Below, piece after piece: positions 1-53,869 of a stretch of 53,869 nt of DNA (the first letter of the stretch is position 1; the number at the start of each line of letters is the position of its first letter). Origin of the DNA: Nitrosomonas sp. (GTDB lineage Bacteria; Pseudomonadota; Gammaproteobacteria; Burkholderiales; Nitrosomonadaceae). Where the stretch lies: assembly GCA_017984435.1 (NCBI GenBank), contig JAGNZK010000014.1, forward strand, positions 1 to 53,869, read 5' to 3'. Made by a program: the position numbers and the translations under genes. The notes beneath the pieces were generated by a model that had not been told where the DNA came from, made no database searches, and saw only the letters and a program-made list of their open reading frames with translations.

Positions 1-126
1 TATTTTATAACAGCCAGAGACTGCATTCATACCTGGATTACAAAAGCCCAAACCAATATGAAGCAGAAGCAGCAAAATCGATAAAAGCAGCTTAACTGGG
101 GTGTCCGGTTTTACTTGACCAGGTCA
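1..126 (+). mobile_element. 3' end of an IS3-type insertion sequence (partial, cut by window edge)
   Basis: Reading from base 3 to the TAA at 93-95 gives about 30 residues ending in ...YLDYKSPNQYEAE..., which matches the usual C-terminal end of IS3-family OrfB integrases (the HSxLxYxSPxxYE pattern). Directly after the stop lies TGTCCGGTTTTACTTGACC and then AGGTCA, which looks like an IS3-type terminal inverted repeat ending near base 126. The rest of the element lies outside the window, so neither the left end nor the target duplication can be checked. The exact end is an estimate. Confidence 0.7.
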
Positions 127-181
127 ATTGCAATGGTTGTCGTAACCGATAATCTTGTGCAGATTATATTGGAGAGAGTAT

Positions 182-1279
182 ATGACTGAAAAAAAGATTC
201 CAACCGAGAAACAACCCATCATGGTTACTGAAGGTGCCGAAGCCCCTTTTCTGCTTTATTCCGGCGATGATGAAAAAGTACATGTGCGGGTGCTCATCCA
301 CGCTGATTCTCTTTGGTTAACCCAGCGCCTTATGGCCGATTTGTTCCAGACTAGCGCGGACAATATCAACTTACACCTTAAGAATATATTTGCTGAGGGC
401 GAACTGGAGGAATCGGCAACTACCGAGAATTTCTCGGTAGTTCAGAATGAGGGCGGACGGGCTGTCCGGCGCACGCTCAAACACTACAGCCTTGACGCCA
501 TTATTGCCGTTGGCTACCGTGTGAGCTCCAAACGCGCTACCCAGTTTCGTATCTGGGCGACCCAGATCCTCAAAGAATATATGCGTAAAGGCTTTGTGCT
601 GGATGATGAGCGGTTAAAGCAGGGAAAGCGGGTTTTCGGCGAAGATTATTTCCAAGAGTTGCTCGAGCGGGTCCGCTCTATCCGGGCCAGCGAGCGGCGT
701 ATCTATCAGCAAATTACTGACATCTTTGCCGAATGCAGCGTTGATTACGATCCCAAATCAGATATCACACAAAACTTCTATGCCATGGTGCAAAACAAGT
801 TTCACTACGCCATTACCGGTCAGACCGCGGCCGAGATCATTCTGCAGAAGGCTGATCGTACGGCTCCTCACATGGGCTTACTTACTTGGAAAAATGCACC
901 TCATGGCCGTATCCTCACCTCAGATGTAACGATCGCTAAGAACTATTTGACCGAACCGGAAATCAAGCGATTAGAACGTACCATTTCCAGTTTTTTCGAC
1001 TATATCGAAAACATCATTGAAAACCGGCTTCAAATGAGCATGGCTGATATGGCCGAAAGTATAGACAAGTTCCTGAGTTTCAATGAATTCGAGGTGCTGA
1101 CGCACAAAGGCCGTGTCAGCAAGATGCAAGCTGATCAGAAAGCTTTATCAGAATACGCGGAATTCAATCGAACACAGAAGATCGAATCGGATTTTGATCG
1201 AGTGTTGAAAGCAGCCAAAAATCTGGAGAATGGAAATCAGAAATCCAAAAGAACGAAACCTAATTCAGGGGAAAAATGA
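182..1279 (+). CDS. RhuM family protein
   Basis: This 365-residue protein belongs to the RhuM family, first named from Salmonella pathogenicity island 3; its biochemical function is unknown. The N-terminal half (about residues 45-150) has the family's conserved stretch, including WLTQRLMADLF, RTLKHYSLDAIIAVGYR and ATQFRIWA, followed by a helical region and a basic, Lys-rich tail. An earlier ATG at 155 is in frame, but the ATG at 182 is preceded by GGAGAGAG and is preferred. Homologues are often found inside type I restriction loci and genomic islands. Here the gene sits between an IS end and a convergent Fic gene only 1 bp away. The family call is firm and any function is open. Confidence 0.85.
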   Translation: MTEKKIPTEKQPIMVTEGAEAPFLLYSGDDEKVHVRVLIHADSLWLTQRLMADLFQTSADNINLHLKNIFAEGELEESATTENFSVVQNEGGRAVRRTLKHYSLDAIIAVGYRVSSKRATQFRIWATQILKEYMRKGFVLDDERLKQGKRVFGEDYFQELLERVRSIRASERRIYQQITDIFAECSVDYDPKSDITQNFYAMVQNKFHYAITGQTAAEIILQKADRTAPHMGLLTWKNAPHGRILTSDVTIAKNYLTEPEIKRLERTISSFFDYIENIIENRLQMSMADMAESIDKFLSFNEFEVLTHKGRVSKMQADQKALSEYAEFNRTQKIESDFDRVLKAAKNLENGNQKSKRTKPNSGEK

Positions 1280-1280
1280 T

Positions 1281-2387
1281 TTATGTATAGGATGTTACAG
1301 CATTGTCATCCCGTGTCAATAACTGCATCAATTTGGGATGAATGAACAGCTTTTCCCGTCCCACGGCTCTTTCCTCCAGCACGCCGATGTCTACCAGTTG
1401 CTTGAGATAGCGCGAGGCGGCCTGACGTCCGGCGATGTTTTTTTCGACCAGGTTTTGAATCCGGCAGTAAGGCAAATCGAAAATCAGATCGACCAGTTCG
1501 CGGCTGTAAATTTTTGGTGCCGCTTGTTTTACATGGTCAATCGTTAACCCTGACAAGCTGCGGATTGCGGCGATCTTGGCGGTGGTCCAGCGTGCCGTGT
1601 CTTCGATGCCTTGCAACAAATAGACAATCCACGGTTCCCATGCCTGATTGCGCGTGACATCCAGGAGCAGGCGGTAATACTCGGCTTTGTTTTTAATGAT
1701 GTAGCGGCTCAGATACAAAATCGGCAGCGTCAGCAAGTCTTCCTGGATCAGAAACAGGCTATTCAGCACGCGCCCGGTGCGGCCATTGCCGTCGGTGAAC
1801 GGGTGAATCGCCTCGAATTGGTAATGCCCGGCTGCCATGCGGATTAGCGGGTCGACAGCGCGCGCTTCGTGCAAGTAACGTTCCCAGTTGGCTAATTGGG
1901 TGCGCAGGAGATCTTCCCCAACAGGCGGCGTATAGATCACTTCGCCGGTCGCTTGATTGGCGAGTGCTGTTCCGGGTACCCGCCGCACTTGCATGTCCGT
2001 GCCCTTGATGCGTGTACATACTTGTTCCGCCGTGCGGGTGTTCAGCGGATGCTGCTTTAATGCTTGAAATCCTTCCAGCAGTGCATTGCTATAGCGCAGG
2101 GCTTCGCGTGTCGCTGGGTCGGCATACTCGTTTGCGCTTTGAAACTGAAACAGCCGGTCGGTTGTTGTAACGATATTTTCGATTTCCGAGCTGGCTTGGG
2201 CTTCAAGCAGCGGCAGGACATTGATCAAAACACCCTGATTGGGAATGAGTTCAGCAACCTGTTTGAGTTCTGCCAGCGCCGTCCGGGCGGCGATACATTG
2301 CTTGAGTACCTTGCGTGTTTCTAGCTCGGCTACGGGGGGCAGCAGCGGTAAGTCGTTGTAAGGTTGATCCGGACGCCAAGCAGTCAT
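1281..2387 (-). CDS. Fic domain protein (probable AMP transferase) with C-terminal winged helix
   Basis: This is a 368-residue Fic protein. The catalytic motif [12 protein letters not shown] at residues 195-206 is complete, with the catalytic His and the phosphate-binding Asn/Gly/Arg residues. Residues 66-71 (SSEIEN) match the class II inhibitory helix pattern S/TxxxE-G/N, so the enzyme is probably auto-inhibited by its own N-terminal helix. The last 90 residues look like a winged helix-turn-helix, typical of the common Fic/DUF4172-like architecture. Fic enzymes of this type usually transfer AMP to a hydroxyl of a target protein; the target here is unknown. The gene is convergent with the RhuM gene, and its promoter region carries five copies of an RCGACA motif that could be its own operator. 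Confidence 0.9.
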
Positions 2388-2404
2388 GGTTTAATTTTTG
2401 CATT

Positions 2405-2486
2405 TTTGCGACACGTTGTTAGTTTATGTCGTCCACAGCGACAGGTCAATTAAATATGTCGCAAATTTCCATTTTTTACGACATAT
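2405..2486. promoter_or_regulatory. Cluster of RCGACA/TGTCGY motifs upstream of the Fic gene
   Basis: Five copies of RCGACA, on either strand, lie within 80 bp at 2408-2413, 2427-2432, 2438-2443, 2457-2462 and 2478-2483. The last two form an inverted repeat with perfect 8-bp arms (ATATGTCG at 2454-2461 and CGACATAT at 2479-2486). The cluster fills the gap between the Fic start and the end of ychF, so it is a candidate operator for the Fic gene. The regulator is unknown; the winged-helix end of the Fic protein itself is one possibility (inference). Confidence 0.4.
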
Positions 2487-2489
2487 CGA

Positions 2490-3581
2490 TCAAACGTTGA
2501 AGCGGAAATGCATCACATCGCCGTCCTTGACGATGTATTCCTTGCCTTCAAGGCGCATTTTGCCGGCTTCTTTGGCACCTTGCTCGCCGTTGTAGGTTAT
2601 GAAATCGTCATAGCTGATCACTTCGGCGCGGATGAAACCCTTTTCAAAATCAGTATGAATAACACCGGCTGCTTGCGGTGCAGTGTCGCCTTTGTGGATC
2701 GTCCAGGCGCGGACTTCTTTGACACCGGCAGTGAAGTAGGTTTGCAGTCCGAGCAGTTCATAGCCCGCGCGCACCAGGCGATTGAGGCCGGGTTCTTCGA
2801 GATTCAAATCGGCTAAAAATATTTTCTTGTCTTCGTCGGACAGTTCCGCGATTTCCGCTTCGAGCGCTGCGCATATTGCCACTACCGGCGCACCTTCACT
2901 CGCTGCGTATTCTTTCACCCGCGTTAATAATGGATTATTTTCAAAACCATGATCATTCACATTAGCAACATAGATAGCCGGTTTCGCAGTTAATAAACAA
3001 AGCGGCTGCAACAATTGCTTTTGTTCCTTGTCCAGAACCAGTGTTCTGGCTGGGTTGCCTCGATCAAGATGTGCTTGCGCCATTTCCAACAAAGCACAAA
3101 ATTTAATGGCGTCCTTATTGCCCGACTTGGCTACCTTGGACTCACGCAACAGTGTTTTTTCTATGGTGGCCAAATCCGCCAGAGACAATTCAGTTTGAAT
3201 CACTTCGATATCCGATATGGGATCCACCTTGCCGGCGACATGGACCACATTATCATCCTCAAAGCAGCGCACCATATTGACGATGCCATCTGTTTCACGA
3301 ATATTGGCAAGAAACTTGTTGCCAAGACCTTCCCCTTTGGATGCACCGGCCACTAATCCGGCAATATCGACAAATTCAACGATAGCCGGTTGTATTTTCT
3401 GCGGTTTGACGATTTCACTGAGTTTTTGCAAACGAGGATCCGGCACTTCAACAATACCGATATTAGGATCTATCGTACAAAAAGGATAGTTTTCCGCGGC
3501 AATCCCTGCTTTGGTTAATGCATTAAATAATGTGGATTTACCGACATTGGGCAGCCCCACGATTCCGCATTTCAAACTCAT
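2490..3581 (-). CDS. ychF: Redox-regulated ATPase YchF (Obg-family P-loop protein)
   Basis: YchF is a cytoplasmic ribosome-associated P-loop protein of the Obg group that prefers ATP over GTP and takes part in translation and stress responses. The P-loop [11 protein letters not shown] lies at the N terminus (about residues 8-18), followed by the switch regions NYPFCTID and DIAGLV, a coiled-coil insertion and the C-terminal TGS domain. The usual NKxD base-specificity motif is replaced by NVND, as in the family, which fits ATP use. The frame could start 18 codons earlier, but the ATG at 3581 gives the standard N terminus MSLKCGIVG and the normal length of 363 residues. It lies downstream of pth on the same strand. 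Confidence 0.97.
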
Positions 3582-3659
3582 GACCTGATTCTCATTAAAA
3601 TTGTTTAAACAACAAGGGGAGGAAACTTCCGGCACTAATAATACACAACAATATGATTC

Positions 3660-4229
3660 TTATACTTTGGTGTGCAATTTTAACATGGCTGCCTCACAAG
3701 CATCCTGGGCCAGGAGCGGCCAAACTTCCAGGCTTCTTTCAATAGCTTCATCAACGAGTTGCGCTTCTTCCTTCCTTGGTGGATGTAATACATAGCTAAC
3801 CACAGCATCACGATCGCCCGGATGACCTACACCGATTCGCAACCGCCAAAAATCCTGCGTACCCAATTTTGCCGCAATATCTTTGAGGCCATTATGACCA
3901 CCCAAACCACCACCCTTTTTTAATTTGGCGCTACCTGGCGGCAGATCCAACTCATCATGGATAACGATCATTTCGTCAGTTTGTATTTTATAGAACTGAC
4001 ACAATGCGACGACAGAACGCCCGCTGGCGTTCATGTAGGTTTGCGGCTCCAGTAGCCACAGATCAGTATCTTTCTGACGACTATGTGCGCACAGCCCATG
4101 AAATCGTATTTCCGGCTTTAGCGTGATACGTAGCATTTCAGCTAATCGATCGACCCATTGGAAACCGGCGTTATGACGTGTACCGGCATATTCTTTGCCT
4201 GGGTTACCCAATCCGACAATAAGCTTCAT
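3660..4229 (-). CDS. pth: Peptidyl-tRNA hydrolase
   Basis: Pth releases tRNA from peptidyl-tRNA that drops off the ribosome, by hydrolysing the ester bond. The 189-residue protein has the standard motifs: MKLIVGLGNPGKEY at the start, TRHNAGF containing the catalytic His near residue 20, the MNxSG region, and VIHDELDLPPG with the conserved Asp. Its length is normal for the family. It sits between rplY and ychF on the minus strand, an order conserved in many betaproteobacteria, but a hairpin terminator separates it from rplY, so it may be only partly co-transcribed. Confidence 0.97.
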   Translation of the reverse strand: MKLIVGLGNPGKEYAGTRHNAGFQWVDRLAEMLRITLKPEIRFHGLCAHSRQKDTDLWLLEPQTYMNASGRSVVALCQFYKIQTDEMIVIHDELDLPPGSAKLKKGGGLGGHNGLKDIAAKLGTQDFWRLRIGVGHPGDRDAVVSYVLHPPRKEEAQLVDEAIERSLEVWPLLAQDACEAAMLKLHTKV

Positions 4230-4260
4230 GCGATGCGATAAGGCTGTTTATGAGGTAGAT

Positions 4261-4305
4261 CAAAAAATTAAATCTGCTGGCATTTGTTAATGCTCAGCAG
4301 ATTTA
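4261..4305 (-). terminator. Rho-independent terminator after rplY
   Basis: On the minus strand an 11-bp perfect stem (TAAATCTGCTG at one side, CAGCAGATTTA at the other, 4269-4305) with a second inner pairing is followed by ATTTTTTG. This is a good intrinsic terminator shape for rplY. It lies just upstream of pth, so it may attenuate read-through into pth. Confidence 0.7.
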
Positions 4306-4337
4306 TCAGGTTTTTAGAACAATTAACTATTATTTTC

Positions 4338-4967
4338 TTATCCGGCAGCTTTTTTCTCTGCGCCCGCTTCCTCACCGGAAGCTTCATCAGAGAGTGCTGA
4401 ACGTGGAATGACAATCGCCGCGACCGATGAATTATCGCCTTTGGTCAATGCAACAACTTCTACGCCTGCGGGCAATACCAGATCACTTAAGTGGAGTGAG
4501 TGTCCTGCGGTTAATTCGGCTAAATCCACGGAAATGAATTCAGGCAAATCTGCCGGCAGACAACTGATATCCACTTCGGTCAAAATATGGGTCACAATCC
4601 CACCAGAGGTTTTTACACCAGGTGAAATTTCTGCATTGATAAAGTGCAATGGAACTTTCATGTGTATTTTCTTGTTCTTGTCAACGCGCTGAAAATCCAC
4701 ATGCAATACTTGCTGCTTAAAGGGGTGCATTTGTATATCGCGCAACAGTACCTGTTCTACTTTTCCTTCAACACTTAAAGACAGAATAGACGCATGGAAA
4801 GCTTCCAATTTGAGTTTGTGGAACAGATTATTATGATCCATCTCAATGGATTGCGCTTCATGATCACCGCCATAAATGATTGCTGGTACTTTACCAGAAC
4901 CACGCAGGCGGCGGCTCGCACCCTTTCCCTGCAGTGTGCGCTTGTCGGCACTGATTTCTATTTTCAT
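4338..4967 (-). CDS. rplY: 50S ribosomal protein bL25 (Ctc/TL5 type)
   Basis: This 209-residue protein is the long, two-domain form of bL25, which binds 5S rRNA in the large subunit. The N-terminal L25 domain (about residues 1-95) contains the GKGASRRLR and VPAIIYGG patterns. It is followed by the Ctc/TL5 C-terminal beta domain (about 100-190) and a charged, Ala/Glu-rich tail. A GGAG ribosome-binding site stands 8 bases before the ATG. The gene follows prs on the same strand, a pairing common in proteobacteria. Confidence 0.96.
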
Positions 4968-5032
4968 CGTTACTACTCCATAATTGTGATTTGTTCGCGA
5001 CCAAACAAACCGGTTAATAAAAACGGTTCAAT

Positions 5033-5983
5033 TTATTCCATAAATAATGAACTTAATGAACTTTCATTACTGATGCGCAGCATGGTTTCTGCCAGCAGAT
5101 TGGCGATACTGAGCTGACAAATACGATCACAAGCCAACGCATCTTCACGCAAAGGTATTGTATCGGTGACCACCAACTTATCCAGTGCCGAGTTTTGTAT
5201 ACGTTCCACTGCATTGCCTGATAATACCGCGTGCGTGGAGTAAGCCAGCACTGATTTTGCACCGCGTTGCTTTAATGCGTTTGCTGCTTCACACAATGTG
5301 TTGGCGGTATCCACCAAGTCGTCAATAATGACACATGTGCGATCCTTAACTTCACCGATGATGTTCATTACTTTTGCCTCATTGGGTTTGGGGCGCCGTT
5401 TGTCGATTATTGCCAGATCACATTCCAAGCGCTTGGCCAAATGTCGGGCGCGTACCACACCGCCAACATCGGGCGACACTACCATCAGATTCTGGTAATT
5501 ATGCTTCCAGATATCTCCCAGCAGGATGGGCATGCCATAAATATTATCAACAGGAATATCAAAAAAACCCTGAATTTGGTCTGAGTGCAAATCCATGGTC
5601 AGCAATCGGTCAATGCCAACGGTCGTCAACATATTGGCAACGACCTTGGCTGTGATCGGCACACGCACTGAACGCGGTCTTCTATCCTGACGTGCATAGC
5701 CGAAATAGGGAATTGCGGCAGTGATGCGACCAGCAGAGGCACGTTTCAGAGCATCCACCATAACCAGTATTTCCATCAGACTGTCATTGGTCGGCGCGCA
5801 AGTGGATTGCAATACAAAAACATCCTTCCCTCGCACATTTTCAAGAATTTCCACCATGATCTCGCCGTCACTGAAGCGCCCAACGGTAGCACGCCCGAGA
5901 TGGATATTCAGATGCTTGACAGCATCCTGGGCCAATTTAGGATTGGCGGTACCGGTAAAAACCATCAAACTGTCATAAGACAT
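5033..5983 (-). CDS. prs: Ribose-phosphate pyrophosphokinase (PRPP synthetase)
   Basis: Prs makes 5-phosphoribosyl 1-diphosphate from ribose 5-phosphate and ATP, for nucleotide, His, Trp and NAD synthesis. The 316-residue length is standard for class I enzymes. Visible signatures are [10 protein letters not shown] near residue 38, [12 protein letters not shown] in the ATP-binding flexible loop, [11 protein letters not shown], and the PRPP loop [13 protein letters not shown] (the family usually has DTAGT). No strong ribosome-binding site is seen ahead of the ATG. The order prs-rplY-pth-ychF with tRNA-Gln and ispE upstream matches many betaproteobacteria. Confidence 0.97.
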
Positions 5984-6142
5984 GTTATTTCTTTAAGATA
6001 ATCAGTTTGAAAAAGGAGCACAAAGACTCCTGTTAAAACGAATCACTTTCAGCAATTCGCAGCCTAACCTAACTTCTACTTATCTATTACTTAATCAGGA
6101 TTAATGGAACACGTTCATGCAGGGGCTTGGTGAACCAGAAAC

Positions 6143-6217
6143 TGGCTGGGGAGGTAGGGATCGAACCTACGAATGCCGGAATCAAAATCCGGTGCCTTAC
6201 CACTTGGCGACTCCCCA
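6143..6217 (-). tRNA. tRNA-Gln (anticodon TTG)
   Basis: Read on the minus strand, this 75-nt sequence folds as a complete tRNA. The acceptor stem TGGGGAG pairs with CTCCCCA, the anticodon stem CCGGA/TCCGG holds the loop TTTTGAT with anticodon TTG, the T arm contains GGTTCGATCC, and the 3' CCA is encoded. It lies between ispE and prs, the usual betaproteobacterial position for tRNA-Gln. Confidence 0.97.
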
Positions 6218-6223
6218 AAATCT

Positions 6224-7063
6224 TTATTCCATTGACTTGTGCATCGGATGGTCATCCAGTCCTTTTGCCACAAAACCTTTCATGTCATCAGGAATTTGCT
6301 CAAATGCGGTCCTTGCTGCCGACTCTGTTGCAAATTCAGCAAATACACAAGCACCCGAACCGCTCATTGCCGCTATTGTAGTATTTTCTAACCGCTTTAG
6401 CCACTCCAAACATCGCGCTACTTCAGGATATAACCGGCAAACGACCAATTCCAGATCATTATGACCTTGCCACACGGAAAAGGGCGGTATTTTGATGGGT
6501 AATGTGTTGCGTGTCAATTCCTTACTCGCAAAAATCTCCGCCGTTGGTACCTGTACCGATGGCACAAGTACCAAATACCAAGCTGCCGGTAGCTCAATAG
6601 CTACCAGCTTTTCACCCACTCCTTCGGCAAAAGCATTTTGTCCAAAAATAAATACAGGAACATCCGCGCCAAGCAGAAGCCCTAATTCAAGTAATTGCTC
6701 CCTATTCAAATTCACTTCCCATAAGTGATTAAGCGCCAGCAAAGTGGTTGCTGCATCGGAACTCCCTCCCCCCAGTCCTCCACCCATTGGAATCTGTTTC
6801 TGTAGAAAAATATCAACGCCCTGCGCAGTCCCCGTTTTCTGCTTGAGCAGCTTGGCAGCGCGAACACACAAGTTCTTTTCTTCCAGCACACCTGCAATAG
6901 GATTATGCAATTTGATCGCACCATCCGTCCGCAATTTAAAACTTAGTTGATCAGAGAAATCCACAAAACGGAAAACTGTCTGCAGTAAATGATAACCATC
7001 CTGTCTGCGGCCTACGACATGCAAAAACAGATTCAATTTAGCCGGAGCAGGAAATGTAAACAT
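6224..7063 (-). CDS. ispE: 4-diphosphocytidyl-2-C-methyl-D-erythritol kinase
   Basis: IspE phosphorylates the 2-hydroxyl of CDP-methylerythritol with ATP, the fourth step of the MEP isoprenoid pathway. The 279-residue protein starts with the family pattern PAPAKLNLFLHV, where the Lys is catalytic. It carries the GHMP-kinase ATP-binding loop PMGGGLGGGSSDA near residues 92-104 and the C-terminal MSGSGACVF motif. The downstream tRNA-Gln begins 6 bp after its stop. lolB lies upstream on the same strand, a frequent lolB-ispE operon. Confidence 0.97.
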   Translation of the reverse strand: MFTFPAPAKLNLFLHVVGRRQDGYHLLQTVFRFVDFSDQLSFKLRTDGAIKLHNPIAGVLEEKNLCVRAAKLLKQKTGTAQGVDIFLQKQIPMGGGLGGGSSDAATTLLALNHLWEVNLNREQLLELGLLLGADVPVFIFGQNAFAEGVGEKLVAIELPAAWYLVLVPSVQVPTAEIFASKELTRNTLPIKIPPFSVWQGHNDLELVVCRLYPEVARCLEWLKRLENTTIAAMSGSGACVFAEFATESAARTAFEQIPDDMKGFVAKGLDDHPMHKSME

Positions 7064-7116
7064 GAATAAAAGATAGATAAAAGAATTAAATGGTTATGGC
7101 TTGAGCGAGAAATAAT

Positions 7117-7776
7117 TTATTCGATTTTCCAATCATCGACTACCAATCTGATTCTCAAATTTGTATATGTTAAGTCCACTACTTTGGGGAGAGGGATTTG
7201 ATTTAACTGTGCAGGCGCGTAACTACTATAATGGATTTTCCAGCCATCTTGCCGGATTGCGACAACCTGATCTTTGTTATCCAGATCCTTCTCCGCTGCG
7301 GTCGCAGGAAAGTGCGTGCCTTGAATCCAATATTGCAAGCCATTGAGAGGTAAGCGCCATCCCAGAACTTCCTCTGTCAGGCTTTCTACATCACTCGCAT
7401 AAAAAGCCTCAAGTTTCGAGTTAATCAAGCGCACACCTTCCTGATCTTTTGTTATTTCTGCCACTGCTTGACCTAGGGGTGTAAATAGCAGGATTTCATC
7501 ACTGATTGCCAAATGCTGCCAACGGAAACTGCCGGAAAGACGCTGATTCTGATCTTGAATGGATATTCTACCCAGTAGATTAAAATCAGCTGCTGGCGGA
7601 ATAACTTGAGCACTTGCAACAGGCTCGATAAAGATGGTTTTAACAGTCGTATTCGCTGTCGTTTGCTGCGTTGTGATACAACCTGAGATCAGTGGAAAAA
7701 TAAAAATACAATAAATTAGAATTCCAGAATTAATGTCCCGCAGATTAATTCTGAACCAGATCAAATATTGATTCAT
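7117..7776 (-). CDS. lolB: Outer-membrane lipoprotein LolB
   Basis: LolB receives lipoproteins from the periplasmic carrier LolA and inserts them into the inner leaflet of the outer membrane. The 219-residue protein has a hydrophobic signal segment followed by the lipobox LISGC, placing the acylated Cys near residue 33. The mature part contains the family features GRISIQDQNQRLSGSFRWQ and the LPLNGLQYWIQG region. The signal has an unusually long N-terminal extension of about 18 residues before the hydrophobic core, so a downstream start is possible. The position before ispE supports the call. Confidence 0.88.
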   Translation of the reverse strand: MNQYLIWFRINLRDINSGILIYCIFIFPLISGCITTQQTTANTTVKTIFIEPVASAQVIPPAADFNLLGRISIQDQNQRLSGSFRWQHLAISDEILLFTPLGQAVAEITKDQEGVRLINSKLEAFYASDVESLTEEVLGWRLPLNGLQYWIQGTHFPATAAEKDLDNKDQVVAIRQDGWKIHYSSYAPAQLNQIPLPKVVDLTYTNLRIRLVVDDWKIE

Positions 7777-7815
7777 AAGTAGCCGGTGAGCTTTGCGCGA
7801 AGAGTAAGCTAACTT

Positions 7816-8094
7816 CTAATTATTCAGTCCCTTATTGGAATGTTGATAATCAGGCAACACAATATTCAATTCCAGTGTCTCTTGATTCTCATCTTGTTCA
7901 AAGTTAACGGATATCGCATCCTGATCAACATTGACGTACTTGCGGATAACTTCCAATAGTTCTTTTTGCAGTTGTGGTAAGTAGGAAGGCTGGTTGCGAT
8001 AACTACGCTCATGTGCGACAAGAATTTGTAATCGTTCTTTAGCAACCGATGCAGTTTTAGGTTTAGATGATCTAAAATAATCCAGTAAGCTCAT
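7816..8094 (-). CDS. minE: Cell division topological specificity factor MinE
   Basis: MinE stimulates the MinD ATPase and drives pole-to-pole oscillation so that MinCD blocks FtsZ rings only near the poles. The protein has 92 residues. Its N-terminal region [20 protein letters not shown] and the following [12 protein letters not shown] are the membrane-targeting and anti-MinCD segments of the family. The C-terminal half is the dimerisation domain. Its ATG overlaps the minD stop by 4 bp, so the two are translationally coupled. Confidence 0.96.
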
Positions 8095-8903
8095 TTTCTT
8101 CCTCCGAAAAGTCGCCTGAAGAACCCTTGTTTGCTGTCAATGAATCGATGTGGCCGCTCTTCTCCTAAATATCGCGCAATAACATCGGCATAAGCTTGAC
8201 CTGCTTCGCTCTTTTCATCCAGAATGACGGGTATGCCGGCATTAGACGCAGACAACACTGATTTTGATTCAGGAATGATACCTAACAAATGCAATGATAG
8301 GATTTCTTGAACATCCTCAAGACTTAGCATTTCACCCAACCTGACTCGGTCGGGATCGTACCGAGTCAGTAACAAGTATTCTTTGATCGGTTCTTCATTT
8401 CTTTCAGCACGTCGCGATTTGCTGGACAAGATACCCAGCATGCGATCGGAATCCCTAACCGAAGAAATTTCGGGATTGGTAACGACAAAGGCATCATCCG
8501 CAAAATACAGAGCCAAATTGGCGCCTTTCTCAATACCGGCGGGAGAATCGCAAACAATATATTGAAATTCCTTGGACAACTCATCTAAGACTTTACCGAC
8601 TCCTTCTTGTGTCAACGCATCCTTATCACGCGTTTGAGAAGCCGGCAAAATATACAGCAAGTTACAGTTTTTATCACGAATGAGCGCTTGATTGATACTG
8701 GCCTCACCATTGATAACATTGATAAAATCGTACACAACCCGGCGCTCGCAACCCAAAATCAAATCCAGATTACGCAAACCTACGTCAAAATCGATCACAA
8801 CTGTCTTGTGACCCGCTTTTGCCAGCCCCATGGCAATCGCTGCGCTTGTTGTTGTTTTACCAACGCCACCTTTGCCTGATGTCACGACTATAATTCTTGC
8901 CAA
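8091..8903 (-). CDS. minD: Septum site-determining ATPase MinD
   Basis: MinD is a deviant Walker ATPase that dimerises with ATP on the inner membrane, recruits MinC, and is released by MinE. The 270-residue protein starts with the deviant P-loop [11 protein letters not shown], with the signature first Lys, at residues 9-19. It has the switch sequence [22 protein letters not shown] in Walker B, and an amphipathic C-terminal membrane helix, [11 protein letters not shown]. It is the middle gene of minC-minD-minE on the minus strand, 24 bp after minC and overlapping minE. Confidence 0.98.
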
Positions 8904-8927
8904 TTGAGCCTCCTTTGCTATTTGGTC

Positions 8928-9698
8928 TTAAGCAATCTCTTTAATGATCAACGCATGATTCTGCAAATATATTTGTACCGGATTTTTGTATGTTTGCTTG
9001 TTTAAGTCTTCGCTGGTTTTATAATCGCCTGCGATTGAAATAAGCTCAGCTTGCAAATCAAAGCAAAATATCCTGGCTGCTGTGTTGCCATGCACACCCG
9101 CCAAGGCCCGCCCTCTCAATGTATTATAGACATGTATGTTGCCTTCAGCCATTATTTCGGCACCGGCGCTCACCTGAGACATAATGATCAAATCGCCGGA
9201 TGCATAAATACGTTGTCCTGATCGAATCGGTTGAGTGACCAGTGTTGATGTTACAGCAACCGGTGGAATAGCAGCAGGATTCACAGATTCCTTAGCAACC
9301 GGTACTACTTCCGGCTGTGCGGAAGATTGTGGGAGGATCTCGTGTTTTTGTGCTTCGCCGATGCTGATAGAACCGCCTTGTTCGCGTACGGTGTCTATCG
9401 GAATTGATAATGCACGTGCTTGTTTATTTTGTTGCTCATTACCGCCGCGAATGCCTACCGGGAAAAAACCTATTCTACGCAATACCTGTACTATCTGAAC
9501 AAAATCCAGATCCTGGTTTTGCTTGTTTAATTCACGCAAATCAATAATCAACGGAGAATCTTTAAAAAACTCGGGAGCCAAACCAATCTTTTCCTGCAAT
9601 GCTTCTTCAATTGCGGCTATATCATTATTAAAAAGAATCAAAATAGGTGCAAAAAAAGTACTGCTTTTGAATTCAAGTACTGGTGAAGTGTTAAGCAT
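8928..9698 (-). CDS. minC: Septum site-determining inhibitor MinC
   Basis: MinC destabilises FtsZ polymers at positions set by MinD. The N-terminal domain (about residues 1-105) is followed by a Pro/Ala/Val-rich linker and the C-terminal beta-helix domain. That domain has the pattern RSGQRIYASGDLIIMSQVSAGAEI and the GRALAG repeat that binds MinD. I chose the ATG at 9698, which gives MLNTSPVLEFK; an in-frame TTG at 9716 adds six residues, and neither has a strong ribosome-binding site. It is the first gene of the min operon. The min genes lie inside an otherwise conserved TPR-lolB-ispE neighbourhood. Confidence 0.95.
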   Translation of the reverse strand: MLNTSPVLEFKSSTFFAPILILFNNDIAAIEEALQEKIGLAPEFFKDSPLIIDLRELNKQNQDLDFVQIVQVLRRIGFFPVGIRGGNEQQNKQARALSIPIDTVREQGGSISIGEAQKHEILPQSSAQPEVVPVAKESVNPAAIPPVAVTSTLVTQPIRSGQRIYASGDLIIMSQVSAGAEIMAEGNIHVYNTLRGRALAGVHGNTAARIFCFDLQAELISIAGDYKTSEDLNKQTYKNPVQIYLQNHALIIKEIA

Positions 9699-9878
9699 TT
9701 TTGAAGATTCGATCAATTGCCGTAAGGAGTTTGTTAATAGGTTGACAGTATTTATGTCAATTGTACTGCCAAGTCATACTTATTGCATTAAATCTGCAGG
9801 TTGGTTTAAGCACTTCTAAAAATCCAAATTTTGTCACAACGCTTCAAAAGACGGAAGTTGTCGAATCCAAAGATAAAA

Positions 9879-11615
9879 TTAATTCCCCGCTTTATTTTTT
9901 ATAAAACGCTGCATGGTTTCAAGCAATACTTCGTTATCCGGATCTTTCTCTAAGGCAGATTGCCAGATGTTTCTGGCATCCTCTTTCGCGCCTTGCACCC
10001 ACAGCACTTCCCCCAAATGCGCTGCAATCTCCGGGTCAGGGCGGGCTGCAAAAGCCAGGTTTAAGTAATTGAGTCCATCAGAATAATTACCCATGCGATA
10101 ATATACCCAGCCCAAGCTATCCATAATATAAGGATCTTCCGGAGAAAGCTCGACCGCTCTTTTGATTAATTTCAGCGCTTCCGGTAATTGCGCACCGCGT
10201 TCAGCAAGACTATAGCCCAGCGCATTGTAAGCATGCGCATTATCAGGTTTAAGTTGTATCAGCTTGCGCAGATCCTGTTCAAGAATAGTAAACTTGCCCA
10301 GTTTATCCGCCGCCAAAGCACGATCATAAAGCAACTCGGGATAATCGGGCAGTTTCTTTAACCCATTGTCCAATAAATTAAAAACTTCCTGATGCGCTTT
10401 GGATTTTCGCAAAATTTGTGCTTCTGCCAATATCAACTGTGCTACCTGTTGATCATTGGCTACCGGTAGTTTGTGCAAATGTTCACGTGCTTCTTTTACA
10501 TAACCTTTCGATGCCAGTAAATCTGCGTAGCGTATTTGTGCGGGTAAATAACGTCCTCCGCTTTTTACCATTTGATAGGATTCCATCGCCATATCGGGAC
10601 GTTTTGTTTCCTCATAGATCTGAGCCAGATGAAAATGAACAGCATTCGGATCCTTATACCCCATGTCCAATGCTTTCTTGAAACTCGTTTCCGTGATGTC
10701 AAAATCCCCCATTTCTGTGGCTAACAATCCGATTGCCAGCATAATTTCCGGGTCTTCAGGATTCTTATCCAATAACAATTGCAATTGCTCTCGTGCTAAA
10801 TCAGTTTGATTGTCGTTGATCAATACCCGGGTATACGCAATTCTTACTTCATTGGCAGCAGGATGTTTTTTCAAATAATTGCCATAGAATTCGCTCGCGT
10901 CGGCATTGGAAATACGTTGTAATATCCTACCATTGTGAATGGCGGCGATTTCCCAATCGGGACGTAGCGCAAGCGCTCGCTGCATTTCTTCCAGCGCAAG
11001 CTGATGCTGATTGGCAAACCACGCTGCCTGGGAAATTGCAAAATGCACTTCCGGCAAATTCGCATAAGGTTGAGCGAGTTGCTGTACTAATTTCAATGTT
11101 GCCGCTTTATCGGGATTACGCGACAACAACTGATTAAGTTGCATAAATGTATTGCCGATGTCATCCTTTTCCGAAGCCAGTAATTTCTCTAAATGGGGTC
11201 GTGCCGCATCCAGTTTACCCAGACTGACCAACAGTGCCGCAATGGTTTGGCGGGCATCGATTGAATCCGGATCGAGCGCAATCCACATAATCGCAGCTTG
11301 CTCCGCTGCAAAAGGGTTTCCCGCATGCAAGGCAATTTCACTGGCACGTTTGGCAATTCGCGGATCGCGCGTTGTTCTTGCCAATTTGACATAGCGATTG
11401 ACCGCAATATCCAGATTACCTCGCTGTAAGGCAGTTTCACCCACCAAAAAATCAAATAAAATGGGAGCGGTCAGTTCCTGCTTAGGCAAATTAAGCTGAT
11501 TGACTTCTTCTTGCTCAGTGGATTCTCCTGTTTCTTCTACTCCTTCTTTAGTAGGAACCTGCGCACAAGCAGTAAATCCGAACAGTAGTAACACACATAG
11601 AATTTTAAATTTCAT
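9879..11615 (-). CDS. Tetratricopeptide-repeat lipoprotein
   Basis: This 578-residue exported lipoprotein begins MKFKILCVLLLFGFTAC, a short signal peptide ending in a lipobox with the acylated Cys at residue 17. The mature part is almost entirely TPR helices. Clear repeats are visible around DPEIMLAIGLLATEMGDF, NAHAYNALGYSLAERG and PYIMDSLGWVYYRMGNY. Proteins of this kind often lie upstream of lolB-ispE in betaproteobacteria, and they probably act as a scaffold in the outer-membrane or cell-envelope assembly zone. The exact role is not known. Here it is separated from lolB by the min operon. Confidence 0.85.
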   Translation of the reverse strand: MKFKILCVLLLFGFTACAQVPTKEGVEETGESTEQEEVNQLNLPKQELTAPILFDFLVGETALQRGNLDIAVNRYVKLARTTRDPRIAKRASEIALHAGNPFAAEQAAIMWIALDPDSIDARQTIAALLVSLGKLDAARPHLEKLLASEKDDIGNTFMQLNQLLSRNPDKAATLKLVQQLAQPYANLPEVHFAISQAAWFANQHQLALEEMQRALALRPDWEIAAIHNGRILQRISNADASEFYGNYLKKHPAANEVRIAYTRVLINDNQTDLAREQLQLLLDKNPEDPEIMLAIGLLATEMGDFDITETSFKKALDMGYKDPNAVHFHLAQIYEETKRPDMAMESYQMVKSGGRYLPAQIRYADLLASKGYVKEAREHLHKLPVANDQQVAQLILAEAQILRKSKAHQEVFNLLDNGLKKLPDYPELLYDRALAADKLGKFTILEQDLRKLIQLKPDNAHAYNALGYSLAERGAQLPEALKLIKRAVELSPEDPYIMDSLGWVYYRMGNYSDGLNYLNLAFAARPDPEIAAHLGEVLWVQGAKEDARNIWQSALEKDPDNEVLLETMQRFIKNKAGN

Positions 11616-11994
11616 GAAAAATCCAATTGTTTCTCAAATATAAGAAAAAGATATTGCCACTTCGCAAGATCTAAGATACCGATGAAGTTAAATAACTTAT
11701 ATCACTCTTCACTAAAAGTTTTCCTGTTTATTAGTAAAATCTTACATAGTTAATGCGCATATTCTACTTTTATACCGGCAATAAAGTGAATAAATAATTA
11801 TTTGCTAGTAGGTCTGTCGTATTTAAGCTAATACGGAAACAAAGCCAAAATTATGCGCAAAGATGCCATTGATTAATTTATGATAGGCAGAAAATACTGA
11901 GAATAGTATTAAATGATGAAAGTTCACAGTAATTTTATACCGCGATCAATCAACATACATTAGTCTATACTTCGCAATTATTGTCATCCGTCCA
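11616..11994. other. Intergenic region between divergent TPR lipoprotein and lnt genes
   Basis: This AT-rich stretch of about 380 bp must carry the promoters of both divergent genes. A small inverted repeat CGTATT-N6-AATACG is visible near 11818-11835. I see no RNA gene, no convincing coding frame and no strong ribosome-binding site ahead of the proposed TTG start of lnt. Confidence 0.5.
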
Positions 11995-13527
11995 TTGACT
12001 ACCTATCCGATCTTGGCTCGCTTGAAGAATCTTTACAGTATCAAACTGATCATCGTTTTTTTGCTGGGTATGTTAACTGTACTCGGCTTTGCGCCATTCT
12101 ATCTTTTCCCGGTACCAATCATAACGCTGGCCGTGCTGTTGGGATTTTGCCACAAAAGTCAAACGCCACTGCAAGCAACGTTCCTTGGATTTTGTTTTGG
12201 CATGGGATTATTCAGTGCAGGCGTCACCTGGATCTATGTCAGTCTGCATGATTTTGGCGCCATGCCAATGCCCATCGCGGTGATTGCGCTGATCATACTC
12301 TGCGCTTACTTGTCCCTGTTTCCTGCTCTCAGTGCTTGGCTATTAGCCAAGTTTCGCCTGGCATCACCGCTTATCTGGGCAGCGGTCGCCGCTGCACTAT
12401 GGATGCTGTTTGAATGGCTGCGCGGTTATCTGTTTACCGGCTTCCCGTGGTTAGCGCTGGGTTATTCACAGGCACCGTTTAGTCCATTGGCGGGCTTTGC
12501 GCCAATCGTCGGTGTTTATGGTATTTCACTGATTATGGTCTTCAGCGCTGCGCTGCTTTTCTTTTGGATTGACAGAGGGATCAGAGAATGGCGCTATGGA
12601 TTAGCATTTGTTCTGATTTGGCTCGGCGGTTTCGGCTTGCAGGCAATTGAGTGGGTAAAGCCGGAGGGAGAACCGGTCACGGTGAGTCTGCTGCAAGGCA
12701 ATATCGCGCAAGATCTGAAATGGCGTGAAGATCATCTCGAGCATTCCATGGAAACGTATGCCAAATTGATTCTGGAAAGTGATAGCCGCCTGATTGTGAC
12801 ACCGGAAATTTCCATTCCGCTTTTCAGTGATGTCATGCCGAAATCCTATTTGTCCCATATTGCCGCCCATGCCAGAAACAATGGTGGCGACGTTCTCATC
12901 GGCCTGGCTGAGCGAACAGTCAATGGCAGTGACGACTATTACAACACCATGTTCAGTTATGGTTCCGCGTCGCCGCAGCGCTACCGCAAACACCACCTGG
13001 TGCCTTTTGGCGAATTTATTCCGTTGAAACCCATCTTTGGCTGGGTGATTCAGGTGTTGCAAATTCCGTTATCCGATTTTTCGCGCGGCAGCTTGGATCA
13101 GCAACCAATGGATCTGGCGGGACAACGGGTTGCCATCAATATCTGCTACGAAGATGTATTTGGTGAAGAAATTATTTATCAATTGCCACAAGCAACGATG
13201 CTGGTAAATGTCAGCAATGATGCCTGGTTCGGACGCTCGATCGGACCGCAGCAACATCTGCAGATTTCGCAAATGCGCGCATTGGAAACCGGACGCTATA
13301 TGCTGCGCGCCACCAATACCGGTGTGACGGCGATTATCGACGAACGCGGCAGGGTGCTGCAAACCATCGAAATTTTTACTACCGCAGCGCTGCACGGTGT
13401 AGCACAAGGTTTCAGCGGCGCGACACCGTATGTACGTGCCGGTAATTATCCGGTGCTTGGGTTGGCCGGTTTGCTATTATGCATGGGATTGCTATCCGCC
13501 TTTCGCGCTGCACGTAAAACCCTGTAA
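11995..13527 (+). CDS. lnt: Apolipoprotein N-acyltransferase
   Basis: Lnt adds the third acyl chain to the N-terminal Cys of lipoproteins at the periplasmic face of the inner membrane. The 510-residue protein has about six N-terminal membrane helices, then a nitrilase domain, then a C-terminal helix. The catalytic triad is visible: Glu271 in TPEISIP, Lys332 in RYRKHHLVPFGEF and Cys384 in INICYEDVFG. The length matches E. coli Lnt (512). The start is uncertain: I use a TTG at 11995 because it gives the expected N-terminal helices, but no ribosome-binding site precedes it. Confidence 0.95.
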   Translation: MTTYPILARLKNLYSIKLIIVFLLGMLTVLGFAPFYLFPVPIITLAVLLGFCHKSQTPLQATFLGFCFGMGLFSAGVTWIYVSLHDFGAMPMPIAVIALIILCAYLSLFPALSAWLLAKFRLASPLIWAAVAAALWMLFEWLRGYLFTGFPWLALGYSQAPFSPLAGFAPIVGVYGISLIMVFSAALLFFWIDRGIREWRYGLAFVLIWLGGFGLQAIEWVKPEGEPVTVSLLQGNIAQDLKWREDHLEHSMETYAKLILESDSRLIVTPEISIPLFSDVMPKSYLSHIAAHARNNGGDVLIGLAERTVNGSDDYYNTMFSYGSASPQRYRKHHLVPFGEFIPLKPIFGWVIQVLQIPLSDFSRGSLDQQPMDLAGQRVAINICYEDVFGEEIIYQLPQATMLVNVSNDAWFGRSIGPQQHLQISQMRALETGRYMLRATNTGVTAIIDERGRVLQTIEIFTTAALHGVAQGFSGATPYVRAGNYPVLGLAGLLLCMGLLSAFRAARKTL

Positions 13528-13570
13528 AATCCGATTTACTTTTATTTTACTGGTCTGATTCAGATTTTTC

Positions 13571-14497
13571 ATGTCAATACTTACATTTCAGGAAATTATC
13601 TTTACGTTGCAACGTTATTGGGACAAGCAAGGGTGCGCGATCTTGCAGCCTTATGACATGGAAGTGGGCGCAGGAACCAGCCATACCGCCACTTTCCTGC
13701 GCGCCATCGGTCCCGAGCCGTGGAAAGCGGCGTATGTGCAACCATCACGCCGACCTAAAGACGGCCGCTATGGCGACAACCCCAATCGCTTGCAGCATTA
13801 TTATCAGTTCCAAGTAGTGCTCAAACCGGCACCAAAAAATATTCTGGATTTGTATTTCGATTCGCTGCGCGAACTGGGATTTGATTTAACGCAGAATGAC
13901 GTGCGCCTGGTCGAGGACGATTGGGAGAATCCCACGCTGGGCGCTTGGGGGTTAGGCTGGGAAACCTGGCTCAATGGCATGGAAGTCACGCAATTCACTT
14001 ATTTCCAGCAGGTCGGCGGCATTAATTGCAAACCGATTACCGGAGAAATCACCTACGGACTCGAGCGCTTGGCGATGTATTTGCAAGGCGTTGAAAGCGT
14101 GTTTGATCTGGTTTGGACCAAAGGCTTGACTTACCGTGATGTATACCATCAAAACGAAGTCGAGCAATCGAAGTATAACTTTGAGCAAAGCGACACCGAA
14201 TTTCTGTTTCTGGCGTTTGGTAAACACGAAGCGCAAGCCAATCATCTCATCGAGAAACAATTGGCACTGCCTGCTTACGAGCAAGTATTAAAAGCGGCAC
14301 ATACGTTTAATCTGCTGGATGCGCGCGGCGCCATTTCAGTGACTGAACGCGCCGCATACATCGGCCGCATCCGCAATCTGTCGCGGCAAGTCGCCAAGGC
14401 TTATTACGTCAGTCGCGAAAGCCTGGATCCGCCATTCCCACTGGCACCGCGTGAATGGATTGCGCAAATGCCGGATGTCGCGAAACCCGCATCATGA
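13571..14497 (+). CDS. glyQ: Glycyl-tRNA synthetase alpha subunit
   Basis: GlyQ is the catalytic class II half of the bacterial alpha2beta2 glycyl-tRNA synthetase. The 308-residue protein opens with [20 protein letters not shown] and continues with [19 protein letters not shown] and the [16 protein letters not shown] motif, all typical of the family. The length is normal. It overlaps glyS by 4 bp (ATGA), so the subunits are translationally coupled. It starts 43 bp after lnt and may share its transcript. Confidence 0.98.
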
Positions 14498-16704
14498 CCA
14501 AAAATCTACTCGTTGAATTGTTGGTCGAAGAGTTGCCACCCAAGTCACTGAAGCAGCTGGGCAACAGCTTTGCGGAATTATTGGCTGCCGGCTTGAAAGC
14601 GCAAGATCTTTTGGCAGTGGATGCGCAGGTTACCGCGTATGCCTCACCGCGGCGTCTGGCGGTGCATATTACCCATGTGTCAGCACAGGCAGTCGATAAA
14701 GCGGTCACGCAGAAATTGATGCCGGTCGCGGTCGGCTTGGATGCGCAAGGTCAAGCAACACCGCCGTTATTGAAAAAACTGGCGAGTTTGGGGGCGGATG
14801 ATTCGGTCGTGCCGCAGCTCAAACGCATGATGGAAGGTAAAACGGAAACATTGTTTTGGGATAGTACGGCTAAAGGCACGCCATTGATCGATGGTCTGCA
14901 AAAAGCCTTGCAGGAAGCCATCAGCAAATTACCGATTCCCAAAGTGATGACGTACCAACTGGTGGATGGCTGGAGCAGCGTTAACTTTGTACGTCCTGTG
15001 CATACATTGATCGCATTGCATGGTACGGACATCGTTCCGGTGAATATTTTGGGCTTGCAAGCCGGACGTGAAACGCAAGGACATCGCTTTGAAGCCAAAG
15101 TAAATCCCATCGTGGTGCATAATGCGGATAGCTATGTACAACAACTGCTGACTGAAGGTGTCGTTATCGCCGGTTTTGCCGAGCGCCGCACAGAAATCGC
15201 GCACCAGCTCGCTGTCGCCGCCGCGCAGGAAAATCTCACGCCGATTGACGATGATGCATTATTGGACGAAGTCACCGCATTGGTCGAGCACCCTAACGTT
15301 TTGGTTGGTAAATTTTCTGCGGAATTTCTGCAAGTGCCGCAGGAATGCTTAATTCTGACCATGAAAGCCAATCAAAAATATTTTCCGTTACTGGATGCAC
15401 AAGGAAAACTGTCTAACAAGTTTCTGCTGGTTTCCAACATCCGGCCAACTGATCCTGGTCTCGTAGTTACCGGAAACGAGCGCGTGGTGCGTTCACGTCT
15501 GGCCGATGCCAAGTTTTTCTTTGACCAGGATCGCAAAGAAACACTGGCGTCACGCGTGCTTGAGCTAAAAAAAGTGGTTTATCACAATAAACTGGGATCG
15601 CAGGATCTGCGCATGCGATATGTTCGCACCATCGCACAAATGATCGGACAGCAACTTGGCGGTGCTGCGCTGGCTGCTCAGGCTGCTGAAGCCGCTACGC
15701 TGGCAAAAGCGGATCTGCTGACCGGCATGGTTGGTGAATTCCCGGAACTGCAAGGCATTATGGGGCGCTATTATGCGCAGCATGAGGGGTTGAGCGACGA
15801 TATTGCATTCGCGATTGAAGACCATTACAAACCGCGCTTTGCCGGTGACGAACTGCCACGTAACCTGGTGGGTGTTTGTCTGGCACTGGCGGACAAACTA
15901 GAAACATTAGTGAACATGTTCAGGATTGGCGAATTACCGACTGGTGACAGAGATCCCTTTGCATTACGCCGCCATGCCTTAGGAGTTATTCGCATATTAA
16001 TTGAGAAAAATCTGTCACTCAAGTTAGATAAATTAGTTCAACAGGTAGTCGAATTAATCGAAAATGAAGACATTCCCAAGCAGCAATTTAAGCAAAACTC
16101 TAATCAAACAAAAGGACCTGGAAAAACCACTTCAATCCTTACGTTTAAGGATTTTATAAAGATCAATTCACGTCAAGTGCCAGAAGAATCACGTGAGCAA
16201 TTGCAGAGTTTTATTTATGAACGCCTCGCAGGCAGTTTACGCGAACAAGGCTACACCGCCCAGGAAGTCGATGCCGTGCTCAGTTTGAATCCACAACATT
16301 TAAGTGACATTCCCAAGCGACTTGCCGCTGTGCGTGCTTTTGCGGCACTACCCGAAGCGGCCAGCCTTGCGGCTGCGAACAAGCGGGTGGGCAATATTCT
16401 TATAAAATCAGCAGTGGTCTCCAACGCCGAAGTCGATCTAGACCTTTTGCCGGAACAATCTGAGCAAGCGCTATACAAAGCACTTGACGATCTGCTGTCG
16501 CAAACTGAGGAAACCTTCGCTAATGGTGATTACACTTCTTTATTGCAAATCCTCGCCAAGCTCAAATCGCCGATCGATAACTTTTTTGATCACGTGATGG
16601 TGAATGTCGACAATGAAAAACTGCGCAATAACCGCCTTGCCTTATTGAAACAGCTTCAGCAAACGATGAACCGCATAGCCGATCTTTCAAAACTGGCAAA
16701 TTGA
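14494..16704 (+). CDS. glyS: Glycyl-tRNA synthetase beta subunit
   Basis: GlyS carries tRNA-binding and HD-like domains of the heterotetrameric enzyme. The start at 14494 overlaps the glyQ stop and gives the normal N terminus [15 protein letters not shown]; an earlier in-frame ATG inside glyQ is rejected. Conserved motifs include [11 protein letters not shown], the [12 protein letters not shown] region and [15 protein letters not shown]. The protein has 736 residues, slightly longer than usual. The excess comes from a polar stretch at about residues 520-560 rich in Lys, Gln and Asn, with more AT-rich codons than its surroundings; it looks like a lineage-specific insertion between two helical domains. 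Confidence 0.97.
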
Positions 16705-16705
16705 T

Positions 16706-17245
16706 ATGAAACTGATCATTCTCGACCAAGCCGGTGTTATTAGCCAGAGTAGCGATACGCTGATCAAAACACCGGATGAATGGATACCGCTTCCGGGCAG
16801 CTTGGAAGCGATTGCCCGTCTGACGCATTCCGGTTATCGCGTGGTCATCGCCAGCAATCAGTCGGGTATCGGGCGTGGGTTAATTGACATGGTCACCTAC
16901 AACGCCATCAATGACAAAATGCACAAGGCGGTCAATCAGGCAGGCGGGCGGATTGATGCCATATTTTTCTGTCCGCATACCAACGCGGATAAATGTTCCT
17001 GCCGCAAACCGGCAACCGGTTTGTTCGATGAGATCACGCAGCGCTATGGCGTGAATCTAAAGAATGTTCCGGCCATCGGTGACTCATTAAAGGATTTGCA
17101 AGCCGCTGCGGCAGCCGGTGCAATACCGGTTTTGGTGTTAACCGGTAAAGGACATGTTACGCGGACTAAAGAAGAAATGCCCGCTAACACACAGATTTTC
17201 GATAATCTGACGCTGGCGGTCGATGCCTTGGTTGGACAAGCATGA
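16706..17245 (+). CDS. gmhB: HAD-family GmhB-like heptose bisphosphate phosphatase with altered catalytic motif
   Basis: GmhB removes the 7-phosphate of D-glycero-D-manno-heptose 1,7-bisphosphate for LPS core synthesis. Length (179 residues) and order of motifs fit: IASNQSGIGRG (motif II), the zinc-loop cysteines and His in CPHTNADKCSC, RKPATGLF (motif III Lys) and IGDSLKDLQAA (motif IV). Motif I is unusual. The family has DxDGVIN, where the second Asp is the general acid/base, but here the codons GAC CAA GCC GGT give DQAGVIS. The nucleophile Asp7 is kept and the second Asp is Ala9, so activity may be weak or absent. The gene starts right after glyS and overlaps plsC by 4 bp, the usual betaproteobacterial glyQS-gmhB-plsC order. 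Confidence 0.85.
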   Translation: MKLIILDQAGVISQSSDTLIKTPDEWIPLPGSLEAIARLTHSGYRVVIASNQSGIGRGLIDMVTYNAINDKMHKAVNQAGGRIDAIFFCPHTNADKCSCRKPATGLFDEITQRYGVNLKNVPAIGDSLKDLQAAAAAGAIPVLVLTGKGHVTRTKEEMPANTQIFDNLTLAVDALVGQA

Positions 17246-17973
17246 TATCGACAGTTTTACGCTCAACACTGTACATGTTGCTGCAAATTATCATTACGCC
17301 ACCGTATGCGTTGGTGACACTAGCGTGTTTTCCTTTATCACCACATAACCGTTATCGCGTAACTTCCAGTTGGACACGGATCATGTTGTTTCTGCTGCAT
17401 AATCTGTGTGGCATCCGCTATCGAATCCTCGGTGCGGAGAATATCCCGAAAACCCCGAGTATCGTGCTCTCCAAACATCAATCCGCATGGGAAACGCTGG
17501 CTTTCCAGAAGATCTTTCCACCGCAGGTGTGGGTGCTTAAAAAGGAACTATTGCGCATCCCGTTTTTTGGTTGGGGATTGGCGATGACCAGCCCGATTGC
17601 GATCGACAGAAAATCGGGTAAGAAAGCCTTGGAACAGATTGTTGAACAAGGCAAGGACCGCTTGCAGCAAGGCTTTTGGATCGTGATATTTCCTGAAGGC
17701 ACACGTATTCCACCGGGGCAGCGCGGCAAGTACCGCATCGGCGGGGCATGGCTGGCAACTCACACCAGCGTACCCGTAGTACCCGTCGCGCATAATGCCG
17801 GCGAATTGTGGGGGAGAAATTCTTTCGTCAAACACCCCGGCACCATCACCGTCAGCATCGGCGAACCGATCGACCCAACCGGCATGGAAGCAGGCGAATT
17901 GAACGCGAAAGTGGAAGCCTGGATCGAGGATGAAATGCTGCGCATCAGTCAACAAAACCAGCAAAAAACATAA
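17242..17973 (+). CDS. plsC: 1-acyl-sn-glycerol-3-phosphate acyltransferase
   Basis: PlsC acylates lysophosphatidic acid to phosphatidic acid at the inner membrane. The 243-residue protein has an N-terminal membrane segment. The acyltransferase motif I is KHQSAWET, so the usual HX4D is HX4E; I recall this as common in betaproteobacterial members and do not read it as a defect. The motifs FPEGTRIPPGQ and VPVVPVAHNAGELW follow. Its ATG overlaps the gmhB stop, so translation is coupled, and a GTG-started metallopeptidase gene follows 2 bp later. Confidence 0.93.
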   Translation: MISTVLRSTLYMLLQIIITPPYALVTLACFPLSPHNRYRVTSSWTRIMLFLLHNLCGIRYRILGAENIPKTPSIVLSKHQSAWETLAFQKIFPPQVWVLKKELLRIPFFGWGLAMTSPIAIDRKSGKKALEQIVEQGKDRLQQGFWIVIFPEGTRIPPGQRGKYRIGGAWLATHTSVPVVPVAHNAGELWGRNSFVKHPGTITVSIGEPIDPTGMEAGELNAKVEAWIEDEMLRISQQNQQKT

Positions 17974-17975
17974 CA

Positions 17976-18677
17976 GTGCTTGTGCAAACTACGCTGAACG
18001 GCCGTGAGATCTCTTACACGCTGAAGCGATGTAAGCGCAAATCGATTGGTTTAAAAATTGACAGCGATGGCCTGAGCATCAGTGTGCCATTACAAACCGC
18101 GCTCCCCCATGTTGAAACTATCCTGCAGGAAAAAGCGGATTGGATCACCCAAAAACTCAAGCATTGGAGCAGCAAGAAAAATCTCATACTAACCTGGACT
18201 GCTGATGCGACCTATCCACTACTTGGTGAACCCTGGCAGATCGCCATGAAACCATCGGGTGAAATACAAATGATGCGGCAATCCGCTCAAGAAACTGAAA
18301 ACACATCAGATTTAAAACAATTAATACCCGCATTAACTCCGCAGCAAATAGAAAAATTTGTAATGGCCTGGTACACCCAACAAGCCATCACCTATTTTAA
18401 GCAGCGTATCACCGTGTATGCGCAAAAATTAAATGTGCGCATACCCCCATTCCGCCTGTCACGTGCCAAAACCCGCTGGGGCAGTTGCAACAGCCACGGC
18501 GTGATTCACCTAAACTGGCGTTTGATCCAGATGCCGGTGCATCTGGTGGACTATGTCGTGGTTCATGAACTGTCGCATCTGATTGAAATGAATCATTCGC
18601 CTGTGTTCTGGAAATTGGTGGGGAGTGTTTATCCTGATTATTTGATGGCGCGTAAGGAGCTCAAGGAGTATGGGTAA
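17976..18677 (+). CDS. YgjP-type zinc metallopeptidase-like protein (DUF45)
   Basis: The 233-residue protein belongs to the YgjP/WLM-like group of metallopeptidases. The zinc motif HELSH in VVHELSHLIEMNHSPVFW, with the third ligand region NHSPxFW, is intact, as is the preceding SRAKTRWGSCNSHGVIHLNWRL signature. The N-terminal half is the beta-rich part with KRKSIGLKI. The cellular substrate of this family is not established. The start is a GTG at 17976, 2 bp after plsC; a second GTG two codons later is an alternative. It is the last gene of the glyQ-to-plsC run. Confidence 0.88.
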   Translation: MLVQTTLNGREISYTLKRCKRKSIGLKIDSDGLSISVPLQTALPHVETILQEKADWITQKLKHWSSKKNLILTWTADATYPLLGEPWQIAMKPSGEIQMMRQSAQETENTSDLKQLIPALTPQQIEKFVMAWYTQQAITYFKQRITVYAQKLNVRIPPFRLSRAKTRWGSCNSHGVIHLNWRLIQMPVHLVDYVVVHELSHLIEMNHSPVFWKLVGSVYPDYLMARKELKEYG

Positions 18678-18873
18678 AGTGAGTTGTAAAAATCCTCTTT
18701 GCCAATTTTAACAAGGCAAAAGGAAATAAAAGTGTTGAAAAAATAAATAGAACCCTTTGCAAGAGGGCTCGGTATGTTTAAATATTAGGATATGGGATGG
18801 CAAGTATTGATGCATTAATTTTGCTGGAGTATGGTATCGTTTAACAATGAAATAACTAAAAAAGGAAGCAGAA

Positions 18874-18939
18874 ATGTCCAATGTATGCCCTAATCCTGAA
18901 GGCTACACAATCTGTTTACGGAAACCAGATGATGAATAA
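18874..18939 (+). CDS. Possible 21-codon leader ORF ahead of the flavin oxidoreductase
   Basis: An ATG at 18874 preceded by AAAGGAAGCAG opens a 21-residue frame, MSNVCPNPEGYTICLRKPDDE. Its last codons overlap the start of the oxidoreductase (ATGATGAATAA), in a different frame. The good ribosome-binding site belongs to this short frame, while the oxidoreductase start itself has only a weak one, which suggests translational coupling. It could instead be a chance frame or the relic of a frameshifted N terminus. Confidence 0.35.
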   Translation: MSNVCPNPEGYTICLRKPDDE

Positions 18940-20107
18940 ACCCACAGATAGTCGGCCCGATGATCAAGCTCCGCAAGTCGCGGCTCATGGTTGCCCCGCC
19001 GGCACCGATCATGACCGGGAAGTTCCGGAAGTCGACTTGCTCAGCCCACTGACGATCCGTGGTATCACATTGCGCAACCGGATCGTGATGTCTCCCATGT
19101 GCCAATATGTTGCGACGGATGGGGTGGCCAACGACTGGCATCTGGTCCACCTCGGTAGCCGGGCCGTCGGTGGTGTGGCGCTGGTGATGGTAGAGGCCAC
19201 AGCCGTCACCTGGGACGGCCGGATTTCCCCGGGAGATCTGGGCATCTGGAGTGAGCAACACATCGAGCCGCTCGCGCGCATCGCCCGCTTCGTTCATTCT
19301 CAAGGAGCAGTCGCCGCCATTCAGCTGGCCCACGCCGGGCGGAAAGCCAGCTGCCAGCCCCCCTGGTTGGGCGGAGCAAGCCTCAAAACACTCGCGGCAG
19401 GCGGTTGGCCCGTAGTCGGCCCCAGCCCGATTCCGTTCGACGAGGGCGACCCAGTGCCGACGCCACTCGACGAAGCCGGTATCGAAGAAATTGTCATCGC
19501 CTTCGAAGCCGCCGCTCAGCGGGCTTTGGTAGCCGGATTCCGCGTAATCGAGATCCACGCGGCTCACGGTTACCTGCTGCACGAGTTTCTGTCACCCCTG
19601 AGCAACCGACGAACCGATCGCTACGGCGGAAGCCTGGAGAACAGGATGCGGTTAGTCCTCCGGGTCGCTGAGCGCCTGCGCCAAAAAATACCCGCGGAAC
19701 TGCCCCTGTTCGTGCGAATATCGGCTACCGATTGGGCGGACGGGGGATGGGATATCGAGCAATCCGTAATCTTAGCCCGTCACCTGAAAGACCTTGGCGT
19801 GGATCTTATCGATGTCTCATCAGGTGCCCTGGTGCCGAAAGCCCGCATCCCGGTAAGCAAAGGATACCAAGTCTCACTCGCTCAGAAGATCCGCGATGAG
19901 GCCAACATCATGACGGGAGCGGTTGGGTTGATCACCGAATCTGGCCATGCCGACGAGATCGTCACCGGCGGGGATGCCGATTTGGTATTCATCGGTCGGG
20001 AACTGCTCCGAGAGCCGTACTGGGCGCTCAAGGCGCAGCATGAACTCGACACGGAACCTTCATGGCCTACGCCGTATGGCTACGCCGTCAAGCGGCGGGC
20101 GAAGTAG
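18929..20107 (+). CDS. NADH:flavin oxidoreductase / old yellow enzyme, YqjM class
   Basis: OYE-type TIM barrel enzymes use FMN and NAD(P)H to reduce activated C=C bonds and some nitro compounds. After a polar 30-residue leader the barrel begins at LLSPLTIRGITLRNRIVMSPMCQY. The Cys and Tyr of MCQY match the regulatory Cys and Tyr of the YqjM class, and HAAHGYLLHEFLSPLSN supplies the substrate-binding His pair and Tyr. The start at MMNKPTD (18929) is chosen because an upstream extension to 18881 is less family-like. The gene is clearly richer in G+C than its neighbours, which suggests transfer, and a transposase relic lies just downstream. Confidence 0.9.
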   Translation: MMNKPTDSRPDDQAPQVAAHGCPAGTDHDREVPEVDLLSPLTIRGITLRNRIVMSPMCQYVATDGVANDWHLVHLGSRAVGGVALVMVEATAVTWDGRISPGDLGIWSEQHIEPLARIARFVHSQGAVAAIQLAHAGRKASCQPPWLGGASLKTLAAGGWPVVGPSPIPFDEGDPVPTPLDEAGIEEIVIAFEAAAQRALVAGFRVIEIHAAHGYLLHEFLSPLSNRRTDRYGGSLENRMRLVLRVAERLRQKIPAELPLFVRISATDWADGGWDIEQSVILARHLKDLGVDLIDVSSGALVPKARIPVSKGYQVSLAQKIRDEANIMTGAVGLITESGHADEIVTGGDADLVFIGRELLREPYWALKAQHELDTEPSWPTPYGYAVKRRAK

Positions 20108-20276
20108 CACAAATTGAGAATCAAGCCTTATATTTGACACTTGCTCTACTATTCTGACTGCAATAAGTTTAAGTGCAAGAGGTACACAGACGGCAAAGCT
20201 TTTACGCATTGGGTTTTTCACCAATGCTGAAAGCAACAGTTCCAAAAAATAAGCACGCTGACAATGTATCTTGTTC

Positions 20277-20606
20277 GTCCCGCCGTGGGATCACTGGGGC
20301 CAAACCAAAACACTCAGCTTTCGCTTCGGCAACAACTTAAGAACCAGATTTTTCTGGACGATGACAATTTTGTACATGACATGCAAAACAAGCTTAATCC
20401 TGAGCAATCGCTTTAGAACATGCCCAAAAGAAAAAACAGAACTCCGTTAAACCATTGAATTATTTTGTCTAACGCCACAACTGTGACAATGGTATGGTTC
20501 AGATATATTGGGGTGGGCACTATACTACACTGGCTCAAGTGGATAAGTTTTTGGTGTTAGTTACACCACTGTAAGCCGAATCGTAAAACAAATAGCAAAG
20601 CAGTAG
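20277..20606 (+). pseudogene. Decayed C-terminal part of a REP-associated tyrosine transposase (RAYT)
   Basis: Frames interrupted by stops and shifts read like the tail of a Y1/RAYT transposase. From 20277 one reads LRQQLKNQIFLDDDNFVHDM and then NKLNPEQSL, a stop, MPKRKNRTPLNH. Near 20500 there is GMVQIYWGGHYTT, and from about 20551 FGVSYTTVSRIVKQIAKQ before the TAG at 20604-20606. The last two look like two versions of the family's closing helix-turn-helix (FGVHYxTVSR). Several stop codons and frame changes show that it is not functional. The N-terminal catalytic half is not seen. Confidence 0.6.
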
Positions 20607-20623
20607 CAATTGAGCGACTCATC

Positions 20624-21040
20624 ATGTTGAAAATATCAGACAATATCGCGATACCCTTGGCTGAAATCGAGTTACAGGCGATACGCTCACAGGGCTCCGG
20701 CGGGCAGAATGTCAACAAAGTATCGACAGCAGTGCATTTACGATTCGATATCACGGCTTCATCACTGCCAGAATTAATCCAAGAAAGACTGTTGAATTTA
20801 AAAGACAGTCGGATCTCCGGTGAAGGCGTTGTTATCATAAAGGCGCAGCGGTATCGTAGCCAGATTAAGAACAAAGAAGATGCACTCAATCGACTCCGGG
20901 AGATTATCAACAGCGTCACTATCGAAGTGAAGCCACGGGAGCCCACTAAACCCACAAGGGCTTCCAAGATAAAGCGTTTGGAAGGCAAAGCAATTCAGAG
21001 TCGAAGAAAATCACTACGCAGCAAGATTGCTGAGGAATAA
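20624..21040 (+). CDS. arfB: Alternative ribosome-rescue factor ArfB (YaeJ)
   Basis: ArfB rescues ribosomes stalled on non-stop mRNA by hydrolysing peptidyl-tRNA. The 138-residue protein has the release-factor GGQ motif in RSQGSGGQNVNKVSTAV (about residues 20-36). Its C-terminal tail is rich in Lys and Arg (SKIKRLEGKAIQSRRKSLRSK), the part that threads into the empty mRNA channel. Its length and the lack of a codon-recognition domain separate it from RF1 and RF2. It stands alone, just after a transposase relic. Confidence 0.94.
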   Translation: MLKISDNIAIPLAEIELQAIRSQGSGGQNVNKVSTAVHLRFDITASSLPELIQERLLNLKDSRISGEGVVIIKAQRYRSQIKNKEDALNRLREIINSVTIEVKPREPTKPTRASKIKRLEGKAIQSRRKSLRSKIAEE

Positions 21041-21281
21041 TACTATTCTAAGAAAGTGTAGGTCGTATACTCGCACAACGCTGCAATGAGAATAATCCAG
21101 GATGATTCGGTTACTGGTAAGCTTGTTGCTCGAATACTTGCATGTCGCTGTTCCGGTTGGATCGTCGCTAAACAATGTATTCCGCTAAATCGCGGGATCT
21201 GCTAATTCACTGAAAACAACTTGGGATTGGCTAAGATCAATTCTATTCTGGAAGATTAATCATGCACAAAACGCCTCAACA

Positions 21282-22265
21282 GTGACATCACCAACTTTCT
21301 CTTTACTGACCCCCGATTGCGTCATGAATGCACTGGACAGCCTGGGCTACCACAGCGATGGTCGTCTGTTAGCACTTAATAGCTATGAGAACCGCGTTTA
21401 TCAAGTAGGCATGGAAGAAAGCGCGCCGCTGGTAGCAAAGTTTTATCGGCCGGGGCGCTGGACGAATGAAGCTATCCTTGAAGAACACGCTTTCGTGCAG
21501 GAATTGGTCGAGCGCGAAATTCCCGTGGTACCTGCGTTGGTGTTGGATGGAAAAACACTGCACACCTTCGAAGGATTTCGCTTCGCCGTTTTTCCCAGAC
21601 ACGGTGGGCGTGCGCCTGAATTTGAAGATCGCAACACACTGGAATGGATGGGGCGTTTTCTAGGGCGCATTCACGCCATTGGCGCACTCAAGCCGTTTCA
21701 GCACCGCCCCACACTGAACATCGCGAGCTTTGGTGTGGAACCGCTTGATTTCTTGCTGACAAATAATTTCATCCCGACCGATCTTGAGGCCGCCTATCGT
21801 AGCGTAGCAGAGCAGGCACTAGTGAGTGTACGACATTGCTTTGAACGTGCCGGCAACAATATAAAAGCACTACGTTTGCATGGGGATTGCCATGCGGGCA
21901 ACGTGCTGTGGACGGATGATGGTCCGCACTTCGTCGATTTTGACGATAGCCGCATGGGTCCTGCGGTGCAGGATTTGTGGATGTTATTGTCGGGTGAACG
22001 TACCGATAGGGTACGGCAATTGAATGACGTGTTGGCAGGCTATGAAGATTTTTACGATTTTGATTTGCGTGAGTTGCATCTGGTCGAGGCACTGCGCACC
22101 TTGCGCCTGATTCATTATGCCGCCTGGCTGGCACAGCGATGGGACGATCCTGCCTTCAAGCAAGCTTTCCCTTGGTTTAATACGCAAAGCTATTGGCAAG
22201 ATCGTATTCTGGAATTGCGCGAGCAAATCGCGCTGATGGACGAGCCGCCGCTATGGTCGGCTTGA
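21282..22265 (+). CDS. srkA: Stress response kinase A (YihE/SrkA), Ser/Thr kinase
   Basis: SrkA is a cytoplasmic protein kinase-like enzyme that counteracts MazEF- and stress-triggered death in E. coli. The 327-residue protein has the N-terminal pattern LNSYENRVYQVGMEE, the nucleotide-binding Lys in LVAKFYRPGRW, the catalytic loop LHGDCHAGNVLW (near residue 200) and the metal-binding DFDDSRMGPAVQDLW. The frame has no ATG near its beginning; the GTG at 21282 gives the best start, without a strong ribosome-binding site. Length agrees with E. coli YihE (328). Confidence 0.93.
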   Translation: MTSPTFSLLTPDCVMNALDSLGYHSDGRLLALNSYENRVYQVGMEESAPLVAKFYRPGRWTNEAILEEHAFVQELVEREIPVVPALVLDGKTLHTFEGFRFAVFPRHGGRAPEFEDRNTLEWMGRFLGRIHAIGALKPFQHRPTLNIASFGVEPLDFLLTNNFIPTDLEAAYRSVAEQALVSVRHCFERAGNNIKALRLHGDCHAGNVLWTDDGPHFVDFDDSRMGPAVQDLWMLLSGERTDRVRQLNDVLAGYEDFYDFDLRELHLVEALRTLRLIHYAAWLAQRWDDPAFKQAFPWFNTQSYWQDRILELREQIALMDEPPLWSA

Positions 22266-22421
22266 TTGAGTATTATCTTTTTTATCATAGTATTGTGCAG
22301 TCATTCCAGACGGCGAAATAAGAAAATATTCAATGGTGCAAAGCGTTTTAGGCGCGTTTTAGGAATGCCTATTGTTCCAAGAATGGTATGATCTGCCATA
22401 AAATGAACAGTTGGAGGAATT

Positions 22422-23066
22422 ATGCGCAATACAGAACCCGAATCCGGTTTGAATTTTAACCTGGTCATGCCAGCCGCATTACTGCTGGTTTTATTAGTCG
22501 TACCCTTCTCTATCAATTCTTTTATGCATTTTATGTCGGGTAAACGACAGTTTAATCCGGTGATTATGAAACTACCGGTGGACAACACTGCGATCACGAT
22601 TCCATCTTCGGTCAAACAGTATGAGCCATTTGAGGTGGCTTTAAATCTGGAAACGAAACAGCTCGCCAAATTTCTAAACGAGATTATTGCCACGGCATCC
22701 GCAGGTACTTCGATACAAGGGATTACCGGCGTGGTGTCGCCCAACATGAAAGCTGAGATTGCCGGGGGGGATTTTCAAATTGACAGGCTAGGGCCGCAAG
22801 ACCCGGGATCGGACTATGGTGGTGCAGCAAGCTGGCGTTGGCGGGTTATACCGGAATCATCCGGGGCACAGGATCTAAAATTCCAGTTGCACTTGCTAAC
22901 GCAAAATGCCGGGCAACAGAACACCCAAATTTTGGGTCTTGCCGAAGCGAGCTTTTCTGTCCAGGCAAATCCATCGGAATGGTTTAAACGCAACTGGCTT
23001 TGGACTGCTTTACTATTGGTACCGATCGCAATCATTTTAGGATTGCGGCGTCGCTATGCACGATAG
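22422..23066 (+). CDS. Membrane protein of unknown function with two terminal helices
   Basis: I do not recognise this 214-residue protein. A hydrophobic helix at about residues 15-32 (VMPAALLLVLLVVPFSI) and another at about 190-207 (WLWTALLLVPIAIILGL) flank a polar domain of about 150 residues that should lie in the periplasm. The end is a short basic tail, RRRYAR. The domain has phrases such as SSVKQYEPFEVALNLE and PNMKAEIAGGDFQI, which suggest a beta-sandwich like those in proteins that bind or stabilise envelope complexes; that is a guess. A strong TTGGAGGAATT ribosome-binding site supports the start. It seems monocistronic. Confidence 0.75.
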   Translation: MRNTEPESGLNFNLVMPAALLLVLLVVPFSINSFMHFMSGKRQFNPVIMKLPVDNTAITIPSSVKQYEPFEVALNLETKQLAKFLNEIIATASAGTSIQGITGVVSPNMKAEIAGGDFQIDRLGPQDPGSDYGGAASWRWRVIPESSGAQDLKFQLHLLTQNAGQQNTQILGLAEASFSVQANPSEWFKRNWLWTALLLVPIAIILGLRRRYAR

Positions 23067-23141
23067 CATTCTTTTTTCTCTTATGTTTTTGGCTGGAAAC
23101 AATGATCATCGATAAGTTCTTACCGATTTTTCACCGGCGCG

Positions 23142-23169
23142 CTTGAAAAAAAACGAATAATCCTTATAT
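23142..23169 (+). promoter_or_regulatory. Candidate heat-shock (sigma-32) promoter of hsp20
   Basis: CTTGAAA at 23142-23148 matches the sigma-32 -35 consensus exactly, and CCTTATAT at 23162-23169, 13 bases later, resembles the CCCCATNT -10 box. It leaves a 5' leader of about 120 bases before the hsp20 gene. The -10 match is partial. Confidence 0.5.
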
Positions 23170-23271
23170 CGCTTACTGAAAGTGTGTTCTTTGTAACTGT
23201 ATAAGACGCCGCATTGAAAGTATAGCGTTTACAGATTGAATGAGGCGTTGATGTTGTAGATATGCAATGTA

Positions 23272-23291
23272 CTTTTTTAATCGATAAGGAG
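23272..23291 (+). promoter_or_regulatory. Candidate fourU-type RNA thermometer at the hsp20 ribosome-binding site
   Basis: CTTTTT at 23272-23277 can pair completely with the Shine-Dalgarno AAGGAG at 23286-23291, using two G-U pairs, across an 8-base loop. This is the arrangement of fourU thermometers, in which a run of U masks the ribosome-binding site at low temperature. The stem is short and I cannot compute its stability. Confidence 0.4.
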
Positions 23292-23300
23292 AAATGTATT

Positions 23301-23726
23301 ATGGCCATTACACGTTATGAACCTTGGGGTTTGTTGAGTCAACTGCAAAGAGAATTGGAACGCGGTGCTGCCGAGGGTTCTACAGCAACTGCGGAATGGG
23401 CGCCTGCGGTTGATATTAAGGAAGAAGCCGATAAGTTTGTTATCCATGCCGATATTCCGGGTGTTAAGCCGGAAGAAATAGATATCAGTATGGAAGATGG
23501 TGTATTAACCATTCGAGGCGAAAAGAAATCGGAAGCCCAAACTGAGAAAGAAGGCTATAAACGCGTCGAACGCACGTATGGTTCTTTTTACAGACGCTTT
23601 AGCTTACCGGATACCGCCAATGCTGAGGCAATCTCAGCAGCTTCAAAACACGGCGTATTAGAAGTTGTGATCCCGAAACGGGAAGCGGTGCAACCGAAAA
23701 AAATTAACGTAACCGCAGCAGGATGA
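23301..23726 (+). CDS. Small heat-shock protein, Hsp20/alpha-crystallin family
   Basis: The 141-residue holdase chaperone binds unfolding proteins and keeps them refoldable. The alpha-crystallin domain covers about residues 38-130, with FVIHADIPGVKPEEIDISMEDG and the closing A-x-x-x-n-GVL signature in SKHGVLEVVIPKR. The C-terminal I/V-x-I/V anchor appears as KINV. I chose the ATG at 23301 (MAITRYEPWG) because AAGGAG stands nine bases before it; an earlier in-frame ATG at 23262 is rejected. A sigma-32-like promoter and a possible RNA thermometer lie upstream, and a strong terminator follows. Confidence 0.95.
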   Translation: MAITRYEPWGLLSQLQRELERGAAEGSTATAEWAPAVDIKEEADKFVIHADIPGVKPEEIDISMEDGVLTIRGEKKSEAQTEKEGYKRVERTYGSFYRRFSLPDTANAEAISAASKHGVLEVVIPKREAVQPKKINVTAAG

Positions 23727-23759
23727 TTGATTAATCTAATTTATACTAAAAACAGTAAT

Positions 23760-23787
23760 AAAAATGGAGCCTGCGGGCTCCATTTTT
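23760..23787 (+). terminator. Rho-independent terminator after hsp20
   Basis: A perfect 11-bp stem, AAAATGGAGCC and GGCTCCATTTT around the loop TGCG, ends in a run of T. It lies 34 bp after the hsp20 stop. Confidence 0.9.
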
Positions 23788-23917
23788 ATCGATAATTGCT
23801 TTTGCTAAGTTGGATAAAGCATGACAGAATTGCCCTCCTTATTTTCTTGAGACTATCAAAAAGCACTTTGATAAATTTCAAATAGCCCCAACCAACTGTT
23901 CCAATTAAACTTTACCG

Positions 23918-25843
23918 ATGCCACTTATTACACTGGAAAATGCATGTTTAGCCTTTGGCCATCATGCTTTGCTTGATCATGTCAGCTTACAACTTGATCC
24001 GGGGGAACGCGTCGGTTTGATCGGTAGAAATGGTGGCGGCAAATCAAGCTTACTGCGCGCCTTAGCAGGCGAAATCAAATTGGACGACGGCACACTTTGG
24101 CTTGCTCCCAATCTAAAGCTAGCTTATGTGTCACAGGAACCCCTGTTGAATCCCGCCAATACGGTATATCAAGAAGTGTCAACCGGTCTGGGCAATATCA
24201 GTCAGATACTGCTGGATTATCACGCGGTCTCTCATGCATTAAGTGAAAGTACAAACGATACGGAAGCATTATTGCTTCGATTACAGGATTTGCAAGGTGC
24301 TCTGGAGGTCCAGGATGGATGGAGCTTGCAAGCAAAGATCGAGACTGTTATCGACAAACTGAATCTGCCCGCAGATACTTTAATTGCGCACCTTTCAGGC
24401 GGATTAAAAAAGCGGGTGGCACTGGCGCGCGCTTTGGTGATATCGCCTGATGTCTTGTTGCTGGATGAACCCACCAATCATCTTGACTTCTCTTCAATTG
24501 AATGGCTGGAAGGATTACTTCAGGATTTCTCCGGCAGTGTGTTGTTAATCACGCATGACCGGCGTTTTCTGGATAATGTGGTGACAAGGATTATCGAACT
24601 GGATCGCGGAAAATTGGAATCTTTTTCCGGAAAATTTGCAGACTATCAACACAAAAAAGCAGAAATACTGGAAGTTGAGGCTACACATAATCAGAAATTT
24701 GATAAGGTGTTAGCACAGGAAGAAGTCTGGATACGTAAAGGAATTCAAGCACGACGCACACGTAATGAGGGTAGAGTCAGAAAATTAGAGGCATTGCGTT
24801 TGGAGCGTGCAGCCAGACGGGAAAAAGTCGGAAAAGCCAATATCAATGTCGATGTGGGTGAGCGTTCAGGTAAATTGGTCGCTGAACTGGAAAATGTTGA
24901 CAAAAGCTATGGCGATAAAATAATTATCAAAAATTTTTCCTGTCGCATCATGCGTGGCGATCGGGTGGGTCTTTTGGGCCCGAATGGCGCCGGAAAATCA
25001 ACCTTATTAAAATTAATTCTTGGTGAATTACAACCTGATTCGGGTAAAGTTCAACAAGGAACCAAATTGTCGGTTGCTTATTTCGATCAAATGCGTGAGC
25101 AGCTCGATGAGGAAATGATACTGACGGATACCATCAGTCAAGGTTCTGAATTTGTGGAAATTAACGGTAAGCGCAAGCATGTCATCAGCTATCTGGAAGA
25201 TTTTCTGTTCGCACCAGCACGCGCCCGCTCTCCAGTCAAATCCCTTTCCGGAGGTGAACGTAATCGATTGCTGCTAGCCCGTTTATTTACCCGTCCGGCC
25301 AATGTTCTGGTACTGGATGAACCAACGAATGATCTGGATATTGAAACACTTGAGCTACTGGAAGCTTTGTTGCAGGACTATACCGGTACATTATTTCTGG
25401 TCAGTCATGATCGTGAATTTCTTGATAATGTCGTCACACAAGTAATTGCATTTGAAGGAAATGGAAAATTATGTGAATATATTGGCGGTTATGAAGATTG
25501 GATACGTGCAAAACATTCTGAAGATCGTGTCACCCAACAAAAAGTATTATCAAAGCAGTCAGAAACTTCACCAACCAGTATTGCTAAATCGCCCGGGCTT
25601 TCCCGAGCTAGAAAACTTAATTACCAAGAAACGCGTGAGCTAGAAGCATTACCTGGTAAAATTGATATTTTGGAAAAAGAACAAGCGAATATTACCTTAC
25701 GTTTGAATGAATCCACTGTTTATCGTGATTGTCCGGACGAAGCAAAAGCACTGCAAACACGCTTTGCTACGATTGAAAAAGAACTGACAGATTGTTTTGC
25801 AAGATGGGAAGAATTAGAATCAAAATCTGCCACAAAAACGTAG
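23918..25843 (+). CDS. uup: ABC-F ATPase Uup
   Basis: Uup is a cytoplasmic ABC-F protein with two ATPase domains and no membrane part; in E. coli it affects ribosome function and transposon excision. The first domain has Walker A GRNGGGKSS and signature LSGGLKKR, and the second has GPNGAGKST and LSGGERNR. Both have LDEPTNxLD Walker B motifs. The interdomain linker is charged and helical (residues about 235-310). The last 80 residues, with LNYQETRELEALPGKIDILE, form the coiled-coil C-terminal domain typical of Uup, which separates it from EttA and YheS. The 641-residue length is normal. Confidence 0.95.
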   Translation: MPLITLENACLAFGHHALLDHVSLQLDPGERVGLIGRNGGGKSSLLRALAGEIKLDDGTLWLAPNLKLAYVSQEPLLNPANTVYQEVSTGLGNISQILLDYHAVSHALSESTNDTEALLLRLQDLQGALEVQDGWSLQAKIETVIDKLNLPADTLIAHLSGGLKKRVALARALVISPDVLLLDEPTNHLDFSSIEWLEGLLQDFSGSVLLITHDRRFLDNVVTRIIELDRGKLESFSGKFADYQHKKAEILEVEATHNQKFDKVLAQEEVWIRKGIQARRTRNEGRVRKLEALRLERAARREKVGKANINVDVGERSGKLVAELENVDKSYGDKIIIKNFSCRIMRGDRVGLLGPNGAGKSTLLKLILGELQPDSGKVQQGTKLSVAYFDQMREQLDEEMILTDTISQGSEFVEINGKRKHVISYLEDFLFAPARARSPVKSLSGGERNRLLLARLFTRPANVLVLDEPTNDLDIETLELLEALLQDYTGTLFLVSHDREFLDNVVTQVIAFEGNGKLCEYIGGYEDWIRAKHSEDRVTQQKVLSKQSETSPTSIAKSPGLSRARKLNYQETRELEALPGKIDILEKEQANITLRLNESTVYRDCPDEAKALQTRFATIEKELTDCFARWEELESKSATKT

Positions 25844-25948
25844 GTCTTGCGACAAATTTCCCTATAAACAACATGGACATGCTTACACTATTCATTGACC
25901 AAATCGGGCGCATCGTTTAAAGTTCAACTTTTGAGAGAGGAGGCTTAC

Positions 25949-26275
25949 ATGAAACAAAAATCGATTATGAATTTATTACTTACCTTGAGTATGCTTTTGG
26001 CATTTTCGGGGATAACTCAAGCTGCTGGAGACCCAGTGGCTGCAAAAGAAAAGATTTCAATGTGTGAAGGTTGTCATGGGATTCCTGGTTATAAAACAGC
26101 TTTTCCAACCGCTTATCACGTTCCTAAACTTGGCGGACAGCATGCGGAATATCTCGTAAAAGCATTGGAAGGATACAAAAATGGTACACGTAGTCATCCA
26201 ACCATGACAGCTTTGGCTAAAACACTATCGCAACAAGATATGGAAGATTTAGCTGCCTATTATGCTAAAAATTAA
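25949..26275 (+). CDS. Periplasmic monohaem cytochrome c, class I
   Basis: The 108-residue precursor has a signal peptide (MKQKSIMNLLLTLSMLLAF...AA) and one haem motif CEGCH at residues 39-43. A Met in HPTMTALAKTLS is the likely sixth ligand. The fold pattern resembles one half of cytochrome c4. I chose the ATG at 25949 because AGAGGAGG precedes it; an in-frame ATG 54 bases upstream is rejected. A second cytochrome of the same type begins 27 bp downstream, so the pair is probably co-transcribed and may act together in periplasmic electron transfer to a terminal oxidase. Confidence 0.92.
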   Translation: MKQKSIMNLLLTLSMLLAFSGITQAAGDPVAAKEKISMCEGCHGIPGYKTAFPTAYHVPKLGGQHAEYLVKALEGYKNGTRSHPTMTALAKTLSQQDMEDLAAYYAKN

Positions 26276-26302
26276 TTAAGTGATTAACGCAAGGAACGAA
26301 TT

Positions 26303-26632
26303 ATGAAGAATTATGTGATAGCCGCATTAACCGGCGCAGCTTTGATACTCTCTGGTCAAATTATGGCTGCTGATATTGAAGCAGGTAAAAGTAAAGCAGC
26401 TGAAGTTTGTGCTTCATGCCATGGAGCCGATGGTAATAGCCCCGCTCCCAATTTCCCGAAAATCGGTGGACAGTACAGAACCTACCTGGTGAAAGCATTA
26501 AAAGATTACAAATCCGGTACCCGGAATGATCCAATTATGGCTGGCATGACCGCTGGCCTGAGCCCAGCAGATATTGAAAATTTAGCCTTTTATTATTCAA
26601 GCCAAACAGGCAATTTGAATTCGAACAAATAA
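26303..26632 (+). CDS. Periplasmic monohaem cytochrome c, class I (second of a tandem pair)
   Basis: This 109-residue precursor has a cleavable signal ending in IMAADI and one haem motif CASCH at residues 36-40. The Met of PIMAGMTAGLS is the likely distal ligand. The mature part aligns by eye with its upstream neighbour: both share PK(L/I)GGQ and the YLVKAL.x.YK.GTR pattern. Two monohaem halves in tandem look like a cytochrome c4 whose domains are encoded separately, or a duplication. A shared terminator follows. Confidence 0.93.
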   Translation: MKNYVIAALTGAALILSGQIMAADIEAGKSKAAEVCASCHGADGNSPAPNFPKIGGQYRTYLVKALKDYKSGTRNDPIMAGMTAGLSPADIENLAFYYSSQTGNLNSNK

Positions 26633-26658
26633 AACTGATTTATTGGTATCCAATTAAG

Positions 26659-26705
26659 AACGGGATAAAAACTACTTGAAAGTTGGTTTTTATCCCGTTT
26701 TTTTA
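26659..26705. terminator. Bidirectional terminator between cytochrome and DUF1841 genes
   Basis: ACGGGATAAAAAC pairs with GTTTTTATCCCGT around a loop of about 15 bases and is followed by TTTTTT on the plus strand. On the minus strand the stem is followed by a weaker T-rich stretch. It lies between convergent genes and probably serves both. Confidence 0.8.
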
Positions 26706-27134
26706 TTAGTTTAGCTGTCTGTCCAGACATTCAAAGTAAATGGTAGCATCCGGCGCAGATTGAGCGCGTTGAGCTTGCCATATCATTTCTGCCAAGCATT
26801 CCATCATCTGATGTGCGGCGGCGTGTTCACTTCCTGTATTTTTTTGCAAGCGCGAGAATCGCTCACAAATTCCAACCGGCTGATTAATAGATAACTGCTC
26901 TTTGATCGCCACATGCATACTCATATGCAGGAATGGGTTAGTATCACCCATCTCAGGCAAATAATCCTTATCCAGATAACGATCGGCATCGTCAAGAATG
27001 TCATGGTATTCGGGATGAAGCAGTATCACTTCCAGCGCAATCGTCTCAATACCGGATAATATTTCCCGCTGGCAGTATTTGCGCCAGGTATCAAAAAATA
27101 ATTGGCGTGCTTGTTCTCTGGATGGTTTAAACAT
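26706..27134 (-). CDS. DUF1841 family protein
   Basis: The 142-residue protein matches the DUF1841 family, which is of unknown function and widespread in betaproteobacteria. Typical phrases are MFKPSREQARQLFFDTWRKY at the start, VILLHPEYH in the middle and NPFLHMSMHVAIKEQL further on. The frame is open 34 codons upstream into nth, but the ATG at 27134 gives the family N terminus. It follows nth by 13 bp on the same strand, so it probably belongs to the pyrD-rsxB-nth run. Confidence 0.85.
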   Translation of the reverse strand: MFKPSREQARQLFFDTWRKYCQREILSGIETIALEVILLHPEYHDILDDADRYLDKDYLPEMGDTNPFLHMSMHVAIKEQLSINQPVGICERFSRLQKNTGSEHAAAHQMMECLAEMIWQAQRAQSAPDATIYFECLDRQLN

Positions 27135-27147
27135 AGTGTGATTGAAG

Positions 27148-27780
27148 TCAAATAGTTTTGTCTTTATATTCGCAGAGATGATTAATTTTGCATACTGCAC
27201 ACTCTGGTTTTCTGGCTTTGCACACATACCGGCCATGCAGAATCAACCAGTGGTGCGCATCCAGACGGAATTCCTTAGGCACTGCTTTAAGCAGCTTTAA
27301 CTCGACCTCCAGAACATTCTTGCCAGGCGCAATACCAGTGCGATTGGCAACTCGGAAAATATGCGTATCCACTGCGATAGTTGGTTCCCCAAACGCGGTA
27401 TTTAAAATTACATTTGCCGTTTTGCGTCCGACGCCGGGTAATTTCTCCAATTGCTCGCGAGTGCGTGGCACTTCGCTGTGATGTCGCTGTATCAGCAATT
27501 GGCAAGTTGCCAGAATGTTCTTGGCCTTGGTTTTATATAATCCAATACTTTTTATAAACTCGGCCAAACCCGGCACACCCAAGGCAAAAATTTTTTCCGG
27601 CGTGTTTGCCTGCGGAAATAATCTTCTCGTTGCCAGATTAACGCTTTTATCGGTGGCCTGCGCCGAAAGAATAACCGCAATCAGCAGTTCAAAGGATGAG
27701 CTATATTCCAGTTCAGTAGTGGGATGAGGGTTTGCTAATTTCAGACAAGCAAAAATTTCATGGCGCTTAGCTGAGTTCAT
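27148..27780 (-). CDS. nth: Endonuclease III
   Basis: Nth is a DNA glycosylase/AP lyase that removes oxidised pyrimidines. The 210-residue protein has the helix-hairpin-helix [13 protein letters not shown] with the catalytic Lys. The catalytic Asp lies in [11 protein letters not shown], and the four-cysteine [4Fe-4S] motif C-x6-C-x2-C-x5-C lies in the tail that starts CKARKPEC. It overlaps the end of rsxB by 14 bp, so the two are coupled. The neighbourhood rsxB-nth-DUF1841 is typical of betaproteobacteria. Confidence 0.97.
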
Positions 27781-28459
27781 GGGGTTTTATCGGTGAATTG
27801 TTTGCCACTACCTGTGTTCTGGCAGCGATTGCACGTTTTATCGCCGCTTGAACAATGGCCTGCTTACGCTCTTCCGCTGATGCCGGTATTTTTTCAGGTT
27901 GCACGGCGTTTTTGTGCCTGAGTGATTGATTATTAGATTGTTTTTCTCGTTCAAGTCGTTGCTGCCTGAATTGATGACGTGAGCGTGCAACATCTGCAGC
28001 CTGCTTCTTAATCACGTCAGCCGGTAAATTGAGCGGGTTATGGATATTCTCATCGATCGGAATCAGGCTGATGCAATTCATTGGACAGGGAGCAATACAT
28101 AACTCACATCCGGTACATTCCGCAGCAATCACGGTGTGCATCTGTTTAGCTGCACCGACGATAGCATCGACCGGACAAGACTGGATACAAAACGTACAAC
28201 CGATGCACATACGCTCATCAATCCAGGCGACAGCTTTGGGTTTGGGAGAACCATGCGATGCATTCAGTGGTTTAGGTTGCATCCCCAATAATTCCGCTAG
28301 TTTGTAAATGCCCTCGACATCTCCGGGCGGACACTGATTAATATCTGCGCGGCCTGCCGCGATGGCTTCCGCATAGGGTCTGCATCCGGAGAAACCGCAT
28401 TGCCCGCATTGGGTTTGCGGCAAAATGGCATCTATTTTTTCTATCAACTGCTGATCCAT
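27767..28459 (-). CDS. rsxB: Electron transport complex protein RsxB/RnfB (stand-alone)
   Basis: RnfB/RsxB is the iron-sulfur subunit of the Rnf/Rsx electron transport complex. The protein of about 230 residues has an N-terminal Fe-S domain ([17 protein letters not shown]...CPPGD) and two ferredoxin [4Fe-4S] motifs, [12 protein letters not shown] and [12 protein letters not shown]. It lacks the usual N-terminal membrane helix and has a basic C-terminal extension of about 70 residues. No other rnf gene is nearby, as in other betaproteobacteria where rsxB stands alone beside nth. I chose the ATG at 28459, 1 bp after the pyrD stop; a TTG three codons upstream is possible. Confidence 0.9.
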
Positions 28460-28460
28460 C

Positions 28461-29495
28461 TTAAGCAAGATTCTGTTTTACTCTGTCGGTACAAACAGCC
28501 TGTGCAATTTCTCTGACCAAATCAGGACCATGATAAATCAAACCGGTATATAACTGTATCAAGTTGGCGCCGGCATGCATTTTCTCTTGTGCATTCTGCG
28601 CGGACATAATGCCACCGACACCAATAATAGGCATAGCACCTTGCAGCAGGTGATGCAACTGCTGAATCACCGCAGTGGCTCGTTGTGTCAGCGGCGCACC
28701 GCTCAATCCGCCGCTTTCCTGTGCGATCGATAAGTGTTCAATACCAACCCGTGAAATTGTAGTGTTGGTCGCAATCACACCATCGATCTGATGCTTCATT
28801 AATAATGCAGCGATTGATTGAATTTGCGCCACATCAAGGTCAGGGGCGATTTTCACCACCATTGGCACATATTTACCATGTGTCTGTGCGAGTTTCATTT
28901 GTTCGTATTTTAATTGATTCAACAGCTGATCGAGCGCATCGGCTGCTTGTAATTGCCGCAGATTTTGGGTATTCGGCGACGAAATATTCACAGTTACGTA
29001 ACTGGCATAGGAATAAACTTTCCGTAAACCGATCAGATAATCTTCCGTTGCCTTCTCAAGCGGCGTATCAAAATTCTTGCCGATGTTAATGCCCAGAACG
29101 CCTTGATAATCCGAACGTTCAACATTCTCTATTAAGCGATCCACACCGTGATTATTAAAGCCAAGCCGGTTGATCACAGCATTTGCTTGCGGAACACGGA
29201 AAATACGCGGTGCCGGATTACCTGGTTGGGGACGCGGCGTCACTGTACCAATTTCAATAAAACCAAATCCCAGTGCAGCAAGTGCATCCAAATGCTCACC
29301 ATTTTTGTCCAATCCGGCAGCAAGTCCGACAGGATTGGGAAAATCCACGCCCATGATTATCTGTGACTGACAGGCAATCGAAGTACTTTTTAATAGCCCA
29401 AATTTTCTGGCATGCTCAATGGCACTAAAAGTAATGCAATGCGCGGATTCGGGATCGAGTTTAAAAAGTAGCGGGCGAATGAGTGTATAGAGCAT
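28461..29495 (-). CDS. pyrD: Dihydroorotate dehydrogenase (quinone), class 2
   Basis: PyrD oxidises dihydroorotate to orotate and passes electrons to quinone at the inner membrane, in pyrimidine synthesis. The 344-residue enzyme has the membrane-associating N-terminal helices of class 2 ([16 protein letters not shown]). FMN-binding motifs follow, including [14 protein letters not shown] and [14 protein letters not shown]; the catalytic Ser lies in the latter. [11 protein letters not shown] and [19 protein letters not shown] follow. It is the first gene of a run continuing with rsxB, nth and the DUF1841 gene. Confidence 0.97.
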
Positions 29496-29536
29496 GCGGA
29501 ATTTTATCCTGAACCAATTGCCGATTTAAATAAATT

Positions 29537-30244
29537 TCATGAGAAACTGCTGCTGTCCAGCAACTGCCATCGACCACCTATCAATACTTCCAGCGGTTGG
29601 AAATCGGCCTTATAGCGCATCTTCCGGTTCTCTTTGATCCAATAACCCAGATAAAGATAAGGCAAACCAAATTCCCGGCATTGCTCAATCTGCCATAGGA
29701 TGTTATAGGTACCAAAACTTGCATTGACAACATCTACATCGTAAAAAGTATAAACCGATGAAAGGCCGTCAGGCAGCACATCGATAATACTGATCATGCG
29801 CAACTGTTCCCCGTCATGGAATTCGACTAATCTCGAATTCACATGGCTTTGTAATAAAAAGTTTTTATACTGTTCCAGGCAATCATGATCCATACCGCCG
29901 CCAGAATGGCGTTTTTCCTGATATCGTTGATAGAGTGCATAATGATCCGGCTTGTAATGGAGCACATGCTGTGTAACTGTCAAATGCTGATGCTGCTTCC
30001 AGGCACGGCGCTGCACGCGCTTGGGAGTAAAGTCTTTAATATTAATGCGCACCGATAGACAAGCATGACAATGTACACAACTGGGACGATAAATATAATG
30101 ACCACTGCGACGAAAACCAGCCTGTATCAATTCCCCATAAGTCTGCGTATCAATAGGATAATCAGGCATAACGACTTCAGAGCACGCCAATTTATCGGGC
30201 AAGTAACTGCAGGAGTAGGGATTGGTAGTATGAAATTTAAGCAC
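29537..30244 (-). CDS. bpt: Aspartate/glutamate leucyltransferase Bpt
   Basis: Bpt transfers Leu from Leu-tRNA to proteins with N-terminal Asp or Glu, marking them for ClpS/ClpAP. The 235-residue protein carries the ATE-type features: [13 protein letters not shown] near the start, [20 protein letters not shown] with conserved Cys pairs, and [20 protein letters not shown] near the end. Its start overlaps aat by 8 bp, so the two branches of the bacterial N-degron pathway are made together. Confidence 0.95.
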
Positions 30245-30944
30245 GAGTATCGCTCATTATACGATCAAAATTCCATCGACCGCTTGGTTCTAATCCGATG
30301 ATCAACGTATCTAACTTTTGACTGAATTCCCTTCTTGAAATTTCGCGCGCACCCAAAGATGCCAAGTGGCTGGTTTTAACTTGACAATCAATCAAGCCAA
30401 ACTCCCAGTATTGTAATTGCTTTACCAAATGCACGAAGGCGATTTTCGATGCATCCGGTACCAGTGAAAACATGGATTCGCCAAAGAATACTTTACCTAG
30501 CGAGACGCCATAAAGCCCGCCGACAAGTACACCATCGACCCAGGTTTCCACGGAATGAGCCAATCCCATTTCATGCAGCACCGTATAAGCAGCGATCATT
30601 TCCGGATGTATCCAGGTTCCGGCTTGCTCTTTACGCGGTGCGGCACATGCGCGCATGACCTGACTAAAACTATAATCCGTGCGAATTTGATAGTGATCCT
30701 TTTTGAGTGTCTTGTGTAAAGAACGAGAAATTTTTAATTCATTAGGAAACAGCACCATCCGTGGATCAGGACTCCACCAAAGTATCGGTTCGCCTTCATT
30801 AAACCAAGGAAAAATACCTTTGCGATAAGCCTCAAGCAAACGTTGCGGTGAAAGATCCCCGCCAGCAGCCAATAATCCGTTGGGTTCTCGCAGAGCACTC
30901 TCCACCGACGGAAAGGAAGAGCAAGATTTAGCGCTGGAAATCAT
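30237..30944 (-). CDS. aat: Leucyl/phenylalanyl-tRNA-protein transferase
   Basis: Aat adds Leu or Phe to proteins with N-terminal Arg or Lys, creating N-degrons for ClpAPS. The 235-residue protein has the motifs [40 protein letters not shown] and [19 protein letters not shown]. It is the first gene of the aat-bpt pair. Upstream, 37 bp before its start, is a perfect FNR-type box that may also influence this promoter. Confidence 0.97.
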
Positions 30945-30980
30945 AAAATCTTCAAAAAATTAACACTGATTGAGACTAAC

Positions 30981-31022
30981 TTGATACAGATCAAAGTTCT
31001 CATTTTAACGCTTATCTATTAT
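30981..31022 (+). promoter_or_regulatory. FNR/ANR-type box and -10 element ahead of the outer-membrane barrel gene
   Basis: TTGATACAGATCAA at 30981-30994 is a perfect FNR consensus (TTGAT-N4-ATCAA). TATTAT at 31017-31022 is placed so that the box centre (30987.5) would lie at -41.5 from a start near 31029, the class II activation position. The arrangement points to oxygen-controlled expression of the gene at 31082, and perhaps of aat on the other side. Confidence 0.65.
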
Positions 31023-31081
31023 CGATTCTCGATTTAAAACTCATAAAAAAGAATCAGTAAAATATATAAAAGGAGATTCAA

Positions 31082-32005
31082 GTGAAAAATCTTTTTGACA
31101 GAGTGCGTCAGGCTTCACGCATTACTACAGGTTTATTGGTTGTAGCAAGTGTAATGGTCGCACCGCATGCGCTAGCTAATGATAAGTCAGCAGAACGCAT
31201 CAAACAATTAGAACAAAGCCTGCAGGCCATTCAAGCTGAATTGCAAAAAATGAAATCCGAATCCGCTCAGGCTGCGCAAAAGGTTAAAAGTATAGAACAA
31301 ACAACTAGTCAGACTGTGCAGAAAGTAAACTCTCTCGAAGAGAGCAAGGCAGCATTCATAGAAAGGACCGATTTAAAAACGAGTCGCATGGGTCAAGATG
31401 TGACAGAGAAGACTCGCATGTTGTTCTTTCGCGGTGGTTTTGCACACATGATGAATCATCGAGATGGTGTCACCATACAAAATCAGGTGCTGCCGATCGG
31501 CGCACAGGATCAAGCGGATAAACAAGGATGGTATGCAGGTGCAGGCATTGATTGGGCTCTGACCAGAGATGTGTGGGGCTTTATGCCCAAAACCACTGTT
31601 TTTGCGGAACTGATGTTTGAGTATAAGCAATTCGGCGCGCATATTCTGGGCAATGGTGCAGTAGGTAATGCGCCTAGTATGTTAGCGGGCGGCGCACTCA
31701 ATCCGATTAACGTAACGGTCAGTCAATTTACGGTATCCGCATCACCTAAGATCAAGTTTTTCGAAGGCTCAAAACTGAGACCCTGGATTATTCCTGCGGG
31801 TTTTGCCGTTCACGTCATGAGTCCGCCCACCGAATCCATTACGTACATTACACCAGGCGTCCAGTTTGGCGCAGGTGTTGACTACAATATCTGGAAAGAT
31901 TTCTTTATCGGTATCGATGGCCGTTATCAACTGACCGCCGGCAAGTCGGATGGTGTTAATTTGAGTGGTATGACGGCTGGTGGTTATGTTGGCATCGGGT
32001 TCTAA
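31082..32005 (+). CDS. Outer-membrane beta-barrel protein with N-terminal coiled coil
   Basis: The 307-residue precursor begins with a GTG after AAAAGGAGATTCAA. It has a signal peptide ending near ALAND, then a coiled coil (residues about 35-95, rich in Lys, Glu and Gln: IKQLEQSLQAIQAELQKMK). The rest is a beta-barrel of about 190 residues with alternating strands ending in GGYVGIGF, whose final aromatic residue is the usual barrel signal. The coiled coil could anchor the barrel to peptidoglycan or trimerise it. A perfect FNR box precedes it and a terminator follows, so it is a single-gene unit. The substrate, if it is a channel, is unknown. Confidence 0.8.
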   Translation: MKNLFDRVRQASRITTGLLVVASVMVAPHALANDKSAERIKQLEQSLQAIQAELQKMKSESAQAAQKVKSIEQTTSQTVQKVNSLEESKAAFIERTDLKTSRMGQDVTEKTRMLFFRGGFAHMMNHRDGVTIQNQVLPIGAQDQADKQGWYAGAGIDWALTRDVWGFMPKTTVFAELMFEYKQFGAHILGNGAVGNAPSMLAGGALNPINVTVSQFTVSASPKIKFFEGSKLRPWIIPAGFAVHVMSPPTESITYITPGVQFGAGVDYNIWKDFFIGIDGRYQLTAGKSDGVNLSGMTAGGYVGIGF

Positions 32006-32376
32006 AGATTTCAGACATAAAAAGGAGAAGTGAGAAAACAGCAAAACCGCTCACTATATACACCATAAATATTCTCCGTTAGTTTCATATCGCTGCTTCT
32101 CTGTTTCACTCGTCGTAAAAGAGTATACGTACGAAGCCTTGCACCTCGCTATTTTTATTTAGCGAGGTGTTTTTTTCATTTTCTACTCCCCATTCTCCCA
32201 AGAATCAATTTTTCCTTCATCTCCATCAATTAGAAACCATGCAATAATGCTTGTACAGGTACTTTCATAAACTGGCCAGTGTGATGATGCAGCAATTACG
32301 GGCCACAGGTATGAAAATATAATCAAAACCACTATTATCAACAAAAAAATCCTTTCTGGAATATCTCCAATAGCTC
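32006..32376. other. Intergenic region before the restriction-modification island
   Basis: It holds the terminator of the barrel gene at 32142-32176 and then about 200 bp leading to hsdM. I see no RNA gene or coding frame. There is no clear ribosome-binding site in front of hsdM, and no repeat of the tRNA-Arg end that would mark an attachment site. Confidence 0.5.
32142..32176 (+). terminator. Rho-independent terminator after the barrel gene
   Basis: CACCTCGCT (32142-32150) and AGCGAGGTG (32161-32169) form a perfect 9-bp stem around a 10-base loop, followed by TTTTTTT. Confidence 0.9.
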
Positions 32377-34674
32377 ATGAACAAAGCGCAACTGAAAAAA
32401 CTCGAAGCCGATCTGTGGAGTGCGGCCGATAAACTGCGCGCCAATTCCGACCTGAAGTCGAGCGAATATGCAACACCGGTGCTTGGGCTGATCTTCCTCA
32501 AATTCGCCGACAACAATTACCGCCGTCACGAAAAAGCGATTCTCGCGGAATATCAGCAATTGCAGGGCACGCGCCGTGAGAAACCGGTTTCCGAGATCGC
32601 CATCGAGCAATGCGGCTTCTATCTGCCCGACCACGCGCGCTACGACTATCTGCTGAATCTGCCGGAAGAAAAGGACATCGCCAAGGCGCTCAAGGAAGCG
32701 ATGAAGGCGATTGAGGAATACAAGCCGGAACTCGAAGGCGTGCTGCCGAAGGACGAATACGCCGCGCTGACGCGCACTGACAAAACCATCCCGCAACAAT
32801 TGCTGAGAACCTTCGCGGACATTCCCGCCAACGCGACCGGCGACCTGTTCGGGCAGATATACGAATACTTCCTGTCCGAGTTCGCCCGCAGCGAAGGGCA
32901 GAAAGGCGGCGAGTTTTTCACGCCGCGTTCGGTGGTGCGTCTGATGGTCGAGATCATCGAACCGCACGGCGGCAAGGTGTTCGATCCCGCCTGCGGTTCC
33001 GGTGGCATGTTCGTGCAATCCGCTCAGTTCATCGAAGCGCATCGCAATGAACTGAAAGGCGCGGACAGCGGCGTGTATGTCTGCGGCCAGGAAAAAACCC
33101 AGGACACCGTTAAGCTTGCCAAGATGAACCTCGCGGTCAACGGCCTGCGCGGCGAAATCAAGCAGGCCAACACTTATTACGAAGACCCGTATGACAGCTT
33201 CGGCGCGTTCGATTACGTACTCGCCAATCCGCCGTTCAACGTCGACGACGTGAGCCTTTCCAGCGTGGAAAAGGACCGGCGTTTCAACACCTATGGCATC
33301 CCGCGCAACAAATCGAAAGTGAAAAAAGCCGACGAGGGCAAGGAAACCGTGCCCAACGGCAACTACCTGTGGATCAGCCTGTTCGCCACCTCGCTCAAAG
33401 CGCAAGGCCGCGCCGCATTGGTCATGGCGAATTCCGCCTCCGATGCGCGCCACTCTGAAGCCGACATCCGCAAAACGTTGATCGAGCAGAATCTGATCTA
33501 CGCCATGCTGACGCTGCCGTCGAACATGTTCTACACCGTCACGCTGCCCGCCACGCTGTGGTTTTTCGACAAAGCCAAGAGCGACGACAGGATTTTATTC
33601 ATCGACGCGCGCAATATTTTCACCCAGATCGACCGCGCCCACCGCGAATTCAGCGAAGAACACATCCAGAACATCGCCCTCATCAGCCACCTGCACAAAG
33701 GCCAACGCGAAAAATTCATCCGGCTCATCGGTCACTATTTTGCTGCCGGCATGGAGCGGCTGATCGAAAACAACGAAAAGATCGAGCCCGTGTGCACGCA
33801 ACTGCTTGATGTACTGGACGATGCAGGCGGCAAACAGGTGGTGAGTGAACTGTTACAGCATTGGGCGGAATTGGACAAACTCAAGACACACTACCAGCAA
33901 TATATACAACAAAACGGCTTTGTCATTCCGAGCGACAGCGAGGAATCTTACGCGCACGATAAGATTTCTCCTTTCAGTCGAAATGACAACGTTGTCATTC
34001 CGAGTGTAAGCGAGGAATCTTTAATGACCGGCAAGATTTCTCCCGTTGGTCGAAATGACAATCGGGGGGATCGAAATGACAGCGGCGTTATGGACAATAG
34101 TGTCATTCCGAACGACAGTGAGGAATCTTATGCTTGCACGGAGTCTTCCACAGCAACCGTCAACGCTAGGAATCAGGCACAACACCAGTTGCGCCATGCT
34201 TTCGATCCTTTCTTTGCCGCACTGCACGAAGGCTTGAAGCGCCTCGACAAGACCGTGCGTCAACACGAAAAACAGCAAACCGAACAAGCGCAGCAGGAAG
34301 GCAAACGCACCGCAACTGACCGCAGAACAAAAGCGCTGAAAACCGCACTGGAAGAACTGCACCAGGATGTGAAAAACGCGGAAATCTACTTTCAGCATAT
34401 CCACTGGTTGCAAGAACGCTTTCCCAACGCGCAATACGAAGACGTCACCGGCCTGTGCAAACTCGCCACGCCCGAGGAAGTGCAGGAACAGGATTATTCG
34501 CTGAATCCGGGGCGCTATGTCGGCGTGGTGATTGAGGAAGATGGCAAGAGCGAGGAAGAATTTATTGCAGAGTTGCTGGCGATGAATGATGAGCTGACCA
34601 ATCTAAATAACGCTGCACGAGGCCTGGAAGCGATAATTGGGCAAAATATTCTGCAAATTGCGGATGAACAATGA
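32377..34674 (+). CDS. hsdM: Type I restriction-modification DNA methyltransferase subunit HsdM with in-frame repeats
   Basis: HsdM methylates adenine in the type I target and is part of the HsdR2M2S complex. The N-terminal HsdM helical domain is followed by the methyltransferase domain with the SAM motif FDPACGSGGMF (about residues 202-212) and the adenine N6 motif LANPPFN (283-289). The protein has 765 residues, longer than usual. Residues about 516-588 are encoded by two and a half copies of a palindromic repeat read through in frame (VIPSDSEES...SRNDN, VIPSVSEES..., VIPNDSEES). After this the HsdM-type helical C terminus resumes. It overlaps hsdS by 4 bp. The gene is richer in G+C than the flanking core genes. 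Confidence 0.93.
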   Translation: MNKAQLKKLEADLWSAADKLRANSDLKSSEYATPVLGLIFLKFADNNYRRHEKAILAEYQQLQGTRREKPVSEIAIEQCGFYLPDHARYDYLLNLPEEKDIAKALKEAMKAIEEYKPELEGVLPKDEYAALTRTDKTIPQQLLRTFADIPANATGDLFGQIYEYFLSEFARSEGQKGGEFFTPRSVVRLMVEIIEPHGGKVFDPACGSGGMFVQSAQFIEAHRNELKGADSGVYVCGQEKTQDTVKLAKMNLAVNGLRGEIKQANTYYEDPYDSFGAFDYVLANPPFNVDDVSLSSVEKDRRFNTYGIPRNKSKVKKADEGKETVPNGNYLWISLFATSLKAQGRAALVMANSASDARHSEADIRKTLIEQNLIYAMLTLPSNMFYTVTLPATLWFFDKAKSDDRILFIDARNIFTQIDRAHREFSEEHIQNIALISHLHKGQREKFIRLIGHYFAAGMERLIENNEKIEPVCTQLLDVLDDAGGKQVVSELLQHWAELDKLKTHYQQYIQQNGFVIPSDSEESYAHDKISPFSRNDNVVIPSVSEESLMTGKISPVGRNDNRGDRNDSGVMDNSVIPNDSEESYACTESSTATVNARNQAQHQLRHAFDPFFAALHEGLKRLDKTVRQHEKQQTEQAQQEGKRTATDRRTKALKTALEELHQDVKNAEIYFQHIHWLQERFPNAQYEDVTGLCKLATPEEVQEQDYSLNPGRYVGVVIEEDGKSEEEFIAELLAMNDELTNLNNAARGLEAIIGQNILQIADEQ
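33922..34140 (+). repeat. Palindromic repeat units R1-R3 inside hsdM
   Basis: Unit 1 (33922-33988) and unit 2 (33994-34060) each run from GTCATTCCGA to TCGAAATGACA. The outer arms pair with one mismatch, and the inner pair GAGGAATCT and AGATTTCTC makes a second stem. The terminal TCGAAATGACA is repeated again at about 34071-34081. Unit 3 (34102-34140) is only a left half. The whole block stays in frame within hsdM. The same family occurs at five or more further places up to 37.6 kb. Confidence 0.85.
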
Positions 34675-35897
34675 GCAATTGGGAGATAAAACCAATCAAG
34701 AGTATTGGGAGAGTAGTTACAGGAAAGACTCCCCCGACTGACAATCCAGAGTATTTCGGCGGAAATGAATTATTTGTGTCTCCCAAAGATCTCGACTGGA
34801 ACAGTCACTATATAACTGAAACAGAAACACGCATTACTTCAAAGGCGCTGGAGAAGTTTAAGAATCAGGTAATACCAAGAAACACGGTGATGTTCACAAG
34901 TTTGAGTTTTGCTTTCGGAAAAATGGGCATTGCAAGCAAGCCGTGCTTAACGAATCAGCAAATTAACTCGGTCATCGTTAATAAAGAAAACAGCTCAAAG
35001 TTTGTTTATTACCTTCTTCGAGCCTATGAACCAATCATTTTTTCTTACAACTCTGGAATAGATACTCCGATTGTTCCCAAATCTGTCTTTGAGAAGATTG
35101 AAGTCAAGATACCATCCAAGAAGCTTCAAGAAAAAATCGCTGCTATTCTATCCACGTATGATGAGCTGATCGAAAACAACCGGCGGCGCATCGTGCTGCT
35201 GGAAAAGATGGCCGAGGAAATCTACCGCGAATGGTTTGTGCGCCTGCGCTTTCCCGGTCACGAGAAGGTGAAGAAGGTCAAAGGTGTACCGGAAGGATGG
35301 CGGTCATCGTGTTTAGGAAATGTTGCTAAATTCACGATGGGTCAAAGTCCAAGTTCAGAGTTCTACAATGAAGTCGGCGACGGGTTACCTTTCCATCAAG
35401 GTGTCGGCACTTATGGGATGCGATTTCCTCGAATTGTCACCTATTGCAGCGAAGATGGCCGACGCGCCCAGAAAGGCGACATTCTTTTTAGTGTGCGCGC
35501 TCCGGTGGGGCGTTTGAATATTGCAGATCGGGAGATGATTATCGGGCGTGGTCTTGCTGCCGTCAGGCACAAGAAAGAGCATAACTCCTACATGTACTAT
35601 CTGCTCAAATCGGCCTTTAAGGATGAAGATATTATTGGCAATGGTTCAATCTTCAATTCGGTTGGTAAGGATGAATTGGCCAAGTTTCCCATTTTCGAAC
35701 CGGAACCAAATCTTGTTGAGAAATTCGACACTATGATTGCCAAAATGGACGAGCAAATCATGATGATTATGCAGGCAACTGAGTGTTTGAAATCAAGCCG
35801 TGACTTGCTTCTCCCCCGCCTCATCTCCGGTAAACTTTCCGTCGAGCATCTCGACATCCAGTTCCCGCCCGGCATGGAGGAATCGGCCTGTGTTTGA
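34671..35897 (+). CDS. hsdS: Type I restriction-modification specificity subunit HsdS
   Basis: HsdS sets the bipartite DNA target of the type I enzyme. The 408-residue protein has two target-recognition domains. The first covers about residues 1-155 and ends in the coiled-coil spacer KKLQEKIAAILSTYDELIENN. The second covers about residues 205-370 and ends in a second coiled coil, IMMIMQATECLKSSRDLLLPRLISGKL. The last residues are KLSVEHLDIQFPPG and a short tail. It is coupled to hsdM by a 4-bp overlap. A near copy of its extreme 3' end is found 0.9 kb downstream. Confidence 0.93.
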   Translation: MSNWEIKPIKSIGRVVTGKTPPTDNPEYFGGNELFVSPKDLDWNSHYITETETRITSKALEKFKNQVIPRNTVMFTSLSFAFGKMGIASKPCLTNQQINSVIVNKENSSKFVYYLLRAYEPIIFSYNSGIDTPIVPKSVFEKIEVKIPSKKLQEKIAAILSTYDELIENNRRRIVLLEKMAEEIYREWFVRLRFPGHEKVKKVKGVPEGWRSSCLGNVAKFTMGQSPSSEFYNEVGDGLPFHQGVGTYGMRFPRIVTYCSEDGRRAQKGDILFSVRAPVGRLNIADREMIIGRGLAAVRHKKEHNSYMYYLLKSAFKDEDIIGNGSIFNSVGKDELAKFPIFEPEPNLVEKFDTMIAKMDEQIMMIMQATECLKSSRDLLLPRLISGKLSVEHLDIQFPPGMEESACV

Positions 35898-35928
35898 TTG
35901 CATCACCAAACGCGACCGCAAACCGCCC

Positions 35929-35995
35929 GTCATTTCGACAGCATGGAGAAATCCTGTATTGCGGCTCGGATTCCTCACTGGCGTTCGGAATGACA
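35929..35995 (-). repeat. Palindromic repeat unit R4 (inverted orientation)
   Basis: GTCATTTCGA at 35929 and TTCGGAATGACA ending near 35995 are the family's arms in reverse orientation, with GAGAAATC and GATTCCTC between them. It lies 31 bp after the hsdS stop and before vapC. Confidence 0.85.
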
Positions 35996-36054
35996 AGCGT
36001 GCCAGCCGGAATGGCAGGGCACAAGAATGGCATGAAAACGTTGTTGCGATGGGC

Positions 36055-36477
36055 TTACAGCGCCCAAGGGTTGAATACTTGCGGGTACAGTGTGAAGTCC
36101 TGCACGTTGCGGGTAACCACGGTGAGGCCGTGGCATTGGGCGGTGGCGATGAGCAGGCCGTCCATCACCGGCAAGGATTGTCCGGACAGTTCGGCACGTG
36201 CAGAAATTTGCGCCCAGACATGCAGCGCGGCGGTATCGAGCGGCAGGATGCGCCCCGCGAAACGCTGCTCCACCTTGCCCAGCCAGGCTGTGAGCTTCTG
36301 GCTGCGGCGCGGATCGGATGCGCGCAATTTGAGGATGCCTTTCTCGATTTCCCCCAGACTGATGACGCTGATGAACAGGCTGGATTCATCCTGCTCGTCC
36401 AGCCAGCGGATGACTGCCGGCGCAGGGGTTTTCCGGACATATTCGGACAGTGCGCAGGTGTCCAGCAGCCAGCTCAT
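36055..36477 (-). CDS. vapC: PIN-domain toxin, VapC/FitB-like
   Basis: The 140-residue protein is a PIN-domain ribonuclease. Acidic active-site residues are visible in MSWLLDTCALSEY (Asp6), SVISLGEIEKGI (Glu), MDGLLIATAQ (Asp) and the closing TRNVQDF. The wording is closest to the FitB/VapC group, which cuts RNA, often tRNA, when free of its antitoxin. It overlaps the antitoxin gene by 4 bp, the standard arrangement. The pair lies between hsdS and hsdR, where it could stabilise the island. Confidence 0.92.
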   Translation of the reverse strand: MSWLLDTCALSEYVRKTPAPAVIRWLDEQDESSLFISVISLGEIEKGILKLRASDPRRSQKLTAWLGKVEQRFAGRILPLDTAALHVWAQISARAELSGQSLPVMDGLLIATAQCHGLTVVTRNVQDFTLYPQVFNPWAL

Positions 36478-36728
36478 AGCGCGATGGCGCGTCCGGTGTC
36501 ACCGCTGCGGGAAATATCCAGATCATCCGCAGCAGCGAGACCGGGTTGCAGCAGCGCGTCGGAGAGCTTGCCTTCACGGCGCGTGAGGCGGGCGTATTCC
36601 TGCGCCGACACCACCACCGCCGCCGGTTTGCCGTGCACGGTGACCGTTTGGGCATTGCCACTGGCTGCTTGTTTGATCAGTTGGCTGAAATTGCTTTTCG
36701 CTTCTTGCAATTGCCATTCTTTATGCAT
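36474..36728 (-). CDS. vapB: Phd/YefM-type antitoxin
   Basis: The 84-residue protein starts MHKEWQLQEAKSNFSQLIKQ, the DNA-binding fold of Phd/YefM antitoxins. It continues with the family phrase TVTVHGKPAAVVVSAQEY and ends in a flexible, acidic toxin-binding tail. I chose the ATG at 36728 because GGAGGG lies directly before it; four codons of extension upstream are possible. It precedes and overlaps the PIN toxin and probably represses the shared promoter. Confidence 0.9.
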   Translation of the reverse strand: MHKEWQLQEAKSNFSQLIKQAASGNAQTVTVHGKPAAVVVSAQEYARLTRREGKLSDALLQPGLAAADDLDISRSGDTGRAIAL

Positions 36729-36804
36729 GATACCCTCCAATTATTCTGGTCAGACTGGGCAGAATTTAACACAAAGCGGATGGATTGGCTATGTTCCATT
36801 TTCA

Positions 36805-36990
36805 GTAAACTTTCCATCGAGCAAATCGACATTTAGGGAAATTGAATAATGCAATTTGCCATTTCGAACGCAGTGAGGAAGCTTTAATAGTCAATGCAAT
36901 AGATTTCTCGCTGTTGCTCGAAATGACACTTGTTCAGGGTTTCTTCTCTCCGGGCATGGCGAAAGAGATCAGTGCCTTCATTACAGAAGG
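36805..36990 (+). pseudogene. Relic of a second hsdS 3' end, split by a palindromic repeat
   Basis: AAACTTTCCATCGAGCAAAT followed by CGACATTTAG at 36805-36835 differs from the hsdS 3' end (KLSVEHLDI) at only a few positions and reads KLSIEQIDI. After an intervening repeat unit, FFSPGMAKEI is encoded near 36940-36970, which resembles the FPPGMEES end of hsdS. So an older hsdS tail seems to have been cut by the repeat. The assignment rests on short similarities. Confidence 0.45.
36857..36928 (+). repeat. Palindromic repeat unit R5
   Basis: The unit runs from CATTTCGAACGCAGTGAGGA to GCTCGAAATGACA with AGATTTCTCG in between, the same plan as the copies in hsdM. It lies within the relic hsdS tail. 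Confidence 0.8.
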
Positions 36991-37006
36991 CGACTATGGA
37001 TCACCT

Positions 37007-37125
37007 GTCATTTCGACAGAATGGAGAAATCTTATGGTTAAGATTCCTCACTTGCGTTCGGAATGACAGTATAAGGACGGAATGACATTATGGAGACGGA
37101 ATGATAGTGTGGGAGCGGAATGACA
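37007..37125 (-). repeat. Palindromic repeat unit R6 with iterated end arms
   Basis: A full inverted unit occupies 37007-37068. Its terminal CGGAATGACA is then repeated three more times, at about 37078, 37097 and 37116, with a period of 18-20 bp and small changes. The array ends 38 bp before the GIY-YIG gene. Confidence 0.8.
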
Positions 37126-37162
37126 GGTTTGCCGACTGTGCATGAAATGAGGGGTGAAGCTG

Positions 37163-37453
37163 ATGGAAAAGACCTATTATGTTTACCTGTTGACCAACTG
37201 GAATAATCAGGTGATGTATGTTGGTGTTACCAATGATCTTGAGCGACGGATCTATGAGCACAAAAATAAGCTGGTTGATGGGTTTACCAAAAAATATAAC
37301 GTTGAGAAGCTGGTTTACTTCGAGACTGCAAGCGATGTGCTGGCAGCTATTGAACGGGAAAAACAGATCAAAAAATGGCGGCGCGAGAAGAAGAATCAAC
37401 TGGCCATTGAAATGAATCCTGAATGGAAGGATTTGAGTTTGGAGTGGGAGTAG
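37163..37453 (+). CDS. Small GIY-YIG nuclease-domain protein flanked by palindromic repeats
   Basis: The 96-residue protein consists of a single GIY-YIG domain. YYVYLLTN gives the first motif, MYVGVTNDLERRIYEHK the second motif and catalytic Arg, and a Glu lies in AAIEREKQIKKWRREKK. It has no partner domain, so it is a stand-alone family member of the UPF0213/YhbQ type. The ATG at 37163 has GAGGGG before it; a GTG three codons upstream is the alternative. Palindromic repeats lie on both sides (37007-37125 and 37548-37611), inside a type I restriction locus. Related small GIY-YIG proteins have been reported to act on single-stranded DNA at repeats near their own gene; whether this one does is inference. 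Confidence 0.88.
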   Translation: MEKTYYVYLLTNWNNQVMYVGVTNDLERRIYEHKNKLVDGFTKKYNVEKLVYFETASDVLAAIEREKQIKKWRREKKNQLAIEMNPEWKDLSLEWE

Positions 37454-37547
37454 GGCCTCTTCTGGAATCTATTCCGGGTGAAATCGAGGGAAACAAAATG
37501 ACAGGCTTTGGTTAGAAATGATGTGCTATCAAAGCGAAGTAAAAGCT

Positions 37548-37611
37548 GTCATTCCGAACGGATGTGAGGAATCTATGCACTACAAGATTTCTCCCGATGG
37601 TCGAAATGACA
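37548..37611 (+). repeat. Palindromic repeat unit R8
   Basis: A full unit from GTCATTCCGAACG to GTCGAAATGACA with GAGGAATCT and AGATTTCTCCC inside lies between the GIY-YIG gene and hsdR. A decayed partial unit ending in AATGACAGG lies just before it, at about 37459-37505. Confidence 0.85.
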
Positions 37612-37736
37612 GGTGGGGACGAGCTTACGTGTTTGATCGTTACTTAAGCTTGTTCACTAGTTAAGGGAAATCTATTTCCCTTAACTTAGACGACGATTAA
37701 GTTAAAGCAAAATAATAAATCCGAATAGAAAACTGA

Positions 37737-40700
37737 ATGCCTAACTTTATTTCCGAAGATCAGATCGAGCAAGCGTTGGTGCAGAAACTCCAGCATCTGC
37801 ACGGCTTCGACGTGCTCGATTGCCATACGAACAATGCGGAGGATTTGAACGATGGTTCAAACCGCACCAGCAAACGCGATGTGATCTTGCTGGACCGGCT
37901 GCGCGAGGCGGCACTCCGTCTGAACCCGGATATTCCGCGAGAAGCCATCGAAAGTGCTTTGGAAAAGCTGTGTGAACGGCGGCAGGCAATGACGCTGATT
38001 GCCGCAAACCAGGAAATCTACGGCCTATTGCGCGACGGTATTGCGGTGACGTTCGACGATGCGCAGGGACAGTCTCAGCAGGAGCGCATGCGCTTGCTGG
38101 ATTTTAACGTGCCGGGCAATAACCGCTTTCTGGCCGTGACGCAACTGTGGATCAAGGGCGAGCGCGGTTTTCGCCGCCCGGATGTGTTGTTGTACGTGAA
38201 CGGTATTCCGCTGGTGTTCATCGAACTGAAAAATTCGAATGTGAAGCTACGCAACGCTTATGACGACAATCTGACGAATTACAAGGCGGAGATTCCGCAG
38301 CTTTTCCTGACCAATGCGTTTTGCGTGCTGTCGAACGCCGTCGAAACCAGAGTCGGCAGCATCACGGCGCAGTGGGAGCATTATTTCAACTGGCTGCGCG
38401 CTGATGACGAGAAGCAAAAAATTGACCGTGTGGCAATCCGCGCGCAAGGCACCAGCCTGGAAGGAGTCATCGAGGGTTTGCTGCCGCAGCAAAAGTTGCT
38501 GGATTACGTGGAAAATTTCGTTCTCTATTACAAAGACACGCAGAAAATCATCGCGCAGAACCACCAGTTTATCGGTGTGAATCGCGCGTATGACGTTTTC
38601 CTCCAACGTGAGGAATTGGCGGGCAAGCTCGGGGTGTTCTGGCATACGCAAGGATCGGGCAAGAGTTTTTCGATGATTTTTTATGCGCGCAAAATTTTCC
38701 GCAAGCAGACCGGCAATTTCACTTTCGTCGTGGTGACCGACCGCGACGATCTGGATGGACAGATTTACCGTAATTTCCTCAACACCCGCACGGTGAGCGA
38801 GGCCGAGGCGGCGCAGCCGAAGAACAGCGAGGAGATGCGCAAATTCCTCGGGCAGAACAAACGCATCGTTTTCACGCTGATCCAGAAATTCCGCTGGGAC
38901 AAAGGCCGCGAATATCCCGAGCTTTCAGCGCGCAACGACATCATCGTGATTGTCGACGAGGCGCACCGCACGCAATACAAATCGCTGGCGGAGAACATGC
39001 GCAAGGGGCTGCCCAGGGCGAACTATCTGGCATTTACCGGCACGCCGCTGCTCGGGCGCGAACGCAAAACCAATGCGTGGTTTGGCGGTTATGTGTCGGA
39101 ATACAACTTTCAACAGTCGATGGATGATGGTGCGACGGTGCCGCTGTTTTACCAGAAACGCGTGCCAGAGGTGTTGATCCAGAACGAAGGATTGAGCGAG
39201 GAGTTTTACCAGATACTGGAAGATGAGAATCTGGATGAGGCGCAGCAGGCCAAGCTGGAGAAGCGTTTCTCCACGGAAATAGAAGTCATCAAACGCGACG
39301 ACCGGCTGGAAAAAATCGCGCGGGACATCGTTTATCACTTCCCCCAGCGCGGCTATCTCGGTAAAGGACTGGTGGTGTCGGTGGATAAATTCACCGCCGT
39401 GAAGATGTACGACAAGGTGCAGCGGCTGTGGAAGGAAGAGATAAGAAGCCTGAAAGGGATTATCAGCAAAACCGCCAGCGAAATTGAGAAGCGGCGTCTG
39501 GAGCAGCGCGTTGAATTCATGCGCGCTGTTGAGATGGCCGTGGTGATCAGCGCAGACGCGGGCGAGGAAGAAAAATTCGCCGCGCAGGGTTTGACCATTA
39601 AGCCGCATCGTGAACGCATGGATAAGCTGGATGAACATGGGCACGATATTGAATACAACTACAAAGACCTGGAGCATCCGCTGCAACTGGTGTTTGTCTG
39701 CGCCATGTGGCTGACCGGCTTTGATGCACCGACACTTTCCACGTTATATCTCGATAAACCGATGCAGGGCCATACGCTAATGCAAACCATCGCTCGCGCC
39801 AATCGCGTGACATCGTGGAAAATCAACGAGGTGGAGAAGCGTAACGGCGAAATCGTGGATTACTACAATGTATTCCGCAACATGAAGCTGGCGCTGAAAG
39901 ATTACGCGCAAGGCGGCGACGAGACCGAATCGCCGGTCAAGGAAAAAGCGGAACTGTTTCGTTTGCTGGACGATGCGATTGAACAAGGCTTTGCGTTTTG
40001 TCACGAGAAGGCGGTTGCGTTGCGCGAGGTGCTGGGCAGCGATGAGGTATTCAAGCAGGTCGGGCGATTTGAGTCGTTTGCCAATACCTTTCTGGCAAAC
40101 GACGAGTGGCGCAGGAGCTTCAACGTGTATGAAAACACCATCACGTCGCTGTATGAGGCGTGCAAGCCGGAGGTTCTAGGACGCGGCAAGGGGCGCGAGG
40201 TGGCAGCGTTTCAGTATCTGCGCGGCGTGATCGAAGCGCATGTCGAACAGAAGGACATCGATGCGATCAGCTTGAAGATCGCCGAGCTGCTGGATGAGAG
40301 TGTGGTGGTGGATGGCGCGGATGCGCTTAAAGCACAACAGAAAGATGCGCAATATCAGATTATTCAAAAGGGCAAAACCTGGGATTTGAGCAAAATCAAT
40401 TTCGACAAATTGCGCGAGGAATTCAAACAGGCGGCTTACAAACATATCGAGATCGCCGATCTGCGCGCTTTCTTGCAGCATAAATTGGAATTGATGCTGC
40501 AACAGAATGCAACGCGAACAGATTTTGCCCAGCGCTTGCAGCAGATTATTGACACTTACAACGCTGGCGGCTCATCGACCGAAAACTACTATGAAGATCT
40601 GATGCAATTCACCGAGGATTTGCGCGAGGAAGATGAGCGCCACATCCGTGAGGGTTTGAATGAAGATGAACTGGAACTGTTCGATTTGCTGAAGAAAGAC

Positions 40701-40964
40701 ATAATGACGCAAGAGGAAACGCAGAAAGTCCGGCTTGCAGCAAAGTCACTGCTGCACCGCCTTCTACAAGAACACCCCAAAGTATTGGTGCAGGATTGGT
40801 ATAAGGATACGCAAACTCAGAAAATGGTACGGTCTACGGTCGAGCAGGTATTGGATAGCAATTTACCGGAAAGCTATGATCGCGTGTTGTTCCGCGAAAA
40901 ATGTGACAATGTGTTTTATCTGATGCTGGAATATGCTAGCCATGGCAGGAAGTGGGCAGCTTAA
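37737..40964 (+). CDS. hsdR: Type I restriction endonuclease subunit HsdR
   Basis: HsdR translocates DNA with ATP and cuts it when translocation stalls. The 1075-residue protein has the N-terminal nuclease motif RRPDVLLYVNGIPLVFIELKN (about residues 146-166, PD...ExK). Helicase motif I is TQGSGKSFSM (near 303), VDEAHRTQY is motif II (near 406), and FTGTPLLG is motif III. The C-terminal helical domain binds HsdM. The reading frame is intact, so the R subunit seems functional. It lies 1.8 kb after hsdS because the toxin-antitoxin pair, the GIY-YIG gene and the repeats lie between. Confidence 0.95.
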   Translation: MPNFISEDQIEQALVQKLQHLHGFDVLDCHTNNAEDLNDGSNRTSKRDVILLDRLREAALRLNPDIPREAIESALEKLCERRQAMTLIAANQEIYGLLRDGIAVTFDDAQGQSQQERMRLLDFNVPGNNRFLAVTQLWIKGERGFRRPDVLLYVNGIPLVFIELKNSNVKLRNAYDDNLTNYKAEIPQLFLTNAFCVLSNAVETRVGSITAQWEHYFNWLRADDEKQKIDRVAIRAQGTSLEGVIEGLLPQQKLLDYVENFVLYYKDTQKIIAQNHQFIGVNRAYDVFLQREELAGKLGVFWHTQGSGKSFSMIFYARKIFRKQTGNFTFVVVTDRDDLDGQIYRNFLNTRTVSEAEAAQPKNSEEMRKFLGQNKRIVFTLIQKFRWDKGREYPELSARNDIIVIVDEAHRTQYKSLAENMRKGLPRANYLAFTGTPLLGRERKTNAWFGGYVSEYNFQQSMDDGATVPLFYQKRVPEVLIQNEGLSEEFYQILEDENLDEAQQAKLEKRFSTEIEVIKRDDRLEKIARDIVYHFPQRGYLGKGLVVSVDKFTAVKMYDKVQRLWKEEIRSLKGIISKTASEIEKRRLEQRVEFMRAVEMAVVISADAGEEEKFAAQGLTIKPHRERMDKLDEHGHDIEYNYKDLEHPLQLVFVCAMWLTGFDAPTLSTLYLDKPMQGHTLMQTIARANRVTSWKINEVEKRNGEIVDYYNVFRNMKLALKDYAQGGDETESPVKEKAELFRLLDDAIEQGFAFCHEKAVALREVLGSDEVFKQVGRFESFANTFLANDEWRRSFNVYENTITSLYEACKPEVLGRGKGREVAAFQYLRGVIEAHVEQKDIDAISLKIAELLDESVVVDGADALKAQQKDAQYQIIQKGKTWDLSKINFDKLREEFKQAAYKHIEIADLRAFLQHKLELMLQQNATRTDFAQRLQQIIDTYNAGGSSTENYYEDLMQFTEDLREEDERHIREGLNEDELELFDLLKKDIMTQEETQKVRLAAKSLLHRLLQEHPKVLVQDWYKDTQTQKMVRSTVEQVLDSNLPESYDRVLFREKCDNVFYLMLEYASHGRKWAA

Positions 40965-41152
40965 ATAAATGCGGCAAGCAAAGGTTGGTCTATAAGACAA
41001 GAATATAAAGATTCAACGTAATAAGCTAAATCTTAATTAGATTAAGCTTTTAATCAGATGATTCTGGATTACTAGAACTTTATATAAAGTAACCCCAGTG
41101 TAACCCAGAATTGGGCGAGCAAGTATTAGAGTTACTTAATTTATTGATTAAT

Positions 41153-41228
41153 TGGCACCCTGAACACGAATCGAACGTGCGACCTACCCCTTAGGAGGGG
41201 GTTGCTCTATCCACTGAGCTACCAGGGC
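41153..41228 (-). tRNA. tRNA-Arg (anticodon CCT)
   Basis: On the minus strand this 76-nt sequence forms a tRNA with acceptor stem GCCCTGG pairing with TCAGGGT (one G-T pair), the D arm TAGCTCAGTGGATAGAGCA, the anticodon loop TCCTAAG with anticodon CCT, the T arm GTTCGATTC and an encoded CCA. It lies at the downstream edge of the restriction island. No copy of its 3' end was found on the other side. Confidence 0.95.
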
Positions 41229-41258
41229 AAGCTTGGCATTTTACGCTAATATCACACC

Positions 41259-42485
41259 ATGAATAAGCCTGATCAACAGAATCCTTCGCTACCATCCGTT
41301 TCAGAAAAACTACCCCAAACGGTGGTTGTTCTCGGATTTGTCAGTTTCTTCAATGACTTTGCTTCGGATATTGTCGTACCTCTGATTCCTATTTTGTTAG
41401 CAACTGTGCTGGCAGCAGGACCAATTGCGTTAGGTTTGATTGAAGGCGTTGCGGATGCATTGGCTTGTTTTCTTAAATTGTGGGCGGGACGGCATTCCGA
41501 TGTGATGCATGGACGACGCAAAAACCTGGCATTGACGGGTTACACACTTTCCAATCTGGCGCGGCCGTTGCTCGGACTGGCAGGTTCATGGATAACTGTG
41601 TTACTGCTGCGCAGCATTGATCGTATTGGCAAAGGATTGCGTAGCGCGCCACGTGATGCGATGGTCGCCGATGCTACACCGCCGCATATCCGCGGCTATG
41701 CGTTTGGTTTTCATCGCGCATTGGATAATGCGGGAGCTGTGGCCGGTGGATTGACAGCGGCGGCTGTATTGACATGGTCTGACCTGAGTCTGAGCGAAGT
41801 AATTCTGTGGTCGGCTATTCCGGGTTTTGTAGCGATAGTGCTTATGGGTGTAGGTATAAGAGAACAAAAAAACAATCAAGCGCAATCAATTGAACTGTCG
41901 CGAGTGCTCTCACCGCTACGCTGGTCTGCACTATCCGTAACGATGCAGCACTACTTATGGGTATTGGTGTTGTTCACGTTTGCGCGTGTTTCTGAAACTT
42001 TTATTTTATTATTCGGTCATGAATTAGGTATTGGTGTTGTTGAATTGCTACTGTTATGGTCGGCACTGAATCTTGCCAAAGCGATTACCTCCACGCAAGG
42101 AGGACGGTTAGCCGATCATTTTGGACGCGGCGCTTTGATTTTGATTGGTTGGGCAGCACTTGCAGTTTCGTTTCTGGCGCTCGGCCAGGTAACAAGCAAC
42201 ATCGGATTATGGACAGTCGGTATTTGCTATGGTTTATTGATGGGTATGAGCGAAGGCGCAGAACGCGCACTGATCAGTGATTATGCATCACCCGATGAAC
42301 GCGGCACTGCATTTGGCTGGTATCATTTGGTCAGTGGCATAGCCGCCATCCCGGCAGGATTATTGTTTGGGGTGATATGGCATATATTCAGTGCTACAGT
42401 GGCATTCATGTTCGCCGGTGTATTAGCGTTATTTGCTATCGTATTGTTACGGCTGTGGGCTTGGCCTGTGCGGCATAAAATATAA
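41259..42485 (+). CDS. Major facilitator superfamily transporter
   Basis: The 408-residue inner-membrane protein has about 12 hydrophobic helices. The loop between helices 2 and 3 reads AGRHSDVMHGRRK, a good MFS motif A (GxxxDRxGRR type), and a weaker copy (GGRLADHFGRG) appears in the second half. The phrase LRSAPRDAMVADATPPHIRGYAFG is characteristic of one MFS subgroup of unknown substrate. No strong ribosome-binding site precedes the ATG. It lies 21 bp before the peroxiredoxin gene and may share its transcript. Confidence 0.85.
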   Translation: MNKPDQQNPSLPSVSEKLPQTVVVLGFVSFFNDFASDIVVPLIPILLATVLAAGPIALGLIEGVADALACFLKLWAGRHSDVMHGRRKNLALTGYTLSNLARPLLGLAGSWITVLLLRSIDRIGKGLRSAPRDAMVADATPPHIRGYAFGFHRALDNAGAVAGGLTAAAVLTWSDLSLSEVILWSAIPGFVAIVLMGVGIREQKNNQAQSIELSRVLSPLRWSALSVTMQHYLWVLVLFTFARVSETFILLFGHELGIGVVELLLLWSALNLAKAITSTQGGRLADHFGRGALILIGWAALAVSFLALGQVTSNIGLWTVGICYGLLMGMSEGAERALISDYASPDERGTAFGWYHLVSGIAAIPAGLLFGVIWHIFSATVAFMFAGVLALFAIVLLRLWAWPVRHKI

Positions 42486-42506
42486 CGAAAAGGATAAATA
42501 AGTATC

Positions 42507-43040
42507 ATGGAATGGTTAACAATTACTTTGTCGGTGATCACGTTAGGAGTGATGTTCTGGTTTTTCTCCAGGCAAAAAAGATCACTCAAACCGGGTCAGC
42601 CTGCCCCTGATTTTAAACTGACCGATCAGCATGGACAAACGCATACTCTGGCGGATTTTCAGGGTAAATGGCTGGCTTTGTATTTTTATCCGAAAGACGA
42701 CACCCCAGGGTGCACCAAGCAAGCTTGCTCGTTTCGTGATGGTCTGCAAGAACTGACTGATTTAGGTGCTGACGTGCTTGGCGTCAGTGTAGACGACTCA
42801 AATAGCCATATTGCTTTTGCTAAAAAATATCATCTACAATTCCCCCTTCTGGCGGATACGACAACAGAAACAACAGCGCGCTATTACTCTCTGATCAACC
42901 TTGGCGTGATTAAATTTGCCCGGCGCAATACATTTCTGATCGATCCACAGGGAAAAATTGCGCGTATTTATCTGTCTGCAAGCGCAGCACGCAATTCCAC
43001 CGAAGTGATTGAAGATTTAAAATACTTGCAAACTACATAA
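42507..43040 (+). CDS. bcp: Membrane-anchored BCP-type peroxiredoxin
   Basis: Bcp/PrxQ enzymes reduce peroxides with a reactive Cys. The 177-residue protein has an N-terminal membrane helix (about residues 3-20, WLTITLSVITLGVMFWFF) followed by the AhpC/TSA fold. The active site is DTPGCTKQACSF, with the peroxidatic Cys in PGCT and the resolving Cys five residues later. The anchor is unusual for Bcp, and by the positive-inside rule the basic RQKRS after the helix suggests that the enzyme domain faces the cytoplasm. It follows the MFS gene closely. Confidence 0.92.
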   Translation: MEWLTITLSVITLGVMFWFFSRQKRSLKPGQPAPDFKLTDQHGQTHTLADFQGKWLALYFYPKDDTPGCTKQACSFRDGLQELTDLGADVLGVSVDDSNSHIAFAKKYHLQFPLLADTTTETTARYYSLINLGVIKFARRNTFLIDPQGKIARIYLSASAARNSTEVIEDLKYLQTT

Positions 43041-43151
43041 CAAACAGCAGGGTTTCAATAGACGATGGATTTATGCTCCGTTGACTCCCATCAAAGATTA
43101 AAATATTTCATCTCATGCAGCATGATGAGATACCACTAATAAGGATGCGGA

Positions 43152-43523
43152 ATGGCAAATTTTACTGAAGATCAATTGATACAACTTAAAGCTGCATTAC
43201 ACAAGCGTTATCTGGAATTACAGCATGAGATTCGCAGCGAGCTGGCACATACCCAAGATATTCGTGATTTTAATCTGGCGGAATATTTAAATAATATACC
43301 GGACGACATTGATACGGCGTTGGTTGACCGGCAGATTAACGAAATGCGTGAACTGGAAATGTCACTGAAGTATTTGAGCGAGCTGGAATTCGGCGATTGT
43401 ATCGACTGTGGAAACGAAATCGGATTTGAGCGGTTGCTTGCGTATCCTTCCGCACAACGTTGCATTCAATGCCAAAATCAATACGAAAAGGCTTTTTTGC
43501 ATGAATCCAACCCCTCGCTATAA
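43152..43523 (+). CDS. DksA/TraR-family zinc-finger protein
   Basis: The 123-residue protein has an N-terminal helical pair (about residues 8-80, a short coiled coil). It ends in the four-Cys zinc finger CIDCGNEIGFERLLAYPSAQ plus CIQC, as in DksA and TraR. Such proteins enter the secondary channel of RNA polymerase. It lacks the DxxDxA tip of DksA; the tip region here reads NNIPDDIDTAL, so the effect on transcription may differ. It is convergent with the Smr gene, with 1 bp between them. Confidence 0.88.
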   Translation: MANFTEDQLIQLKAALHKRYLELQHEIRSELAHTQDIRDFNLAEYLNNIPDDIDTALVDRQINEMRELEMSLKYLSELEFGDCIDCGNEIGFERLLAYPSAQRCIQCQNQYEKAFLHESNPSL

Positions 43524-43524
43524 A

Positions 43525-44073
43525 TTATCCGTTCACTTTGAGTAAAATCAAAACAGCACCGCCGCCGCCATCCTCTGGTTTCGCCTGACAGAAAGCCAGT
43601 ACATCAGCATGTTGTATCAACCAATTCCCGACTCGGGTTTTCAGCACCGGCTCGCGATTTCTTGAACCCAATCCTTTGCCATGAATGACGCGGACGCAAC
43701 GAAATTTTTTTTGCACACATGCACTCAGAAAAATACTCAGTGCTTGTCTGGCTTCGTCACGTGTTAATCCATGCAGATCCAGATTGTCTTGAATGTCCCA
43801 GTAACCACGCCGTAAGCGCCGTAATATTTGATGTGATATGCCCGACCGCATGTAAGACCATGCATCACCTGCTTCCATTTCCATGGAAATATGGTCTGAC
43901 AGAACATCTTCGGTTGTAACCTGTTCTTGATATCTTTTTTTGCGGGGAATCGGAGGAAGTTTCGAGCCGGTAGAAACGACTTTATCTGTGACAGGTAATG
44001 GCGCCACACCACGCATTGCGGTATGAAACAACGCCATTTCGTTATCATTGTTTTCAAAATCTTTTTTAGACAT
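43525..44073 (-). CDS. Smr-domain protein (stand-alone endonuclease-like)
   Basis: The 182-residue protein has a C-terminal Smr domain (about residues 95-180), with LDLHGLTRDEARQAL, the VIHGKGLGS loop and the end of the sheet, GGAVLILLK. Smr domains nick or bind branched DNA or act on RNA in ribosome quality control; the stand-alone SmrA/YdaL group in proteobacteria has DNA-nicking activity. The N-terminal 90 residues are polar. It lies next to trxB on the same strand, 37 bp downstream of it. Confidence 0.88.
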   Translation of the reverse strand: MSKKDFENNDNEMALFHTAMRGVAPLPVTDKVVSTGSKLPPIPRKKRYQEQVTTEDVLSDHISMEMEAGDAWSYMRSGISHQILRRLRRGYWDIQDNLDLHGLTRDEARQALSIFLSACVQKKFRCVRVIHGKGLGSRNREPVLKTRVGNWLIQHADVLAFCQAKPEDGGGGAVLILLKVNG

Positions 44074-44110
44074 CGTGCTTCGCTCAGGCTTACGCTTCGA
44101 TCCTGTCAGT

Positions 44111-45064
<954 letters not shown>

Positions 45065-45727
45065 TTATTTGCGAAGTAAATCGAGAACAATATTGTACTC
45101 GTAAATGGGCAAATTGCCTTGCTGGTCTATCTTTCCGGCGATCATCGCGGCACGTTCTGTTGCAGATTTATCATTCAGCAACAAATCCGTCTTGTTGAGC
45201 GCCTCATCGGGAAAATACATTTGTGTTGTCAGTGCGCGATAACCTGGTTTGGAGATCTTGAAGTGGATGTGCGGTGGCCTGATCCAGGTACTGCTGGCGG
45301 GATAAGCGCCGGGTACTACTGTTTTGAAGCGAAACAAGCCATTGCTGTCACTTCGTATCATCGCCCAGCCCTGGAAGTTTTCATCCAACTTTGCCGTGTT
45401 GGGGCCACGCGGATGACGGTAACGACCATTGGCATTCGCCTGCCAAATATCCAACAGCGCATTGGCAATCGAATTTCCGGTGATATCCGTAACCTGACCG
45501 CTGACGATAATGTGCTGCCCCTGAGCAATACCCATATGCCCATCGACTTGTGTCAAATCAGCATCTTTATCGCGCTGATCGTTCACCGGATAAAACGGCC
45601 CTTCCGTTTCACTGGGAGTAGGCATGATCGCCAACACTTTACCGAAACTGCTGCTGAAACCAAGCACACTGGCTATGCTACCCAGCATGCTTAATTTAAC
45701 CATGCGTCTTCTGGAGAATGTTTTCAT
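45065..45727 (-). CDS. Exported intradiol ring-cleavage dioxygenase-like protein
   Basis: The 220-residue protein belongs to the protocatechuate 3,4-dioxygenase superfamily. The four expected Fe(III) ligands are visible: Tyr in GRYRHP, Tyr in PGAYPA and two His in RPPHIHFKI. The N terminus, SRRRMVKLSMLGSIASVLGF, is a twin-arginine type signal followed by a hydrophobic core, so the enzyme is probably exported folded, unlike cytoplasmic protocatechuate dioxygenases. Substrates of this exported group are unclear. An AAGGAGATG ribosome-binding site precedes it. It is coupled with trxB. Confidence 0.88.
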   Translation of the reverse strand: MKTFSRRRMVKLSMLGSIASVLGFSSSFGKVLAIMPTPSETEGPFYPVNDQRDKDADLTQVDGHMGIAQGQHIIVSGQVTDITGNSIANALLDIWQANANGRYRHPRGPNTAKLDENFQGWAMIRSDSNGLFRFKTVVPGAYPASSTWIRPPHIHFKISKPGYRALTTQMYFPDEALNKTDLLLNDKSATERAAMIAGKIDQQGNLPIYEYNIVLDLLRK

Positions 45728-45803
45728 AGCGGATTACATCTCCTTAGTAAAAGGTACTTTGCATAAACACAGTTGCTGCTCGTTGATTAATGCGACAGAA
45801 CCA

Positions 45804-46487
45804 TTATTTCTGTGGCTCAAACAAGATGTGTGCCATTTTCTTGGCCTTGGTTTTTAGATATCTGATATTGTCTTTGTTGGCTACGACTTCAATGGCAATT
45901 CTTTGAACTATGTTAGTCCCCAGTTTTTTTAAGGCATCTAATTTTTTAGGGTTGTTAGTAATTAATTGGATAGATTTAACCTGTAAGCTTTCCAACATTA
46001 AAGCTGCCACACTGTATTCGCGCTCATCGGCAAGATGACCCAGGTGGATGTTTGCATCCACGGTATCCAAGCCTTTGTCCTGCAAATTATAGGCTTGCAT
46101 TTTTTTCAGCAGTCCGATACCGCGCCCTTCCTGGCGAAGGTAGATCAAAATTCCCAATCGCACCTCGCTTATCATGCGTATCGCTATGTCGAGTTGTTCG
46201 CCGCAATCGCAGCGCCGAGAGCCTAATACATCGCCGGTAAAACATTCAGAATGGATACGTACCAAGACGTTTTCCTTATTCGCAACGTCACCTTTGACTA
46301 GGGCGACATGCTCCTTGTTGTCGATGTTGTCGATGTTGTCGATGTTGTCGATGTTGTTGCTGTAATAGTGCAGAATAAATTCGCCGTGTCGAGTGGGGAT
46401 GGGCGTTTGTACTAAGTCTTTTAAGTGTGTGTTCACGGTGTTACTAGTTTGATAATTCTTTGCTATTTTGGCGGCATTGTTGAACAT
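45804..46487 (-). CDS. ribA: GTP cyclohydrolase II
   Basis: RibA opens GTP to start riboflavin synthesis. The zinc site is HSECFTGDVLGSRRCDCG (C-x10-C-x-C), and the catalytic loop is YLRQEGRGIGLL. The C-terminal NNPKKLDAL motif is also present. It stands alone, not fused to RibB. A run of four NID triplets after YYSN (encoded at 46318-46353) is an unusual insertion before the catalytic part. The start is uncertain: ATG at 46487 gives 227 residues, but the frame is open to 46574. It lies upstream of no rib operon and next to a FAD-dependent flavoprotein gene on the same strand. Confidence 0.9.
   Translation of the reverse strand: MFNNAAKIAKNYQTSNTVNTHLKDLVQTPIPTRHGEFILHYYSNNIDNIDNIDNIDNKEHVALVKGDVANKENVLVRIHSECFTGDVLGSRRCDCGEQLDIAIRMISEVRLGILIYLRQEGRGIGLLKKMQAYNLQDKGLDTVDANIHLGHLADEREYSVAALMLESLQVKSIQLITNNPKKLDALKKLGTNIVQRIAIEVVANKDNIRYLKTKAKKMAHILFEPQK
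46318..46353 (+). repeat. 9-bp tandem repeat inside ribA
   Basis: TTGTCGATG is repeated four times exactly, followed by a partial fifth copy. On the ribA strand it encodes Asn-Ile-Asp repeats. The unit length is a multiple of three, so copy-number change would lengthen or shorten the protein without frameshift. Confidence 0.9.
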
Positions 46488-46795
46488 TGGTCTGGATCCG
46501 CTTAATTCGACAATACTTCTGATAGCTATAAATAGCTCCATAGAATAGCAGCATTCTGAATGAGCACGTTGCACGTCGTCGCAATTTCCTGCTCATCATT
46601 TGAGCCCTCCTGGCTCTCTTGGTTATTAGAGAACATGCAAAATCAAAGGAGACATACCTGTCCGAGGCCTATGGGGTTAATGGAACACTTTTTTGGAAAC
46701 ACCTATTTTCCATCATCGTCATAGACCGACGATTTCACCATCTTTGCGTGCCTCCTCCGGTTTTGCATGTTCTTACCTTCTCCCCGGGTATAAGC
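46488..46795. other. Intergenic region between ribA and the flavoprotein gene
   Basis: I see no convincing gene and no FMN-riboswitch core in these 308 bp. Short open frames here lack ribosome-binding sites and look random. The ribA promoter must lie here. Confidence 0.4.
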
Positions 46796-48187
46796 TTAAC
46801 GCCCAAAAGCATCAGCGAGAAGGGCATTTCTCCACGTCAAGCCCTGGCTATAAATTTCCTGAGAGATATGAGCCGCTTGATCCTTTGTGCTTGAGGGATC
46901 ACCAAGGAAGCCGCCACTTGCTACCCAGGAATCGTGCGCTTGATCCCACTGATACCCGGCATGTGCATAGATCCCTTTATGGGCGCTGGTGGACCGGATG
47001 GCATTGTACTGAACAGCGGAGATCACTAGAGAGGTTTCTGGTGCACGGCCGGCAATCTTACGGAGGATGGCGGCAGCGGCGATTTTGGCCTCGTCGACCG
47101 CGGCATGCCCGCTTTTGGGCACACTGGCGGGTGGGGTAGTCGGCAATGGCAAGAAAGCAGCGTCACCAATCACATAAACATGCGAATAGCCAGTAACCGT
47201 GGAGGCGAAGGTTTGGGCATTAACTGGGGCGAAAGACCCTCCTTCCAGTAAAGCTGGAGCGAAATCGAGGTTCGCTTTTTGCGGCGGAATCACATTGGCT
47301 GCGTGATAGGGGATATCGCCGTCTTTGGTCGACCCGAAGTTGATCGGTAGATTGGTATGTAGGATTTTGGACTTCAGACTCACCGAGTTTAAAGTCGCAC
47401 CAGGATAGTATTCGATAGTTCTACCGGTGTAGTAATTGTATTTATTGGGCGTTTGTTGTAAGTGACTTCCAAAACTTTGCAAAGCTGCAATAAAATCATT
47501 TTTTTGGGAAACAAAATCGGTATGGCCATCTACCACGATAACCTTGCAATTTCGGCTTTGTAAATAATCTGCAACAGCAAACGCTCGTCCATAAGGCGCC
47601 AGGGAACCCTTGTATGCACCTGATGGGATCGAAATCACAAAAGTCCCTTTGTTAGGAATATGATCCAAAGCATTTTTCAGATCCAGCGCTTTGCTGCCTT
47701 CCCAAAAGCTCAGTGAAAAATCGCGAGTCTCCCCAGGAATGGAATCCGGTACAGGTCCCATACCCGGCGATAGGATCACATAATCATATTGCGAGGGTGT
47801 ATGGAGTTTGGGTGGAACACTGAAAGAAACCAGAACTTGTGCTCCCTCCTGTTTAATGCCTGTTACTTTATTCTGCTGAACATTTATCCCGGAGCTAGCA
47901 AGGGTACTATAATCCCGAGTAATACTGCTGAGAGACTGTGCGCCGGTGATCACCAGATTGGATTGGATACAGGTACTATAGCTAGCATCTTTGGTAATTA
48001 GATATACGTCAACAGCGTTTCCGCCCCATAATTTTAAATATCGGGCGGCTGCTGCGCCGCCCATGCCGCCTCCCACCACCAGAATCTTTTTTGGACTGGC
48101 GCCTGCCAAAGCGGCATGGCTCAGGCCTGGTACCATCGCGACGACTGGTACGGCCGCCGCAAATTTAAAGAAATTACGTCTTTTCAT
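46796..48187 (-). CDS. Tat-exported FCSD-like flavoprotein lacking the redox-active disulfide
   Basis: The 463-residue protein resembles the flavoprotein subunit (FccB) of flavocytochrome c sulfide dehydrogenase. It has a twin-arginine signal (MKRRNFFKFAAA), the FAD motif ILVVGGGMGGAAAARYLK, and YSTCIQSNLVI, where Cys73 corresponds to the Cys that binds FAD covalently in FccB. The two Cys that form the redox-active disulfide in FccB are missing: the RCPPGPYERA region reads KGSLAPYGRA, and the WCPVD region reads SFAPVN. Only one other Cys (Cys214) exists. So sulfide oxidation by the known mechanism is unlikely. It is followed upstream on the same strand by a monohaem cytochrome c gene, like fccAB. 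Confidence 0.88.
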   Translation of the reverse strand: MKRRNFFKFAAAVPVVAMVPGLSHAALAGASPKKILVVGGGMGGAAAARYLKLWGGNAVDVYLITKDASYSTCIQSNLVITGAQSLSSITRDYSTLASSGINVQQNKVTGIKQEGAQVLVSFSVPPKLHTPSQYDYVILSPGMGPVPDSIPGETRDFSLSFWEGSKALDLKNALDHIPNKGTFVISIPSGAYKGSLAPYGRAFAVADYLQSRNCKVIVVDGHTDFVSQKNDFIAALQSFGSHLQQTPNKYNYYTGRTIEYYPGATLNSVSLKSKILHTNLPINFGSTKDGDIPYHAANVIPPQKANLDFAPALLEGGSFAPVNAQTFASTVTGYSHVYVIGDAAFLPLPTTPPASVPKSGHAAVDEAKIAAAAILRKIAGRAPETSLVISAVQYNAIRSTSAHKGIYAHAGYQWDQAHDSWVASGGFLGDPSSTKDQAAHISQEIYSQGLTWRNALLADAFGR

Positions 48188-48223
48188 GATTTTTCTCCTA
48201 CGATATTGTTAGCTTCAGATACC

Positions 48224-48550
48224 TCAATGGCTACCAGATTTCTTTCCGTGGGCCCTAAGATATTGGCTAATATCACTCAATTGCTGATCAGTGTAAGTCC
48301 TGGCTACCCAATCCATAATGGATTCGGGATTTGATCGATATTTCATCTCGATCAAATCTTGATAGTGATTCTCTCCTAAAAGATTTTCGAAACCTTCTGC
48401 CCGATTGGTGTCCGTACCATGACAGGCTGCGCAACTCTCAGCCAATGCGGCGCCGTCTTCGGGCGCAGCAGCATAGGTTTGAGGCACGACCGCAATCGCC
48501 AGTAATATGACCATTGCAAAAGTTTGTACGCGGAGTGATTCGTTCTTCAT
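48224..48550 (-). CDS. Periplasmic monohaem cytochrome c, FccA-like partner
   Basis: The 108-residue precursor has a signal peptide ending QTYAA and one haem motif CAACH at residues 40-44. Met residues in IEMKYRSNPESIMDW are candidates for the sixth ligand. I chose the ATG at 48550 because GGAG precedes it; the frame extends 11 codons upstream without support. It is the first gene of a two-gene unit with the flavoprotein, 36 bp apart, so they probably form a flavocytochrome-like pair in the periplasm. Confidence 0.92.
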   Translation of the reverse strand: MKNESLRVQTFAMVILLAIAVVPQTYAAAPEDGAALAESCAACHGTDTNRAEGFENLLGENHYQDLIEMKYRSNPESIMDWVARTYTDQQLSDISQYLRAHGKKSGSH

Positions 48551-48791
48551 AAGTATTCTCCAAGTTTGTTGTAGACTGGCCAAGTTTTACCATCATGGAA
48601 TCCAATCTTTCTGTTACCAAAACAGCTTACTTTGAAGATTGGCTCATTATGATCAAAGCTTCCAATCAGAAACTCTAACCCACTGATTTTTTGACCGTCA
48701 TACTGTCGTCAGAATCAACGGGGTCACATGTTCGCATCGTAACATCCACATTTTCCATCCCTCATTAATTAAAATATTAGGGATACATTTT

Positions 48792-48874
48792 CATGGGATT
48801 TTTTCCCATGACTCATTTTTAAAATACGTGTGAAAAAATCCCATGTCAAGCATTTCGTGTGATATTTCCCTGCA
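48792..48874. promoter_or_regulatory. Operator cluster 1: CATGGGA-N5-TCCCATG palindrome and two weaker sites
   Basis: A perfect 19-bp palindrome, CATGGGA-TTTTT-TCCCATG, lies at 48792-48810. It is followed by GTGTGA-N5-TCCCATG at 48828-48845 and GTGTGA-N4-TCCC at 48857-48870. The cluster lies about 240 bp upstream of the cytochrome/flavoprotein unit, within the 1.27-kb divergent region. The same design is repeated at 49271-49320. No known regulator is recognised. Confidence 0.6.
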
Positions 48875-49270
48875 TAATGCGAGCGTTAAATTCATATGCG
48901 AGATCTCTATATTTCAAGCTCTCTCTTGGTTTAGCCAAGAAAAAATGCCTTCAATATTCACTTTTAAAAATTTCATATTGCTATCACGAAAAACTACCAA
49001 GACTCAGTGTCGATAAGGTATTTTTCCCTGAGGTATAAAAATAATGAAATAGCTTGCCAATAGGTTAATTCTCACAAACTTGGCGATCCAGCGCTAACAA
49101 TCCCAAGGAGAAACGCCATGACTTGCTCTAGCTTATGATTGCTCTCGACCTGATAACACGAATCGATTTATCCAGAAACTTACGATTCGCGCACTCAGTG
49201 AAGCGGTTCTCGAGAATCAATGATTGATTTGAGAATAATAAATAAGGGAAATTGTTGCACCAGTTGTTGA

Positions 49271-49320
49271 CATGGGAAAATTTCCCATGTAATGTAAAAA
49301 TATGTGGGAATTAATCACAC
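49271..49320. promoter_or_regulatory. Operator cluster 2: second CATGGGA-N5-TCCCATG palindrome with a weaker site
   Basis: A perfect 19-bp palindrome CATGGGA-AAATT-TCCCATG occupies 49271-49289, and a related imperfect site (GTGGGA-N5-TCACAC, within 49302-49320) follows 15 bp later. The cluster lies 70-115 bp in front of the small ORF at 49388, a natural place for an operator. Confidence 0.6.
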
Positions 49321-49387
49321 GCTTATGTGTATAACAGCTTACTAATGTCACTTTCACTCAAATTAACTCAAATCATGGAGAAATAGC

Positions 49388-49513
49388 ATGAAAAAGCTAT
49401 CAACCAACGTTGCTTCAAATTTAAGCACTGTCTTTCGATCGACTTCAACCTTTAGCCGGCAAGAAGTTGTCAAGTCCACTGGATTACTGATGAGCATGTT
49501 GAGCCTGTTTTAA
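49388..49513 (+). CDS. Small ORF of 41 codons upstream of the decahaem cytochrome gene
   Basis: An ATG at 49388 with GGAGAAATAGC before it opens a frame of 41 residues, MKKLSTNVASNLSTVFRSTS and so on, ending GLLMSMLSLF. The product is basic at the start, rich in Ser and Thr, and hydrophobic at its C terminus. I do not recognise it. It lies just after operator cluster 2 and 0.3 kb before the decahaem gene, on the same strand, so it may be co-regulated. It could be a leader peptide or a small membrane-interacting protein, or a chance frame. Confidence 0.45.
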   Translation: MKKLSTNVASNLSTVFRSTSTFSRQEVVKSTGLLMSMLSLF

Positions 49514-49617
49514 CATCACAAATCATTTTTCAGCAGTCTGCTAAAGCAAAATAAGAAGTAATAGAAGCGTTCTGTCATGCAGGGCGCATGGCGAATAAGC
49601 CAGCAAAATACTCAATT

Positions 49618-49800
49618 GTAAAAAATTGATTTCTTACGCCAATCAGCACCACAAGCCATTCAGCCGAACTGGATAGTCGCATTTTCAATTCACGCTGAAT
49701 CATTCAATCAGTAACCGATGTAAGAAATCCATTTCTTACATCCATCAGCATCACATCTTATTCGGCAGGACTGAATTGCCAGTTCATGCTGAATCAGTAG
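49618..49800 (+). repeat. Imperfect direct repeat with GTAAGAAAT dyads before the decahaem gene
   Basis: Two copies of about 90 bp, 102 bp apart, share a dyad and the following ATCAGCA(C/T)CAC and GCTGAATCA phrases. The second dyad is perfect, GTAAGAAAT-CC-ATTTCTTAC at 49720-49739, and the first (49618-49637) has one mismatch. The second copy ends just before the ribosome-binding site of the cytochrome gene. It could be a duplicated operator, or a pair of hairpins in the mRNA leader. Confidence 0.6.
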
Positions 49801-49817
49801 CAGATAAGGAGGGAATT

Positions 49818-50777
49818 ATGGAAATTTTTATGAGGAACACGCACATCTTTTTTTTACCGATGCTTGTAATATTTTTTGCGCTTAGCATCGGAATATTATC
49901 CCAAAATGTCATGGCGCAAGACGACGACGACGATGATGACGAAGCAACCGAAGATTTAGTGATACGAGGTGACAAGACATGCACAGGTTGCCATGATGAA
50001 GGCGCCGAATCTGTACTCGCTATCGGCAAAACAAAGCATGGAACGGTTGCGGATGAACGTACGCCCACTTGTACAAGCTGCCATGGCAAGAGTATTCGCC
50101 ACATGGACAGACCCGAGAAAGTCCCCATGCCATCACGCACGTTTGGTAAGAATTCAAAGAATCCCGTTGAAGATAGAAATAAAGCCTGTCTAAGCTGTCA
50201 CCAAGGCGGCAAACAAATGCATTGGGTCAGCAGTACCCATGCCAATCGTGATGTCGCCTGCACCTCCTGTCACCAGATACATACCGCACAAGACAAAGTA
50301 CGCGACCGCATCACGCAAACGGAAGTATGTTTTTCCTGTCATAAAGAACAACGTGCACAAATCAACCGCCCCTCCCGCCATCCTACCCGGGAAGGAAAAG
50401 TAATTTGCTCCGATTGCCATAATCCTCACGGCTCGGCGGGACCCAGCAGCATGGTGCGGGATAGCATTAACGACACTTGTTATACCTGCCATATGGAAAA
50501 ACGCGGCCCGTTCGTCCGCAACCACCCACCGGTTCAGGAAAATTGCGCGCTTTGCCACAATCCTCACGGTACGACAGCACCCAATCTACTGAAAGTTCGC
50601 TCGCCATTTCTTTGCCAAGAATGCCATGAACCCAATACGCATCAGGGCAGCCCGGGAACAATCGATGGTTCTTATCGAAGAAATCTCCTGGCCAGAGGTT
50701 GTGTCAATTGCCATACCCAGATTCATGGCAGCAATAACCCTGAAAATGTTCGTCTTGAAGATCTTCTGCAACGTTGA
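49818..50777 (+). CDS. Decahaem c-type cytochrome, DmsE/MtrA/PioA type
   Basis: The 319-residue precursor has ten CxxCH motifs: CTGCH, CTSCH, CLSCH, CTSCH, CFSCH, CSDCH, CYTCH, CALCH, CQECH and CVNCH. That is exactly the count of the MtrA/DmsE family. Its signal peptide (MEIFMRNTHIFFLPMLVIFFAL...MAQ) is followed by an Asp run (DDDDDDD) and then the haem domain. In known systems such a cytochrome inserts into an MtrB/PioB barrel and carries electrons across the outer membrane. The ATG at 49818 has AAGGAGGG before it. The barrel gene follows 12 bp downstream. No MtrC-type surface cytochrome gene is present. Confidence 0.95.
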   Translation: MEIFMRNTHIFFLPMLVIFFALSIGILSQNVMAQDDDDDDDEATEDLVIRGDKTCTGCHDEGAESVLAIGKTKHGTVADERTPTCTSCHGKSIRHMDRPEKVPMPSRTFGKNSKNPVEDRNKACLSCHQGGKQMHWVSSTHANRDVACTSCHQIHTAQDKVRDRITQTEVCFSCHKEQRAQINRPSRHPTREGKVICSDCHNPHGSAGPSSMVRDSINDTCYTCHMEKRGPFVRNHPPVQENCALCHNPHGTTAPNLLKVRSPFLCQECHEPNTHQGSPGTIDGSYRRNLLARGCVNCHTQIHGSNNPENVRLEDLLQR

Positions 50778-50789
50778 CCGGGAGTGAAA

Positions 50790-52880
50790 ATGAATAAATT
50801 AATCATAAAATCTCTTCAAATCGCATCTGTCTGTTCTTTCTTACTTATCGCTGAAACAGCCGTATCAACTGAAGATGACAATCTCAAACGACTAACCAAA
50901 CCGCAAAGCACGATCAATTTTGGTGCAGGTTACCTCTCGAATGATAATGCACGTTTTGGTCAATATAATGGCCTACGCAATGAAGGTCCGTATGGTCTTT
51001 TCAATGTTGACATCACCAAACGCGATGATAATACAGGCACTTGGCTTAGGCTGCTGGGACGCAATCTTGGATTACAGAATCGCGATATCCGCTTCGAGCA
51101 TAATAAGCAAGGTCACTGGAGCTATTTTATTGATTTCAGTCAAACGCCCAGATATGAGCCATTCACAGCCGTGACCGCCGTCACGGGCATTGGCAGTGCG
51201 CATTTGGATGTACCAACATCACCCACAGCCGGTGAACCTGCACAATTGAAAACCGAACGTGAAACGATATCATTCGGGATGAGTCGATATCTCCCAGGCA
51301 ATTTTGAATTACAGTTTCATTTCCGTAATGAAGAAAAAGATGGATCAAGAATTTTCGGGCGTGGTAATCGTTTGGGGCCACCACTTCCGGGCGTAGTCGG
51401 TGGTTATGAGTTTTTACCCGAACCCATTAATTATTCAACCCGGCAATTTGGCGGCACTCTCAACTATAACGGTAAGCAATTACAGGTATCCGGTGGATAT
51501 TTTGGAACCATGTTTGTCAATAAAAATACCGCCTTGCATACTACGGGCGGCAGCAGTGTCGGTGGAATCTATGCGCCGAGTCAATTCTCTCCGATTGCCT
51601 TACCTCCGGATAATCAGTCGCATCAGCTATTTCTATCAGCTGGCTATAGTTTTAATCCGACGACTCATGGCACATTCAAAGCGGCTTATACACATGCCAC
51701 GCAGACAGATAGCTTCTTTGCGACGCAATTGTTGGCCCCTGGTGTCGGAAACAATTTGGGTGGGCGTATTAATACCACATTAGTGCAAGGCGGGGTTACC
51801 AGTCGTCCGTTACCCAAATTATCGGTATTGGCGAATGTTCGATTTGAAGATCGCGACGATAATACCCCCGTTCTTCTATACAATCCATTGGCACGGCAGC
51901 CGGATCTCAACGGAAATAGCTGGAGTGGACTCAATCATCCGCGTTCGTTCAGTACGCTGACGAGCAGAGTTGAAGCCAATTACACGTTACCGATGAATTT
52001 TCGTTTGATCGGCGGTATTGATTATGAACATTGGGATCGTCGCTGGCAGCCCACTTTTGTCGGTCATCGCACCAAAACGGATGAAATTTCCTATCGGGCG
52101 GAGATACGACGTAATTTGGCGGATACCCTGACAGGATCGATTGCCTATATACACAGCGATCGATTTGGATCGCCTTTTATCTCTACGGCGACCGCAACCG
52201 GTGATTACTTTAACTTGATTGCCCCCATCAATCTTTCCGACCGCACTCGGGATAAAGTGCGTTTATCGCTTAACTGGGAGCCTATTGAACCATTGTCACT
52301 GCAAGTGATGATCGATGAATCATTCGATAATTATGGGCATCGTAGCGGCTCTAATCTTGGACTACGTAATGGTTCCGCAAGAAACTATTCATTGGATGCG
52401 GCATATACATTCTCTGAGAACTTGCAAGTGGTCGGATGGTTCTCACGTAATGAAACTCACATTGATCAAGCTTCAAGAAACTGGAGTCCTGCTGATGGTT
52501 CCCGTGAAATTTGGTCTGCTAATCTGCAGAATATTGGCACTTCATTCGGCGCTGATATCAATGGAAAACCCACTGAGAAAATAGAAGTCGGTGCCAGTCT
52601 ATCGCAATCTTTTATCACGGATAAGTTTAACCAAAAAACGAGTGATCCGGAGACTTATGCAGTGCCCAATATCTCAACGGAACTCAGCAATATGAGATTA
52701 TTTGCGAGATACGCCCTGCGCAAAAACTTAAGTTTGCATCTGGATTACATCCTTAATCGGTTTAAAACCAACGAATGGACATGGGACCATTGGGCCTATA
52801 CGGATGGTTCACGATTGACACAGGATATCGATCAGATCATCAATTTTATTGGTCTTTCCGGACATCTCACTTGGCAATAA
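50790..52880 (+). CDS. MtrB/PioB-family decahaem-associated outer-membrane barrel
   Basis: The 696-residue precursor is a large outer-membrane beta-barrel of the MtrB/PioB family (DUF3374-like), which sheathes a decahaem cytochrome. After a signal peptide ending near AVSTEDD the protein shows many amphipathic strands with aromatic girdles (for example YSFNPTTHGTFKAAYTHATQ and LTGSIAYIHSDRFG). It ends in FIGLSGHLTWQ. The CxxC motif found near the N terminus of Shewanella MtrB is absent, as in PioB-like members. GGGAG lies 5 bases before the ATG at 50790; a GTG two codons earlier is possible. It is the second gene of the decahaem operon. Confidence 0.93.
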   Translation: MNKLIIKSLQIASVCSFLLIAETAVSTEDDNLKRLTKPQSTINFGAGYLSNDNARFGQYNGLRNEGPYGLFNVDITKRDDNTGTWLRLLGRNLGLQNRDIRFEHNKQGHWSYFIDFSQTPRYEPFTAVTAVTGIGSAHLDVPTSPTAGEPAQLKTERETISFGMSRYLPGNFELQFHFRNEEKDGSRIFGRGNRLGPPLPGVVGGYEFLPEPINYSTRQFGGTLNYNGKQLQVSGGYFGTMFVNKNTALHTTGGSSVGGIYAPSQFSPIALPPDNQSHQLFLSAGYSFNPTTHGTFKAAYTHATQTDSFFATQLLAPGVGNNLGGRINTTLVQGGVTSRPLPKLSVLANVRFEDRDDNTPVLLYNPLARQPDLNGNSWSGLNHPRSFSTLTSRVEANYTLPMNFRLIGGIDYEHWDRRWQPTFVGHRTKTDEISYRAEIRRNLADTLTGSIAYIHSDRFGSPFISTATATGDYFNLIAPINLSDRTRDKVRLSLNWEPIEPLSLQVMIDESFDNYGHRSGSNLGLRNGSARNYSLDAAYTFSENLQVVGWFSRNETHIDQASRNWSPADGSREIWSANLQNIGTSFGADINGKPTEKIEVGASLSQSFITDKFNQKTSDPETYAVPNISTELSNMRLFARYALRKNLSLHLDYILNRFKTNEWTWDHWAYTDGSRLTQDIDQIINFIGLSGHLTWQ

Positions 52881-53129
52881 TCAGTGTTGCAAGTTTCTCG
52901 TTTGCTTTTCCGTTCTAACAATATCACGAACATATTGGCAAGCTTGCTCGCGGCATCCAGCAGAAGTGGCACCGCGTTGCACCACCACTTTGTCCCGTTT
53001 GATGATTTTTTTAAACGACTCATGGGTTGCTTCCAGATGAACATTGCCGTGCCGCCACTAAGCGAATTGCCAGCAGCAGCATATCAAGATGATATCAATT
53101 CTGAAGTTGTGATTACTTATTTCGATGCA

Positions 53130-53759
53130 TTATAAAATAAGCTTCGGTAAAGATATGAGAAGCTCGCCAAACAAGAGTTGTAAGAAACTAGCAGATTTCC
53201 ACAAGCTAAATGGTTTTGGGGGAAATGATGGTATAGAGGCTGAAGTTGATTGTCGTCTGACCTGAGGATGATATTTTTCATCTAAAAACTGCAAATCTTT
53301 CATCAATTGCTGGCTCAATTCAACTTCTTTGCGATTATACGTGCCATAACTGATCATGCCATTATTGAGATCGTCGAGGTTACTCTGTTTTGAATGGAGA
53401 TGATCCTTGAAACGTTCTCCGTGTTCGGTACTAATAAAAGAAGTGATGGTTTTACTATACATATTCTGGCAGAACGCAACGATTTGATGCAGTTTCTCGA
53501 TTTCCGGCCTTTCCTTTTCCTGAACAAAATTCTCGTCAGATTGCATTGCTATGGTGGGTTCGCTTAGTCCGGATGCCCAGAAAATTTTGCTTTGAGTATT
53601 CGAGAGTTTTGACATCTCGATGCTTTTTCTGCATTGAAGCGTATTTTCTTCCAAGGCTTGCTTGAAAGCGGTTTTTTGTGAGTCCTGTTGTTGCGCAATA
53701 TTATGCGCGCAACCCATTAGAAAGAAGAGTATCGAGATTAATACTATTGATCCGGCCAT
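53130..53759 (-). CDS. Predicted lipoprotein of unknown function
   Basis: The 209-residue protein starts with a short signal, MAGSIVLISILFFLMGC, with a lipobox placing the acylated Cys at residue 17. The mature part is mainly helical and polar, with segments such as KQALEENTLQCRKSIEMSKL and YNRKEVELSQQLMKDLQFLD. It ends in a Pro/Ser-rich stretch and a hydrophobic tail (LQLLFGELLISLPKLIL). I do not recognise the family. It begins 9 bp after the stop of the gene at the window edge and may be co-transcribed with it. Confidence 0.65.
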   Translation of the reverse strand: MAGSIVLISILFFLMGCAHNIAQQQDSQKTAFKQALEENTLQCRKSIEMSKLSNTQSKIFWASGLSEPTIAMQSDENFVQEKERPEIEKLHQIVAFCQNMYSKTITSFISTEHGERFKDHLHSKQSNLDDLNNGMISYGTYNRKEVELSQQLMKDLQFLDEKYHPQVRRQSTSASIPSFPPKPFSLWKSASFLQLLFGELLISLPKLIL

Positions 53760-53768
53760 TAAATAGTT

Positions 53769-53869
53769 TTAAGCGGCATATTTTACATATGGATCTTGGA
53801 AGTAAGAAACAACACGCTCTGGATTGTTCTCCAGCATCGTCATGTGATCGTTGGCAGCGTTACGCAATT
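53769..53869 (-). CDS. 3' end of an unidentified gene (cut by window edge)
   Basis: On the minus strand the last 33 codons read ...NAANDHMTMLENNPERVVSY and end FQDPYVKYAA before the TAA at 53769-53771. The wording looks like a real protein end, but I cannot name the family from this fragment. The lipoprotein gene follows 9 bp downstream. Confidence 0.5.
   Translation of the reverse strand, partial: LRNAANDHMTMLENNPERVVSYFQDPYVKYAA

Follow-up and report, generated by a model that had tools for sequence, protein, structure and literature searches.

The window analysed here, a stretch of 53,869 nucleotides from a Nitrosomonas species, carries genes for a decahaem cytochrome and an outer-membrane barrel that diverge from genes for a flavoprotein and a monohaem cytochrome, and it raises the question of whether the four genes form one electron-transfer system or two. 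The reading that we favour, with a probability of roughly 0.57, is that the conduit and the flavocytochrome are two modules in one regulon, the latter acting on something other than sulfide, with a DUF6502 protein as candidate repressor at a palindrome within the promoters. With an operator defined and a candidate regulator named, the question becomes testable, since the genes expected to respond jointly can be listed; it also bears on the persistence of nitrifiers at low oxygen and on electron exchange with surfaces. Three elements go beyond the initial annotation of this DNA, namely a flavoprotein without its redox cysteines, the separability of the two halves, and a common operator associated with DUF6502. 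The features discussed below are the following:

46796..48187, minus strand: flavoprotein resembling flavocytochrome c sulfide dehydrogenase (FCSD), 463 aa, Tat-type leader MKRRNFFK
48224..48550, minus strand: monohaem c-type cytochrome, 108 aa from ATG 48550 (reading frame open from 48583), one CXXCH
48792..48810: third operator-like palindrome, CATGGGATTTTTTCCCATG, adjoining the flavocytochrome promoter
48821..48849, minus strand: promoter-operator toward cytochrome c and flavoprotein, TTGACA, 17-bp palindromic spacer, TATTTT
49267..49295, plus strand: promoter-operator toward decahaem cytochrome and barrel, TTGACA, 17-bp palindromic spacer, TAATGT
49617..49776: imperfect 58-nt direct repeat in the conduit leader (49617-49674 and 49719-49776, 74% alike)
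49719..49740: second, different palindrome, TGTAAGAAATCCATTTCTTACA, about 80-100 nt 5' of the decahaem start
49818..50777, plus strand: decahaem c-type cytochrome, MtrA/DmsE family, 319 aa from ATG 49818 (reading frame open from 49776), ten CXXCH
50790..52880, plus strand: MtrB/PioB outer-membrane beta-barrel from ATG 50790 (alternative GTG 50784)

The outer-membrane conduit

All four genes of the initial annotation are present as open reading frames where it had placed them, and their family assignments hold. Exactly ten CXXCH motifs occur in the decahaem cytochrome (TIGR03508, 281.7 bits, cut-off 192.2) and a single one in the cytochrome adjoining the flavoprotein (PF00034, 26 bits, cut-off 21.3), while the barrel (PF11854, 414.6 bits, cut-off 23; TIGR03509, 315.8 bits, cut-off 240.05) and the flavoprotein (PF21706 FCSD_central, 38 bits, cut-off 27) have none. 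Ribosome sites favour ATG 49818, ATG 50790 and ATG 48550 as the starts of the decahaem cytochrome, the barrel and cytochrome c, respectively; with these starts the shared control region, annotated as 1.27 kb, measures 1267 bp (48551-49817), and 12 bp separate the decahaem stop from the barrel ATG.

Comparison with solved structures (decahaem cytochrome to 6r2q_A, 235.8 bits, E 5.4e-69; barrel to 6r2q_B, 97.6 bits) supports the annotated reading of the pair as an MtrAB-type porin-cytochrome conduit with no MtrC gene adjacent, and the decahaem gene has a dN/dS of 0.026 against its counterpart in genome G062. In common with MtrAB, MtoAB and PioAB, a decahaem DmsE/MtrA-family cytochrome adjoins an MtrB/PioB barrel, with leader-like N-termini on both; the window conduit differs from them in having neither an MtrC nor a PioC gene adjacent, in a promoter whose spacer operator recurs in the genus, and in being divergent from a flavocytochrome pair. 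PioC is a HiPIP, a protein type that requires four cysteines, and downstream of the barrel there are just an 83-aa reading frame with one cysteine (52884-53135) and a reverse-strand reading frame (53130-53759). An MtrC encoded elsewhere was also considered, and TIGR03507 (OmcA/MtrC) gave zero matches in the window's own genome, which is 92% complete. The same model exceeded its cut-off in none of the 86 genus genomes, with weak matches below it in five, and in none of the control genomes, so that its sensitivity is not demonstrated there.

MtrAB in Nitrosomonas is already published and hence not new. The extracellular electron transfer machinery described for Nitrosomonas communis likewise includes MtrA and MtrB homologues, as far as the available part of the paper goes (PMC10415592); some Nitrosomonas are credited there with homologues of outer-membrane-anchored cytochromes, unlike in our TIGR03507 survey, and that part holds no flavocytochrome or operator that we could find. 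In our model, the first module would carry electrons across the outer membrane, and it may serve the extracellular electron donation or uptake suggested by the initial annotation. It is possible, if doubtful, that the conduit works inward in the manner of PioAB and MtoAB, with Fe(II) or a cathode as electron source and the flavocytochrome accepting or donating electrons in the periplasm; the two-gene arrangement without an adjacent MtrC resembles those systems, to judge from the portions available of the papers on them (PMC10654088, PMC8805035). Against this, the best solved relative, 6r2q, is the MtrA of a metal reducer (named as such in PMC10654088), electron transfer from N. communis to an anode is reported (PMC10415592, available part), and direction cannot be read from sequence. 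A search for AMO gave no match in the window's own genome, nor in any control genome, and so carries no information.

A flavocytochrome without the FCSD disulfide

The flavoprotein is clearly homologous to FCSD (E 6.3e-32 to 1fcd), and the alignment shows the FAD-linking cysteine to be kept as Cys73, within a YSTCIQSN motif, so that FAD is probably bound covalently there. The matches of the neighbouring cytochrome include 5n1t_B, the cytochrome chain of a flavocytochrome c (E 1.6e-4). The arrangement is thus like that of FccAB (1fcd, 3vrd, 5n1t), in which an FCSD-type flavoprotein with the FAD-linking cysteine adjoins a monohaem cytochrome gene, but the window flavoprotein lacks both redox-active cysteines, whose positions are occupied by G194 and Q393. 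These cysteines are present in all 31 other homologues aligned and in none of the three members of the flavoprotein's own group, where the surrounding motif, YRCPPGPYERAC, is also replaced in every case, by YKGSLAPYGRAF. The label "FCSD-like" is therefore sound as a statement of homology, but the loss of both catalytic cysteines had escaped the initial annotation.

A role as sulfide dehydrogenase was rejected, since both redox cysteines are missing; judged by its residues, the flavoprotein is not a sulfide dehydrogenase of known mechanism, and the loss rules out the obvious substrate mechanism. Because the FCSD disulfide is unavailable to it, the donor would be other than sulfide, or the chemistry different. 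In our model the second module is a Tat-exported periplasmic flavoprotein, with FAD probably on Cys73, that would hand electrons from such a reaction to the monohaem cytochrome. That the pair still oxidizes sulfide by another route, or is the decaying relict of an enzyme that did, is very improbable: the clear homology to FCSD and the retention of both FAD cysteine and cytochrome partner would fit this idea, but the exchange of both redox cysteines and the surrounding motif throughout the group speaks against it, and dN/dS values of 0.077 and 0.078 for the flavoprotein indicate purifying selection and argue against decay. Cytochrome c has a dN/dS of 0.17 against G062. Carriage on a plasmid was considered as well and rejected, since plasmid records hold no close relative of the flavoprotein: 56 match, all at less than 60% identity, with at most 31% among the 15 of these that were listed.

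A shared promoter palindrome and separable halves

The initial annotation tied the two halves together by position and by shared motifs, and the motifs are borne out. Both divergent promoters conform to the consensus TTGACA-TGGGAnnnnnTCCCACG-TAnnnT, in which a palindrome lies inside the 17-bp spacer, and TTGACATGKGANNNNNTCMCA occurs exactly twice, once in each promoter; in 100 shuffles the mean was 0.02 at up to one mismatch, and none reached two. Elsewhere in the genus the operator precedes two flavocytochrome pairs (G062, G067) and the window-type mtrAB of G062, G038, G085 and G058, the last with an altered -35 box and 33 nt from a contig end. Upstream of mtrAB in G046, G044 and G036, the stretches scanned held no such operator; 18 other mtrAB loci were scanned only some 0.4-0.5 kb beyond the decahaem start, which makes absence there weaker than for the own-genome copy on contig C67, and the scan did not include G081, Nitrosomonas supralitoralis. 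The element of the latter genome has three mismatches to a 25-letter pattern and CACCCT at the expected -10 box, a degeneration that speaks against related expression in that species.

As regards gene content, the annotation had named independent occurrence of the halves in relatives, together with unrelated expression, as what would refute a single system. Independent occurrence is what the genus survey reveals. Window-type mtrAB is present in eight genomes, six of which lack the flavoprotein, although this class is cut thin, the decahaem cytochrome of G036 being 78% identical and the next, of G034, 76%; if G034 is counted, as the outermost row of the supported MtrB-tree group that holds the window, there are nine genomes, seven of them without the flavoprotein. 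The tree used 26 rows and left out two loci called window-type by decahaem identity, those of G038 (L015, contig C13, 89%) and G036 (L022, 78%). Conversely, one of the three flavoprotein-bearing genomes, N. supralitoralis, has no conduit. An obligate four-gene system is ruled out by these occurrences, yet both halves have the same promoter-embedded operator. Because that operator also precedes the conduit alone (G038, G085) and, in intact form, the flavocytochrome pair alone (G067), their expression is predicted to be related rather than unrelated.

DNA similarity to relatives falls into separate blocks, 46538-48866 with N. supralitoralis and about 49718-52880 with G046 and G038. The N. supralitoralis contig carries an IstB gene of the IS21 type; no paper on this species was found in the literature searched. 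These observations, with the independent occurrence of the halves, lend some plausibility to the alternative that two unrelated redox units were brought together by insertion-sequence traffic in one broad regulon, and exchange no electrons. The breadth of the regulon, which also includes a beta-propeller protein, hydrolases and one gene for a LuxR-type response regulator, would suit such a history. We consider this alternative tenable and less probable than our preferred reading, given that G062 retains the divergent layout with both operators at 86-90% DNA identity, and that an operator complete with -10 box precedes three of the four flavocytochrome pairs seen in the genus, those of G062, G067 and the window's own genome (G000), the element of the fourth (G081) being degenerate.

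The operator across the genus and DUF6502

At up to one mismatch, the operator pattern has 78 sites in 47 of the 86 genus genomes, as compared with seven for the reversed pattern. Of these sites 73 were read (the others being G028:C105, G065:C43, G067:C1:1428591, G082:C1:1233314 and G084:C1:2338231), and seven with no visible -10 box (L098, L099, L104, L119, L120, L157 and L170) were set aside before bases were counted, a choice that favours the result: TAnnnT, whose positions were not in the query, stands at 17-bp spacing in 66/66 remaining sites, or 66/73 with those set aside.

The genes of DUF6502 proteins keep close company with this element. All 21 genomes with an exact operator encode one, against a base rate of 50/86 (Fisher 1.4e-6, figures that cover the genus without correction for phylogeny), as do 40 of the 47 with an operator at up to one mismatch, and 24 of the 66 sites are divergent from a DUF6502 gene. 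We therefore infer one regulon, probably under DUF6502, that would express conduit and flavocytochrome together. In the mechanism proposed, two separately inherited electron-transfer modules would answer to one regulator, most likely DUF6502, which would bind the TGGGAnnnnnTCCCA palindrome between the -35 and -10 boxes of the two divergent promoters, a position suited to repression, and would release the modules together in response to one condition. Common control does not by itself imply a common electron flow, given that non-redox genes, such as one for GH114, belong to the regulon too; any passage of electrons between the modules, like its direction and the substrate, is conjectural.

It is rather unlikely, in our estimate, that a different regulator reads the palindrome, DUF6502 being just a frequent neighbour and regulon member. 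Such a reading would accommodate the lack of any helix-turn-helix match for DUF6502 in Pfam at E up to 10, the consensus-type sites of G060, a genome with no DUF6502 match, and the response regulator among the regulon genes; it sits poorly with the 21/21 co-occurrence and with an operator that, in another family, lies on a DUF6502-DUF5666 pair. Among PDB sequences, too, a profile built from 19 DUF6502 proteins found no match at an E limit of 10, and 10 of the 50 DUF6502 genomes have no operator site at up to one mismatch. Neither DUF6502 (PF20112) nor DUF5666 (PF18914) has a function on record in Pfam, and the word DUF6502 is absent from the literature searched. More speculative still, and unlikely as a whole, is the extension of our preferred reading in which DUF6502 would be an undescribed family of spacer-palindrome-binding regulators that, in Nitrosomonas, switches on a surface-electron programme: a flavocytochrome of non-sulfide chemistry would take electrons from a periplasmic donor and pass them, by way of its cytochrome, to an MtrC-less MtrAB.

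A binding test for DUF6502 would give a function to a family that is found beyond Nitrosomonas. Outside the genus the extended motif occurs in 3 of 388 genomes, in one of them directly before a DUF6502-DUF5666 pair. This pair is found with the operator at 22 Nitrosomonas sites, besides the single one in another family. In the window's own genome, the DUF6502 gene lies at G000:C18:26430-27212.

Anatomy of the island and its unusual flavoprotein

The window (54 kb, 47% G+C) corresponds to contig C81 in a genome of 2.8 Mb, and the two divergent two-gene units reported by the initial annotation at 46796-52880 are both present there; the control region between them, put at 1.27 kb, measures 1267 bp with better start codons. 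The rightward unit (the conduit, mtrAB) pairs a decahaem cytochrome, in which CXXCH occurs ten times, with an MtrB/PioB barrel; both score above curated family cut-offs. The leftward unit (the flavocytochrome) encodes a monohaem cytochrome c and a flavoprotein with a twin-arginine leader that resembles flavocytochrome c sulfide dehydrogenase (FCSD). The best solved relatives of decahaem and barrel are chains of 6r2q, which is MtrAB of Shewanella baltica according to PMC10654088, the PDB listing naming chain A otherwise. Elsewhere in the window, the stretch at 32377-40964 resembles, by eye, a type I restriction-modification locus with hsdM, hsdS and hsdR, and a kinase-like gene (21282-22265, SrkA-type by eye) lies about 27 kb away from the island; an 88% identical relative of the latter directly adjoins mtrAB in another genome of the genus, G058 (locus L053, 1706-2689).

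Judging by its residues, the flavoprotein does not share the FCSD mechanism. FCSD has two redox-active cysteines and binds its FAD through a cysteine (PMC12010331). The flavoprotein was aligned with 33 relatives (34 rows), namely 29 order-wide loci, the close relatives in G062 (MAG GRE_AOB_3) and G081 (N. supralitoralis APG5), the G067 protein and one Bacteroidota MAG protein; the order-wide search covered 399 genomes and returned 30 loci, the thirtieth being the window itself, and those aligned are the best-scoring ones from 162 matching genomes, so a cysteine-less relative could still sit further down the ranking. Among the proteins aligned, both redox columns are Cys in 31/31 outside the window’s own group, whereas the three members of that group (window, G062, G081) have Gly and Gln there, the motif YRCPPGPYERAC being replaced by YKGSLAPYGRAF. 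The FAD-linking cysteine, present in 31 of the 34 rows, is retained. Nei-Gojobori dN/dS values of 0.077 against G062 and 0.078 against G081 indicate that the altered enzyme has been maintained. It is found in 3/86 genus genomes, at 92-100% identity, the remaining relatives among the matches listed being FCSD-type at no more than 38%.

Distribution of conduit and flavocytochrome in the genus

An MtrAB-type conduit in Nitrosomonas is not new in kind, since Mtr homologues were reported there by Gulay et al. 2023 (PMC10415592), who also describe multihaem cytochrome expression and a small anode current for N. communis (4.7 versus 2.8 microamperes in the abiotic control). The barrel exceeds its cut-off in 22 of the 86 genomes, and decahaem matches occur in 23, one of which (G005, a 78-residue stretch, 38%) is no conduit cytochrome. 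That paper ascribes a complete Mtr pathway, outer-membrane-anchored cytochrome included, to some Nitrosomonas; this is not borne out by the OmcA/MtrC search performed here with TIGR03507, although methods differ: none of the 86 genomes passed the cut-off (five weak matches), nor did any control genome. The window’s own genome holds two conduits, on C81 and C67, on opposite sides of the midpoint root in an MtrB tree of 26 rows. Downstream of the C67 copy, on the same strand, lies a lipoprotein-like protein with two CXXCH motifs (L054, 3973-5772), related to di-haem cytochrome c peroxidases and RoxA (NF040606, 133.8 bits, below the cut-off of 150; PF21419, 67 bits, cut-off 26.7).

The two halves of the island are separable. 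A window-type decahaem (78-100% identity, a cut that is thin at its lower end) occurs in eight genomes (the window’s own G000, G062, G046, G038, G058, G044, G085 and G036), two of which hold the flavoprotein; N. supralitoralis has flavoprotein and cytochrome with no decahaem or barrel match, an absence that is good but not final because the assembly is in about 240 contigs. DNA similarity stops at the module borders: the conduit block shared with G046 and G038 runs from about 49718 to 52880, and the flavocytochrome block shared with G081 covers 46538-48866. With G062 the similarity covers 46795-52705 of the island, up to the end of the G062 contig. At locus L085, window similarity ends at the flavoprotein stop codon and what follows, from 5984, resembles the start of an IS30-type transposase by eye. 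The proposal that the four genes form one system is partly supported: the halves occur separately in genus genomes, but a control element is common to both promoters. The titles and abstract beginnings returned by a literature search contained no description of this pairing in Nitrosomonas.

A promoter element common to both units

The divergent promoters are connected by a 35-nt inverted repeat, and in each, TTGACA is followed by a 17-bp stretch with a TGGGAnnnnnTCCCA-type palindrome (the putative operator) and then by a -10 box.

Table. Divergent promoters of the island
49267-49295, forward strand: conduit promoter, TTGACA-TGGGAAAATTTCCCATG-TAATGT, towards decahaem-barrel
48821-48849, reverse strand: flavocytochrome promoter, TTGACA-TGGGATTTTTTCACACG-TATTTT, towards cytochrome c-flavoprotein

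The window contains two exact matches to the pattern, versus 0.02 expected at up to one mismatch. The element lies upstream of the flavocytochrome pair in both G062 and G067, and upstream of window-type mtrAB in G062 and G038; the G067 flavoprotein (28-32% identity) retains the redox cysteines, and the element is therefore found with flavocytochromes of both kinds. It is degenerate in G081, with three mismatches to a 25-letter pattern and CACCCT at the expected -10 box. Scans upstream of mtrAB in G046, G044 and G036, and at the second copy in the window’s own genome, did not detect the element. In G058 the palindrome is present upstream of mtrAB, with an altered -35 box, 33 nt from the contig end. 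G085 resembles G038 across the operator and roughly the first 15 nt of mtrA; beyond that point come unrelated sequence and a MauG-type di-haem gene (L186, 4001-5851), the mtrA body sitting on another short contig; this break is read as a putative insertion, beyond proof from the assembly.

A dimeric repressor would be suitably located on a palindrome in the 17-bp spacer of a sigma-70-like promoter, and most economically a single signal would derepress conduit and periplasmic flavocytochrome together. The flavocytochrome could feed the conduit, be fed by it, or merely serve the same condition. We put the probability of co-regulation at about 0.6; direct electron exchange between the two appears rather unlikely.

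Two further features lie upstream of the decahaem gene: downstream of the conduit promoter, an ORF of 41 codons that has a ribosome site (49388-49513) and whose second half is not conserved in the G062 alignment, and a second palindrome, TGTAAGAAATCCATTTCTTACA (49719-49740). The core of the latter recurs in G062 (twice), G038, G058, G085 (before the broken-off mtrA start) and also G046, which gave no match to the first operator upstream of mtrAB.

The element across the genus and DUF6502

At up to one mismatch, 78 sites occur in 47 of the 86 genomes, versus seven for the reversed pattern. TAnnnT, at positions outside the search query, stands at exactly 17-bp spacing in 66 of 73 site contexts read; the other seven were set aside from later site counts. 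Among the targets are a beta-propeller protein whose N-terminus, by eye, looks cupredoxin-like, a GH114 hydrolase, a LuxR-type response regulator and an FAD/cNMP/ferredoxin oxidoreductase. A regulon protein of this build on C18 of the window’s own genome (L096, 5963-7798) weakly matches the lactonase-type nitrous-oxide reductase L-NosZ (30.5 bits, cut-off 700).

Of the 66 sites, 24 have a DUF6502 (PF20112) gene divergent from the target, and in 22 of these a DUF5666-cluster (PF18914) gene comes next. A literature search found no paper on DUF6502, and its profile found no solved relative among PDB sequences. DUF6502 is present in 50/86 genomes, including 21/21 with an exact operator (Fisher 1.4e-6) and 40 of the 47 with an operator at up to one mismatch (Fisher 2.1e-8), both tests ignoring phylogeny; ten DUF6502 genomes have no site at up to one mismatch. 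Seven operator genomes lack DUF6502: in six of them the sole site is among those set aside, and the seventh, G060, has two consensus-type sites.

Outside the genus, the extended pattern occurs in 3/388 genomes (399 in the order) and the reversed pattern in none. One of these matches falls between genes for an FAD-ferredoxin oxidoreductase and for a membrane protein, and another at no clear gene. The third coincides with the promoter that precedes a DUF6502-DUF5666 pair (PF20112, 36.1 bits; PF18914, 59.4 bits), a position that suggests autoregulation and offers independent support, the strongest obtained, for DUF6502 as the candidate reader of the element.
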